Of a stretch of DNA of 39,397 bases, positions 1 to 39,397 are shown piece by piece. The notes under the pieces were generated by a model that saw only the letters and a program-made list of their open reading frames with translations, searched no databases and was not told where the DNA came from. The translations under genes and the position numbers were made by a program. The stretch is from a virus, in the IMG/VR virus record IMGVR_UViG_3300020171_000014, positions 1 to 39,397 of that record; one strand, written 5' to 3'. How positions within the stretch are numbered: the first letter of the stretch is position 1; the number at the start of each line of letters is the position of its first letter.

Positions 1-127
1 AGGCGGTCTTGAATAAGATAATCTCCGTAATCAAATATTACCTTACCGAGATGACTGCGTTGTGCTTATTCTTAGGCGTATTCTTTTTATTTTATATGTA
101 TGTTGACGGCTACCCGAAACTAAGAAA
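1..127. repeat. Left copy of 127-bp terminal direct repeat
   Basis: The first 127 bases are identical to the last 127. The length equals a standard k-mer size in short-read assemblers, so the likely meaning is that the contig closes on itself as a circle of about 39,270 bp. A true short packaged terminal repeat cannot be excluded from sequence alone. A small membrane-protein gene begins inside this repeat, so genes run across the junction. Confidence 0.97.
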
Positions 128-176
128 GAAATGGAGGAGGTATCTGTGGAGGAGGAGGAGAAATGCAAAAGGATAG
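51..176 (+). CDS. Small basic membrane peptide
   Basis: A 41-residue peptide with one hydrophobic segment (ALCLFLGVFFLFYMYV, about residues 3-18) followed by a strongly basic tail rich in Lys, Arg and Trp (KKWRRYLWRRRR). The ATG used here has only a weak Shine-Dalgarno sequence. The same frame is open further upstream across the circular junction but is closed by a TAG directly at the junction. It overlaps the next gene by 14 bases, which suggests coupling. A single membrane span with a cationic cytoplasmic tail would suit a small holin-like or inner-membrane protein; this is inference only. Confidence 0.4.
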   Translation: MTALCLFLGVFFLFYMYVDGYPKLRKKWRRYLWRRRRNAKG

Positions 177-408
177 GCAAGATATCGAGATTTTCAAGAC
201 TGCACTTTGCTGGACAATGGGTATCATAATGTTTGGGATGGTGTTCTTTTATGACCATTGGCGGATGAGTGTGGATGAGAAAGCCGAAAAAATAGCAAAA
301 GAAAAAATTAGACAATATAGGGCAGAAATGATGAGAGATATTGAGCAAGATAAAGAATATATTGAAATTATCCGGACACAACTTTCACAGGTAAGGCCAG
401 AAAAGTAA
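163..408 (+). CDS. Membrane-anchored coiled-coil protein
   Basis: An 81-residue protein with one predicted membrane segment (about residues 14-30, ALCWTMGIIMFGMVFFY) and then a charged, helical C-terminal half rich in Glu, Lys and Arg that looks like a coiled coil. A purine-rich GGAGGAGGAGG lies just before the ATG and fixes the start. The shape (inner-membrane anchor plus helical periplasmic domain) resembles an i-spanin, and a lipoprotein gene follows 12 bases later. However, a better Rz/Rz1 pair is present elsewhere in the genome, so its role is unknown. Confidence 0.65.
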   Translation: MQKDRQDIEIFKTALCWTMGIIMFGMVFFYDHWRMSVDEKAEKIAKEKIRQYRAEMMRDIEQDKEYIEIIRTQLSQVRPEK

Positions 409-420
409 GAAGGAGAAAAG

Positions 421-774
421 ATGAGAATAATATTTTTAGTAGGATTAGTTTTTATGTTGGTAGGATGTTGCACAAGCCAGACAGAAGGACTACAAGAAGT
501 TCAAATGGCAAATCTTCAAGTGCAGGATAAAGTAATCTGTGGTGGAGGTTTTACAGATAAAGACGGCATTAGTTGGAATTGGGGTTGTCCTGAAGGTCAA
601 CGAGGAAATAGTGGATGTTACCAAAAAGATTGTTGCTATTATCCATTTTATAACAAAGAAAGTTACGCTAATCCTAAATACCCTCTTAATAAACCTTCTT
701 GGGATGAATGTTGTAAAGGGGCTGAAGAAGAATATAAAAAACTAAATAAAATGAAATGCAAACCAAACAGATGA
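421..774 (+). CDS. Cysteine-rich lipoprotein
   Basis: A 117-residue protein. The N-terminus is a typical type II signal peptide (MRIIFLVGLVFMLVGCC) with lipobox LVGC, so Cys16 should be lipidated. The mature part has many cysteines (CGGG, WGCPEG, GCYQKDCCYY, ECC, KCK), suggesting a disulfide-stabilised domain outside the cytoplasm. It sits with a membrane peptide and a membrane coiled-coil gene, with a good ribosome binding site (AAGGAGAAAAG). Phage lipoproteins of this kind may be o-spanins or superinfection-exclusion factors; I cannot assign this one to either family. Confidence 0.7.
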   Translation: MRIIFLVGLVFMLVGCCTSQTEGLQEVQMANLQVQDKVICGGGFTDKDGISWNWGCPEGQRGNSGCYQKDCCYYPFYNKESYANPKYPLNKPSWDECCKGAEEEYKKLNKMKCKPNR

Positions 775-881
775 GCATATCCTACCTCAAAAGGAAATAT
801 ATGCTTATGGAAGCGCGGATGAGGTGGCTGGATAAGAAGATAGAAAAACTACGGAGGAAGATAGAATGCTACAGGCACTGA
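771..881 (+). CDS. Small basic helical protein
   Basis: A 36-residue reading frame whose ATG overlaps the stop of the lipoprotein gene (ATGA) and whose 3' end overlaps the start of the GroES-like gene. The product is basic and Met/Arg/Lys-rich with an amphipathic look (MRWLDKKIEKLRRKIECYR). It may be a real small protein or just a translational coupler between its neighbours. No family recognised. Confidence 0.4.
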   Translation: MSISYLKRKYMLMEARMRWLDKKIEKLRRKIECYRH

Positions 882-1135
882 GAGATGAAGTTTTAATCAA
901 GCTTATATTCGAAGAGCACAAAGGCTTGATTGAAATCCCCAAGTCTGCTATGAAATGGAAACAGTATGATGCAGAAGTGACAGGCGAAGTAGTGAGTATT
1001 GGGAGTAAATATCCTTATGAACTAAAACTTGGAGACAGGATTATATTTGAACGTCACGAAGGAAGCAGAATTACATACGAAGGAGTAAAGTATTTGAAAC
1101 TCAAAGAGAAATGGGTTCACGCAAAGATAGAATAG
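866..1135 (+). CDS. GroES-like co-chaperonin (Cpn10 fold)
   Basis: An 89-residue protein that follows the GroES pattern: an N-terminal strand (LRDEVLIKLIFEEH), a short loop with Gly-Leu-Ile-Glu-Ile-Pro where GroES has its GGIIIP segment, then GEVVSIGSKYPYELKLGDRIIF, matching the GEVVAVG...LKVGDRVLF core, and a final strand pair ending AKIE. Cpn10 caps the GroEL ring. Phage T4 (gp31) and related phages supply their own version so that host GroEL can fold a large capsid protein. No GroEL gene is present, so it would act with the host ring. The mobile loop is short and lacks the usual glycine run, so GroEL binding may differ. Confidence 0.75.
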   Translation: MLQALRDEVLIKLIFEEHKGLIEIPKSAMKWKQYDAEVTGEVVSIGSKYPYELKLGDRIIFERHEGSRITYEGVKYLKLKEKWVHAKIE

Positions 1136-1145
1136 AGAGGTTGAT

Positions 1146-1505
1146 ATGACAAAAGATATTGAAAAATATATTATGAATGTAATTGAAAAATATATCCCGA
1201 TTTTGCTTCTCCAGAGGCATACTTTTGAGGTAAAAAAAGGAGTAGAAGACCAAAAGTCCTTTATGGAATGCCTTCCCAATTATCCTTATCTTAATGCGAC
1301 AATAAGTTATTCAAAAGAGTGCGTTAAGGGGTGGAAAAAAGGGAAGGATGTCGTGCCTTATATTGTCCACGAATTATGTCATCTTATTACAGAACCTTTG
1401 TATGCGAAAGGCATAGGTCGTTATGCCACAAAAGATGAGATATTGGATGAACGGGAAGAACTGACTGATTTGATATGCAATATTGTTATTAAAAATAAGT
1501 TATGA
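1146..1505 (+). CDS. Small zinc metallopeptidase-like protein (HELCH motif)
   Basis: A 119-residue protein with the HExxH signature VHELCHL at about residues 74-80, followed about 25 residues later by DEREELTDLI, which can supply a glutamate as the third zinc ligand (gluzincin-like spacing). His75 and His79 would bind zinc and Glu76 would be the general base. Similar stand-alone HELCH proteins are common and uncharacterised in phages. An AGAGG site precedes the ATG, and the gene follows the GroES-like gene after 10 bases. Substrate unknown. Confidence 0.65.
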   Translation: MTKDIEKYIMNVIEKYIPILLLQRHTFEVKKGVEDQKSFMECLPNYPYLNATISYSKECVKGWKKGKDVVPYIVHELCHLITEPLYAKGIGRYATKDEILDEREELTDLICNIVIKNKL

Positions 1506-1508
1506 TAA

Positions 1509-1658
1509 ATGCCCGAAGATAAATTAGCCAAGCGCTATGAGATTTTGGATAAACTCATAGAGTTATTATCTCACGGTAAGGCGACAATCGAGTGGACAGA
1601 TAAAACAATAATTAAAGTTGAGGAGATAGACCCAAAGGATAGCAAGATAACTAAATAG
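1509..1658 (+). CDS. Small hypothetical protein
   Basis: A 49-residue charged protein beginning just after the metallopeptidase stop. Residues 3-22 look helical (DKLAKRYEILDKLIELLSHG), followed by two short strands (ATIEWTDKTIIKVEEI). The compact spacing supports expression from the same transcript, though no strong ribosome binding site is visible. It ends directly before a terminator-like hairpin. No family recognised. Confidence 0.45.
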   Translation: MPEDKLAKRYEILDKLIELLSHGKATIEWTDKTIIKVEEIDPKDSKITK

Positions 1659-1710
1659 CTGACTTAGCCAGCCCTCCTTCTGCCAAGTTGTGGGTGAGGG
1701 TGAGGCGAAG

Positions 1711-1765
1711 AGGCAAGGTAGTAAGTTGCAAAGGATAGTATCCGATGCACGCCTTGCCTTTTTTA
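1711..1765 (+). terminator. Putative intrinsic terminator
   Basis: AGGCAAGG at 1711-1718 is exactly complementary to CCTTGCCT at 1752-1759 and is followed by a T-rich tract. The loop itself contains a small dyad (GGAT/ATCC). It lies after the first small-gene cluster and immediately before the next ATG, so it probably ends the leftmost transcript, or attenuates it before the helix-turn-helix gene. Confidence 0.6.
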
Positions 1766-1770
1766 TTTAT

Positions 1771-2010
1771 ATGGATGAGATAAAAGACAAGCAGGCGTTG
1801 AGTGAAGGGTTCAGGATATTCACACCGAAATTGCCCCCAAAAAAGAGAGTTTTCAAGGGGTTGCCTATCCGGCATCAGGTAGTCTGTATCTTACGCTTAG
1901 CGAAGTTTACCTACAAGCAAATTGTCCCCTATTTAGGAATTAGCGAAAAAACCGCAAAGCGTTGGATAATAAAGGCTAAAGAGAAATATCCTATCCTAAA
2001 AGAGGCTTAA
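1771..2010 (+). CDS. Helix-turn-helix protein
   Basis: Starting at the ATG after the hairpin gives about 79 residues. The C-terminal half reads as a helix-turn-helix: HQVVCILRLAKFTYKQIVPYLG followed by ISEKTAKRWIIKAKEKY, the pattern of sigma-like or recruitment-type DNA-binding domains. The frame can be extended upstream to a GTG at 1690, but that would run through the terminator hairpin and has no better ribosome site. It could be a transcriptional regulator, or a terminase-associated DNA-binding protein because the terminase genes follow. Confidence 0.55.
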   Translation: MDEIKDKQALSEGFRIFTPKLPPKKRVFKGLPIRHQVVCILRLAKFTYKQIVPYLGISEKTAKRWIIKAKEKYPILKEA

Positions 2011-2107
2011 AATGTCCCTTTTTGCCTATATATAGAGAGTTAAGAGACTTTCGCAAGCGTGCGTTGACGGTATAGAGCGGGCTAAAAGACTGAAAAACCG
2101 TATTCAA

Positions 2108-2281
2108 ATGATAGACTGTAGAGCACACATAAAGAAATACCAAGTCAGAGCTTTAGATTGCTTGGATAAAGAAATTAAACTTGAAGTGATAATCACAGAG
2201 AAGGAAGAGAAGCTCCAGGAGATATTAAAAGAGTTGGCCGAGATTAAAGCGGATAAGGTAGTGAAGATAAAGATTGAATAA
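2108..2281 (+). CDS. Small coiled-coil protein, possibly N-terminally interrupted
   Basis: A 57-residue Lys/Glu-rich helical protein (ITEKEEKLQEILKELAEIKADK). No ribosome binding site precedes this ATG. The frame stays open back to a TAG at 2033-2035, and before that TAG, still in frame, is an ATG at 2012 with AGAGG upstream giving MSLFAYI. So either this is a short protein with a poor start, or a longer one interrupted or read through at an amber codon. Confidence 0.4.
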   Translation: MIDCRAHIKKYQVRALDCLDKEIKLEVIITEKEEKLQEILKELAEIKADKVVKIKIE

Positions 2282-2477
2282 GATAATCTACCGGCTATTT
2301 AGTTGGGGGGATTGATTGACTCCGGGCTTATGGCAGAATTACGCTAATCTGCCAAGACAACGATTAAAAACGCAAAAGAGATTATCAAGACATAGCGTAA
2401 ATCAAGAGGGATTATTTTAAATTGCTTTTTTTATCAGCAATAATAAATCCCCCTACTAATTTAAAGGGATAAAGAAG
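2282..2477 (+). other. Non-coding gap with two hairpins before the terminase genes
   Basis: No convincing gene. Two dyads are visible: GGCAG at 2332-2336 with CTGCC at 2349-2353 (stem extended by A-T pairs), and a longer AT-rich one at 2408-2451 in which GGGATT pairs with AATCCC and ATTGC with GCAAT around a T7 loop. A site near the small terminase gene is a plausible place for a packaging (pac/cos) or regulatory signal, but nothing proves it. Confidence 0.5.
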
Positions 2478-2870
2478 ATGACATTGAAACAGAAGATGCT
2501 ATTAAAGAAGTTACCAGAGAATAATTACAATGTATCTAAAACTGCTAAAGAAGTGGGATATAAGGACACTACTTCTCAATCAGGTTTTATATATAGTAAC
2601 TTACGAAAAATTACTAACAAACTTGATTTCTTTGATGAAGAGAAGATAAAAAGAGATATTGCTTTAACATTTAGATTGGCTAAGAAAGAAAAAGATATTA
2701 CTAATATGGCCAGAATAAATGAACATCGTAGCAAGATTGCCGGAATGATTACAGATAAATCAGAAAATAAAAATCTCAACATCAATGAAGAAAAGCGCAC
2801 AGAGATAGATGGATATTATGACAACTTGTTTAAGAAAAGATTGCCAGTTGAAAAAGAAATTGTTAACTAA
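2478..2870 (+). CDS. terS: Terminase small subunit (probable)
   Basis: A 130-residue protein. The N-terminus LKQKMLLKKLPENNYNVSKTAKEVGY is a helix-turn-helix of the kind in small terminases (all-or-none DNA recognition domain). The middle is helical, with AGMITDKSENKN, and a DKSE-type motif is common in this family before the C-terminal tail that binds the large subunit. It would recognise the packaging site and load TerL. Position supports this: the large terminase follows after three tiny genes. An AAAGAAG-type site precedes the ATG. Confidence 0.65.
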   Translation: MTLKQKMLLKKLPENNYNVSKTAKEVGYKDTTSQSGFIYSNLRKITNKLDFFDEEKIKRDIALTFRLAKKEKDITNMARINEHRSKIAGMITDKSENKNLNINEEKRTEIDGYYDNLFKKRLPVEKEIVN

Positions 2871-2919
2871 CTATACCATAGGTTGTGGTTTGTTTTCTTA
2901 GAATAAGATGGTTAAATTC

Positions 2920-2969
2920 TCCGACGCTGTTTTGGATGTCAAGTTAACATAATATATATTATAGACACT
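2920..2969 (+). promoter_or_regulatory. Candidate promoter region with a 14-bp repeated element
   Basis: TCCGACGCTGTTTT at 2920-2933 also occurs exactly upstream of the ribbon-helix-helix gene (28265-28278). Here it is followed by a very AT-rich stretch containing TATATT/TATTAT at 2955-2962, a possible -10 element about 8 bases before the next ATG. No good -35 is visible, so promoter strength is uncertain. Confidence 0.35.
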
Positions 2970-3104
2970 ATGGACTACAATGGGTTAAATTTAAGCAGGG
3001 ATAGGGCAAGGTTGCACGAACTCAGGGAGATTGTATACATCATTGACCTGATAGATTGTGAGAGAGACTTGATGAGACCGAAGAAAGATGAAGATGCAGC
3101 GTGA
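2970..3104 (+). CDS. Small hypothetical protein
   Basis: A 44-residue charged, helical protein (DRARLHELREIVYIIDLIDCERDL). It has no Shine-Dalgarno sequence; the ATG lies a few bases after a possible -10 element, so a leaderless message is possible. Function unknown. Of the 35-residue frames downstream, the one at 3106-3213 is proline-rich and not protein-like, so I do not call it. Confidence 0.4.
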   Translation: MDYNGLNLSRDRARLHELREIVYIIDLIDCERDLMRPKKDEDAA

Positions 3105-3231
3105 GATGATGGGTAGGATGAGATTGATGATAGGAATAATCACCCCCACCCCACCGCTTATGAATATAGATTATCTCTTCATACCATCTTTTCTGGCGCA
3201 CACTATTTTTTAGAATTTATTTTTAGGGACA

Positions 3232-3339
3232 ATGTTCAACAAATTTATCTGTTATCTTTTCGGTCATAAGTGGCACCCCAACGGAATGATTTGTGAAAGG
3301 TGCAGGATAAGATGGTTCGATTATATCAGGAGTAAATAG
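3232..3339 (+). CDS. Small zinc-binding phage protein (DUF1660-like)
   Basis: A 35-residue peptide with the layout CYLFGHKWHPNG-MICERCRIRW: an aromatic-flanked Cys/His and then a CxxC, resembling the short DUF1660-type phage proteins (C-x-FGHKW ... CxRC). Probably folds around one zinc ion. It directly precedes the large terminase gene. Function of the family is unknown. Confidence 0.5.
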   Translation: MFNKFICYLFGHKWHPNGMICERCRIRWFDYIRSK

Positions 3340-3345
3340 TTTTTA

Positions 3346-4887
3346 ATGGAACTTAACACTTTAGAAAAAAGATACCTTATCCAGAAGATTTATCGGGATT
3401 CTACACTTTTAGAGTTCCTTGAGGAGTTGGGGTTCGCTGATTTGAATAATGTCCACAAGGACTTATGTTCTTTCTTAGAGACTCCATCCAAATTCAAGTT
3501 GGTGCTTATGCCAAGATACACATTTAAGTCATCTATCTGCTCAGTGGGGTTTTCATTGTTCAATTTGAACAGAGACCAGAACTTGAGGATATTGATTTAC
3601 TCTGATGCCAATACGAAAGCGGAGGGGTTTTTATCTTCGATTAAAGACCATATTGAAGGCAAAGTTGCGGGGTCGAAATTCCATTTGGCTTATGACTGGA
3701 ATCCCAAGAATAAATCAACCAAGTGGAACCAGTCAATGATTGAGATAGACAGGACTACCTCTTATCCTGAACCTTCGGTGGATACGGCAGGGATAGAGAC
3801 ATCCTTAATAGGCAAGCATTATGATTTGATTGTCTTTGATGACATCGTATCGGATAAGAATACCACTACCAAAGAGCAGATGGACAAGGTGGCGGAATGT
3901 TACAGGCGTTCCCTCTCATTACTTAAACCGGGCGGGCAAGTTCTTATGACAGGGACAAGATGGCACTTTGGGGATTTATATGGAAGATTGATTGCCGAAA
4001 ACCAGATACACAAGACTTTTGATATATTCCTGGTAGATGGAGAGGATGACCCCAAATATGGGAAGTATTGTTTTAGCAATATCGGCAAGAGTTCTTTGAC
4101 AAGGGAATTTCTGGGACAGCAGAAGGCACAACAGGGTTCTTATAATTATTCCTGTTTATACCGCAACAATCCTACCGATGAGGAAACTGCGATATTCAAG
4201 GTCGTTGACTTTACATTCTATGGCGAAATCAAATCCGATGATTTATATATTACGGCCACTGTTGATCCCGCAGGCAAGGGTGAGGATTTTACCGCTATTA
4301 CTGTCGTAGGCACGGATAACAATATGGATATGCACATACTCGATATTGTGAATGAACATCTGCAACCTTCGGAGATAGTCGAGCAATTAGTCAGATTACA
4401 GTATAAATACAGGTTCGGGATTTTGGGAGTAGAGACGAATTTCTTCAGGGGTATGCTTGAATATGAGATTAAGCGCAGGAGAGATGAGGAACACAGGGAA
4501 CGGCCTGATAAATTCAAGTTGTTTGGTATAAATGAATTTAATGCCTCAAGCAAGGATAATAAGTTCAACCGCATAAGGGCACTGCAACCTTACCACGAAA
4601 GGGGGGCGTTAAAATTCCCGGGAGAGAAGTTCGAATTATTAAAAGGTGCGTTCAGTGAGTTGGCCTGGCAGATGATACAGTTCCCCAACGCATCCCACGA
4701 TGACATTATTGATAGCCTTGCGCAGCATCTGCCTTTGATTAGGCGCGGGGGATTGGTAAAAAAAGCGGAATTAAAAGTGAATACTCCCGCTTGGTTGGAG
4801 TTGGAATCTTACAAAAAAGAAATAAAATATAACGGGGGATTGCCAAGAAGATTGCGCAGGCAACCCGCAGACTTGGCTTTTAGCTAA
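3346..4887 (+). CDS. terL: Terminase large subunit
   Basis: A 513-residue packaging motor. ATPase: a degenerate Walker A (PRYTFKSS, residues 56-63), Walker B LIVFDD (161-166) and coupling motif TGTRW (202-206). RNase H-like nuclease: Asp307 in TVDPAG, Glu363 in GVETN, and the final acidic pair in HDDIIDSLAQ (451-460). It pumps DNA into the prohead through the portal and cuts the concatemer. The Walker A lacks the classic GxGKS, as in other phage terminases. It is followed without a gap by a small gene (TAATG). Confidence 0.95.
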   Translation: MELNTLEKRYLIQKIYRDSTLLEFLEELGFADLNNVHKDLCSFLETPSKFKLVLMPRYTFKSSICSVGFSLFNLNRDQNLRILIYSDANTKAEGFLSSIKDHIEGKVAGSKFHLAYDWNPKNKSTKWNQSMIEIDRTTSYPEPSVDTAGIETSLIGKHYDLIVFDDIVSDKNTTTKEQMDKVAECYRRSLSLLKPGGQVLMTGTRWHFGDLYGRLIAENQIHKTFDIFLVDGEDDPKYGKYCFSNIGKSSLTREFLGQQKAQQGSYNYSCLYRNNPTDEETAIFKVVDFTFYGEIKSDDLYITATVDPAGKGEDFTAITVVGTDNNMDMHILDIVNEHLQPSEIVEQLVRLQYKYRFGILGVETNFFRGMLEYEIKRRRDEEHRERPDKFKLFGINEFNASSKDNKFNRIRALQPYHERGALKFPGEKFELLKGAFSELAWQMIQFPNASHDDIIDSLAQHLPLIRRGGLVKKAELKVNTPAWLELESYKKEIKYNGGLPRRLRRQPADLAFS

Positions 4888-5042
4888 TGGAAGAAAACGA
4901 AGCGATAAAATTATTGGATAAGTTAAAAAGTTTTATGGAGGACACCAACAAGCAGATACAAACTTTAATCTGCAAGACTCATAACCTGGAAGTGAACATA
5001 TGCAAACTAAAAAAAGAAAAAAAAATAATCATCTCAAATTAA
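4887..5042 (+). CDS. Small hypothetical protein
   Basis: A 51-residue protein whose ATG overlaps the terL stop (TAATG), so translation is likely coupled. It is charged and helical (EAIKLLDKLKSFMEDTNKQIQTLI), with two cysteines and a very Lys-rich end. Such short frames between terL and portal are common in phages and usually have no known function. Confidence 0.5.
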   Translation: MEENEAIKLLDKLKSFMEDTNKQIQTLICKTHNLEVNICKLKKEKKIIISN

Positions 5043-5053
5043 GGAGGGCTAAG

Positions 5054-5161
5054 ATGCCAAAGAAAGAAGCGGAAAAAGAAATAAAAAAAGAAGAAATTAA
5101 GAAAGAAGAAAATCCGAATATGATTAACAAGACGGGGAATGTTAATTTTACAGAGGCATAA
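5054..5161 (+). CDS. Small charged protein
   Basis: A 35-residue, very Lys/Glu-rich peptide (repeating KKE/KEE) ending NVNFTEA. The support is a perfect AAGGAGG at 5041-5047 with proper spacing, and its place directly before the portal gene, four bases from its start. Function unknown; it might act only to couple portal translation. Confidence 0.5.
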   Translation: MPKKEAEKEIKKEEIKKEENPNMINKTGNVNFTEA

Positions 5162-5164
5162 ATT

Positions 5165-7093
5165 ATGTTGAAAATATCTGACGATGAAATAAGGCGTTGG
5201 CGCATTGAAATAGACCAGGCGGAAAAGTTTAAGCGGGATGAGTTCGGTTCCTGCCTGAAGGGAGAGATAAAAGGCGTTGGGGAGAATATCGGGTATTTCG
5301 AGAACGGATTTTCCACAAGGTATTTGCAGGAATATTCCAAGATAGACCCCAATTACCTCGTGCCCCTGAATATAATCTATCCCATCGTCAAAAACATAAT
5401 CCCGTCGTTGTATTATAGAAATCCCTTCATCGCCGCTATCCCTAAACGCAAACAAGATGAGGATTCATCATCTTATGTCTCGGCGATAACGAATCATTTT
5501 TACAAGCAACTTGATGTCAAGCGTGTTAACCAACAGATTATCTTTGACGCTTATGTGTTGGGTATGGGTGTGTGCAAATTAGGATATGCAACAAGATTCG
5601 GAATGGACATCGAGGATGAGGAGTTGGAAAAAAAGCGGGAGAAAGGGAAGATACAACAGATAAAAGAGTTCTTGGGATTATCAAAACCGAAAGAAAAAGA
5701 TGAACTGCCCAAGAACATAGATTTGAATGAATTTATCATCGCTGAAAATCCCTATGTAACCTGGGTCAATCCGTTTAACTTTGGGATAGACCCGATGGCT
5801 AACTCTATCTATGAGGCAAATTATGTCTATGAAAAGATTACCACGACTTTAGATAGGGTTAAGGGGAATAAAAATTACAGCAATACCAAAGATTTAAACG
5901 GGATGGATTTAGAGGCAACATTCCAAAAGGATATTCCACCCACCCAAATAGAGAAATTCAAACCGATAGAACTTTACGAGATACATTATAAGACCGACGA
6001 GGGAATAAATATCTTGGTCTTGGCTAAAGACCAGGGCGACTATGTCGCTTTAAGGCACGACCAGTCAATCTATGAGATAGACGGATTCCAGTATGAGATT
6101 TTGACCTTCAATAAGCACGGGCATAAACTTTATCCCAAATCCGAGATAGATATTACCAAACCTTTACAGGACAGGATAAATAATACCTTTGAGAACATCC
6201 TTGAACAGTTGGATAAATTTATGACCAAGTTAATAGTTGATGAAACAGGGATGACCGAAGAAGGCAAGAAAGCGTTAAGGGACGGGCAATTAGGTTCGAT
6301 ATGTTTCTCTAATAAAAACCCTAACGAAGTAGTAAAAGAATTATCAATGGTTCAAGTTAAGGGCGACTTAATGGTATTTATTGACAAGATGGTGGATATT
6401 ATTTCGCTTGAAACAGGCATCACAAGAGCAATGTTGACTGGTTTAACTTCTGCCGAAACCGCCACCGAAGCCCAAATAGGTCAAGCAGGGCAGAATTTAA
6501 GGATTTCAGATAAGGCGGATATGGTTGCGGACTTTTCTAACCGCCAGGGTAGGAAACTTTGGCAGATAATCAAACAGTTTGTTGACTTAGAAGAGATAGA
6601 ACTTATCACCGGCGATACTGCTTATGATGATGTCACGGGAACGCCCAGATATTCCTGGCTTAACCCCATTGACAAGAATATGCGGGAGAAGTTAATCACT
6701 GGTGAATATGATTTCCAGATAGAAGTCGGTTCTACTCAGAAACCTGACTTGCCTGTATTAAGAAAACAGATTGAGAATATGGTGAACATTTTAGGTGGCA
6801 AGGGCGTATTGGAGGCATTTGCCGCACAGGGTTACAAAATTGAGTTGGCCGAGATATTCAAGAAATATTTGCAGATGTTCCCAGATGTATTTACGAATAT
6901 TTCAAGGATTATCAAACGCATACAAACACCCCAACAGGCGATGTTACCGCCATCAGAAGGCGGACAACCCCCAGGAACAGGCGGTGCGGGGATAGGTGCA
7001 GTCCCGCAACAAAGACAGAGTAATCCTCCTACACCTGCGGATATTATATCAAGTATGGGGGGCGAGAAAGGCGGACAAATCCCGTTGGCATAA
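5165..7093 (+). CDS. Portal protein
   Basis: A 642-residue protein of the length and position of podovirus-type portals: after terL, before scaffold and capsid. It contains the alternating helical and beta segments of portals, including NYLVPLNIIYPIVKNIIPS near the N-terminus, a long central stem region (DRINNTFENILEQLDKFMTK), and the GITRAMLTGLTSAETATEAQ segment that typically marks the portal clip and helix. The C-terminus is a low-complexity Pro/Gly/Gln tail. It forms the dodecameric ring at one capsid vertex through which DNA passes and to which the tail is joined. Confidence 0.88.
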   Translation: MLKISDDEIRRWRIEIDQAEKFKRDEFGSCLKGEIKGVGENIGYFENGFSTRYLQEYSKIDPNYLVPLNIIYPIVKNIIPSLYYRNPFIAAIPKRKQDEDSSSYVSAITNHFYKQLDVKRVNQQIIFDAYVLGMGVCKLGYATRFGMDIEDEELEKKREKGKIQQIKEFLGLSKPKEKDELPKNIDLNEFIIAENPYVTWVNPFNFGIDPMANSIYEANYVYEKITTTLDRVKGNKNYSNTKDLNGMDLEATFQKDIPPTQIEKFKPIELYEIHYKTDEGINILVLAKDQGDYVALRHDQSIYEIDGFQYEILTFNKHGHKLYPKSEIDITKPLQDRINNTFENILEQLDKFMTKLIVDETGMTEEGKKALRDGQLGSICFSNKNPNEVVKELSMVQVKGDLMVFIDKMVDIISLETGITRAMLTGLTSAETATEAQIGQAGQNLRISDKADMVADFSNRQGRKLWQIIKQFVDLEEIELITGDTAYDDVTGTPRYSWLNPIDKNMREKLITGEYDFQIEVGSTQKPDLPVLRKQIENMVNILGGKGVLEAFAAQGYKIELAEIFKKYLQMFPDVFTNISRIIKRIQTPQQAMLPPSEGGQPPGTGGAGIGAVPQQRQSNPPTPADIISSMGGEKGGQIPLA

Positions 7094-7381
7094 ATGGCAC
7101 GATACCTTTGGAATGAAAAGACACATCAGTTGGAATTGATAGGCGATGGATTTAAAGACCCAAATGCCGGACTTAATGGCCAGGTATGGTGTCCCGAACA
7201 AGGTTATTACGATATGGTGTTGTGCAAAAGATTCGAAACTAAAAGAGAAAAACGGGCATATATGAGGGAGAAAGGTCTAATGATGGAAGGAGGAGATAAG
7301 CCACAGGCGAAAAAAGAATGTTCAACTTATTATTCTTATCCAGGACAAAAAACTAAAAGTAGGGGTTATAAATTTAGATAA
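7094..7381 (+). CDS. Conserved-looking phage protein of unknown function
   Basis: A 95-residue protein starting two bases after the portal stop. It contains VWCPEQGYYDMVLCKRFETKREKRAYMREKG; short proteins with a YYD...L.K.F..K.EK..YM pattern sit near portal genes in other phages. There are several cysteines but no clear zinc motif. Basic C-terminus (GQKTKSRGYKFR). Function unknown. Confidence 0.6.
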   Translation: MARYLWNEKTHQLELIGDGFKDPNAGLNGQVWCPEQGYYDMVLCKRFETKREKRAYMREKGLMMEGGDKPQAKKECSTYYSYPGQKTKSRGYKFR

Positions 7382-7400
7382 CTAAAAGGGAGGAATAGAA

Positions 7401-7577
7401 ATGGCTATAAAAAATGAAATGGTGGGAATAAAGATTGCAAAGCAGAGAAGTAAAGGCGCACCTAAGAGCGACCATCTGGATTCTATACCAGTTAAAGAAA
7501 ATCCGCAATGTCCTTATACCAACCCGTCAAAGGCACAGGCTAAGGGAATGGAACACAAGGTAGGTAAATTAGGATAA
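7401..7577 (+). CDS. Small basic protein
   Basis: A 58-residue Lys-rich protein preceded by a strong AAAGGGAGG site. It includes KQRSKGAPKSDHLDSIPVKEN and ends KAQAKGMEHKVGKLG. It lies in the head gene cluster, so it may be a minor capsid or DNA-associated protein. No family recognised. Confidence 0.5.
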   Translation: MAIKNEMVGIKIAKQRSKGAPKSDHLDSIPVKENPQCPYTNPSKAQAKGMEHKVGKLG

Positions 7578-7593
7578 AAAAAAGGATACCAAG

Positions 7594-8124
7594 ATGAATA
7601 TCAAAGTTCCTACTGGTATAAAATCTCCTACCGTAGTTATTATCGGTGGCGGAACTATGACTGGAGATGAAAAATCCAATAAGTTACAGGAAAAGCGTAT
7701 GGACTTATTGGAAAAGAGACTTGACCAGCAATATAAAAAGACTACCTCTGGTAATAATGGTAAAGATTACGCCAAAGATATTGAATCTATCCAAAAGTCT
7801 TTTATCAATCGCCTTGATAGATTTATTACTCAAAGCAAACAAAGTATTTCAAGCCAGAACAGTAAATTGCTTGAGGCATTGAAAAAGACAGTCAATCAGA
7901 AAGTAAAAATAATCAAGGAAAGTTCCAATGGTTCTGACAATTCCGAGATTAAAACTTTTATCAAGAAGATTGATTCTCTTGAGGACGCTATAAGGAAGAT
8001 TTCCCTTAAGACTGTTAATGTAAATCGTAGCGTAAAACTTGACGACTCTTTCCAGAAATGGTTTGAGAGGATGGAAAAAGCAATCAAAGATGCAAGACCG
8101 AGGATGTATCCAAGTCCGAGTTAA
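7594..8124 (+). CDS. Coiled-coil protein in the head cluster
   Basis: A 176-residue protein. After a short hydrophobic N-terminal strand region (SPTVVIIGGG) it is almost entirely helical and charged, with predicted coiled coils (KLQEKRMDLLEKRLDQQYKK; LLEALKKTVNQKVKIIKESS; IKKIDSLEDAIRKIS). Placed between portal and scaffold, it may be a minor head or scaffold-assisting protein. No family recognised. Confidence 0.6.
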   Translation: MNIKVPTGIKSPTVVIIGGGTMTGDEKSNKLQEKRMDLLEKRLDQQYKKTTSGNNGKDYAKDIESIQKSFINRLDRFITQSKQSISSQNSKLLEALKKTVNQKVKIIKESSNGSDNSEIKTFIKKIDSLEDAIRKISLKTVNVNRSVKLDDSFQKWFERMEKAIKDARPRMYPSPS

Positions 8125-8139
8125 AAAAGTTAATTGGTT

Positions 8140-8162
8140 ATTAGTTACCTTTTCTAACTAAT
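8140..8162 (+). promoter_or_regulatory. Perfect 8-bp inverted repeat before the scaffold gene
   Basis: ATTAGTTA at 8140-8147 pairs exactly with TAACTAAT at 8155-8162 around a 7-base loop. No T tract follows, so it is not a classical terminator. A second small GC dyad (CGCC/GGCG) lies just downstream. It may protect or process the mRNA so that scaffold and capsid are made at a higher level than portal, or be a protein-binding site. Confidence 0.45.
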
Positions 8163-8200
8163 CGATTCGCCATCGACTCGGCGTAAAAAGGGAGTAACAA

Positions 8201-8917
8201 ATGGCAAACGAACAGGATGTAAAGGAGACCTCGTCCTCTCCATTGGCGGAAGCAATAGCTTCCTCGCCAGAAGCATTAGAACAACAGTCTCAAGAGGCGC
8301 AGACTCCAGCGAAAGAGGAGGTAACTCAAGAGCAGACAGAACAACAGGCGGAAGAAGAATCAAGAGTTCCGTATTCTCGGCTGAAAGAAGTTGTTGATGA
8401 AAAAAACTGGTATAAACAGCAATTGGAACAGCGTTTAGCCCAGCAAAATCAGCAACAACCTCAACAACCAGTTACTGACCCATATTCGGGTATGAATCCA
8501 GAGGAGGAACGATTTTGGAGGGCAGTTGACCAAAGAGCCGAAAAAATCGCCGAAAGGAAACTGGGGCAGATTTCACCAGTCATTGACGCAGGGAGGATGG
8601 AATTAGCAACTATGAAAGTTCAGCAATTCAGGTCTACACATTCAGATATTAAACCAAATTCTCCCGAAGAAATTGCAATCGCTGAACGCATATCTTCCGG
8701 TTATCTTCCTGAAGATGCCTACAAAGTGGTGATGTGGGATAAAAAGGTTGCCGATGCCGAGAAACAGGGGAACATCAACGTTAAGCAAAAAATAGAAGCC
8801 AAAAAACAAGCCAATGTTGAGCAACGTTCAATACCCTCGGGAGTTAATTCGCACGTGAAAGAGAAGTTGACTTTACGCCAAAGGATTGAACGGGATGCCG
8901 CCAATATGGAGTTTTAG
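8201..8917 (+). CDS. Capsid scaffolding protein (probable)
   Basis: A 238-residue, hydrophilic protein directly before the major capsid gene, the usual scaffold position. The N-terminal third is Glu/Gln-rich and disordered, then RVPYSRLKEVVDEKNWYKQQ leads into a Gln-rich coiled coil, and the C-terminus is basic and helical (HVKEKLTLRQRIERDAANMEF), as in scaffolds that bind the capsid protein through a C-terminal helix. It has no protease motif. A GGGAG site precedes the ATG. It would guide prohead assembly and then be removed. Confidence 0.72.
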   Translation: MANEQDVKETSSSPLAEAIASSPEALEQQSQEAQTPAKEEVTQEQTEQQAEEESRVPYSRLKEVVDEKNWYKQQLEQRLAQQNQQQPQQPVTDPYSGMNPEEERFWRAVDQRAEKIAERKLGQISPVIDAGRMELATMKVQQFRSTHSDIKPNSPEEIAIAERISSGYLPEDAYKVVMWDKKVADAEKQGNINVKQKIEAKKQANVEQRSIPSGVNSHVKEKLTLRQRIERDAANMEF

Positions 8918-8943
8918 GTTTCTATTAAATCGAGGAGTTTCTA

Positions 8944-9906
8944 ATGGCAACTGGTAATAGTTCCTTCACAAAACTGATTACCACGACCCTTCAGAACCTC
9001 CCATCGGAAGTTTTTGACGCAGTTTCCACGAATAACGCACTACTTTATATGCTCCAAAAGAGGGGCAATTTAAAGATAGTGTCGGGTGGGCGGACTTTTA
9101 CCCATCCTATTTACTACAAAGCCAACACTTCTTTTAAATCCTACAACAAGACTGATACCATTGATACGCCTTTAATGGATGATGTTACTCGTGCTGAGTA
9201 TCCAATAAAGATAGTCGCTGGTTCAGTCGTGATTTCATTGCTTGAAGAAGCGATGAACTCAGGAAACAAAGAGAAGTTGATTGACTTGGTAGAGGAAACC
9301 GTAACACGCGCCAAAATTTCTATGGCAGAAGTTATGGGGGATCAGGTATTCGGTGACGGTGCCGGAGACAAGGATATTGATGGAATACGGTTCTTAATCA
9401 ATCCTGCTCCAGATGGTCAAGCAGATGTAGGTGGCATTGATGCATCTGCGAGTGGAAATGAATATTGGAGAAATCAAATCGGAACTACTGCTGATTTTAA
9501 TGCAACTACGGCTACATCTCTTGGCAAAATGTCAGCATTAGTGGCGGCTTGCACCTTTGGACGCCAAGGCCCGAGGTTGGTAATTACTACAAAGACCTTA
9601 TATTCTGAATATGAGGCTATGTTGGCTGCCAATGTTAGATATGTTACGACTGAGTTAGCAGACGCTGGATTTATGCACCTTGCATACCAGACTATGCCAC
9701 TCATATTTGATGACAATTGTCCGGCGGGTCAGATGTATTTCATTGACACGGACAACCTCTGGTTACAAGTATTGGCAAGAGGCAATATGGAATTAACGGA
9801 TATGCAACCTTCCCATGACCAATTGATGCGGGTAGCGTTGATGTATCTATTTGGCAACTTAACGACTGGCTCACGCCGGACTAACGGATATCATCCGTGG
9901 TCATAA
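8944..9906 (+). CDS. Major capsid protein (HK97 fold)
   Basis: A 320-residue protein in the canonical position after the scaffold. It begins without a long delta domain. It shows the E-loop-like and spine-helix pattern of HK97-type capsid proteins: GGRTFTHPIYYKANTSFKSY early, LIDLVEETVTRAKISMAEVM (spine helix), GDGAGDKDIDGIRFLINP and then the P-loop and A-domain segments, ending GSRRTNGYHPWS. Expected to form the icosahedral shell. No signal peptide, unlike the next gene. A GAGGAGTTT site precedes the ATG. Confidence 0.85.
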   Translation: MATGNSSFTKLITTTLQNLPSEVFDAVSTNNALLYMLQKRGNLKIVSGGRTFTHPIYYKANTSFKSYNKTDTIDTPLMDDVTRAEYPIKIVAGSVVISLLEEAMNSGNKEKLIDLVEETVTRAKISMAEVMGDQVFGDGAGDKDIDGIRFLINPAPDGQADVGGIDASASGNEYWRNQIGTTADFNATTATSLGKMSALVAACTFGRQGPRLVITTKTLYSEYEAMLAANVRYVTTELADAGFMHLAYQTMPLIFDDNCPAGQMYFIDTDNLWLQVLARGNMELTDMQPSHDQLMRVALMYLFGNLTTGSRRTNGYHPWS

Positions 9907-9919
9907 TAGGAGGAATAAG

Positions 9920-10471
9920 ATGAAAAAATATCTATTTATCGTCTTGGCACTCCTACTGATGGTCGGAGTAGCCAATGCAACAAACATACCACAAGAAACT
10001 GATCCAAAGAACTATCCTACTGTTTGGACTGAATTAGTCTATTCAGCTACAAACATTGCAACTGGTATGGTAGTAGTGTGGGATTTTGATACCTCGGATT
10101 CTGACGCTGGTTCTGTTTACGATGATATGTGTCCGTGGGTAAAAGTTTCCGCTACTGCGGATAGTGTATGGACTGCTGGAGTAACCACAATAGGAAAAGT
10201 AGGGGGAACTTATGCTATCCAAGCAGGTAGCATAGGCAGGATTATCATTAAAGGCCCTGCTCCTGTTCACAATAACGGAACAGCTGCTACTGTGAACACT
10301 ATTTGTGCTTCAACAAGTGCTGGTTATGTAGGAGTTAATACGCCAAGCACAGATACTGCTTCTTTGGGTGTGGTAATAAAGGCTTCGGCTGCTGGTAATG
10401 ATGTAGAAGCGGATTTAGGTGCAAATTCTTCGCTTATTTACATTGATCCAACACTGAATCCTTCAAGTTAA
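9920..10471 (+). CDS. Decoration-type protein with a Sec signal peptide
   Basis: A 183-residue protein in the position of a head decoration protein (immediately after the capsid gene, before the terminator). Yet it starts with a textbook Sec signal peptide: KK, a hydrophobic core (FIVLALLLMVGV) and cleavage at ANA-T near residues 20/21. The mature part is beta-rich and Ala/Thr/Gly-rich (VTTIGKVGGTYAIQAGSIGRIIIKG), similar in texture to DUF2190-like decoration or head-fiber proteins. Ribosome site GGAGGAATAAG fixes the start. Whether it is exported or incorporated in virions cannot be told from sequence. Confidence 0.65.
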   Translation: MKKYLFIVLALLLMVGVANATNIPQETDPKNYPTVWTELVYSATNIATGMVVVWDFDTSDSDAGSVYDDMCPWVKVSATADSVWTAGVTTIGKVGGTYAIQAGSIGRIIIKGPAPVHNNGTAATVNTICASTSAGYVGVNTPSTDTASLGVVIKASAAGNDVEADLGANSSLIYIDPTLNPSS

Positions 10472-10478
10472 CAAAACT

Positions 10479-10509
10479 GGGGGCGGGAATCCTGCCCCCT
10501 TTTGTCTTT
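10479..10509 (+). terminator. Strong intrinsic terminator after the capsid genes
   Basis: GGGGGCGGG at 10479-10487 pairs with CCTGCCCCC at 10491-10499 (nine pairs, one G-U) around an AAT loop, then TTTTGTCTTT. It starts eight bases after the decoration gene stop. This is the clearest terminator in the window and should separate the high-level capsid transcript from the following genes. Confidence 0.93.
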
Positions 10510-10511
10510 AT

Positions 10512-10712
10512 ATGAGAATATTATTACTTTTAATTTTACTATTATCGGGTTGTGCCACAACTTTTCAACCTTCTGGTAATGACGGAAGAAAGACCGAATA
10601 TTATTGGGCTAAACAAACCTGTTCTTTATGCCACAAACCTTGCGGGTATTTTAAGATTATGAATAAAAAGAAAATTGTATGTGCGGGTTGTTTTGAGAAA
10701 AGGTATAAATGA
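10512..10712 (+). CDS. Small zinc-ribbon lipoprotein
   Basis: A 66-residue protein with a short type II signal peptide (MRILLLLILLLSGCA; lipobox LSGC, lipidated Cys14). The mature part has CSLCHKPCGYF and CAGC, i.e. a two-CxxC arrangement that could bind a metal or form disulfides. It starts just after the terminator and its stop overlaps the next start (ATGA), so it is translationally coupled to the O-antigen ligase-like gene. The pair looks like an inserted moron, and the lipoprotein may act at the envelope with its partner. Confidence 0.6.
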   Translation: MRILLLLILLLSGCATTFQPSGNDGRKTEYYWAKQTCSLCHKPCGYFKIMNKKKIVCAGCFEKRYK

Positions 10713-11815
10713 TAAACCTTTTCCTTGTGTTCTTTTGTTTATTGCCCTGGGGGAGTTTCTTTTTTAAACAAGTTGATATTTGGCATAGCACAGGGCAATT
10801 CGTTCAGGTCGGTATCCTGATATTATTCTACTGGTCGTTCTTTGAAAAACCGAAATCAGTCCAGATATTAAACAGGGCATTGGGTTCATTTATCTGTTGG
10901 GCTGGATTGACAACCGCTTATGGTTGGATAACGGTATTCGCTACTTCTAAACATTATCCTATCAAGATATTTATGCCATTCTTTAATCTATTATGCCTGA
11001 TATTGCTCTATAAGTTGATTGTGGAATACCTTGATGGCAAGAATATAGAAAGAATATTGAGATGGCTAAAATATAGCGTGATGTTACTTATTATTTACTG
11101 TACCTTGCAATATTTTAAACTTGACGAATTTTTTAGTGGGATAAATAACACTGGCGACCAGTTGGTAGGGACTATCGGGAATCCGATGCACCTTGCGGGG
11201 ATGTTGGCGATGTGCCAACCCTTATTCTTCAAGAAAAGTTTTGAGAATATATTATCCCTGATTGTCCTTTGGTCGGTAATCTTATTGACAGGTTCTGCCA
11301 CAGGGTTGATAGCGGGGATAGCAGTTATATTGTTCTGGTTATTTTTCAAGAAACGATTGGCGTTCACAATCGCCTCGGCAATATCGGTTCTTTCTCTCAT
11401 TGCATTATATTTTTACAAAAGCAATTTTTTCTTTAACTCCGACAGATTCAGAGTATGGGGTTTGGTTTGCAAGGCAATAAAGGATAAATTTATCACGGGT
11501 TTCGGACTTGGGACTTATGGGATAAGCAATATAGGCGACACTAACATACATTGGCAGCATACTCATAATGAATACTTGCAGATTATTTTTGAGTTAGGTT
11601 CAATCGGATTAGTTTTGGTTCTTTGGTGTATCTGGGATTATTTTAGATTATTCAAGTCATTAAAAACAGATTTGACAATCAGGTTAGCAAGTATATTCTT
11701 CGGATTTTGTTTATTATGCGGAGTGACGTTTTTTAGTCATTTATGGATTACAAGTATTATTGGAATGATGGCATACGCAAGTTTATACGCAATTAAAAAC
11801 ACGGAGGTAGCGTGA
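10709..11815 (+). CDS. O-antigen ligase/polymerase-like membrane protein (Wzy_C family)
   Basis: A 368-residue polytopic membrane protein with roughly ten hydrophobic segments. Family motifs: GTIGNPMHLAGML (155-165), SDRFRVW (244-250), GFGLGTY (264-270) and HTHNEYLQIIFELGSIGLV (284-302), the conserved periplasmic loop region of WaaL/Wzy proteins. These enzymes join O-antigen units from undecaprenyl diphosphate to each other or to lipid A-core. In a phage it would alter host lipopolysaccharide, blocking superinfection or changing the serotype. Coupled by ATGA to a lipoprotein gene and by GTGA to the connector gene. Confidence 0.8.
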   Translation: MINLFLVFFCLLPWGSFFFKQVDIWHSTGQFVQVGILILFYWSFFEKPKSVQILNRALGSFICWAGLTTAYGWITVFATSKHYPIKIFMPFFNLLCLILLYKLIVEYLDGKNIERILRWLKYSVMLLIIYCTLQYFKLDEFFSGINNTGDQLVGTIGNPMHLAGMLAMCQPLFFKKSFENILSLIVLWSVILLTGSATGLIAGIAVILFWLFFKKRLAFTIASAISVLSLIALYFYKSNFFFNSDRFRVWGLVCKAIKDKFITGFGLGTYGISNIGDTNIHWQHTHNEYLQIIFELGSIGLVLVLWCIWDYFRLFKSLKTDLTIRLASIFFGFCLLCGVTFFSHLWITSIIGMMAYASLYAIKNTEVA

Positions 11816-13476
11816 GAACCCGTTTAGAAATCAGGAATAGAGTAGCAACCGACACAAGGGAAACACAGATAAATACTTCTATTGAAGAATGGATAAACCA
11901 AACATTGGCAGAAATCAATGACCCCGCCTGGGCTTTTGAACAAGTTATTGCTATGCGCGGATATAATCATAACTGGTCGTTCAATCGCAGGAAAGCAACT
12001 CTTATTGTTGGTTCTGGTATTTATACCAAATTATTACTTCATTGCGACGGAATTGATGCTTCGACTACCTTTATCGATGAAACAGAAAAAATAATAACCG
12101 CTAATGGAACCGCCCAAATAGACACTGCACAAAGCAAATTCGGCGGGGCTTCTGGGTTATTTGGTGGAGTTGACGCTTATTTATCAACTCCAGACCACGC
12201 TAACTGGAATTTTGGCATAGGAAATTTTACCATAGATTTATGGATTAGGTTCAATACGTTGACTAATGCTCAAATATTTATGGGGCAATACGAGGATGCA
12301 AATAATTATTGGTATCTTATGAAAGATGCCAATGCCAATGGCAATAAGTTGAGTATGAAATTCGTTGATGGCGCTACTACGAAAGGTAATTATGTTATGA
12401 CAAGTTCGTGGTCGGGAGTGGCAATCAACACTTGGTATCATTTAAGGTTTGTAAGAAGTTCAGGGGTTGGGTATATATTTATAGATGGAACATCCCAGAC
12501 TCTTACCGAATCTACCGCATTTTCGTCTAATGATGTAGGTGATATGTCCGCAGTATTGACTATCGGTCAGCAGAATTCTGCCAGTTATTTTGATGGTTGG
12601 ATGGATGAAATAAGAGTATCCAAAGGCATAGCAATATCAACCGCCGATTTTACATCTCCGACAGATGCTTTCACTTATAGTGTGGATACGGAGTTCTACC
12701 AATTACCCAGAGATGTAGATAAAATATCTTTAATCAGGCAGACTGCTACTCCAATAAAAATCAGATTTATCCCAGACGATTTATTCTACGATTATATTCC
12801 TAATCCCACCGCCACGGGAAACCCCAAATGGTATCGTATATGGGAAGAAGAAGGTGTCAGGGTAAGGTTATCCTTTGATGACACAATTGAGGTAATTTCA
12901 TCTTCGGCTTCTGATACTACCCAGACAATAAGGATAGTTGGTTATGATACAAATGGTTTATTAAGGACGGAAAGTTTAACATTAACAGGCCAAACCGTGG
13001 TTTCGGGGACTATTACCTATGATGCAGGAAAAGTATTAAGGGTATCAAAATCAGATAATACGACAGGTGTAATTACTGTAAGAAAAGCAACTGGGGATGT
13101 TACACTTGTCCAGTTAGCCCCCACTGAAAGGGCTGGACGTTTTAAGATTATTTCTTTATATCCCATACCTACATCAGCAATCACTCTTTACATAGAATAC
13201 TTTACCACTATACGCAGATTAGAAGGCGACAATGATGTCCCTGATTTAGATGAGAAATGGTTATGGGTAGTCAGACTTGGCGCAATGGCGAAGGTATATC
13301 AATACCAGAATAAAGAAAGTCTGTTCAATACCACGCAGGCATTATTCGCTTCGGCGGTAAGAAGTATGGTAAAGGCAGATTTAGGGAATGTAGATTATAT
13401 CCCTTATTTACGAAGTCAGTTGGATAGTATAGGCCAGAGAGATATTTTAGATTTGTGCGATTTACCGTTAGGCTAA
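11812..13476 (+). CDS. Head-tail connector/adaptor protein with an inserted LamG domain
   Basis: A 554-residue protein with a GTG start overlapping the upstream stop (GTGA). Residues 1-70 (RLEIRNRVATDTRETQINTS) and about 290-554 (EFYQLPRDVDKISLIRQ ... DEKWLWVVRLGAMAKVYQYQ) look like an adaptor of the kind joining portal and tail. Between them, about 74-287 is a separate LamG/concanavalin-like beta sandwich: LLLHCDG, GNFTIDLWIRFNT, NTWYHLRFVRSSG, YIFIDGT, LTIGQQ, FDGWMDEIRVSKG. Such domains bind glycans, so the neck of the virion would display a carbohydrate-binding module. A second LamG protein is encoded at the end of the operon. Confidence 0.75.
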   Translation: MRTRLEIRNRVATDTRETQINTSIEEWINQTLAEINDPAWAFEQVIAMRGYNHNWSFNRRKATLIVGSGIYTKLLLHCDGIDASTTFIDETEKIITANGTAQIDTAQSKFGGASGLFGGVDAYLSTPDHANWNFGIGNFTIDLWIRFNTLTNAQIFMGQYEDANNYWYLMKDANANGNKLSMKFVDGATTKGNYVMTSSWSGVAINTWYHLRFVRSSGVGYIFIDGTSQTLTESTAFSSNDVGDMSAVLTIGQQNSASYFDGWMDEIRVSKGIAISTADFTSPTDAFTYSVDTEFYQLPRDVDKISLIRQTATPIKIRFIPDDLFYDYIPNPTATGNPKWYRIWEEEGVRVRLSFDDTIEVISSSASDTTQTIRIVGYDTNGLLRTESLTLTGQTVVSGTITYDAGKVLRVSKSDNTTGVITVRKATGDVTLVQLAPTERAGRFKIISLYPIPTSAITLYIEYFTTIRRLEGDNDVPDLDEKWLWVVRLGAMAKVYQYQNKESLFNTTQALFASAVRSMVKADLGNVDYIPYLRSQLDSIGQRDILDLCDLPLG

Positions 13477-13478
13477 AT

Positions 13479-15320
13479 ATGAAGAAATTATTACTTACAT
13501 TATTTTTAGTATTATCTTTATCTTACGCAAACGCGCAGGAGAAGGCAAGGGTTTTTCCTGAACAGGGATTGCAGACCTTCCTCGGTCTCGATGATACTTC
13601 AAGTCCACCGATAGTAAAAGATGGCCGTGCCGCAGATATCCAAAATATCACCCTTGATATAACTGGCGCAGCTTCAAAACGCAATGGTTATGCGTTTCAT
13701 TGCTTATTAGATACTCTTGCCTTAGTTGATGATTTCGAGGCAGTAACAGGTATGCACGAAATCTATGCCTCAACTGGTATTCGCACAAAGATAGCCACTT
13801 GTGGTAATAAGTTATTTGCTATCACAAAGGCAGGGGTAAAGACTGATATTACAAATGGTGTTACCATTACCGAGGGCGAAGATTATCAATGGTCATTCAT
13901 TACCGCACTTGATTATGGAATAGGGACGAATAATGTTGACCCTCCGATTAAGACTCAAGGGACTTCCGCAACTACTTCCGCGCTTTCCTTTACTGGCCTT
14001 TCCAATACAGTTACCGATGCTAAATGTATTATTTGGTGGAAAAATTATCTCATCATTGGAAATACTACTGAAGCGGTAACTGGCGTTCATCCCACCCGTA
14101 TCCGATGGTCTAATGTCGGTTATATTGAAACTTGGTCGAATGACGATTATGTGGATATTGCTACTTTAGGCGGTCAACAGATAGAAGGTTTTGCCACTCT
14201 TTATGATAACCTTTATATCTTTCTTACCGATAGTATCTATAAAGTATCTTTGGTCGGGGGCGATGAGTTAATAAATGTCAGCAAGGTAAGCGAGGGCATA
14301 GGTTGTATCGCCAAAAATTCAATCCAGAACATACAGATAGGAAATTCCGAAGGTCTTATATTCTTATCCAGGGACAAGACAATAAATTTCTGCGATGGCG
14401 TAAAGGTTCAGGAAATATCAACTAACATCAGTAATTTAATGGATGATTTATCTTCGGCTCGGCTTCCTTATGCGGTAAGCATAGATGACCAGGAAAACGC
14501 CCATTATTATTTGGCAGCGACTACCTCTGGGACAAATGATTTACTTTTAGATTTCCATTATGGCATAGGGGAATGGTCAAAACATATACAGATAGATGCA
14601 AATGCTTTCTGCGTGGCCAATGATAGCAATGAAAAGCCACAGATATATTTTGGGAATTACCATTCGGTAATATATCAGATGATTGACCCCGATAAAGACA
14701 GTGATGTGGGTGGGGATACTGGAACAATAACAAGCACGGGAACTTATGATACAGCAACCGCTACGGGACAAACAGTCTTATACGATACCTCTGCCAACTT
14801 TACCGCAACTGGAGTTATTGTAACTGGGGCGATAGTATCTTTTACATCGGGAACTGGAGTAGGGACAGAAGTAGTAATTACAAGTTCAATACCTACGGGA
14901 CTTATGGTTACAGGGATTACTGTTACGGCTATCACGGGGACTACTTATTCTATTGGTGCAATAGACGCATACTACACGACTAAATGGTATGACACTGGTT
15001 CTGCGGTTATGCGCAAGAATTTTGGCGAGTTATTCCTTTGGGCTTCTGCGGATACTTCCGTAAATATGCAGGTTTATTATGCGACTGATTTCGCTAATAC
15101 AATAACTTCAACTGATGTGGATATAGGCACAGAGGGTAGCCTTTGGGGGACTGCTATATGGGGAACAGATGTCTGGGGCGGTTCTGAAACCAAACTTTCA
15201 ATAATACCCTTGAATGTTTCAGGCAGGTATATCAAGTTAAAATTCAGCGAGAATAGTATTGACGAACCGATGGATTTGCTTGGATACAATATTTTATTAT
15301 GGGACTTGGATTATAAATAA
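13479..15320 (+). CDS. Tail hub/tail-tube-B-like protein with a signal peptide
   Basis: A 613-residue protein. An in-frame ATG 24 bases upstream exists, but the ATG three bases after the connector stop gives a clean signal peptide MKKLLLTLFLVLSLSYANA-Q. After it, GRAADIQNITLDITGAASKRNGY matches the start of many phage tail-nozzle or stabilisation proteins (ASDIQN...G.LSKRPGY). The body is beta-rich with repeated short strands, as in a propeller (IRWSNVGYIETW, VSIDDQENAHYY, KWYDTGSAVMRKNFGELFLW). It probably closes the short tail tube. A Sec leader on such a protein is unexpected. Confidence 0.65.
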   Translation: MKKLLLTLFLVLSLSYANAQEKARVFPEQGLQTFLGLDDTSSPPIVKDGRAADIQNITLDITGAASKRNGYAFHCLLDTLALVDDFEAVTGMHEIYASTGIRTKIATCGNKLFAITKAGVKTDITNGVTITEGEDYQWSFITALDYGIGTNNVDPPIKTQGTSATTSALSFTGLSNTVTDAKCIIWWKNYLIIGNTTEAVTGVHPTRIRWSNVGYIETWSNDDYVDIATLGGQQIEGFATLYDNLYIFLTDSIYKVSLVGGDELINVSKVSEGIGCIAKNSIQNIQIGNSEGLIFLSRDKTINFCDGVKVQEISTNISNLMDDLSSARLPYAVSIDDQENAHYYLAATTSGTNDLLLDFHYGIGEWSKHIQIDANAFCVANDSNEKPQIYFGNYHSVIYQMIDPDKDSDVGGDTGTITSTGTYDTATATGQTVLYDTSANFTATGVIVTGAIVSFTSGTGVGTEVVITSSIPTGLMVTGITVTAITGTTYSIGAIDAYYTTKWYDTGSAVMRKNFGELFLWASADTSVNMQVYYATDFANTITSTDVDIGTEGSLWGTAIWGTDVWGGSETKLSIIPLNVSGRYIKLKFSENSIDEPMDLLGYNILLWDLDYK

Positions 15321-15640
15321 TGAGAAGGATTATTTGCGGATTCATTTTGGGAAGTCTATTAGTAAGCGGGATAAGTTATGCTTACAGAACCCCTAAACCG
15401 CAGAGGATTACCGACTTTAACCAGAACGGATTAGTAATACTTAATGAGAATTTAGAACAACTCTGGAATGTAACGAATGGAAGATACAATCTAAATATTA
15501 CCACGAATAATCCCGATGGAAGTTTGCAGGGAAATGGGGGAGATATGGTTTTATTCAATAATAGTGGAACTTACTATCTTGAAATAAATACTACTGGGGC
15601 GAAAGTTTGGCGCGGGGTAGTCCTTACGAATACGCCATAG
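15320..15640 (+). CDS. Small tail protein with a signal peptide
   Basis: A 106-residue protein whose ATG overlaps the previous stop (TAATG). It has a signal peptide (RR, hydrophobic stretch, SYA cleavage near residue 21), then ITDFNQNGLVILNENLEQLW, a helix like those at the N-terminus of fibers, and a beta-rich C-terminus (GGDMVLFNNSGTYYLEINTT). Possibly a fiber adaptor or short fiber. It is coupled to the following fiber gene. Confidence 0.55.
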   Translation: MRRIICGFILGSLLVSGISYAYRTPKPQRITDFNQNGLVILNENLEQLWNVTNGRYNLNITTNNPDGSLQGNGGDMVLFNNSGTYYLEINTTGAKVWRGVVLTNTP

Positions 15641-15648
15641 GAGATAAG

Positions 15649-16437
15649 ATGAAAAAAATATTATTTGTTTTGATACTTTTATTACTTCCAACTTTTTTAT
15701 ATTCTGCACCGCCTTCCAGAGTTTATACTTATACAACAGGCAATAAAATCAATCCATCGGAAGTTACGCAGAACGAAGATGCTATTTTTAATTATCTATC
15801 AAGAGGTGTTGATAAATTTGCAGGTGCTATTGAAACTGGCAATATCCTTGATGGCACACTTACCAATGCGGATATATCGGGGAGTGCGGCGATAACTTAT
15901 GGGAAGTTAAGTTTAACAGGCGGGATACTTAATGCCGACATATCTTCTTCGGCGGCGATAGTAGATACTAAATTAGCACAGATTACTACCGCTTCAAAAG
16001 TTCATACTTCTTCTATTACTGGTGGATTAACTTTACCCTCAGGTGCAGTATTCTTTATGATAACTGGTAGTTGTCCTACTGGTTCAACAGATGTTACTGC
16101 GACATATACAGGTAAATCTGTAAGAATAAATGCCACTCAAGGGTCAACTGGCGGTTCAGATACAGTAACAATATCAGAAGCAAACTTACCAAGTCATATT
16201 CACGCAGCAGGAACTTTGACTGGTGGGGCGCATACACATAGTCTTCCTTATAATACCACTGGCGGGGAGAATCCAGGTTTAACTACCCCCAGCACAGCTG
16301 GGTATGAGGGTGCCTCTCCTTCTACAGGTTCAGCTGGCGCAGTTGCAGTCACAGGTTCAACTGGAGCAATTGGTTCAGGAACGGCAACAACAATAACTAA
16401 TCCTTATGTAACTTGTAAAATGTGTCAAGTGAATTAG
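15649..16437 (+). CDS. Tail fiber/collar-type protein with a signal peptide
   Basis: A 262-residue protein; an AGGAG site selects the ATG that opens with the signal peptide (MKKILFVLILLLLPTFLYSA). The mature N-terminus resembles a fiber attachment helix (NKINPSEVTQNEDAIFNYL), followed by repeated ADISGSAAI / ADISSSAAI elements and a C-terminal phage collar-like domain: ISEANLPSHIHAAGTLTGGAHTHSLP, with metal-binding-type His pairs, ending ITNPYVTCKMCQVN. Receptor-binding or fiber-tip role is likely. The frame continues after its TAG for 11 codons to another TAG. Confidence 0.7.
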   Translation: MKKILFVLILLLLPTFLYSAPPSRVYTYTTGNKINPSEVTQNEDAIFNYLSRGVDKFAGAIETGNILDGTLTNADISGSAAITYGKLSLTGGILNADISSSAAIVDTKLAQITTASKVHTSSITGGLTLPSGAVFFMITGSCPTGSTDVTATYTGKSVRINATQGSTGGSDTVTISEANLPSHIHAAGTLTGGAHTHSLPYNTTGGENPGLTTPSTAGYEGASPSTGSAGAVAVTGSTGAIGSGTATTITNPYVTCKMCQVN

Positions 16438-16466
16438 GTGTTAGATGAACTTCTGCAAATCGCCAA

Positions 16467-16751
16467 ATGTTAGAAATAATTAAAGACGAATTGGGAAATA
16501 TAAAAGCATGTCTTGAATTTTATTCTGTTAATGAAAAAGGCGAGTGGGATTTCAAAGGAATTTATTGTTGGATAAATGAAGTTGCGGTTTCAAAATCATA
16601 TCAGAATAATGGATGTTTAAGAAAGTTTGTAAAAATAATAACCTCCAAATATCCGCAGTTTCAGTTCGGATACTTTTGGCGACAGAATAAATATCCTGAT
16701 AGAAAAATTAGGATATATCACAAGGCAAGATGGATGAAATTATTAAAATGA
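16467..16751 (+). CDS. GNAT-like acetyltransferase, short phage form
   Basis: A 94-residue protein with WINEVAVSKSYQNNGCLRKFVK, in which an acidic/Val strand is followed by Q-N-N-G-C-L in the place of the acetyl-CoA-binding QGxGxG/A of GNAT enzymes, and a C-terminal YFWRQNKYPDRKIRIYHK segment. It is shorter than a full GNAT domain and lacks the usual first glycine. Lies with an HNH nuclease between fiber and ejection genes, so both may be a mobile insertion. Substrate unknown. Confidence 0.5.
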   Translation: MLEIIKDELGNIKACLEFYSVNEKGEWDFKGIYCWINEVAVSKSYQNNGCLRKFVKIITSKYPQFQFGYFWRQNKYPDRKIRIYHKARWMKLLK

Positions 16752-17434
16752 GAGATAAATTAGGCAGATTTGTAAAGGGGAAACATCCTTCTATTGAAAC
16801 TGAATTTAAAAAAGGAAACAAGGGGTTTTGGTTGGGTAAAAAAAGATTAAATATGACAGGCAAAAATCATCCTATGTATGGAAAACATCATACCGAAGAA
16901 ACAAAAGAAAAATGTAAATTGGCAAATTTAGAAAAACATCGTTCTCCAAAAACAGAATTTAAGAAAGGAATAGTTCCCTGGAATAAAAATAAAGAATTAC
17001 CACAATTTTATGGTGATAAACATCCTAATTGGAAAGGTGGAATATTTCCCTGCATCGATTGCGGAACATTAGAAAAATCTCATTATGTAAAAAGATGTTT
17101 TGAGTGTGGAGTTAGATTTTATAAAGGTGAACATTCACCCAACTGGAGAGGTGGTTTATATAAATATCCATCAAAGTTTAATAAGACATTGAAAGATTTT
17201 ATTCGTCGTCGTGATAATTGGAAATGTCAAAAGTGTGGGGCACCACAGGAAGAATTTATAAATAAATTACCTGTTCACCATATTGATTATGATAAAAATA
17301 ATTGTAATTTTAATAACCTTATAACGCTTTGTAAATTATGCAATACAGAGGTAAATTTTAATAGAGAATATTGGACAAATTATTTTCAAGAAAAAATAGG
17401 AGGTCTAAAATGGGCGGGACAAAATCTGAAGTAA
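16748..17434 (+). CDS. HNH homing endonuclease with NUMOD motifs
   Basis: About 228 residues, starting at the ATG overlapping the previous stop (ATGA). The N-terminal part has NUMOD3-type repeats (GKNHPMYGKHHTEETKEK; GDKHPNWKGG; GEHSPNWRGG), which help bind DNA in homing endonucleases. A zinc ribbon (CIDCG...CFECG) precedes the HNH core: RRRDNWKCQKCG...LPVHHIDYDKNNC...LITLCKLCN. It likely cuts DNA at a specific site to spread itself. It overlaps the next gene's start by 25 bases. Its Lys-rich, AT-rich composition differs from the surrounding fiber genes. Confidence 0.88.
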   Translation: MRDKLGRFVKGKHPSIETEFKKGNKGFWLGKKRLNMTGKNHPMYGKHHTEETKEKCKLANLEKHRSPKTEFKKGIVPWNKNKELPQFYGDKHPNWKGGIFPCIDCGTLEKSHYVKRCFECGVRFYKGEHSPNWRGGLYKYPSKFNKTLKDFIRRRDNWKCQKCGAPQEEFINKLPVHHIDYDKNNCNFNNLITLCKLCNTEVNFNREYWTNYFQEKIGGLKWAGQNLK

Positions 17435-18147
17435 TCCAACTTCCAACAACACCAGCTCCAAATCCATCGGAGACGTCAGCACAATCCCTACAAGCACAAT
17501 TACAATATAATCCTCAATTATATGAGCAATATGCGCAGATGTATCAACAATATATGCCTCAATTAGCCGCCACTGATGTTTCTTTGCAACAACAGTATGC
17601 ACCTTTAATGCAGGCACTTCAGCAACAGATGTATCCAGAACAAGGAAAATTAGTTGAAGCATTGGCGGGTCAAGCATTGGGTATGATGGGTTCGCAACAA
17701 TATGCTACCCCAGAACAACAGGCTGCAGTAGATGCCATAAGACAACGGGAATCGAATAGATTATCGCAATCAATGCGTTCCCGTGCAAATCTCGGTGGGA
17801 ATTTATATTCTGGAAACGCCCAACAAATGGAAAGTAGGGCACAACAAGAATTAAGTCAAGGATATGCGGCACAAGATATTGATAGATTAAGACAGCAACA
17901 ACAAATGGCATTGCAATATGCGGCTCCCATAGCTCAAATAATGTATCCTCAAATTCAACAACCACAAATGCCAACATATACACAACCCGTAGTTCCTTCG
18001 GCTGACACTCTCTATAATGCCTATTATGGAGCCAGTCAGCCGAATTATCTATATCAACAAGGTTCTCAAAGTCCTCTATGGGGTTTAGCAGGTTCTGTTG
18101 CTGGCGGTATTAGTGGAGGATGGGCAAATAATTTCTTTAAAAAATAA
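17410..18147 (+). CDS. Gln-rich internal virion/DNA ejection protein
   Basis: A 245-residue protein; AGGAGG before the ATG (inside the HNH gene end) selects this start. Extremely Gln/Ala/Tyr-rich with long helical regions (YEQYAQMYQQYMPQ, QQQYAPLMQALQQQM, RQRESNRLSQSMRSRANLGG), ending in a small hydrophobic Gly-rich segment (LWGLAGSVAGGISGGWANN). This matches the first of the ejection proteins of short-tailed phages, stored in the capsid and released to form a channel across the host envelope. First of three such genes in a row. Confidence 0.65.
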   Translation: MGGTKSEVIQLPTTPAPNPSETSAQSLQAQLQYNPQLYEQYAQMYQQYMPQLAATDVSLQQQYAPLMQALQQQMYPEQGKLVEALAGQALGMMGSQQYATPEQQAAVDAIRQRESNRLSQSMRSRANLGGNLYSGNAQQMESRAQQELSQGYAAQDIDRLRQQQQMALQYAAPIAQIMYPQIQQPQMPTYTQPVVPSADTLYNAYYGASQPNYLYQQGSQSPLWGLAGSVAGGISGGWANNFFKK

Positions 18148-18160
18148 TTAGGAGGTAACA

Positions 18161-19135
18161 ATGTCTATTCAAGTTTTACCCGCTCAAAGAACAGGTGGAC
18201 AAGATTTTGTTGACGCATTTACTCCCTATATACAACTTGCTTTTCAAGCAATGATGAAACGACAATTAGAAGAGCAGCAACGCCAACGCAATATCCAACA
18301 GGCGCAACAAATGATGCCTGAAGCATTTACTTCTGATTATGAAGCGGCGACAAGAGGACAAAAAGGAGTTAATGTAAATTTACAACAAGGATACCAACCT
18401 ACCCCTGAAATGTGGCAACAGATTTATCAAGGACAAACCGGTAAGACTACTGTGCCATCGCAATATATGAAATTTATGCCAGAACAGGCGCAGAAGTATC
18501 CGGGGATGGGAATAAACTTCCAGACTGGAGAGATGGAATATAAAGTGCCTTCAAATTTTGGCACTATGCCTATTATAAATATAACTTCGGAAGGTAAGGC
18601 TGAACAGATAGGAACAGCCCCGAAAGGTGCAAAAATAGTAAGTGGAATGGGTGAACCAAGTCCCGCACAACAAAAATTTGAAGCAGAACAAAAAGAAAAA
18701 ACACAGCAATTAGAAGAAAAATCTCAATTTATTAAAGACTCTGCATCTGATGCTCTTAATACAATAGGTGAGATTGAAAAGGGTATAGGGCATTTTGGTT
18801 TATTTGGACAACTTCCTTCAATTCCAGGAACTGAAAGATATACCTGGGAAACAAATATAAATAAATTATTATCTGGAAAAATGATTGATTTAATGACTAA
18901 AATGAAAGAAGCAAGTAAAACAGGTGCTACTGGCTTTGGACAATTAAGCGAGAAGGAAGGACAAATATTACGGGAAGCATCTACGGCATTAAAAAGAGGT
19001 CTTACTCCAGAGAAAGCACAAGAATATTTGAATAGTATGAAAGCGACACTTCAGAAAGTAATGCAAGGTGGACAGCAACTACAACAAACAGGTTTAGAAT
19101 ATCAGAAATATTTACAAGCAATCGGAGGTCAATAA
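18161..19135 (+). CDS. Gln-rich internal virion/ejection protein 2
   Basis: A 324-residue helical protein with a Gln-rich N-terminus (MMKRQLEEQQRQRNIQQAQQM), a central region with GFGQLSEKEGQILREASTALKRG, and a C-terminal helix. A segment with GLFGQLPSIPGTERYTWETNINKLLSGKMIDLMTKMKEASKTGATGFGQLSEKE is reminiscent of phage DNA-transfer proteins. Preceded by TAGGAGG. Position between two similar proteins supports an ejection role; no enzymatic motif is visible. Confidence 0.6.
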   Translation: MSIQVLPAQRTGGQDFVDAFTPYIQLAFQAMMKRQLEEQQRQRNIQQAQQMMPEAFTSDYEAATRGQKGVNVNLQQGYQPTPEMWQQIYQGQTGKTTVPSQYMKFMPEQAQKYPGMGINFQTGEMEYKVPSNFGTMPIINITSEGKAEQIGTAPKGAKIVSGMGEPSPAQQKFEAEQKEKTQQLEEKSQFIKDSASDALNTIGEIEKGIGHFGLFGQLPSIPGTERYTWETNINKLLSGKMIDLMTKMKEASKTGATGFGQLSEKEGQILREASTALKRGLTPEKAQEYLNSMKATLQKVMQGGQQLQQTGLEYQKYLQAIGGQ

Positions 19136-20472
19136 TGCCTCTCACACAAGAACAATTCCAAAAAGCAAGAGAATCAGGTTTTTCTACCGAACAGATTATT
19201 GAATTTGAAAAAAGAAGAATAACAGAACAACCACAACAATCAATTTCTCAACCTCAAATTTCGATTCAAGAACAACCTCAAATTCCACAACAGCAACCGC
19301 AAGAACCATTTTATAAACGGATGATGCAACCATCTATCTTTGGCCCAATCGGACAGGCATATCAGGGTATCCCTGAAAGTATTAGAACCAGATTACAAGA
19401 ATCAGGATTATTTGGGCCATTAGGAACTAAGGGAGGGCAACAAGTTGTTTCTGCACCTTATAATATCGCCAAAGGAATAACTGGATTTGCCCAAGAACAA
19501 CTTAAAAGAATACCGAAAGTTAAAGAAGCATATCAAACACCACAAGCCCTCGGTATGTATGGGCCATTGGGAGTTGGCGCGGGTTATTTGATGAAACCCG
19601 AACAGAGAGAAAAATTCGCCACAGGAACTATCTCTGAATTAGGCGGGATATACGGAGGTGGAAAAATATATCAGGGGTTATTTAATTTTGTAAGTAAATT
19701 CAAGAATTGGCTCAATCCTAAAAATCAAATTAAATTAGCCGAAGAAACAAGAAATAATTTAATGCAACAGAAAGATAAAATAATAGAAAAATATGGAGAT
19801 GCTTACAATCGTATTATAAAACAATCCAATAAACAAATATCAATACAAGAACCTTTATTAAACTTGATTGATGAATCAGATGATATAGTCAATACCTTAA
19901 AAGGGAATCAAGAAGTTTCAGAGGCACTTGCAAGGGGTGAACCAAATGCCAAAAGGGTAATGAATATAGTCAATACCTTTATGGAAAAACCCCAAGAAAT
20001 ACAAAACTTATCGTTGCAAGAAGCGGATGGATTAGTCAAGTATATTAAAAATTTACCAGGGCTTAGGGGAAAATTTGCAAGTCAATATAAAGGTAGGCAG
20101 GTAGACTTTACTAATGCTGAACGTGTATTAAATAATTTTGCTAATGATATTAAAGCTCAAGTTTTAAATCAAGCCCCAGAGATGACTATGGTCAATAGGG
20201 AATACGGAACATTTATGTCTAATTACAAACAGATAAGAGGGTATCTAAAATGGAACAATGCAGTAACCAATATGAAAAATATACATAAATTAGACCCTGC
20301 CATATTAGATAAATTTCAACAGATGTTGCCACAGAATTTATTGAAGAATGTTTTACAAATGAATAGAACAGTCAGAAATGCAGAATTATTAAAAAGAATA
20401 GGAATTAGGGTAGGAGAAGGCGCAGCATTAGGAGCAACCGGATATGCTATTTATAAGGGTGGGAGACGATAG
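19135..20472 (+). CDS. Internal virion/ejection protein 3
   Basis: A 445-residue protein coupled to the previous gene (TAATG). The N-terminus has a small helical module (LTQEQFQKARESGFSTEQIIEFEKRR), then a Gln/Pro-rich linker, and repeated FGPIG/FGPLG/YGPLG glycine segments. The rest is helical, with a Gly/Ala-rich C-terminal hydrophobic stretch (GEGAALGATGYAIYKGGRR) that could cross a membrane. The long helical part fits the largest ejection protein. No lytic transglycosylase motif is visible. Confidence 0.6.
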   Translation: MPLTQEQFQKARESGFSTEQIIEFEKRRITEQPQQSISQPQISIQEQPQIPQQQPQEPFYKRMMQPSIFGPIGQAYQGIPESIRTRLQESGLFGPLGTKGGQQVVSAPYNIAKGITGFAQEQLKRIPKVKEAYQTPQALGMYGPLGVGAGYLMKPEQREKFATGTISELGGIYGGGKIYQGLFNFVSKFKNWLNPKNQIKLAEETRNNLMQQKDKIIEKYGDAYNRIIKQSNKQISIQEPLLNLIDESDDIVNTLKGNQEVSEALARGEPNAKRVMNIVNTFMEKPQEIQNLSLQEADGLVKYIKNLPGLRGKFASQYKGRQVDFTNAERVLNNFANDIKAQVLNQAPEMTMVNREYGTFMSNYKQIRGYLKWNNAVTNMKNIHKLDPAILDKFQQMLPQNLLKNVLQMNRTVRNAELLKRIGIRVGEGAALGATGYAIYKGGRR

Positions 20473-20486
20473 GAAAAATAATCACA

Positions 20487-20582
20487 ATGGCTATTCCCAA
20501 TATTATCCAAAACCAAAAATTATTTAATATCCACATAGTATCAAAAGTATACATTACATTTTCTAAAATGCAAGGAGAATAA
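20487..20582 (+). CDS. Possible small peptide
   Basis: A 31-codon frame in the 112-base gap after the ejection protein genes. Hydrophobic and basic residues alternate (IPNIIQNQKLFNIHIVSKVYITF). No clear ribosome site. It ends two bases before the next ATG, whose AAGGAG lies inside it. Weakly supported; the gap may simply be a leader. Confidence 0.2.
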   Translation: MAIPNIIQNQKLFNIHIVSKVYITFSKMQGE

Positions 20583-20584
20583 AT

Positions 20585-20845
20585 ATGCCATTCTTACGCA
20601 ATGAACAGCAGGTGTATTCAAGAAATCAAGGTCTAAAATATCGCGCCTCGTTTACCGCCGAAAATCAAGTAGAGTATGAAGGTTGGGCAGTTGATAATGA
20701 TGCCGCAGAGGGAGATTTGAAATGGCAAATTTTAAAGCACACATACCTTTCAGGCAATCTAACCGCGAGTAACTGGGCTTCTTCTGGCGGTCATTCTACT
20801 GATGATTTTATATTTAGTTGGACTTTGAAAGCTAATTACTTTTAA
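20585..20845 (+). CDS. Small structural-type protein
   Basis: An 86-residue protein with a strong CAAGGAG site. Sequence is beta-rich with many aromatic residues (EYEGWAVDNDAAEGDLKWQILKHTYLSGNLTASNWASS...FIFSWTLKANYF). It is four bases from the long fiber gene and may be a fiber cap, chaperone or small tail part. No family recognised. Confidence 0.5.
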   Translation: MPFLRNEQQVYSRNQGLKYRASFTAENQVEYEGWAVDNDAAEGDLKWQILKHTYLSGNLTASNWASSGGHSTDDFIFSWTLKANYF

Positions 20846-20849
20846 ACCT

Positions 20850-22916
20850 ATGAAAAAACTATTCTTATTATTATTCTTAATTCCAACCTTAGTTTTCGCA
20901 CAAGGTGGTGGAGGTTCAGGTTCTCATATTACATCAGAAGCACAACATCCACTTCGCCATCGTATCGGAAGAATACTCATAGATGAAGATATAGATACTG
21001 TTCCCTATGGTCTTATTGCCACAGGTATCACGGTAACAAACGGGGCAACCGCTTCAGGCATCATTATTATCAAGGAAGATTCTGATGATGGCGTTAATTA
21101 CGCTTCTTTTACCGTTCCTGCCTTAACAGATAATACAGTTTATATTTTACCCACCGACGATGGTAACGCAAATGAAGTCTTATCAACTAATGGTGCCGGT
21201 GTCTTGGATTGGGCGGCCGCAGGTGGTGGTGCTCCTACCGATGCCGATTACCTCGTAGGCACTGCTAATGGCTCTTTATCCGCAGAAATTGTCGTCGGTG
21301 CAACCCCGGGTGGCGAATTAGGTGGCACTTGGGCTTCTCCGACCATAGATGATAGTCTTGCGGTAACAAACTGGAATTTAACAACGCCTACCCTTACAAC
21401 CTCAGCCACAGTAACAGATGCCTTTACTCTTGGCTTAGGCACAGGCAAAGGGTTAATCCAGTTTGATGATGAGACGACTGATTTTATATCTTTGCTTAAT
21501 GCTAATGTGGGAATAGGAACGGCTACTCCAGGTTACAGATTAGAGGTACCGTGGTTATCTGGAGATACAACTACTACGGCTTATTTTGGAAGTAGCAATG
21601 CAAATAATAACCAGACTGCTATTTATGGAAGGTCTTATTCAAATTATGCTGTCTATGGGCAAAGCACGAGTAGTTTAGGTGTTTATGGCGTTAGTGTAAG
21701 TGGTTATGGTGTTTGTGGCGTTAGTTCAAGTGGTTTTGGTGTCTACGGTATTAGTTCAAGTGGCATTGGTGGATATTTCTTAATCAATCCAACTTCTACA
21801 AATACCACAGTTGAAATAATGAGATTAGGAAGAGACACATCAGAAACAGCCGCAGCAAATATTGGTGGTGCGATAAATTGGTATTTAGAAGATACCGTCG
21901 GAACAGCAGAACTCACAGGCAGAATATCAAATATATTGACTACCGCAACATCTGGTTCTGAAACTTCTGCTTTTACTTTCTGGACAAGAACAGGTGGTGC
22001 AGCGATTGCAGAGGTATTGAGAATCGATGGTTCTGGCAACGTCGGCATTGGCACTACGGCACCATATAGTTTACTTGACGTTTCTTCAATAACTGGTGGT
22101 GTTTTTACCTTATCAAGATATGACACCTCTGTAACTGCTGCTGATGTTTTAGGTCAAATAAACTTTTGGTCAAATGATACTTCAACGACTACAAATCCAT
22201 TGGCAGCGCAAATACAGGTTACAGCAAAAAATACAATCGCAACCGATATAAACCCTGGCGTGATGAAGTTTTATACTACGCCAACTGGAGTGGCGGCGGC
22301 ACTCACATTAGCACTAACTCTTGATGAAACACAGGCGGCGACCTTTGCCAATACGGTAAATGCGACTACATTTGTAGGTGCTTTGACAGGCACAGCTTCA
22401 GGAAATCTCACCTCTGCAAGTATAGACACTTCTGCCGAATTATTAGCAATCGTAGGAGATGAAACTGGTTCTGGTGCTGGGACTCCTTTATTGGTATTTA
22501 ATCAATCGCCCGTTTTAGTAACCCCCAATATCGGAGTAGCAACAGCGACAGCGAACATAAAAGGCGAGCCGAAGCATTGGCATATTTCAATAATCAATCC
22601 CAATGGTGCTGTTACTGCCTCTACTATAATCCCGATTTGTAACCTTACCGATGCGGCATTGACGATAACCAGAATTACGGTTTCTACTTCTTCTGCCTCT
22701 TATGAAGCCGCATTTGATTTGAAATGGGCTGACGCAAGGATAGGATTAGGTAATGCGGCAGTATTGCATATATTAGACACTACGAGTGGTGTCTCCGATA
22801 CAGGTGCAGAAACTCTTGCAGTTGCTGCAGGAAAATTTGTGTATTTATCTTTCGACTCCGCACCTAATGCTTTGATGACAGATATGGTGGTGGATGTAGA
22901 TTATGATTACGACTAA
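20850..22916 (+). CDS. Long tail fiber protein with a signal peptide
   Basis: A 688-residue protein opening with a signal peptide (MKKLFLLLFLIPTLVFA-Q) and then a Gly-rich linker. The body is fibrous: Gly/Thr/Ser-rich beta repeats, five 10-residue units around AVYG(V/Q)SSSG, and two NVGIGT(A/T)(T/A)P motifs followed by a LEV/LDV strand, an element typical of long phage fibers and bacterial adhesins. The C-terminus is a compact beta domain. No S74 peptidase catalytic motif was found. Likely the main receptor-binding fiber. Confidence 0.72.
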   Translation: MKKLFLLLFLIPTLVFAQGGGGSGSHITSEAQHPLRHRIGRILIDEDIDTVPYGLIATGITVTNGATASGIIIIKEDSDDGVNYASFTVPALTDNTVYILPTDDGNANEVLSTNGAGVLDWAAAGGGAPTDADYLVGTANGSLSAEIVVGATPGGELGGTWASPTIDDSLAVTNWNLTTPTLTTSATVTDAFTLGLGTGKGLIQFDDETTDFISLLNANVGIGTATPGYRLEVPWLSGDTTTTAYFGSSNANNNQTAIYGRSYSNYAVYGQSTSSLGVYGVSVSGYGVCGVSSSGFGVYGISSSGIGGYFLINPTSTNTTVEIMRLGRDTSETAAANIGGAINWYLEDTVGTAELTGRISNILTTATSGSETSAFTFWTRTGGAAIAEVLRIDGSGNVGIGTTAPYSLLDVSSITGGVFTLSRYDTSVTAADVLGQINFWSNDTSTTTNPLAAQIQVTAKNTIATDINPGVMKFYTTPTGVAAALTLALTLDETQAATFANTVNATTFVGALTGTASGNLTSASIDTSAELLAIVGDETGSGAGTPLLVFNQSPVLVTPNIGVATATANIKGEPKHWHISIINPNGAVTASTIIPICNLTDAALTITRITVSTSSASYEAAFDLKWADARIGLGNAAVLHILDTTSGVSDTGAETLAVAAGKFVYLSFDSAPNALMTDMVVDVDYDYD
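21618..21767 (+). repeat. Five 30-bp tandem repeats inside the fiber gene
   Basis: Five in-frame units of 30 bases encode AIYGRSYSNY, AVYGQSTSSL, GVYGVSVSGY, GVCGVSSSGF and GVYGISSSGI. The last three are nearly identical in DNA. Repeats of this kind form one turn each of a fibrous beta structure and could change copy number by slippage, altering fiber length. Confidence 0.85.
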
Positions 22917-22928
22917 TAAGGAGGCAAT

Positions 22929-23207
22929 ATGTTAACAGCAATAGTTACAAAGAAATCAGTTATCAATCCGCAACCTAAGTTATTTATCATTACCTTCAAT
23001 CTATCGGTCAGCGAAGGAGCAACAACAGTTATCAATCAGGATTTTTCTACAGAATATCGGACAGGGGAAGCTATTTCAAACAGGATAAATGATGTTACGG
23101 GAAAAATGCAAGAAGTGATAAATTGTTATAAGGCGGCTCAGGTAATATTTAACAATGCACAATTAGATAGTGCGGTGAGCACAATAAACGGAGGGCTTTC
23201 ATTATGA
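22929..23207 (+). CDS. Small tail-operon protein
   Basis: A 92-residue protein with a strong AAGGAGG site. Beta-rich N-terminus (KLFIITFNLSVSEGATTVINQDFSTEYR), then a helical C-terminus (RINDVTGKMQEVINCYKAAQ). No signal peptide. Its stop overlaps the next ATG (ATGA). Possibly a fiber chaperone or small virion protein; no family recognised. Confidence 0.5.
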   Translation: MLTAIVTKKSVINPQPKLFIITFNLSVSEGATTVINQDFSTEYRTGEAISNRINDVTGKMQEVINCYKAAQVIFNNAQLDSAVSTINGGLSL

Positions 23208-23899
23208 AACGGATAATTAGTTTAATCTTCGTAGGATTATTTTTATTCGCCAGCACTTGCTATGCCGCAGACACCATAACTGTTCTCGATGGTATCCAGT
23301 TTGCCAAGCCCGCAACGGCAGATGTCTGGACTTTAGATACTGCGACACTAACGCCAGTAGTAACTTATACAGTAGTTTTGCCTCCTACTGCTTCGGGAGC
23401 AAGGGTTATTTTTAATTCAGCGGAATCGACTGCGGCAACCAGATTTCACGTTAGGGTTAAATTGACAAAACTTTCAGGCATAAGCACTTTGGCTAAGACA
23501 GAAAATACGCAGGCTCTTGAGTGGTCATTAGTAACACCACCAGAGGTCTTGGAGACGGGGGCTATTGATGTTTCGGGTGGATATGAGAATACATTGCATA
23601 TTGACTGCGTTCTTACTGATGTTACGGCTTGCACAGCAGGAGTTGAAATTATCGTTCAGGTAAGAAGTGAGGCGTCGCTTGATGAATGGACAGACTTAAC
23701 ACGATTTGGTGGTCCAACAGGAACGGCATTTCAATCAGATTTTGTCGGGACAGCAAACGATATCGGGGATACTACCTTGGATGTTACTAATCCAGCAACA
23801 GGAAACCTTGACCACGTTGGGAAATTTATATTCTTAGAGGATACCGCAACCATAGCCCAATGTGAAATAGCATTTTTAGTTTCACAATCAGGTAATTAA
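23204..23899 (+). CDS. Secreted-looking beta-rich tail-operon protein
   Basis: A 231-residue protein with a signal peptide (MKRIISLIFVGLFLFASTCYA-A). The mature part is beta-rich, with TVLDGIQFAKPATADVWTLD, VTYTVVLPPTASGARVIF and TRFHVRVKLTKLSG. Two cysteines near VLTDVTACTAG might form a disulfide. Coupled to the gene before it. A fiber-associated or surface role is likely, but no family is recognised. Confidence 0.5.
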   Translation: MKRIISLIFVGLFLFASTCYAADTITVLDGIQFAKPATADVWTLDTATLTPVVTYTVVLPPTASGARVIFNSAESTAATRFHVRVKLTKLSGISTLAKTENTQALEWSLVTPPEVLETGAIDVSGGYENTLHIDCVLTDVTACTAGVEIIVQVRSEASLDEWTDLTRFGGPTGTAFQSDFVGTANDIGDTTLDVTNPATGNLDHVGKFIFLEDTATIAQCEIAFLVSQSGN

Positions 23900-23902
23900 G
23901 TT

Positions 23903-24748
23903 ATGCGTAAAATAATTTCTTTATTTTTAGTCTTTATTCTTTTCTGTCCTTCATTCTGTTATGCAGAAAGGAATAAACCCCCTCTTGGCTCTCAAATCAA
24001 CTGGTCTCACCCTCTCTCCAAAGGTCTTGTAGGTTGCTGGTTGATGAATGAGGGGGGAGGGAATAAAATCAATGATATTGCTAGAAAAAATAATGGGACT
24101 AATAGCGGGGGGACTTGGAATACCACAACTAAAGGAAAGGTATTATATTTTAATGGGAGCAGTTATGTAAACTGTGGTTCTTCGGGTAGTATAAATAGTA
24201 TTTCTACGGCAATATCATTAGTAGCGTGGATTAAAACAAGTAGTTCTACTAATAGCATACAAATAATTTCACATGATGGAGTTGCAAGTATACCCGTAAG
24301 ATGTTGGGACCTTGATATATACGTAAGTAAGTTACAAGCTAATTTTTGGGATAGTACAGGTAATCGGAGTTATACTGATAGTCTCACTACAGTAAATGAT
24401 AATGTATGGCATTTTATAGTAGCAACTTGTGATGCTAAGGGAGATAGAAAAGCAAGAGTATATATTGATGGAAAATTGGACAATACAGGAACGCAGGGCA
24501 ATTTTTATGATTTGAATACCTCATTAACAAGAATGGTTTATATTGGTGCAAGAGATTATACAACAGCATGTTATTTTACAGGTTATATCTCTGATGTTTG
24601 TGTCTACAACCGTGCCTTATCCCCCCAAGAAATACAGCAACTCTATATAGACCCGTATTGTTTTATTAAGAAACCTTCATTAATAGATTGGTTTAAGGCG
24701 GTAGTAAGTGGCGGTTACACAGGTCAAGTTTTCGTTGTGTCTGACTGA
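23903..24748 (+). CDS. LamG-domain protein with a signal peptide
   Basis: A 281-residue protein with a signal peptide (MRKIISLFLVFILFCPSFCYA-E) and a LamG/concanavalin-like domain over about residues 35-250: GLVGCWLMNEGGG, VLYFNGSSYVNCGS, AISLVAWIKTSS, WHFIVATCDAKGDRKARVYIDGK, RMVYIGARDY, FTGYISDVCVYNRALSPQEIQQLY. LamG modules of this set bind glycans or proteins. The C-terminal 30 residues are a separate tail (WFKAVVSGGYTGQVFVVSD). It ends the fiber cluster and may be a second carbohydrate-binding part of the tail. Confidence 0.75.
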   Translation: MRKIISLFLVFILFCPSFCYAERNKPPLGSQINWSHPLSKGLVGCWLMNEGGGNKINDIARKNNGTNSGGTWNTTTKGKVLYFNGSSYVNCGSSGSINSISTAISLVAWIKTSSSTNSIQIISHDGVASIPVRCWDLDIYVSKLQANFWDSTGNRSYTDSLTTVNDNVWHFIVATCDAKGDRKARVYIDGKLDNTGTQGNFYDLNTSLTRMVYIGARDYTTACYFTGYISDVCVYNRALSPQEIQQLYIDPYCFIKKPSLIDWFKAVVSGGYTGQVFVVSD

Positions 24749-24749
24749 C

Positions 24750-24854
24750 ATGTTTACTTTATTTATAAAATTATGGCTCAAATTCTTTGAATGGCGGAGT
24801 AAATTTAAAAAGAGATTCGGCGATAGAGAAGACCATATGGGGATGAGGAAATAG
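24750..24854 (+). CDS. Small basic protein
   Basis: A 34-residue peptide beginning one base after the LamG gene stop. An amphipathic aromatic N-terminus (FTLFIKLWLKFFEW) is followed by a basic, charged tail. It may be membrane-associated. It could be an early member of the lysis cluster that follows. Function unknown. Confidence 0.35.
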   Translation: MFTLFIKLWLKFFEWRSKFKKRFGDREDHMGMRK

Positions 24855-24862
24855 GAGGATTT

Positions 24863-25054
24863 ATGAACTTCTTAGGTTTTGAAATAAAATTGGCGGGGGG
24901 CAATAGTAAATATGTAAAAAAAGATGATTGCCATTTTGCTATGGATAGTATCAATAAACGTTTAGATGACCATAATTCAGCCATAAATGTTCGTGTAGAT
25001 GACCTTATTGGCAAGGTTGATATGGTCGTAGATTTGCTCAAAAATGGAAAATGA
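24863..25054 (+). CDS. Small hypothetical protein near the lysis genes
   Basis: A 63-residue protein preceded by ATAGGAGG. It contains SKYVKKDDCHFAMDSINKRLDDH and ends in a short helix (VDDLIGKVDMVVDLLKNGK). Short proteins of this style lie near lysis genes in other phages, but no function is known. It overlaps the next gene. Confidence 0.5.
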   Translation: MNFLGFEIKLAGGNSKYVKKDDCHFAMDSINKRLDDHNSAINVRVDDLIGKVDMVVDLLKNGK

Positions 25055-25214
25055 GAGGCGCATAAATAAATGCGAATGTGGCAGCACAATGTTTTATAGG
25101 GAAGGAAATTTAATCATCTGTGCCAAGATAGAATGCGATAGAAAATGGCCGATGAAACGAGAAAAGGACAAAGATATTCCTACATTCAAAGAATTAAGAG
25201 AACCTTTTATCTGA
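25044..25214 (+). CDS. Small Cys-rich protein
   Basis: A 56-residue frame with CECGSTMFYREGNLIICAKIEC, a plausible zinc ribbon, then a charged tail. Its stop overlaps the next ATG as TGATG, which is the main support for both starts. An upstream in-frame extension of the next gene would overlap this one heavily. Confidence 0.5.
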   Translation: MENERRINKCECGSTMFYREGNLIICAKIECDRKWPMKREKDKDIPTFKELREPFI

Positions 25215-25399
25215 TGGTTGAATGTTTTGGAACTATGTATCAAGGAATTATGAGAGATGAGATTATGAAGAATAAATTTGTAACTAATAAGATTTGTCCC
25301 ACTTGCCTAACGCATACTGTAATGAAAAAAACTAAACGGGGATTAGTGTGTTGCGAGTGTGGGACTTTAGTGGAGGAAATTAAAAAGGAGGGAGTATGA
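25214..25399 (+). CDS. Small zinc-ribbon protein
   Basis: A 61-residue protein if started at the ATG coupled to the upstream stop (TGATG); an ATG 69 bases earlier is possible but lies inside the previous gene. It carries CPTC and CCECG, a zinc ribbon (KICPTCLTHTVMKKTKRGLVCCECG). Its stop overlaps the holin start (ATGA). Role unknown. Confidence 0.5.
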   Translation: MVECFGTMYQGIMRDEIMKNKFVTNKICPTCLTHTVMKKTKRGLVCCECGTLVEEIKKEGV

Positions 25400-25602
25400 A
25401 CATAATGGCAATAGTGCAATGGTTTCAGACAAACTGGGCAAATATCGCAAATGTGATAGCATATTTAATTGCGATAGCGTCTATCATAGTGAAATTGACC
25501 CCGACTCTGAAGGATGACAATATCCTATTGGGGATTATCAAGTTTATCGGAAAATATATCGCACTTAACAAAACCGTAACTGACGAAGATAGACCAAAAT
25601 AA
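25396..25602 (+). CDS. Probable holin
   Basis: A 68-residue protein with one clear hydrophobic segment (IANVIAYLIAIASIIVKLTP) and a second weaker one (DDNILLGIIKFIGKYIALN), followed by a charged tail. Its size, membrane pattern and position just before a spanin pair support a holin that forms inner-membrane holes at the time of lysis. It resembles small phage holins whose C-terminus ends in a Lys/Asp/Glu tail. It is coupled upstream by ATGA. Confidence 0.55.
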   Translation: MNIMAIVQWFQTNWANIANVIAYLIAIASIIVKLTPTLKDDNILLGIIKFIGKYIALNKTVTDEDRPK

Positions 25603-25603
25603 A

Positions 25604-25831
25604 ATGGGTTGGGTATCACTTGCGATTGCGGTTATCACGGGAGTAACATTACTAATAAAATATCTCCTTAGTGATAAACGGAAAATAGCACAATTAAAAG
25701 CGAGGCAATATGAATTGGAACAGAAACTCCGCAAGGCACTGGCAGATAATAATACTGTTGCTATCAGCCAGTTGTCTATTGAACTTGAACGGGTGCGCCT
25801 GGAACTCAAAGGTTATTCTGACGCAAAATGA
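25604..25831 (+). CDS. Inner-membrane spanin (Rz-like)
   Basis: A 75-residue protein with an N-terminal membrane segment (SLAIAVITGVTLLIKYLL) and a periplasmic coiled coil (RKIAQLKARQYELEQKLRKALADN; IELERVRLEL). This is the i-spanin pattern. A lipoprotein frame is nested inside its 3' half in another register, the arrangement of lambda Rz/Rz1. Together the pair would span the periplasm and fuse the two membranes in the last step of lysis. Confidence 0.72.
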   Translation: MGWVSLAIAVITGVTLLIKYLLSDKRKIAQLKARQYELEQKLRKALADNNTVAISQLSIELERVRLELKGYSDAK

Positions 25832-25976
25832 AATGCGCCCTATTATTCCAAAAGGCACTACCTATAAAGCCTTATGGGACGGCAAGGTTCAGGATTTAAT
25901 CGCAGAGGCAGACAGGGTTACTATGCCAAAGGGTGATTATTTGGACTTACAACAGAAGGCGGATAAGTGCCAATGA
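25710..25976 (+). CDS. Outer-membrane spanin lipoprotein (Rz1-like), nested
   Basis: An 88-residue frame starting inside the Rz-like gene in a different register. Its signal region runs to a lipobox LNGC (NLNGCAWN), so the mature protein is lipidated and outer-membrane bound. The exact ATG is uncertain; an internal start nearer the hydrophobic stretch is possible. Nested overlap, a lipobox, and the position after a holin make this a strong o-spanin candidate despite the absence of the proline-rich tail of lambda Rz1. Confidence 0.62.
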   Translation: MNWNRNSARHWQIIILLLSASCLLNLNGCAWNSKVILTQNEMRPIIPKGTTYKALWDGKVQDLIAEADRVTMPKGDYLDLQQKADKCQ

Positions 25977-26056
25977 AAATCCTCTTGATATTAGGATTAT
26001 CAATTTTGAGGATTATGTCATAGATGTTATTTATATTGCAGATATCATAAACTAAT

Positions 26057-26506
26057 ATGAAAATTTTAATCTGGTTACTCCTATCTTTAATTTCGGGATG
26101 TTTATACAGACTTGGTGGCATAGGTAAGCCCTTCAATACAAAATATCGTGATATTGGCTGTCCTTTAGTGCTTTTAGGGGCAGTAATAGCCTTATTTGGC
26201 TTAAAATGGACATCCTGGTGGGTATACCTCGCTACTTTCGGTTTATCCTGGGGGGCATTGACTACCTATTGGAAGAAAAAAGGCGAAGATGCTAAATGGT
26301 GGAATTGGGCATTGCACGGTTTCTTTGTAGGTCTGTCTACAATTCCTTGTATGTTTTTAGGCATATCCTTGTATGTTCTATTACTTAGAACAGTTGTGCT
26401 ATCTTTTGGAACAATGCTTTGGTCGGAATGGCAAGGCAATGTTTTCTGGGAAGAATTTGGCAGAGGGTTTTTGATTATAGTAACGATACCGATATTATTG
26501 ATTTAA
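26057..26506 (+). CDS. Polytopic membrane protein of unknown function
   Basis: A 149-residue protein with about four hydrophobic segments: LIWLLLSLISGCLYRLGGIGKP at the start, then CPLVLLGAVIALFGL, WWVYLATFGLSWGALTTYW, LHGFFVGLSTIPCMFLGISLYVLLL and an ending GRGFLIIVTIPILLI. The opening (LYRLGG.GKP...RDIGCP) and the internal W/E-rich loops resemble an uncharacterised group of phage membrane proteins found near lysis genes. A host-envelope or superinfection role is possible but not shown. Confidence 0.55.
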   Translation: MKILIWLLLSLISGCLYRLGGIGKPFNTKYRDIGCPLVLLGAVIALFGLKWTSWWVYLATFGLSWGALTTYWKKKGEDAKWWNWALHGFFVGLSTIPCMFLGISLYVLLLRTVVLSFGTMLWSEWQGNVFWEEFGRGFLIIVTIPILLI

Positions 26507-26736
26507 AGCGTGGCAATGGCTTGCGTGTGTGTTCCCCAAAATTTGGTGATTCGTCAAGTGTATGAAATCTGAAACGTTACCCAACGCAACCGATGCGAAA
26601 GTTCGGTGAAAAGATACCGCATAAATGTCCACTTTTGTTTAATGTCCACTAAAAAGTGAACATTAACCCATTTCTCTAAAATGAAACACCACAAGATTAA
26701 AATCACTCTCGTTGATAAATTAGAAAAATAGGACAG
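26507..26736 (+). promoter_or_regulatory. Non-coding gap with repeated AATGTCCACT elements
   Basis: AATGTCCACT occurs at 26624-26633 and again at 26641-26650, and the second copy faces AGTGAACATT at 26655-26664 across an AAAA loop (one mismatch). No gene is convincing here. The half-site AATGTYCA returns in the gap at 27873-27913. These are candidate operators for a phage regulator, or a transcription signal before the metallophosphoesterase gene. Confidence 0.45.
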
Positions 26737-27414
26737 ATGACCCATAAGGGTAACATAGGCGTAATTGGAGATACACACGAGCCTTTTTGCCGACTTGATT
26801 ATTTAAATTTCTGCGTAGAAATCTTTGACCGTTGCAAATGTAAAATAATCATTCATATTGGCGACTTAGTAGATAACCACGCAATATCCTACCACGAACA
26901 CGATCCAGATGGTAAATCCCCGGCAGACGAAATGAATGAGGTAGATAAGTATTTAAAAAGATGGTTTGATGCCTTCCCAGATGTATATCTTTGCTTAGGC
27001 AATCACGATAGGTTAGTAGAAAGGAAATCCAGGACATTCGGGTTGCCAAGTAGAGCATTAAAGACCTTTAGGGAGATGTGGCATTTACCTTTGGGTTGGC
27101 AAGATAATTTTAGTTGGGAATTTTACGGGGTAAGATTTGTTCACGGAACAGGATTATCTGGCCCCAATGCACATATCCGGGCCGCAGAACAAAACAGGCA
27201 AAGCACGGTAATAGGTCATACCCACTCAACAGCAGCCACTAATTATCTTGTAAGCGAGAATGACAGGATATTTGCTATGAATGTAGGTTGTGGAATAGAC
27301 AGAAATACTTATGCTTTTGAATATGGCAGATTTCTACCCAAGAAACCTGTTCTTGCATGCGGAGTGGTTACGGATAAGGGTAAATATTGCCAAGCATTTC
27401 CGATGGATTTATGA
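26737..27414 (+). CDS. Calcineurin-like metallophosphoesterase
   Basis: A 225-residue protein with the complete signature of the family: GDTHEP (11-16), GDLVDNH (42-48), GNHDR (88-92), then VHG and GHTH further on, which supply the dimetal-binding Asp, His and Asn residues. Phage members cleave phosphodiesters or small nucleotides, and may act in DNA end processing or in nucleotide turnover; the substrate is not evident here. Ends in an ATGA overlap with the TSCPD gene. Confidence 0.88.
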   Translation: MTHKGNIGVIGDTHEPFCRLDYLNFCVEIFDRCKCKIIIHIGDLVDNHAISYHEHDPDGKSPADEMNEVDKYLKRWFDAFPDVYLCLGNHDRLVERKSRTFGLPSRALKTFREMWHLPLGWQDNFSWEFYGVRFVHGTGLSGPNAHIRAAEQNRQSTVIGHTHSTAATNYLVSENDRIFAMNVGCGIDRNTYAFEYGRFLPKKPVLACGVVTDKGKYCQAFPMDL

Positions 27415-27809
27415 AAACCTTTGACCGTCCCGAAGCATTGGAAGGATATACCCCGAAACTAAAAACTCCCTGTGGTTCACTTTATCTTACTCTTAATGAG
27501 TGTGATAACAAACTCTGCGAAGTCAGAGTTACTATGGGCAAGTCTGGAACTTGTATGAACATAATGCTCCAGACTATCGCCTTGTTAATTTCAGTAATGT
27601 TACAGTCTGGGATAAACAAGGATAAGATAAAAAAAGTCCTGCTCAATCAATTTGAGGGCAACTGCGGTAATACTATCTGGTATGGGGGAGAAAGATACCA
27701 TTCGTGCATAGATTTTATGATAAAAAGGATATTGGAGGATATGGCCTCTAGGGGAGAGATTAACCTTGAAGAAGAAGAAATTACCCAACAAACACAAGAG
27801 AAAGCATAG
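27411..27809 (+). CDS. TSCPD-domain protein (ribonucleotide-reductase-related)
   Basis: About 132 residues from the ATG overlapping the previous stop. The core CGSLYLTLNECDNKLCEVRVTMGKSGTC is the TSCPD domain pattern, found at the C-terminus of class II (B12-dependent) ribonucleotide reductases and as separate phage proteins. Further paired cysteines (GNCGNTIW, SCIDFM) suggest metal binding. The reductase itself is not encoded here, so it may modulate the host enzyme. An earlier start would put residues inside the previous gene. Confidence 0.7.
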   Translation: MKTFDRPEALEGYTPKLKTPCGSLYLTLNECDNKLCEVRVTMGKSGTCMNIMLQTIALLISVMLQSGINKDKIKKVLLNQFEGNCGNTIWYGGERYHSCIDFMIKRILEDMASRGEINLEEEEITQQTQEKA

Positions 27810-27873
27810 TAAAAGGGTAATATCTTACTATACATTCGGCAGGGAAACAAGGGATTGGTTAGGTAAACCCTAA
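27766..27873 (+). CDS. Possible small basic protein (TTG start)
   Basis: A 35-residue frame with TTG start preceded by GGGGAGAG, overlapping the end of the TSCPD gene. Very basic N-terminus (KKKKLPNKHKRKHSKR), then VISYYTFGRETRDWLGKP, which looks protein-like. The start codon and length leave real doubt. Confidence 0.3.
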   Translation: MKKKKLPNKHKRKHSKRVISYYTFGRETRDWLGKP

Positions 27874-28016
27874 ATGTTCATTATTCAGCAGACATTTGAA
27901 TATACTGAACATTAAATACATCTTTTGTCATTTACCACCTTGCTATATAACAGAATTTCTAAATCCTGGATGTTAAGTTACCATATTTATGGTAAGAATA
28001 GACCATATATAACGAA
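27871..28016 (+). promoter_or_regulatory. Non-coding gap with two inverted repeats
   Basis: AATGTTCA at 27873-27880 and TGAACATT at 27906-27913 form a perfect 8-bp inverted pair spaced by 25 bases, matching the half-site seen in the gap at 26624-26664. Downstream, TTACCAT at 27978-27984 pairs with ATGGTAA at 27989-27995 around ATTT. These look like operator sites or mRNA hairpins. No gene is visible between the basic peptide and the next frame. Confidence 0.45.
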
Positions 28017-28025
28017 TTGTATGAA

Positions 28026-28223
28026 ATGGGCATAGTTACTAATGACAAATCCTTAATATATAGGTATCATCAAAGACCTACCGTAGATGAGTCTATCCAG
28101 AATAATCTCTATTGCAAAATGCACTTCCCTGCTATAAAAAAGGTAAGATGTGGAAGGATGACATTTTGCCCTGCCTGTAAAGGTAAACAGATTTCCCTAC
28201 CAAGTGGTAAACCAATAAAATAA
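28026..28223 (+). CDS. Small Cys-rich protein (possible zinc ribbon)
   Basis: A 65-residue protein from the first ATG (a TTG nine bases upstream is in frame). It carries YCKMHF and RCGRMTFCPACKGKQ, which could bind zinc. No ribosome site is visible. Compositional style matches the other small Cys-rich proteins of this phage. Function unknown. Confidence 0.45.
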   Translation: MGIVTNDKSLIYRYHQRPTVDESIQNNLYCKMHFPAIKKVRCGRMTFCPACKGKQISLPSGKPIK

Positions 28224-28264
28224 TAGAGGTGCTCCTTACTTAAAAAGTAGGGTAAAAAATAGTT

Positions 28265-28315
28265 TCCGACGCTGTTTTTTATTTTTCTTGACAAGTGGAG
28301 AGAATATAGTATAAT
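28265..28315 (+). promoter_or_regulatory. Consensus sigma70-type promoter with upstream 14-bp element
   Basis: TTGACA at 28288-28293 and TATAAT at 28310-28315 with a 16-base spacer match the consensus -35 and -10 exactly. The predicted start, about 28322, is only about two bases before the ATG of the ribbon-helix-helix gene, so its message may be leaderless. The element TCCGACGCTGTTTT just upstream also occurs at 2920-2933. This is the best promoter in the window. Confidence 0.8.
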
Positions 28316-28323
28316 TACCACTG

Positions 28324-28470
28324 ATGATAAAAAGAGAGAGTTTCAAGATAAATTCAGAGTTATTAGACCAAGTGCGAACATTAAAAAAAAATGATAGGGG
28401 TTCTATTACTTGGCATTTAGAAAGAGCGTTGAGAAATTATTTAATTGCGAAGAAAATCCTAAAGGAGTAG
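28324..28470 (+). CDS. Ribbon-helix-helix DNA-binding regulator (short)
   Basis: A 48-residue protein, too short to be noticed easily, with the layout of an Arc/CopG-type ribbon-helix-helix: a short strand (RESFKI), first helix (SELLDQVRTLKKN), a turn with Gly (DRGS) and second helix (ITWHLERALRNYLIAKK). Dimers bind DNA through paired strands. It has a consensus promoter and almost no leader, typical of a tightly controlled regulator. Operator candidates are the repeats in the gaps at 26624-26664 and 27873-27913. Confidence 0.7.
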   Translation: MIKRESFKINSELLDQVRTLKKNDRGSITWHLERALRNYLIAKKILKE

Positions 28471-28473
28471 TTA

Positions 28474-28638
28474 ATGAAAGACCTGCTGATGAAACATATT
28501 ATTAACCTTACTCCTGGTAAGTGTGAAAAAGGTCTGCAAGTTCATAAGAGCAAGCAGATTTTTTTTATCCTCAGCAGGCCACTTGCCAGGAGTTCTTTTA
28601 TTGTGAGGTTAATATGGGAGAATATTCAGAACTTTTAG
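28474..28638 (+). CDS. Leader-peptide-like frame with a strong ribosome site
   Basis: A 54-codon frame preceded by AAAGGAG six bases before its ATG. It runs through an RNA region folded into strong hairpins and then overlaps the start of the next gene in another register. It has no recognisable family (ILSRPLARSSFIVRLIWENIQNF at the end). Ribosomes translating it would open the structure that hides the next gene's start, so it may be a translational coupler or leader peptide. It is in the same frame as the upstream regulator, separated by TAG and one codon. Confidence 0.4.
   Translation: MKDLLMKHIINLTPGKCEKGLQVHKSKQIFFILSRPLARSSFIVRLIWENIQNF
28482..28616 (+). ncRNA. Structured mRNA leader with nested hairpins and a possible pseudoknot
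   Basis: Stem B: 28511-28523 pairs with 28580-28592 (13 bp, one G-U). Stem C: 28500-28508 pairs with 28606-28614, covering the AGG ribosome site and first start base of the next gene. Inside the loop a terminator-like hairpin (GGTCTGC at 28531-28537 with GCAGATT at 28554-28560, then a T run). CCTGCTGA (28482-28489) also pairs exactly with TCAGCAGG (28571-28578); because it crosses stem B this would be a pseudoknot. The layout suggests regulated access to the downstream start. No known riboswitch class is recognised. Confidence 0.6.
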
Positions 28639-28775
28639 TTTGTCCGAAATGTAAAAAAGAATATCTTTTTGTGGTAGGTATGCCGATGGAAGTTTGCCCA
28701 GATTGTTATAGAAAATTGCCTGATTATTTAGAAAGAGTTAGAAATAATCATTTAAGAGTGCGAGGTGCGCAATGA
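28614..28775 (+). CDS. Small zinc-ribbon protein
   Basis: A 53-residue protein with CPKC and CPDC (LVCPKCKKEYLFVVGMPMEVCPDCYRKL), a standard zinc ribbon, and a basic helical tail. Its ribosome site and ATG are caught in the RNA stem described for this leader. Its stop overlaps the next start (ATGA), so it is co-translated with the lysozyme-like gene. Confidence 0.6.
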   Translation: MGEYSELLVCPKCKKEYLFVVGMPMEVCPDCYRKLPDYLERVRNNHLRVRGAQ

Positions 28776-29191
28776 CCCCCCCTAAAGATTATGAAGTCCC
28801 TAAAGAATTTAATTGGTGGATACCTATTGCACTAATCGGCTGGCTATTATTTTTTATAGTTTTATGTCTTTGGCTACTTATTCCAGATTTAGAGGCGCAG
28901 GAAATTTCTTGGCAGAATTTCAATAATGAACAAATCGTTGAGGCAATAGGCAAGGCGGAAAATTCTGTTAAATTTCCTTATGGCATTAAGAGTATCCCGA
29001 CCTATGGCAATAAGGAATTAGCTCGTAAATATTGCTTAAACAGCGTCCGTAATGGCAGGGCAAGGTGGATTAGGGCAGGGCGACCATTAGACTTGATAGA
29101 GTTTATTTCAAGGCGGTATTGCCCGCCTAAAGCGCATAGGTTGAATGTTAATTGGGTAAAAAACGTAAAATATTGGCTTATAAATGGATAA
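28772..29191 (+). CDS. Membrane-anchored lysozyme/transglycosylase-like endolysin
   Basis: A 139-residue protein with an N-terminal membrane segment (WWIPIALIGWLLFFIVLCLWLLIPDL, about residues 15-40) and a catalytic-type domain: VEAIGKAENSVKFPYGIKSI, with Glu63 as a candidate acid, then YGNKELARKYCLNSVRNGRARWI and EFISRRYCPPKAHRLN. This pattern matches the short phage transglycosylase-like proteins. The membrane segment resembles a signal-anchor-release endolysin, which reaches the periplasm without a holin. Lies apart from the holin/spanin cluster. Confidence 0.6.
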   Translation: MTPPKDYEVPKEFNWWIPIALIGWLLFFIVLCLWLLIPDLEAQEISWQNFNNEQIVEAIGKAENSVKFPYGIKSIPTYGNKELARKYCLNSVRNGRARWIRAGRPLDLIEFISRRYCPPKAHRLNVNWVKNVKYWLING

Positions 29192-29705
29192 AGAATATTA
29201 TCAAAATAATAAGAAAAAACTACTTTTACAAATGAAAGAATATTATCAAAAAAATAGAAAAAGAATTTTGCTTCGGGTTAAACAATATCAAATTAAGGAA
29301 GGTATTTTAAATGGGAAAGGAAGTGGAAATTATATTAGAACACCTGAGAGTAATTTAAAAAGAAGTCAAACAGAAAAAGGGAGAATTGTTCCAATAGAAG
29401 TTAGAAAAAAAATAAGTATTGCACATAGAGGAAATAGATCTCATAGATGGCAAGGTGGTATTACTCCGATATTAGAAACTGAACGACGAAGAATAGAATT
29501 TAGATTATGGCGTGAGGCGGTATTCTCAAGAGATAATTGGACTTGTCAGCAATGTAAACAGAGGGGTGGTAAATTGCGAGCTCATCATATTAAATCTTTT
29601 GCTAAATATCCTGAGTTGAGATTTGCAATAGATAATGGAATTACTTTATGCGAAAAATGTCATTTCAAAACAGATAATTATGGCGGAAAATCTAAAGACT
29701 TATAA
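29184..29705 (+). CDS. HNH endonuclease
   Basis: A 173-residue protein. The N-terminus is Lys/Tyr/Gln-rich and repetitive (EYYQNNKKKLLLQMKEYYQK), a NUMOD-like DNA-binding style. The nuclease core has REAVFSRDNWTCQQCKQRGG, LRAHHIKSFAKYPELRFAIDNGITLCEKCH, i.e. CxxC ... HH ... CxxC. Likely a free-standing homing endonuclease, the second in this genome. It starts within the end of the lysozyme gene. Composition is more AT- and Lys-rich than the neighbours. Confidence 0.85.
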   Translation: MDKEYYQNNKKKLLLQMKEYYQKNRKRILLRVKQYQIKEGILNGKGSGNYIRTPESNLKRSQTEKGRIVPIEVRKKISIAHRGNRSHRWQGGITPILETERRRIEFRLWREAVFSRDNWTCQQCKQRGGKLRAHHIKSFAKYPELRFAIDNGITLCEKCHFKTDNYGGKSKDL

Positions 29706-29732
29706 CCTTAAGTATTTTATTGGGAGGGGAAG

Positions 29733-29948
29733 ATGAGAACAATAACTCCGACAGGTTGTCATTGGTATGCTTATGAACATATTGAAGGCGGAATTCATCC
29801 CAAGAGATATTTTAGCCCAGAAGATATTACGGAAGCAAAAGATAGTCCTTTTGTAAAAGAAGTTAGAGGCCCAATTGAAGGGACAAAAGAAGATGCACTA
29901 AATTTATTTAAAGACTATCCCCCATCTTCCGAAAGTGAGGAGAGATGA
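29733..29948 (+). CDS. Small hypothetical early protein
   Basis: A 71-residue protein with GGGAGG before the ATG. It includes WYAYEHIEGGIHPKRYFSPEDITEAK and GPIEGTKEDALNLFKDYP. Acidic, mixed alpha/beta in appearance. ATGA overlap with the next gene. No family recognised. Confidence 0.5.
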   Translation: MRTITPTGCHWYAYEHIEGGIHPKRYFSPEDITEAKDSPFVKEVRGPIEGTKEDALNLFKDYPPSSESEER

Positions 29949-30148
29949 GAAAAATCATAATGTTAAAAAATGATGAAAGATTGGGATTTAAAAAAGGAGA
30001 AGTCTACGAAGTTGAACCTTATCAACTTGACCCAGATGCAAAATTATCAGCAATAAGGAAAATTCCTGATGATGGTATATACGGTAGAGATAGTGGATTT
30101 AATGTTTATCGGTCAAGTAGAGGCGAAGAATGGGATTGGTTACTCTAA
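29945..30148 (+). CDS. Small hypothetical protein
   Basis: A 67-residue protein coupled to the previous gene by ATGA, preceded by GAGGAGAG. Pattern GFKKGEVYEVEPYQLDPDAKLSAIRKIPDDGIYGRDSGFNVYRSSR has the look of a small SH3-like barrel (K-x-G-E-x-Y-x-V), but this is only a visual impression. Function unknown. Confidence 0.45.
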   Translation: MRKIIMLKNDERLGFKKGEVYEVEPYQLDPDAKLSAIRKIPDDGIYGRDSGFNVYRSSRGEEWDWLL

Positions 30149-30151
30149 TAT

Positions 30152-30176
30152 TCCCCTTCATCCTAAAAGGTAAGGA
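30152..30176 (+). repeat. 25-bp direct repeat, copy 1 (ribosome-site module)
   Basis: Identical over 25 bases to 30917-30941 and followed in both places by ATGAATAT, with three extra bases in this copy. The repeat carries the ribosome binding site (AAGGTAAGGA) of the next gene, so a gene-start module was duplicated along with, or separately from, coding sequence. Confidence 0.9.
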
Positions 30177-30179
30177 GAG

Positions 30180-30416
30180 ATGAATATTGAAGATTATAAA
30201 TGCCGAGTAAGGCAATTAGAAAAATTGGGTTGTAGCGGTTGCAATGAAGAAGTATATACTTGCGATATTTGTAGGGAATATTTGATGATGGATTGCTTTG
30301 TTGCTTGTATTCCAGATGGACGACATTTATGCGAAGATTGTTTTGAGGATTGGTGGCATAATCAAGATGAAGAATTAAACTTAAAACAACAATTAAAACA
30401 AGGAGAATTAGATTGA
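30180..30416 (+). CDS. Small multi-zinc protein
   Basis: A 78-residue Cys-rich protein: KLGCSGCNEEVYTCDICREYLMMDCFVACIPDGRHLCEDCF. Three CxxC pairs and extra cysteines suggest two bound metals, as in small adaptor zinc fingers. The acidic C-terminus ends EELNLKQQLKQGELD. Coupled to the next gene by TTGA overlap. Function unknown. Confidence 0.55.
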   Translation: MNIEDYKCRVRQLEKLGCSGCNEEVYTCDICREYLMMDCFVACIPDGRHLCEDCFEDWWHNQDEELNLKQQLKQGELD

Positions 30417-30613
30417 TTTACTACTCCCAAAAAATAACTACTCTTAAACAAGCCATAGTTTTTTTAAAATGGTGTCGTGTTATTCATTGGCGATACGCTA
30501 AACACCCGAAATGGTGCAGGGGAAATTTGGGTAGCCAAGACCATCATCAATATGCGGTTAGGAAATATACAGAGATTATAAGGTTATTGGAGAGCATTAT
30601 AAGATATGGATAA
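30413..30613 (+). CDS. Small basic protein (TTG start)
   Basis: A 66-residue protein starting at TTG that overlaps the previous stop, with AAGGAG eight bases upstream. It has Trp/His/Tyr-rich segments (FLKWCRVIHWRYAKHPKWCRG) and a helical end (KYTEIIRLLESIIRYG). Two cysteines and many His residues could bind metal. No family recognised. Confidence 0.45.
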   Translation: MIYYSQKITTLKQAIVFLKWCRVIHWRYAKHPKWCRGNLGSQDHHQYAVRKYTEIIRLLESIIRYG

Positions 30614-30938
30614 AGTATCCGATTTGAATATAAAGGAATGGCGACCAAGTATCCCTACTTCCTTACTATGTAAATGTCCTTATTGTAATAATATTCCAGA
30701 AATTGATTATATTGTTGATGATAAATTCTGGAAAAGAATAATACCTAAAAGGTATCGAACAGGAGTAGTTTGTTTAAAATGTTTTTATAAATTAACTCGC
30801 CCAATTCATTCTTCTGAAGAATGCTTTTCTCATATCAAAAAGATTTATTATGCTTGTGAAGGTATAACATTAAAATTAAAAATAGAAAAGATATTTAGGA
30901 ATCCAGATGATAATGCTCCCCTTCATCCTAAAAGGTAA
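30606..30938 (+). CDS. Small Cys-rich protein (Lar-like zinc ribbon look)
   Basis: A 110-residue protein with CKCPYCNNIPEIDYIVDDKFW and VVCLKC, a CPxC...CxxC zinc ribbon like that of restriction-alleviation (Lar) proteins, but without enough other features to name it so. The last residues (NAPLHPKR) come from the 25-bp repeat that follows. Overlaps the previous gene by eight bases. Confidence 0.5.
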   Translation: MDKVSDLNIKEWRPSIPTSLLCKCPYCNNIPEIDYIVDDKFWKRIIPKRYRTGVVCLKCFYKLTRPIHSSEECFSHIKKIYYACEGITLKLKIEKIFRNPDDNAPLHPKR

Positions 30939-30941
30939 GGA
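30917..30941 (+). repeat. 25-bp direct repeat, copy 2 (ribosome-site module)
   Basis: Exact match to 30152-30176. Here it overlaps the end of the preceding gene and is directly followed by ATGAATATG, which opens only a 19-codon frame. That looks like the start of a gene whose body was lost or replaced. Confidence 0.9.
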
Positions 30942-30993
30942 ATGAATATGCTAACTCTCATCCTAAAAAAACTTAAAGAGAGGAAGGAAATAT

Positions 30994-31284
30994 ATGAATA
31001 AACATATTGGCACAGTAATTGACAGCAGTTATTTTCAATCTTATCACATCATTAAAGGAAATAATGTTTACCAAAAAAGGATATGCCCTCATTGTATGGA
31101 AGAAGTGGAAGAAGGATTTGAACAATTAGATAAGGATGGAAGAAGTAACGGTTTTGCTGGTGCACTTCCACATATTTGCGAGATGTTTAAAATACTTACT
31201 GCACGAGGCGATTATGCTATTACTACTGAACATTTAAAGTGCCCCAATTTAGAATGGGGGCAATTTATGTTTATAAAATGCTAA
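30994..31284 (+). CDS. Small hypothetical protein with a CPHC motif
   Basis: A 96-residue protein preceded by GAGAGGAAGG. It includes KRICPHCMEEVEEGFEQLDKDGRSNG and HICEMFKILTARGDYAITTEHLKCPNLEWG. The cysteines could form a zinc ribbon. Position between zinc-binding proteins and the recombination module suggests an early gene. Function unknown. Confidence 0.5.
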   Translation: MNKHIGTVIDSSYFQSYHIIKGNNVYQKRICPHCMEEVEEGFEQLDKDGRSNGFAGALPHICEMFKILTARGDYAITTEHLKCPNLEWGQFMFIKC

Positions 31285-31324
31285 CCATACCTGAACTGAT
31301 GAAGGAATCGGAAGGGAGGTGAGG

Positions 31325-31483
31325 ATGGGCAGATATGTCTGCGGTAAGGGTAAATTGGTTACAATCTCAAAAGCTAATAAATTCTGCTTAATAAAAAGAT
31401 GTAACCATTTGCTGGTTCAATTCAAGACAAGAAAATATAGACAAGTAGTGCCAGTAGGTATGCTGGAAAATAAGGGGTGTTAA
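31325..31483 (+). CDS. Small basic Cys-rich protein
   Basis: A 52-residue protein preceded by GGGAGGTGAGG. It has YVCGKGKLVTISKANKFCL and KRCNHLLVQFKTRKYRQ; very basic overall. It ends one base before the annealing-protein gene, so it is the likely first gene of, or leader to, the recombination module. No family recognised. Confidence 0.45.
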   Translation: MGRYVCGKGKLVTISKANKFCLIKRCNHLLVQFKTRKYRQVVPVGMLENKGC

Positions 31484-31484
31484 A

Positions 31485-32063
31485 ATGGAAGAAGAAAAAG
31501 GATTACAAGTTCAAGCGTTAATTGAACCAATGGCTCTTGGGGATGTGTTTTTCAAAAGTGGCATGTTCCCCGACATTAAGAGCCAAGCACAGGCAGTTGT
31601 GAAGATTTTAGCAGGTAAGGAATTAGGTTTATCCCCGATGGAAGCGATGAACAGTCTTTATATGGTCAACAACCATATAGCGATTACAGCCAAAATCATC
31701 GCCTCCAAAATCAAGAAATCCGGCAAGTATGATTACACGGTCAACAAACTAGATGATAAGGAATGTTCTATCTCCTTCTTTGAAATCAAGGGTGACACCA
31801 AAGAGAAACTTGGAGATAGTGTGTTCACTTTTCAGGATGCAGCGAAGGCCGGACTTGTCAACAAAGATAACTGGAAGAACTATCCCAAGAATATGTTATT
31901 TGCCCGGGCCCTCTCCAATGGTTCTCGTTGGTATTGCCCTGATGCAACAACAGGATTTTACTCTGTTGAGGAATTGGAAGACATAGGGGATATTAAAAAA
32001 GAGGAAGTGATTACCATTGATTCTGCTACTGGGGAGGTGAAAAAGAATGGCGCAACAGCGTAG
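31485..32063 (+). CDS. Putative single-strand annealing protein (RecT-like)
   Basis: A 192-residue protein with the pattern VFFKSGMFPDIKSQAQAVVKILAGKELGLSPMEAMNSLYMVN...IASKIKKSGKYDYTV...FTFQDAAKAGLVNKDNWKNYPKNMLFARALSNGSRWYCPD. This set of conserved blocks occurs in a large group of phage proteins often considered RecT/Red-beta-type annealing proteins. Support from context: the next gene is a PD-(D/E)XK exonuclease and then a DUF669-like protein, the usual recombination trio. Overlaps the exonuclease start by 17 bases. Confidence 0.6.
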   Translation: MEEEKGLQVQALIEPMALGDVFFKSGMFPDIKSQAQAVVKILAGKELGLSPMEAMNSLYMVNNHIAITAKIIASKIKKSGKYDYTVNKLDDKECSISFFEIKGDTKEKLGDSVFTFQDAAKAGLVNKDNWKNYPKNMLFARALSNGSRWYCPDATTGFYSVEELEDIGDIKKEEVITIDSATGEVKKNGATA

Positions 32064-32682
32064 GCAATACGAAAACCCTTACCCTTCCGTTACCGAAGTC
32101 TTGGGTGTTCTTCGTAAGATTGGCCTTGAAAATTGGTTTAAATATAACACCGCCAAATTCTGCAACGAAGAAAGCGAAAAAGGGAAACTCATTGGAACAC
32201 AGATACACGAAGGGATACATTCGCTTATCCAGACCGGAAAAATCAAAGTTGCTACTGAATATGCGGAGGAAGTTACCAATGCCCTCAAAAGTTTTGTTGA
32301 GTTTCGCAAAACTAAACCCGACATTAAACTCAAAAACTCCGAAATTCAGATGACAAGCGAACTATATCATTATAACGGGACTTTGGACTGTATCGCCGAG
32401 GATGGTTCGCTTATCATTATGGACTGGAAAACTGGGAAGTGCAAAACAAAGGATAAGCCTGATATTTACGATGAGTATAAATATCAGGTTGCTGCTTATG
32501 TCTATGCCTACAACGAAATCAACAAAACTAATATAAACAAGGCGATTATCCTTTGCCTTGCCAAAGACAAGGTAGCGTATAACGATTATACGATGGAAGA
32601 AAAAGAAATTAAAGAACATTTTGAGAACGCCTTTTTACCGGCGCTCAAAATATGGAATCACCAACATAACGGAAAGGAGTAA
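32047..32682 (+). CDS. PD-(D/E)XK exonuclease (Cas4/RecB-like)
   Basis: A 211-residue nuclease. Core residues: GTLD (111-114), IIMDWKTGK (123-131, the D-x-K active-site strand) and YKYQVAAYVYAY (144-155, the Q-containing helix of RecB-like nucleases). The N-terminus VTEVLGVLRKIGLENW and HEGIH contain the early conserved His/Glu. It would resect double-strand ends so that the annealing protein can pair single strands. No Fe-S cysteine cluster as in Cas4. Confidence 0.82.
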   Translation: MAQQRRQYENPYPSVTEVLGVLRKIGLENWFKYNTAKFCNEESEKGKLIGTQIHEGIHSLIQTGKIKVATEYAEEVTNALKSFVEFRKTKPDIKLKNSEIQMTSELYHYNGTLDCIAEDGSLIIMDWKTGKCKTKDKPDIYDEYKYQVAAYVYAYNEINKTNINKAIILCLAKDKVAYNDYTMEEKEIKEHFENAFLPALKIWNHQHNGKE

Positions 32683-32684
32683 CA

Positions 32685-33110
32685 ATGCAAGACGATATGA
32701 CCGATGATGTCGGAAAGAACAGATGGTTACCTGCGGAAGGTTTTGTTGATGTAGAAGTAGTCAAGATGATAGAGGGAATGAGCAAGACAGGAAATTCCAA
32801 ATACACCATTGATTTTGTTTCTACTGTTAATTATGGCGATGGGTTACAACAGGATTTGACGAATATCCCCGGCAAGCGTTGGTTACTGCGCCAGTTATTA
32901 GAGGCTTGTGGAATAGAACCCGAAATTGTCGTTGACCCGGAAACCGACAAAGAACGCAAGATTTATAATTGGGAAATTTCTGATGTGGAAGGCAAGACCG
33001 TATCCGCCAAAGTTGAACACGAACCTAATGACTGGATTGATAGAAATAATGTAGAACATCACGATAAGAGGGCCAAATTCGTGGAGTTCAAAAAACTTTC
33101 GGTTGAATGA
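32685..33110 (+). CDS. DUF669-like protein, probable single-strand DNA-binding accessory
   Basis: A 141-residue protein with PGKRWLLRQLLEACGIEPE and YNWEISDVEGKTVSAKVEHEPNDWIDRNNVEH, matching the layout of DUF669-type phage proteins, which sit beside recombination nucleases and are thought to bind single-stranded DNA. Strands at the N-terminus (GFVDVEVVKMIEGMSKTGNSKYTIDF) fit an OB-like fold. AAGGAG precedes the ATG. ATGA overlap with the next gene. Confidence 0.6.
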   Translation: MQDDMTDDVGKNRWLPAEGFVDVEVVKMIEGMSKTGNSKYTIDFVSTVNYGDGLQQDLTNIPGKRWLLRQLLEACGIEPEIVVDPETDKERKIYNWEISDVEGKTVSAKVEHEPNDWIDRNNVEHHDKRAKFVEFKKLSVE

Positions 33111-33274
33111 CAATAGACACCACCAAAAACTTATCGGCTAAGACTCCATTCTATTTTATTGACCGAAACTCCAATGGCGTAGTCTATCTCTGTGTGAAAA
33201 ATCCTAATTTAACTTGTAGATGTTGTATATTTTGTAAGTGTTGTCAAGTGAAGGATGAGGATGATGCAAACTGA
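33107..33274 (+). CDS. Small Cys-rich protein
   Basis: A 55-residue protein coupled to the DUF669-like gene by ATGA. The C-terminal half has LTCRCCIFCKCCQVKDEDDAN, six cysteines in about a dozen residues, suggesting a small metal-binding cluster. The stop overlaps the start region of the next gene. Function unknown. Confidence 0.45.
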   Translation: MTIDTTKNLSAKTPFYFIDRNSNGVVYLCVKNPNLTCRCCIFCKCCQVKDEDDAN

Positions 33275-33512
33275 TTTATACCACGAACCTACCCAACAAG
33301 AATTAGTCTATGAGTTTATAAAGACGAAAGGTAGGGTCAAGACACACGAGTTGAATGAATTTGCTACTCGTACCCATATTAACGATCCACAGACAAGAGC
33401 AAGGGAACTAGGCCGCGCCGGTAAGATTTGGCGGATGAGTAAGTACTTACAAACCTGTCTATATGGGAAGATAGGAGAACAGATTTGGTCAACGTACGAG
33501 GCAGATAAATAA
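33264..33512 (+). CDS. Winged-helix DNA-binding protein
   Basis: About 82 residues from the second of two adjacent ATG codons (a longer start nine bases earlier is equally possible). The sequence QQELVYEFIKTKGRVKTHELNEFATRTHINDPQTRARELGRAGKIWRM fits a winged helix: helix, KGRVKTHEL turn, recognition helix with NDPQTRARELGR. It may control early genes or help replication, because the initiator gene follows. Confidence 0.55.
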   Translation: MQTDLYHEPTQQELVYEFIKTKGRVKTHELNEFATRTHINDPQTRARELGRAGKIWRMSKYLQTCLYGKIGEQIWSTYEADK

Positions 33513-33536
33513 TGCGGTAGAAAGGAAGGAATAGGG

Positions 33537-34217
33537 ATGGCAAGAATTAGAACAATTAAGCCAGAATATTGGACAGATGGCGATATGCTTAAACTTTCCC
33601 GCGATGCGCGGCTTTTTTACATAGGATTATGGAATTTCGCTGATGATAATGGAGTTTTAGAGTATGATCCAGTATCAATTAAGGCCCGGATATTCCCAAA
33701 TGACCGAGTTTCTGTGGATAAGCTGTTGAAAGAATTGGTTGATATGAATAAGGCAATCATCTATGGAGTGGAAAAAAGGCAGTATATTTTTATTAAAAAC
33801 CTTGCAAATCATCAAGTTATAGATAGACCACGCAAGAGCCATCTGCCTATGCCTGATAAAAATCAACTGAAATCACTTGAAATCAGTCTAGGAAGGAAGG
33901 AAGGGAAGGAAGGGAAGGAAGGGCCTCGCGGCCAACTCTCTGATGATGAATTTCTTAAAGACCTAAAAACAAACCCTGTTTATAGGGGGATAGATATTGA
34001 TCGGGAGTTAGGAAAGATGGATGCCTGGCTATCTACTCATAAGGGCAGGCAAAAAACAAGGCGGTTTATAGTGAACTGGCTTAATAAAATAGATAAGCCG
34101 GTAGAATACAAGAAACCAGAATCTAAAATTGAAAAACCTGAACCCATAAACGAAGAGGATCGCGAGAAGGTAGCCGCGCTTATTCATGAAACAGCGCAGA
34201 AATTAAAGGCAAAATAA
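33537..34217 (+). CDS. Phage replication initiator/organizer protein
   Basis: A 226-residue protein opening MARIRTIKPEYWTDGDMLKLSRDARLFYIGLWNFADDNG, the standard start of phage replisome-organizer proteins with a winged-helix N-terminal domain. The next segment (DRVSVDKLLKELVDMNKAIIYG) continues it. After about residue 110 comes a linker of LysGluGly repeats, then a C-terminal domain (GIDIDRELGKMDAWLSTHKG) that may load a host helicase. The gene itself holds iteron-like repeats, the lambda O arrangement. No helicase gene is present. Confidence 0.75.
   Translation: MARIRTIKPEYWTDGDMLKLSRDARLFYIGLWNFADDNGVLEYDPVSIKARIFPNDRVSVDKLLKELVDMNKAIIYGVEKRQYIFIKNLANHQVIDRPRKSHLPMPDKNQLKSLEISLGRKEGKEGKEGPRGQLSDDEFLKDLKTNPVYRGIDIDRELGKMDAWLSTHKGRQKTRRFIVNWLNKIDKPVEYKKPESKIEKPEPINEEDREKVAALIHETAQKLKAK
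33861..33933. other. Candidate replication origin inside the initiator gene
   Basis: Three 10-bp direct repeats in tandem (AATCAACTGA, AATCACTTGA, AATCAGTCTA at 33861-33890) are followed by a pure purine tract (33891-33923) built from three 9-bp units GGAAGGAAG, then a GGCC-TCGC-GGCC dyad (33922-33933). In lambda-type phages the origin iterons lie in the linker region of the initiator gene, as here. The repeats also encode protein linker, so they could be only coding. Confidence 0.5.
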
Positions 34218-34372
34218 TGGAAGAAACTGGATTTTGTTGGAATGAAGGCAAGCCAATTAAACAAGGTCTGTTTTGCGATAAGAAATGCGAACGACAATAT
34301 GAAATGAAGCAAGAGCGTTTGATTAAAAAAGGCAAGAAGGCCGGATATGGTTTGGCCGGTAGCACCCACTAA
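34217..34372 (+). CDS. Small zinc-binding protein
   Basis: A 51-residue protein whose ATG overlaps the initiator stop (TAATG). It contains GFCWNEGKPIKQGLFCDKKCERQYEMK, a C-x(n)-CxxxC pattern as in small phage zinc proteins located next to replication genes (some Nin-region proteins look similar). Basic C-terminus. Function unknown. Confidence 0.5.
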   Translation: MEETGFCWNEGKPIKQGLFCDKKCERQYEMKQERLIKKGKKAGYGLAGSTH

Positions 34373-34386
34373 CCTAACAGGAGGGA

Positions 34387-34860
34387 ATGATGAAGATAAA
34401 AGGACTATCAATACATTGCCACCACGATAACTTGTTTGAGTATTGCTACGATTATGATGAACGGGTAGAGGCTATAAAGCAAGATAAACCCAAGAATGAG
34501 CAAGAAATAAGGTTGCGATTATTTAAGATGTTACCACAAGAGGCGATAACGGAGTTACCCAAAGGTTTAGTTAAGGCATACGCTGAACGGCAGAAGGCAG
34601 ACGCTGAATGGGAGAAGGCATCCGCTGAATGGGAGAAGGCATACGCTGAATGGGAGAAGGCATCCGCTAAATGGGGGAAGGCATACGCTGAACGGCAGAA
34701 GGTATACGCTGAATGGCAGAAGGCAGACGCTGAACGGCAGAAGGCAGACGCTGAACGGCAGAAGGCAGACGTTGAATGGCAGAAGGCAGACGCTGAAGCC
34801 TGGCATAAGAAATGGTGCGGATGCGAAGAATGGAACGGAAAAGAAATTCTTTTTAAGTAA
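34387..34860 (+). CDS. Heptad-repeat coiled-coil protein
   Basis: A 157-residue protein (or one residue shorter if the second ATG, better spaced from AGGAGG, is used). The N-terminal 60 residues are a globular domain with a His/Cys-containing start (GLSIHCHHDNLFEYCYDYDERVEAI). Then ten 7-residue units of the form A(Y/D/S)AE(W/R)(Q/E)K make a single long helix, with W/R and Q/E as the variable positions. The end has WCGCEEWNGKEILF. Similar repetitive helices occur in phage proteins of unknown function. Confidence 0.6.
   Translation: MMKIKGLSIHCHHDNLFEYCYDYDERVEAIKQDKPKNEQEIRLRLFKMLPQEAITELPKGLVKAYAERQKADAEWEKASAEWEKAYAEWEKASAKWGKAYAERQKVYAEWQKADAERQKADAERQKADVEWQKADAEAWHKKWCGCEEWNGKEILFK
34576..34785 (+). 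repeat. Ten tandem 21-bp repeats encoding heptads
   Basis: Ten units of 21 bases (consensus GCAKACGCTGAATGGSAGAAG, with TCC/TAC/GAC and CGG/TGG variation) occupy the centre of the coiled-coil gene. Length is always a multiple of three and of seven residues, so slippage would change helix length by whole heptads without a frameshift. Confidence 0.95.
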
Positions 34861-34872
34861 CAGGAGGGAAAT

Positions 34873-35382
34873 ATGAATAGAGAAATAATAGTGAAGGTTT
34901 TAGATAGACATTTACCGTGGTTACCAGAAGCTTTAGAAAGATTAGCGGATGAGATTATTGCCGAGTGTGAGAAATTAAAACCACATTATTGTATCTGCTC
35001 AGTCCCCTGCCTGCATTATGAAGGTTATTGTTATGTCGGAGATTGCTTGAAGTGTGGGTTGCCGATTGCTAAAGAAGAGAAGTATTGCGACTGTAAAGAG
35101 CCAGACAGAAATAATATTTTCTGTGATATTTGTGGCAAGCCCCTCCCTCAAAAAGATAAGGTGGATAAGACAGAGGCGGGGAAAGTAATTCAAGAAACAA
35201 TTAAAGTAATCCAAGAAACTAATATCTTGTTAGAAAAGATAACCAAGCCAGAGCAGAAACCAAAAGAGAGGATAGAGGAGTTGACACGTTGGTATGCTCC
35301 AGAGGGAATAAATTGTGCTCTTATAAGAACAATGGATAAACTCAACCAACTCATCCAGGCGTGGAATAATCAGGGACAATGA
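34873..35382 (+). CDS. Cys-rich protein with helical tail
   Basis: A 169-residue protein preceded by AGGAGGG. The first 28 residues form a helix, then CICSVPCLHYEGYCYVGDCLKCGLPIAKEEKYCDCKEP and IFCDICGKPLPQKDK are strongly Cys-rich and may bind two or more zinc ions. The C-terminal half is helical (VIQETIKVIQETNILLEKI). The linker PLPQKDKVDK reappears in a later gene, so exons of this type were shuffled between small early genes. Confidence 0.5.
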   Translation: MNREIIVKVLDRHLPWLPEALERLADEIIAECEKLKPHYCICSVPCLHYEGYCYVGDCLKCGLPIAKEEKYCDCKEPDRNNIFCDICGKPLPQKDKVDKTEAGKVIQETIKVIQETNILLEKITKPEQKPKERIEELTRWYAPEGINCALIRTMDKLNQLIQAWNNQGQ

Positions 35383-35403
35383 GAGGTTATGGGAGAGGGG
35401 AAA

Positions 35404-35472
35404 ATGATTTGGCTATTTGTGGTTTTAGTAATAAGTTTGATTATATTCATAGTAACTCATTTTGATTATTAA
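35404..35472 (+). CDS. Possible 22-residue membrane peptide
   Basis: A tiny frame with GAGAGGGG before its ATG and a nearly all-hydrophobic sequence (IWLFVVLVISLIIFIVTH) ending HFDY. A single-span peptide of this size might regulate a membrane protein. The next ATG follows its stop by one base. Length makes the call uncertain. Confidence 0.35.
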   Translation: MIWLFVVLVISLIIFIVTHFDY

Positions 35473-35473
35473 A

Positions 35474-36100
35474 ATGAAAATTCTTAATCTCTATGCAGGG
35501 ATAGGTGGCAATAGAAAGTTATGGGGAGATGAACATTCAATAACTGCCATTGAGAATAATCCCCAAATAGCCAAGATATACCAAGACTTTTTTCCTAAAG
35601 ACAAAGTAATCGTAACAGACGCTCACCAATATTTATTGGAGCATTTCAAGGAATTTGAGTTTATATGGAGTAGTCCACCTTGTCCGAGCCATAGTAGGAT
35701 AAGAAACATTGCAGGAGTGGGATGTGGACAAAATGAACCGATTTATCCCGATTTAAAATTATATGAAGAAATTATATTTTTGAAACAGATAGCCAATTCT
35801 TCAGGGACAGTATTCAAAGGAAATAAATATTGTGTGGAAAATGTTATTAGTTATTACGAACCGCTTATCAGACCGCAAGAAGTGGCACGGCATTATTTTT
35901 GGGCTAATTTTCGAATAAGACCATATAGGGTAAAAACAAGAGGGCATATGGAAAACAATAAAATACTTGCGGAAATAAAGGGGTTCGGCATTAACGACAA
36001 AACACTTTTAAGAAATTGCACCGAACCTGAACTCGGCTTACACATCCTCAATGAAAGCAAAAGGAATATACAACCAGAATTATTTAACCCCACCCGCTAA
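35474..36100 (+). CDS. C5 cytosine DNA methyltransferase, small phage form
   Basis: About 208 residues. Motif I is LNLYAGIGGNRKLW (SAM binding), motif IV is WSSPPCPSHS with the catalytic Cys in PPC, and motif VI is CVENV (Glu that protonates the base). The usual longer target-recognition and C-terminal motifs are reduced; the ending LRNCTEPELGLHILNES resembles small phage methylases. It would modify phage DNA to avoid host restriction. No partner restriction enzyme is seen. Starts one base after a possible membrane peptide. Confidence 0.8.
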   Translation: MKILNLYAGIGGNRKLWGDEHSITAIENNPQIAKIYQDFFPKDKVIVTDAHQYLLEHFKEFEFIWSSPPCPSHSRIRNIAGVGCGQNEPIYPDLKLYEEIIFLKQIANSSGTVFKGNKYCVENVISYYEPLIRPQEVARHYFWANFRIRPYRVKTRGHMENNKILAEIKGFGINDKTLLRNCTEPELGLHILNESKRNIQPELFNPTR

Positions 36101-36116
36101 ATAAGAAGGAGGCCTA

Positions 36117-36278
36117 ATGCCAAAAAGTATGGAGGAACTAATAAATGAATATCGTGTTAGGTGTGTTCACGGAAAGAAAACGGGTATTGGACGAGAAGAA
36201 TTCCAGCAAGAAATCTGCCAGGTGATATTGGAGGGATTGCCGAAGGAAAAAGTTTATAAGGAGAAATTAAAGACCTAA
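36117..36278 (+). CDS. Small paralogous early protein
   Basis: A 53-residue protein with a perfect AAGGAGG site. It begins MPKSMEELI and contains EEFQQEICQVILEGLPKEKVY; the gene at 36782 begins MPKSMGEVL and has QQELCQLILEELPKKD, so the two are paralogs. Function unknown. Confidence 0.55.
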   Translation: MPKSMEELINEYRVRCVHGKKTGIGREEFQQEICQVILEGLPKEKVYKEKLKT

Positions 36279-36290
36279 CAGGAGGGAAAT

Positions 36291-36770
36291 ATGACACCAA
36301 AAGAATTTGATGTAGAAGTTGAGAAGATACTTAAAATGCAACCAATGATTGGAGCAACAGAAGGAGATGAGATAAAATGGAAAACAAAAATGATAATGGA
36401 ATTAGCAAGTCCACCTCAATCCACCTGCACCTGTGCTATACAGGAATATTGTGCTATTCATAAACCCCTTCCCCAAAAAGGAGAACATAAATTTTTCGGT
36501 ATTCCTATTAGAATAGATGAAACATTAGAACCTGGACAAAGGTATTTAATAAATGATGAATACTGTAAAGCTCTACCCCAAAAAGATAAGGTAGACGAAT
36601 GCATCTGTCCTTCTCCGCAACCTAATCCGCATAATACTTCTAAATGTTTTATATGCGATAAGATTTTGTTAGTAAACTGGATGAAAGGAGTCGGTGGAGG
36701 ACTTCCAGAGAAGCCGAGGATTACGAAAGAATTTGCAGAGAAACTTATTCAAATGATAAGAGAAGCATAG
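36291..36770 (+). CDS. Cys-rich modular protein
   Basis: A 159-residue protein preceded by GGAGGG. The first part is a helical domain (EFDVEVEKILKMQPMIG), then CTCAIQEYCAIHKPLPQKG and CICPSPQPNPHNTSKCFICDKI, cysteine clusters likely to bind zinc, joined by the same PLPQK and ALPQKDKVDE linkers as in the gene at 34873. Ends in a helix (ITKEFAEKLIQMIREA). Unknown function. Confidence 0.5.
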   Translation: MTPKEFDVEVEKILKMQPMIGATEGDEIKWKTKMIMELASPPQSTCTCAIQEYCAIHKPLPQKGEHKFFGIPIRIDETLEPGQRYLINDEYCKALPQKDKVDECICPSPQPNPHNTSKCFICDKILLVNWMKGVGGGLPEKPRITKEFAEKLIQMIREA

Positions 36771-36781
36771 GGAGGTAAAAG

Positions 36782-37039
36782 ATGCCAAAAAGTATGGGGG
36801 AGGTATTAAAAGAATTTTGTATTAGTGGAATGCTACCTGAGTGTGATGAGGAGTGTAATAAATGTAAATTTATGAAACAAGCCCAGCAAGAACTCTGCCA
36901 GTTGATACTGGAGGAACTACCGAAGAAAGATGATAAATTTTATGGTATGCCTGGAATAGATACAGAAAACAGAGGTTTTAATATAGCAGTTGAGAGAATT
37001 GAGCAAGCAATAAAGAAAATATGCGGGGTGGAGAGATGA
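36782..37039 (+). CDS. Small paralogous Cys-rich protein
   Basis: An 85-residue protein with GGGAGG before the ATG. It shares its N-terminus (MPKSM) and the QQELCQLILEELPKK helix with the 53-residue protein at 36117, and adds a Cys cluster (CDEECNKCKF). Coupled to the next gene by ATGA. Unknown function. Confidence 0.55.
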   Translation: MPKSMGEVLKEFCISGMLPECDEECNKCKFMKQAQQELCQLILEELPKKDDKFYGMPGIDTENRGFNIAVERIEQAIKKICGVER

Positions 37040-37179
37040 GGTGCGAATGTGGTAAAGAAATATCAGAAGAAAGAGATAGAGATAATGAAAAAATCGCTCA
37101 AGAAAGCAAAACTCCAAAATTACATATGTGTGATGATTGTTGGTGGAGATTTTGCGAACATGCAATTACAGGAAATTAA
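37036..37179 (+). CDS. Small zinc-binding protein
   Basis: A 47-residue frame coupled by ATGA to the gene before it. RCECGKEISEE near the start and MCDDCWWRFCEH near the end give a CxC...CxxC pair with extra Cys/His, so a single zinc ribbon is likely. Function unknown. Confidence 0.5.
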   Translation: MRCECGKEISEERDRDNEKIAQESKTPKLHMCDDCWWRFCEHAITGN

Positions 37180-37209
37180 CCACACCACACACAAGCAAGA
37201 AGGAGATAA

Positions 37210-37638
37210 ATGACCTCACTACCATTAAGTAAGCAGTTATATGAAAAGGGATTGAAGATTGAGACGGAGAAGTGGTGGGTTAAATACTATGATAAATGGC
37301 AAATAATAAAGAATTTTGAAAATGACTTTTATAGAGATTGGGAATATTATCCCGCCCCCTCCACCGATGAACTCCTTGCGGTGATGCCTAAAGCAACCAA
37401 TCAAGATGATTGGGAATTGGAAATATGCACAGAATTTGAGGAATTATGGTGTATTCAATATATCAATGTTCATACTAATACGGTTGAAATAGAAACTCAA
37501 GATAAAGAAATTGCTGAAGCCCTCGGCAAAATGTGCCTTTTTTTATTATCAAACGGATATGTCTATGATGAACAAAAGAAACTCTTGGTGAGAAAGGAGG
37601 AAGGGGATGAGAGAACCAAATCACCTGAAAGCAGTTAG
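37210..37638 (+). CDS. Conserved-looking phage protein of unknown function
   Basis: A 142-residue protein with GAAGGAG before the ATG. The segment YYPAPSTDELLAVMPKATNQDDWELEI is of a kind seen in many phage early proteins, followed by VEIETQDKEIAEALGKMCLFLLSNGYVY, suggesting a mixed alpha/beta fold. No enzyme motif. The last part overlaps the next gene. Confidence 0.55.
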   Translation: MTSLPLSKQLYEKGLKIETEKWWVKYYDKWQIIKNFENDFYRDWEYYPAPSTDELLAVMPKATNQDDWELEICTEFEELWCIQYINVHTNTVEIETQDKEIAEALGKMCLFLLSNGYVYDEQKKLLVRKEEGDERTKSPESS

Positions 37639-37780
37639 TAAACTAATTGATAATATGAACCAATTAAAGTTATATATTCTACATTATCCAAGCAGAAGAA
37701 ATAATCTATTGGCTCAAGGAATACAAAAAGCGGAAGATGTTATTAAGCCATATTTTATTAAAGCAACTTTGGAGGAATAG
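37607..37780 (+). CDS. Small helical protein
   Basis: A 57-residue protein starting inside the 3' end of the previous gene, with AAAGGAGGAAGGGG upstream, a very strong ribosome site. It is helical (HLKAVSKLIDNMNQLKLYIL; LLAQGIQKAEDVIKPYFIKATL). Its own end carries the GGAGG used by the short leader peptide downstream. Function unknown. Confidence 0.5.
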   Translation: MREPNHLKAVSKLIDNMNQLKLYILHYPSRRNNLLAQGIQKAEDVIKPYFIKATLEE

Positions 37781-37782
37781 AT

Positions 37783-37821
37783 ATGGGTAGCCTGGGTGGC
37801 GTGGTAGCCAGAATTATTTGA
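37783..37821 (+). CDS. 12-residue leader-peptide-like frame
   Basis: MGSLGGVVARII, with GGAGG seven bases before the ATG. The coding bases form the 5' strand of the long stem of a structured RNA, so translating it would compete with folding. This is the typical layout of a translation-controlled attenuator, but a non-functional tiny frame is also possible. Confidence 0.3.
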   Translation: MGSLGGVVARII

Positions 37822-37921
37822 TGAATGAGCCAAACTAATTGTGGGGTCATCAATATAGATACCCAGCGGTGAAACACCGTATGAGAAAAATGATTTGCAG
37901 ACCAACTGCCCCAGGTTGCCC
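37785..37921 (+). ncRNA. Structured RNA with a long closing stem
   Basis: GGGTAGCCTGGG (37785-37796) pairs with CCCAGGTTGCCC (37910-37921) over 12 positions with two G-U pairs. Enclosed are three hairpins: TGGC/GCCA (37797-37810), TTGATGA/TCATCAA (37818-37824 with 37847-37853) and CGGTG-AAA-CACCG (37867-37879). GGGTA at the 5' edge can alternatively pair with TACCC (37860-37864), so two exclusive folds are possible. It precedes a ribosome site at 37928-37934. I match it to no known RNA class. Confidence 0.5.
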
Positions 37922-37939
37922 TATAACAAAGGAGAAAGA

Positions 37940-38011
37940 ATGGATGAGAAATTGAAGGAAGCGGTAGGAAGGATTAGAAAGTATAAAAAAGATGTGTCAT
38001 TTAGATTATAA
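37940..38011 (+). CDS. Possible 23-residue peptide
   Basis: A short basic frame (MDEKLKEAVGRIRKYKKDV) with AAAGGAG before its ATG, directly after the structured RNA. It overlaps the next ATG by 20 bases. It may be a small protein or a coupler that carries ribosomes from the RNA element into the next gene. Confidence 0.35.
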   Translation: MDEKLKEAVGRIRKYKKDVSFRL

Positions 38012-38297
38012 TAAACAAATTCTCGACCAAGCAATCTCTCTCGCCTCCTCTGTCATTGAAGGGAAACTTGTGGATGAAACCGAAATCTTTAATCGTTGCG
38101 AAGCAATATCCCAAGAATATCAGAAACGGATAAGAGAGAATTATATCCTCAAGACGGAGTTAATAAGTGTAGATGGGGTAAGGGATATTATCGCAAATTA
38201 TTATGGAAATCTTAAACACAAGACAGAATTTAATTTTACAGAATTAGCCGAAAAAATCCATAACAGGATGAAAGGAGAGAAAAATGAGAAAATTTGA
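37992..38297 (+). CDS. Hypothetical helical protein
   Basis: A 101-residue protein, mostly helical (NKQILDQAISLASSVIEGKL; EIFNRCEAISQEYQKRIREN; DGVRDIIANYYGNL; ELAEKIHNRMKGE). No motif recognised. The start is uncertain because no ribosome site of its own is clear; coupling to the short frame upstream is likely. Overlaps the next gene by 14 bases. Confidence 0.5.
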   Translation: MCHLDYNKQILDQAISLASSVIEGKLVDETEIFNRCEAISQEYQKRIRENYILKTELISVDGVRDIIANYYGNLKHKTEFNFTELAEKIHNRMKGEKNEKI

Positions 38298-38493
38298 AGT
38301 TCCAATAATCACCCGTAGAGATAATAAAGTTATTTGTCCAAATTGTAGTTATTCTGAAGAAGTATCTAAGAAAGTATTTAGTAAAATGAATAAAATTCCG
38401 TGGATAAATTATATACGAGATGAAATCATAAAAATTCCTTTACGATGTCCAAAATGTAAAACTGAATTCCGAGAAAACTTTTCTTTTTTGTAA
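38284..38493 (+). CDS. Small zinc-ribbon protein
   Basis: A 69-residue protein preceded by AAAGGAGAG, with CPNC near the N-terminus and CPKC near the C-terminus (VICPNCSYSEE ... LRCPKCKTEFREN). The two knuckles enclose a 40-residue helical stretch. One zinc ion is likely. Function unknown; the next gene is a nuclease-like protein. Confidence 0.55.
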   Translation: MRKFEVPIITRRDNKVICPNCSYSEEVSKKVFSKMNKIPWINYIRDEIIKIPLRCPKCKTEFRENFSFL

Positions 38494-38499
38494 AATTAA

Positions 38500-38985
38500 A
38501 TGGGAGGAGAGATAGTGCATAGTGGAGAAATTGAAGTAGCATTAGCAAATTATCTTAATCCGAGAATGAATTTAATAGTGCCTAATATATCTTGGGGTTT
38601 AGATTTATATGAGATTGATTTGTTAGTATTAACGCAAAGTCAATATGCCTGGGAAATAGAAATCAAAACTTCTTTATCGGATTTGAAAGCCGATAACAAT
38701 AAAAAACACGGACATTATAGTAATAAAATAAAAAGACTTTATTTCGCTGTGCCAGAAGAATTGCAAGAAGAGGCACTCAAACATATTCCAGAACGAGCAG
38801 GATTGTTTATCGTAAGTGAATCTATGCATGTTCGTCTTATTAAGGCCCCAAAATTAAATATGCGAGCAAGAAAATTTAATGCAGAAGAAATCAATCATCT
38901 TTATAAACTTGCGGCTATGCGCCTATGGTCGTTAAAAGAAAGGATTTATAGATTACAAAAGAAACTAACTCCTAACCATCCATAA
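38500..38985 (+). CDS. PD-(D/E)XK-like nuclease fold protein
   Basis: A 161-residue protein: SGEIEVALANYL (Glu), then LYEIDLLVLTQSQYAWEIEIKTSLSDLKAD, which gives the D...E-x-K core (Asp in EIDLL, Glu and Lys in EIEIKTS), and NKKHGHYSNKIKRLYFAVPEEL after it. This is the layout of small PD-(D/E)XK proteins such as the MmcB-like repair family. The nuclease would be single-domain. Ends with a basic helical tail. Preceded by GGGAGG, with start at the first ATG. Confidence 0.6.
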   Translation: MGGEIVHSGEIEVALANYLNPRMNLIVPNISWGLDLYEIDLLVLTQSQYAWEIEIKTSLSDLKADNNKKHGHYSNKIKRLYFAVPEELQEEALKHIPERAGLFIVSESMHVRLIKAPKLNMRARKFNAEEINHLYKLAAMRLWSLKERIYRLQKKLTPNHP

Positions 38986-39002
38986 ACTTTTGGGAGGAAA
39001 AG

Positions 39003-39215
39003 ATGAAACTAAAAATATTGATGATAATAGTTATTCTTTTTTTCTGTTATAGTATTTATGCTCTCTGGCGGCACGACGAAGAAAAGAAAATTACTTGGAT
39101 AGGTTGTCCTATGGTAAGTGATAATGATAAGTATACTCCATCACAAGGGTGGATTTCTTCCCAAAAAATTGGTTTAAGAAAAGATGGGATTGTTGTATGG
39201 AAAGAGAATAAATAA
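39003..39215 (+). CDS. Small signal-anchored protein
   Basis: A 70-residue protein with an N-terminal hydrophobic segment (LKILMIIVILFFCYSIYALW) followed by a charged domain (ITWIGCPMVSDNDKYTPSQGWISSQKIGLRKDGIVVW). One anchor, periplasmic remainder. Preceded by TGGGAGG. It is the last complete gene before the circular junction and lies next to the membrane-protein cluster at the other end. Function unknown. Confidence 0.55.
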   Translation: MKLKILMIIVILFFCYSIYALWRHDEEKKITWIGCPMVSDNDKYTPSQGWISSQKIGLRKDGIVVWKENK

Positions 39216-39272
39216 ATGAACTATTATACTTTCCTCGATAACTTCGACCCCTGGATGGAACGCACCCAATAG
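39216..39272 (+). CDS. 18-residue peptide ending at the circular junction
   Basis: MNYYTFLDNFDPWMERTQ, closed by TAG exactly at the repeat start. Directly beyond the TAG the same frame stays open through the repeat into the basic membrane peptide at 51-176. It may be an upstream coupler, or the N-terminal part of one protein interrupted by an amber codon. Confidence 0.3.
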   Translation: MNYYTFLDNFDPWMERTQ

Positions 39273-39397
39273 GCGGTCTTGAATAAGATAATCTCCGTAA
39301 TCAAATATTACCTTACCGAGATGACTGCGTTGTGCTTATTCTTAGGCGTATTCTTTTTATTTTATATGTATGTTGACGGCTACCCGAAACTAAGAAA
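39271..39397. repeat. Right copy of 127-bp terminal direct repeat
   Basis: Identical to bases 1-127. On removing one copy the genome closes to about 39,270 bp. This copy holds the upstream part of the small basic membrane peptide whose start lies 51 bases into the repeat. Confidence 0.97.

Follow-up and report, generated by a model that had tools for sequence, protein, structure and literature searches.

An entire lineage of uncultivated short-tailed phages carries Sec/SPase I-type leaders on the proteins expected to form the outside of its particle (the head-decoration position, a tail nozzle-type protein, and fibers) but on none of those expected inside it or in its head and connector, suggesting that the virion is finished outside the cytoplasm; we found no tailed phage described like this in the open-access literature. 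The window, a 39,397-nucleotide IMG/VR virus record (IMGVR_UViG_3300020171_000014) taken at full length, was initially annotated as having seven virion-operon proteins that open with Sec signal peptides while the other structural genes lack them, and this observation is confirmed. All seven ORFs are present and begin with a short positive end, a hydrophobic core, and a small-x-small site: 9920, MKKYLFIVLALLLMVGVANA followed by TNIPQ; 13479, MKKLLLTLFLVLSLSYANA followed by QEKAR (the mechanical ORF runs back to a GTG at 13455, but 13479 is the ATG that aligns with relatives); 15320, MRRIICGFILGSLLVSGISYA followed by YRTPK; 15649, MKKILFVLILLLLPTFLYSA followed by PPSR (cleavage may fall one residue earlier); 20850, MKKLFLLLFLIPTLVFA followed by QGGGG; 23204, MKRIISLIFVGLFLFASTCYA followed by ADTIT; and 23903, MRKIISLFLVFILFCPSFCYA followed by ERNKP. 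Leaders were called with an explicit rule of our own rather than with SignalP, which was not run: an n-region net charge of >=+1, a 7-12 residue uncharged h-region with a mean Kyte-Doolittle value of >=2.3, and small residues at -3 and -1. The rule calls all seven, whereas shuffled N-termini pass it 3.6% of the time; in the window it also calls lipobox leaders at 421, 10512, and 26057 and further leaders at 7594 (which looks like a false positive), 25710, and 39003. The lipoprotein leader at 10512, the Wzy_C gene at 10709, and lipobox leaders at 421 and (spanin-like) 25710 were not listed in the initial annotation. The features of the region are as follows.

3346..4887 (+): terminase large subunit (TerL), no leader; NCBIfam termin_lrg_T7, 1.7e-33, below its cut-off.
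5165..7093 (+): portal protein, no leader; synteny with Mx8 and clade alignment; 0/23 leaders in the clade.
8201..8917 (+): scaffold-position protein, no leader; position before the major capsid protein; 0/20 leaders.
8944..9906 (+): major capsid protein (MCP), no leader; phrog_9953, 1.7e-57, and matches to the Mx8/Mx9 MCPs; 0/27 leaders.
9920..10471 (+): decoration-position protein with a Sec leader at 9920-9979; position of Mx8 p49, homology to p49 not shown; leader in 26/26 clade homologs.
10512..10712 (+): small lipoprotein (lipobox LSGC); 15/15 relatives in the AT-rich branch keep a leader, 14 of them with a called lipobox; not found in the GC-rich branch.
10709..11815 (+): Wzy_C O-antigen ligase/polymerase/O-OTase-type membrane protein; PF04932, 2.2e-13; 9/9 relatives; invariant H-x-H-N-E motif.
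11812..13476 (+): head-tail adaptor with an inserted LamG domain, no leader; SU10_adaptor PF24175, 2.6e-11, and Laminin_G_3, 1.1e-15; 0/28 leaders.
13479..15320 (+): tail nozzle-type protein with a Sec leader at 13479-13535; phrog_3287, 5.4e-29; leader in all relatives that reach the N-terminus.
15320..15640 (+): small tail protein with a Sec leader at 15320-15382; leader called in 19/20 homologs.
15649..16437 (+): collar/fiber protein with a Sec leader at 15649-15708; phrog_5717 (tail), 1.1e-6; leader in 20/20 homologs.
16467..16751 (+): GNAT-position protein, no leader; synteny with Mx8 p53; 0/13 leaders.
17410..18147 (+): ejection/internal protein, no leader; synteny with Mx8 p54; 0/15 leaders.
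18161..20472 (+): two further ejection-position proteins (18161 and 19135), no leader; synteny with Mx8 p55-p57.
20850..22916 (+): long fiber-like protein with a Sec leader at 20850-20900; the related region of two other records (L002 and L004) also has a leader.
23204..23899 (+): tail-end protein with a Sec leader at 23204-23266; homologs in other phages start at the mature N-terminus, without a leader.
23903..24748 (+): LamG protein with a Sec leader at 23903-23965; Laminin_G_3, 1.8e-24; relatives (L064 and L065) lack the leader.
25396..25976 (+): lysis-like block, with a holin-like ORF at 25396 and a spanin-like pair at 25604/25710 in overlapping frames, read from the sequence as a TM segment and as TM plus coiled-coil-like and lipobox ORFs; phrog_9685, unknown function.

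The order TerL, portal, scaffold, MCP, 9920, [lipoprotein, Wzy_C], adaptor, 13479, 15320, 15649, GNAT, 17410, 18161, 19135 follows that of Myxococcus phage Mx8 p44-p57, Mx9, Stenotrophomonas phage BUCT555, and a Manatee Spring phage, with genes inserted, and the MCP matches those of Mx8/Mx9 at 28-31% identity. Both the homologous MCP and the structural gene order place these phages with the Mx8-type short-tailed phages, but the known members have virion proteins without leaders, and we therefore file the leadered phages as a separate clade rather than as Myxoctovirus. Family evidence places 13479 as a virion structural protein, and in related phages its place is taken by genes annotated as head closure or phage stabilization; 13479 is most likely the tail nozzle and 9920, right after the MCP, the decoration-position protein, although the nozzle, decoration, and collar names rest on gene order and weaker matches. 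Profile-profile comparison of 13479 with the Mx8 nozzle reached only E 0.018, that of 9920 with Mx8 p49 was not significant, AlphaFold2 models of 13479 and 9920 built with 8 and 7 clade sequences had mean pLDDT values of only 32 and 35, so that no fold search followed, and a PDB sequence search for the nozzle gave only chance matches; together these comparisons leave homology of the two proteins to their Mx8 counterparts unsettled. In the phage genome collection searched there is no close relative: the portal matches one Manatee Spring record at 21%, Wzy_C and 23903 have no match, and 15649 matches Prochlorococcus phages only weakly.

The trait is not peculiar to this record. Scans of viral contigs gave more than 30 relatives (up to 33 related IMG/VR contigs), with MCP identities from 89% down to 39% and a GC content of 34-59%, a range over which the leaders persist, so composition is not the cause. 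Per distinct contig, though several contigs are close relatives and the counts are not independent samples, leaders are called in 26/26 members of the 9920 family, 25/27 nozzles, 19/20 members of the 15320 family, and 20/20 collars, or 90/93 in the four core families; the three misses still look like leaders by eye (MMRWVTRWLCRTLWLTLAGASWVGA followed by EEQ; ...WILWVGLWALLLSSPALA followed by QEK, where the start codon is not obvious; and MKKLLVIFFIFILFDTYA followed by LR). In the same contigs, MCP, adaptor, portal, scaffold, ejection protein, and GNAT give 0/126. The same rule gives 0/92 for the late genes of six related phages, Mx8-type phages among them, and 0/25 for T7 and P22 virion genes; at the ORF level, 55/230 are called in clade loci as compared to 14/298 in non-clade loci. 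Leaders are also present on the variable 3′ genes (20850, 23204, and 23903, and several more in G002, a 39.7 kb relative), so the pressure seems to act on any protein in this role, but one family (20585) has leaders in some members and none in others, including the window.

The leaders are maintained and were added. In alignments, leader letters drift while composition is retained and the first mature residues are conserved (nozzle QEKARVFPEQGLQ.FLGLDDTSSPP), whereas simulated random mutation at 50% nucleotide divergence leaves only about 6% of leaders passing the rule. Homologs lacking the N-terminal segment had been named in advance as grounds for rejecting the observation; such homologs exist only outside the clade, where they show that the leaders were added. 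Homologs of 23204 in two other phages (L066 and L067) start as VAAVDTIVILDGL and MAAIDTIVIADGL, at the mature N-terminus of the window protein (ADTITVLDGI after CYA), LamG relatives of 23903 also lack leaders, and Mx8-type nozzles begin about where the mature part begins. An MCP tree puts all 29 leadered phages on one side of a single 100/100 branch, consistent with one gain at the base, although the outgroup is distant; a narrow MCP scan found no intermediate, leaderless sister lineage. DNA identity among the seven leaders is at most 0.70 by global alignment, not convincing for recent duplication from one another. A cytoplasmic isoform made from an internal start is unlikely for most of the seven: 15649, 20850, 23204, and 23903 have no candidate in-frame start within about 25 codons after the leader, and 13479 has only a TTG at codon 31, whereas 9920 has an ATG inside its leader. 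No second, leaderless nozzle gene is seen in the window or in G002.

We posit that the leaders are working Sec signal peptides and that these phages make the head, portal, adaptor, ejection proteins, and packaged DNA in the cytoplasm, while the outward-facing proteins (the decoration-position protein, nozzle, 15320, collar/fiber, and variable fibers) are exported through the inner membrane, trimmed by signal peptidase I, and folded in the periplasm, joining the filled heads late, either when the inner membrane is breached at lysis or where heads dock at it. We give this reading a probability of about 0.5. The sequences themselves show the leaders, their selectivity, their retention across the clade, a pattern consistent with a single gain, and their absence from outgroup homologs, whereas export, cleavage, incorporation into the virion, and the place and time of joining are inferred, no experiment having been done. 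The h-regions are about as hydrophobic as, or more so than, the DsbA leader for six of seven (10-residue means of 2.5-3.9, as compared to 2.7 for DsbA), which suggests co-translational export, and the lipobox ORF overlapping a transmembrane ORF in another frame (25604/25710), typical of spanins, points to a probably diderm host with a periplasm. Scans of genome contigs with the nozzle and portal found no host or prophage; a Bacteroidota host following the Q rule was considered, but the +1 residues are mixed (T, A, Q, Y, E), and strong AGGAGG sites speak against it. Against the model, known tailed phages assemble in the cytoplasm, a filled head without its nozzle should be unstable, and mature 15320 starts with several positive charges (YRTPKPQR) that can hinder export. 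A disulfide reason for export finds little support, as mature Cys counts are 0-7 with no clear pattern. A lineage, diverse enough to span 34-59% GC, that has put Sec leaders on its exterior virion proteins and on none of its interior ones would mean either that a tailed virion can be finished outside the cytoplasm or that phage structural proteins have a conserved second life in the host envelope, in contrast to the teaching that tailed phages assemble wholly in the cytoplasm; whether tailing can be uncoupled from the cytoplasm and whether phages use periplasmic glycosylation for their particles become directly testable, and annotation pipelines should not take a signal peptide to rule out a virion protein.

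Three mechanisms were initially proposed, namely assembly of tail parts at or in the inner membrane or periplasm, display on or shedding from the host, and membrane anchoring for tail assembly, and this interpretation is partly supported: the selective pattern and its absence from other tailed phages that we could check stand on much stronger evidence than one contig could offer, periplasmic finishing fits best, uncleaved anchors fit less well, and display or shedding cannot be excluded. The anchor model, in which leaders tether nascent tail parts and tails assemble on the cytoplasmic face of the inner membrane, draws on the very hydrophobic h-regions and the positive flank after the 15320 leader, but small residues at -3 and -1 are kept just before the conserved mature start in nearly all homologs and the charge balance in most proteins favors export, making it improbable. 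The exported proteins could instead, or in addition, act at the cell envelope, binding or masking receptors in the periplasm or outer membrane and, with Wzy_C altering the surface polysaccharide, blocking superinfection and the trapping of progeny on debris. LamG and fiber-like domains, together with a conserved lipoprotein and Wzy_C in the same operon, are compatible with this, as are serotype-converting glycan genes in phages such as P22 gtrABC, yet the nozzle-type and decoration-position proteins appear to have no other copy in the genome and sit in the conserved structural order of Mx8, and exclusion does not explain why they too are exported; we consider this reading unlikely. An artifact of wrong starts, host secretome genes, or chance hydrophobic N-termini is very improbable despite the chance rate of the rule, given clade-wide retention on the same families, in frame, and in conserved synteny with Mx8.

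A specific and more tentative version of the favored model supplies a concrete reason for sending virion proteins to the periplasm, one that the initial annotation, which did not mention the linked Wzy_C and lipoprotein genes, lacked: the phage Wzy_C protein could act like a PglL/PilO-type O-oligosaccharyltransferase and put host lipid-linked glycan on the exported proteins before they join the particle. Wzy_C is present in 28 contigs, as many as have an adaptor, and lies between the leadered 9920 and the adaptor wherever order could be read; PF04932 exceeds its cut-off in 8 of 9 records, and the catalytic-type HxHNE motif is invariant in the nine members aligned, supporting membership in the Wzy_C superfamily. 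Bacterial pglL genes are usually next to their target glycoprotein (21/31 in PMC3643930), and most leadered mature proteins are Ser/Thr-rich (14-28%, as compared to 8-18% for most of the rest), although high Ser/Thr is usual in fiber-like proteins. PglL_A (PF15864) is not matched by any member, though PilO lacks it too (PMC3643930), so the sequence does not tell ligase, polymerase, and protein transferase apart; Wzy_C also covers WaaL ligases and Wzy polymerases, and the one PDB match is a polysaccharide polymerase/ligase (E=0.0011). Glycan transfer was not assayed. A Wzy_C-like gene also occurs in an unrelated phage contig (L080) without leadered structural genes. The boldest form of the idea, a tailed dsDNA phage lineage with split-compartment morphogenesis in which heads are built and filled in the cytoplasm while the outer shell and tail are Sec-exported, glycosylated in the periplasm by a phage-encoded Wzy_C oligosaccharyltransferase, and fitted to the heads as the inner membrane opens, is not excluded but is improbable on present evidence.

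The initial claim that no described tailed phage has this many leaders in its tail operon agrees with our searches of the open-access literature, which found none. Among the closest systems, Mx8, Mx9, and BUCT555 share the MCP and gene order, but none of their late genes examined has a Sec leader and no Wzy_C gene is annotated in the late block; BUCT555 has annotated holin/endolysin genes in the same slot. Filamentous phages (Inovirus, M13 coat proteins) make virion proteins with cleavable signal peptides and tie assembly to the inner membrane, but here the TerL, portal, scaffold, and MCP of a tailed dsDNA phage are present, at odds with an ssDNA inovirus, and only the outer parts have leaders. 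Porphyromonas gingivalis phages of the proposed Nixviridae (PMC10367356) are the nearest report, with several Sec signal-peptide genes in one tailed-phage group, among them MCPs and spanins; five of those are genes of unknown function obeying the Bacteroidetes Q rule, the MCP signal is attributed to prohead protease cleavage, and we found no leaders described on tail genes. PglL/PilO protein O-oligosaccharyltransferases and WaaL ligases (PF04932) share with the phage protein the Wzy_C domain, the HN motif, and a gene next to exported proteins, but the phage protein is short (about 370 aa). SAR endolysins and exported lysis proteins of tailed phages, such as JG068 gp47 (PMC3765740), likewise use host Sec, but for a lysis enzyme rather than a virion part.

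The virion operon holds, between the decoration and adaptor positions (10512-11815), a lipoprotein gene plus a Wzy_C O-antigen ligase-type gene; the Wzy_C gene is present in every clade contig that covers this place, whereas the lipoprotein gene is not found in the GC-rich branch. In BUCT555 (L062), the slot that holds lipoprotein/Wzy_C here (10660-11396 in that phage) is occupied by annotated holin and endolysin genes. Another Wzy_C-like gene lies in the late region of an unrelated phage contig, L080 (7815-8897), which has no leadered structural genes. The adaptor of this phage (11812-13476) carries an extra LamG domain, at about residues 119-271, that is absent from the roughly 330-aa adaptors of its relatives. 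TerL (3346-4887), in contrast to the other head genes, which are conserved, is not orthologous across the clade: in some members (contigs L003, L004, and L019) it matches at only 26-29%, suggesting terminase replacement.

Farther along the window, a spanin-like pair (25604-25976) consists of a transmembrane/coiled-coil-like ORF and a lipobox-bearing ORF that overlaps it in another frame. An ORF at 34387-34860 is made largely of short tandem repeats of the ADAERQK/ASAEWEK type and is probably a coiled coil, its role being unknown, and a short C5-methylase-like ORF at 35462-36100, which matches PF00145 over its first 83 residues only, is either truncated or divergent. Finally, the record deposited as Microcystis phage MaAM05 (L059; MW495066.1) carries lepA, proS, ftsH, and other housekeeping genes next to a nozzle-like gene and may be a bacterial contig with a prophage.
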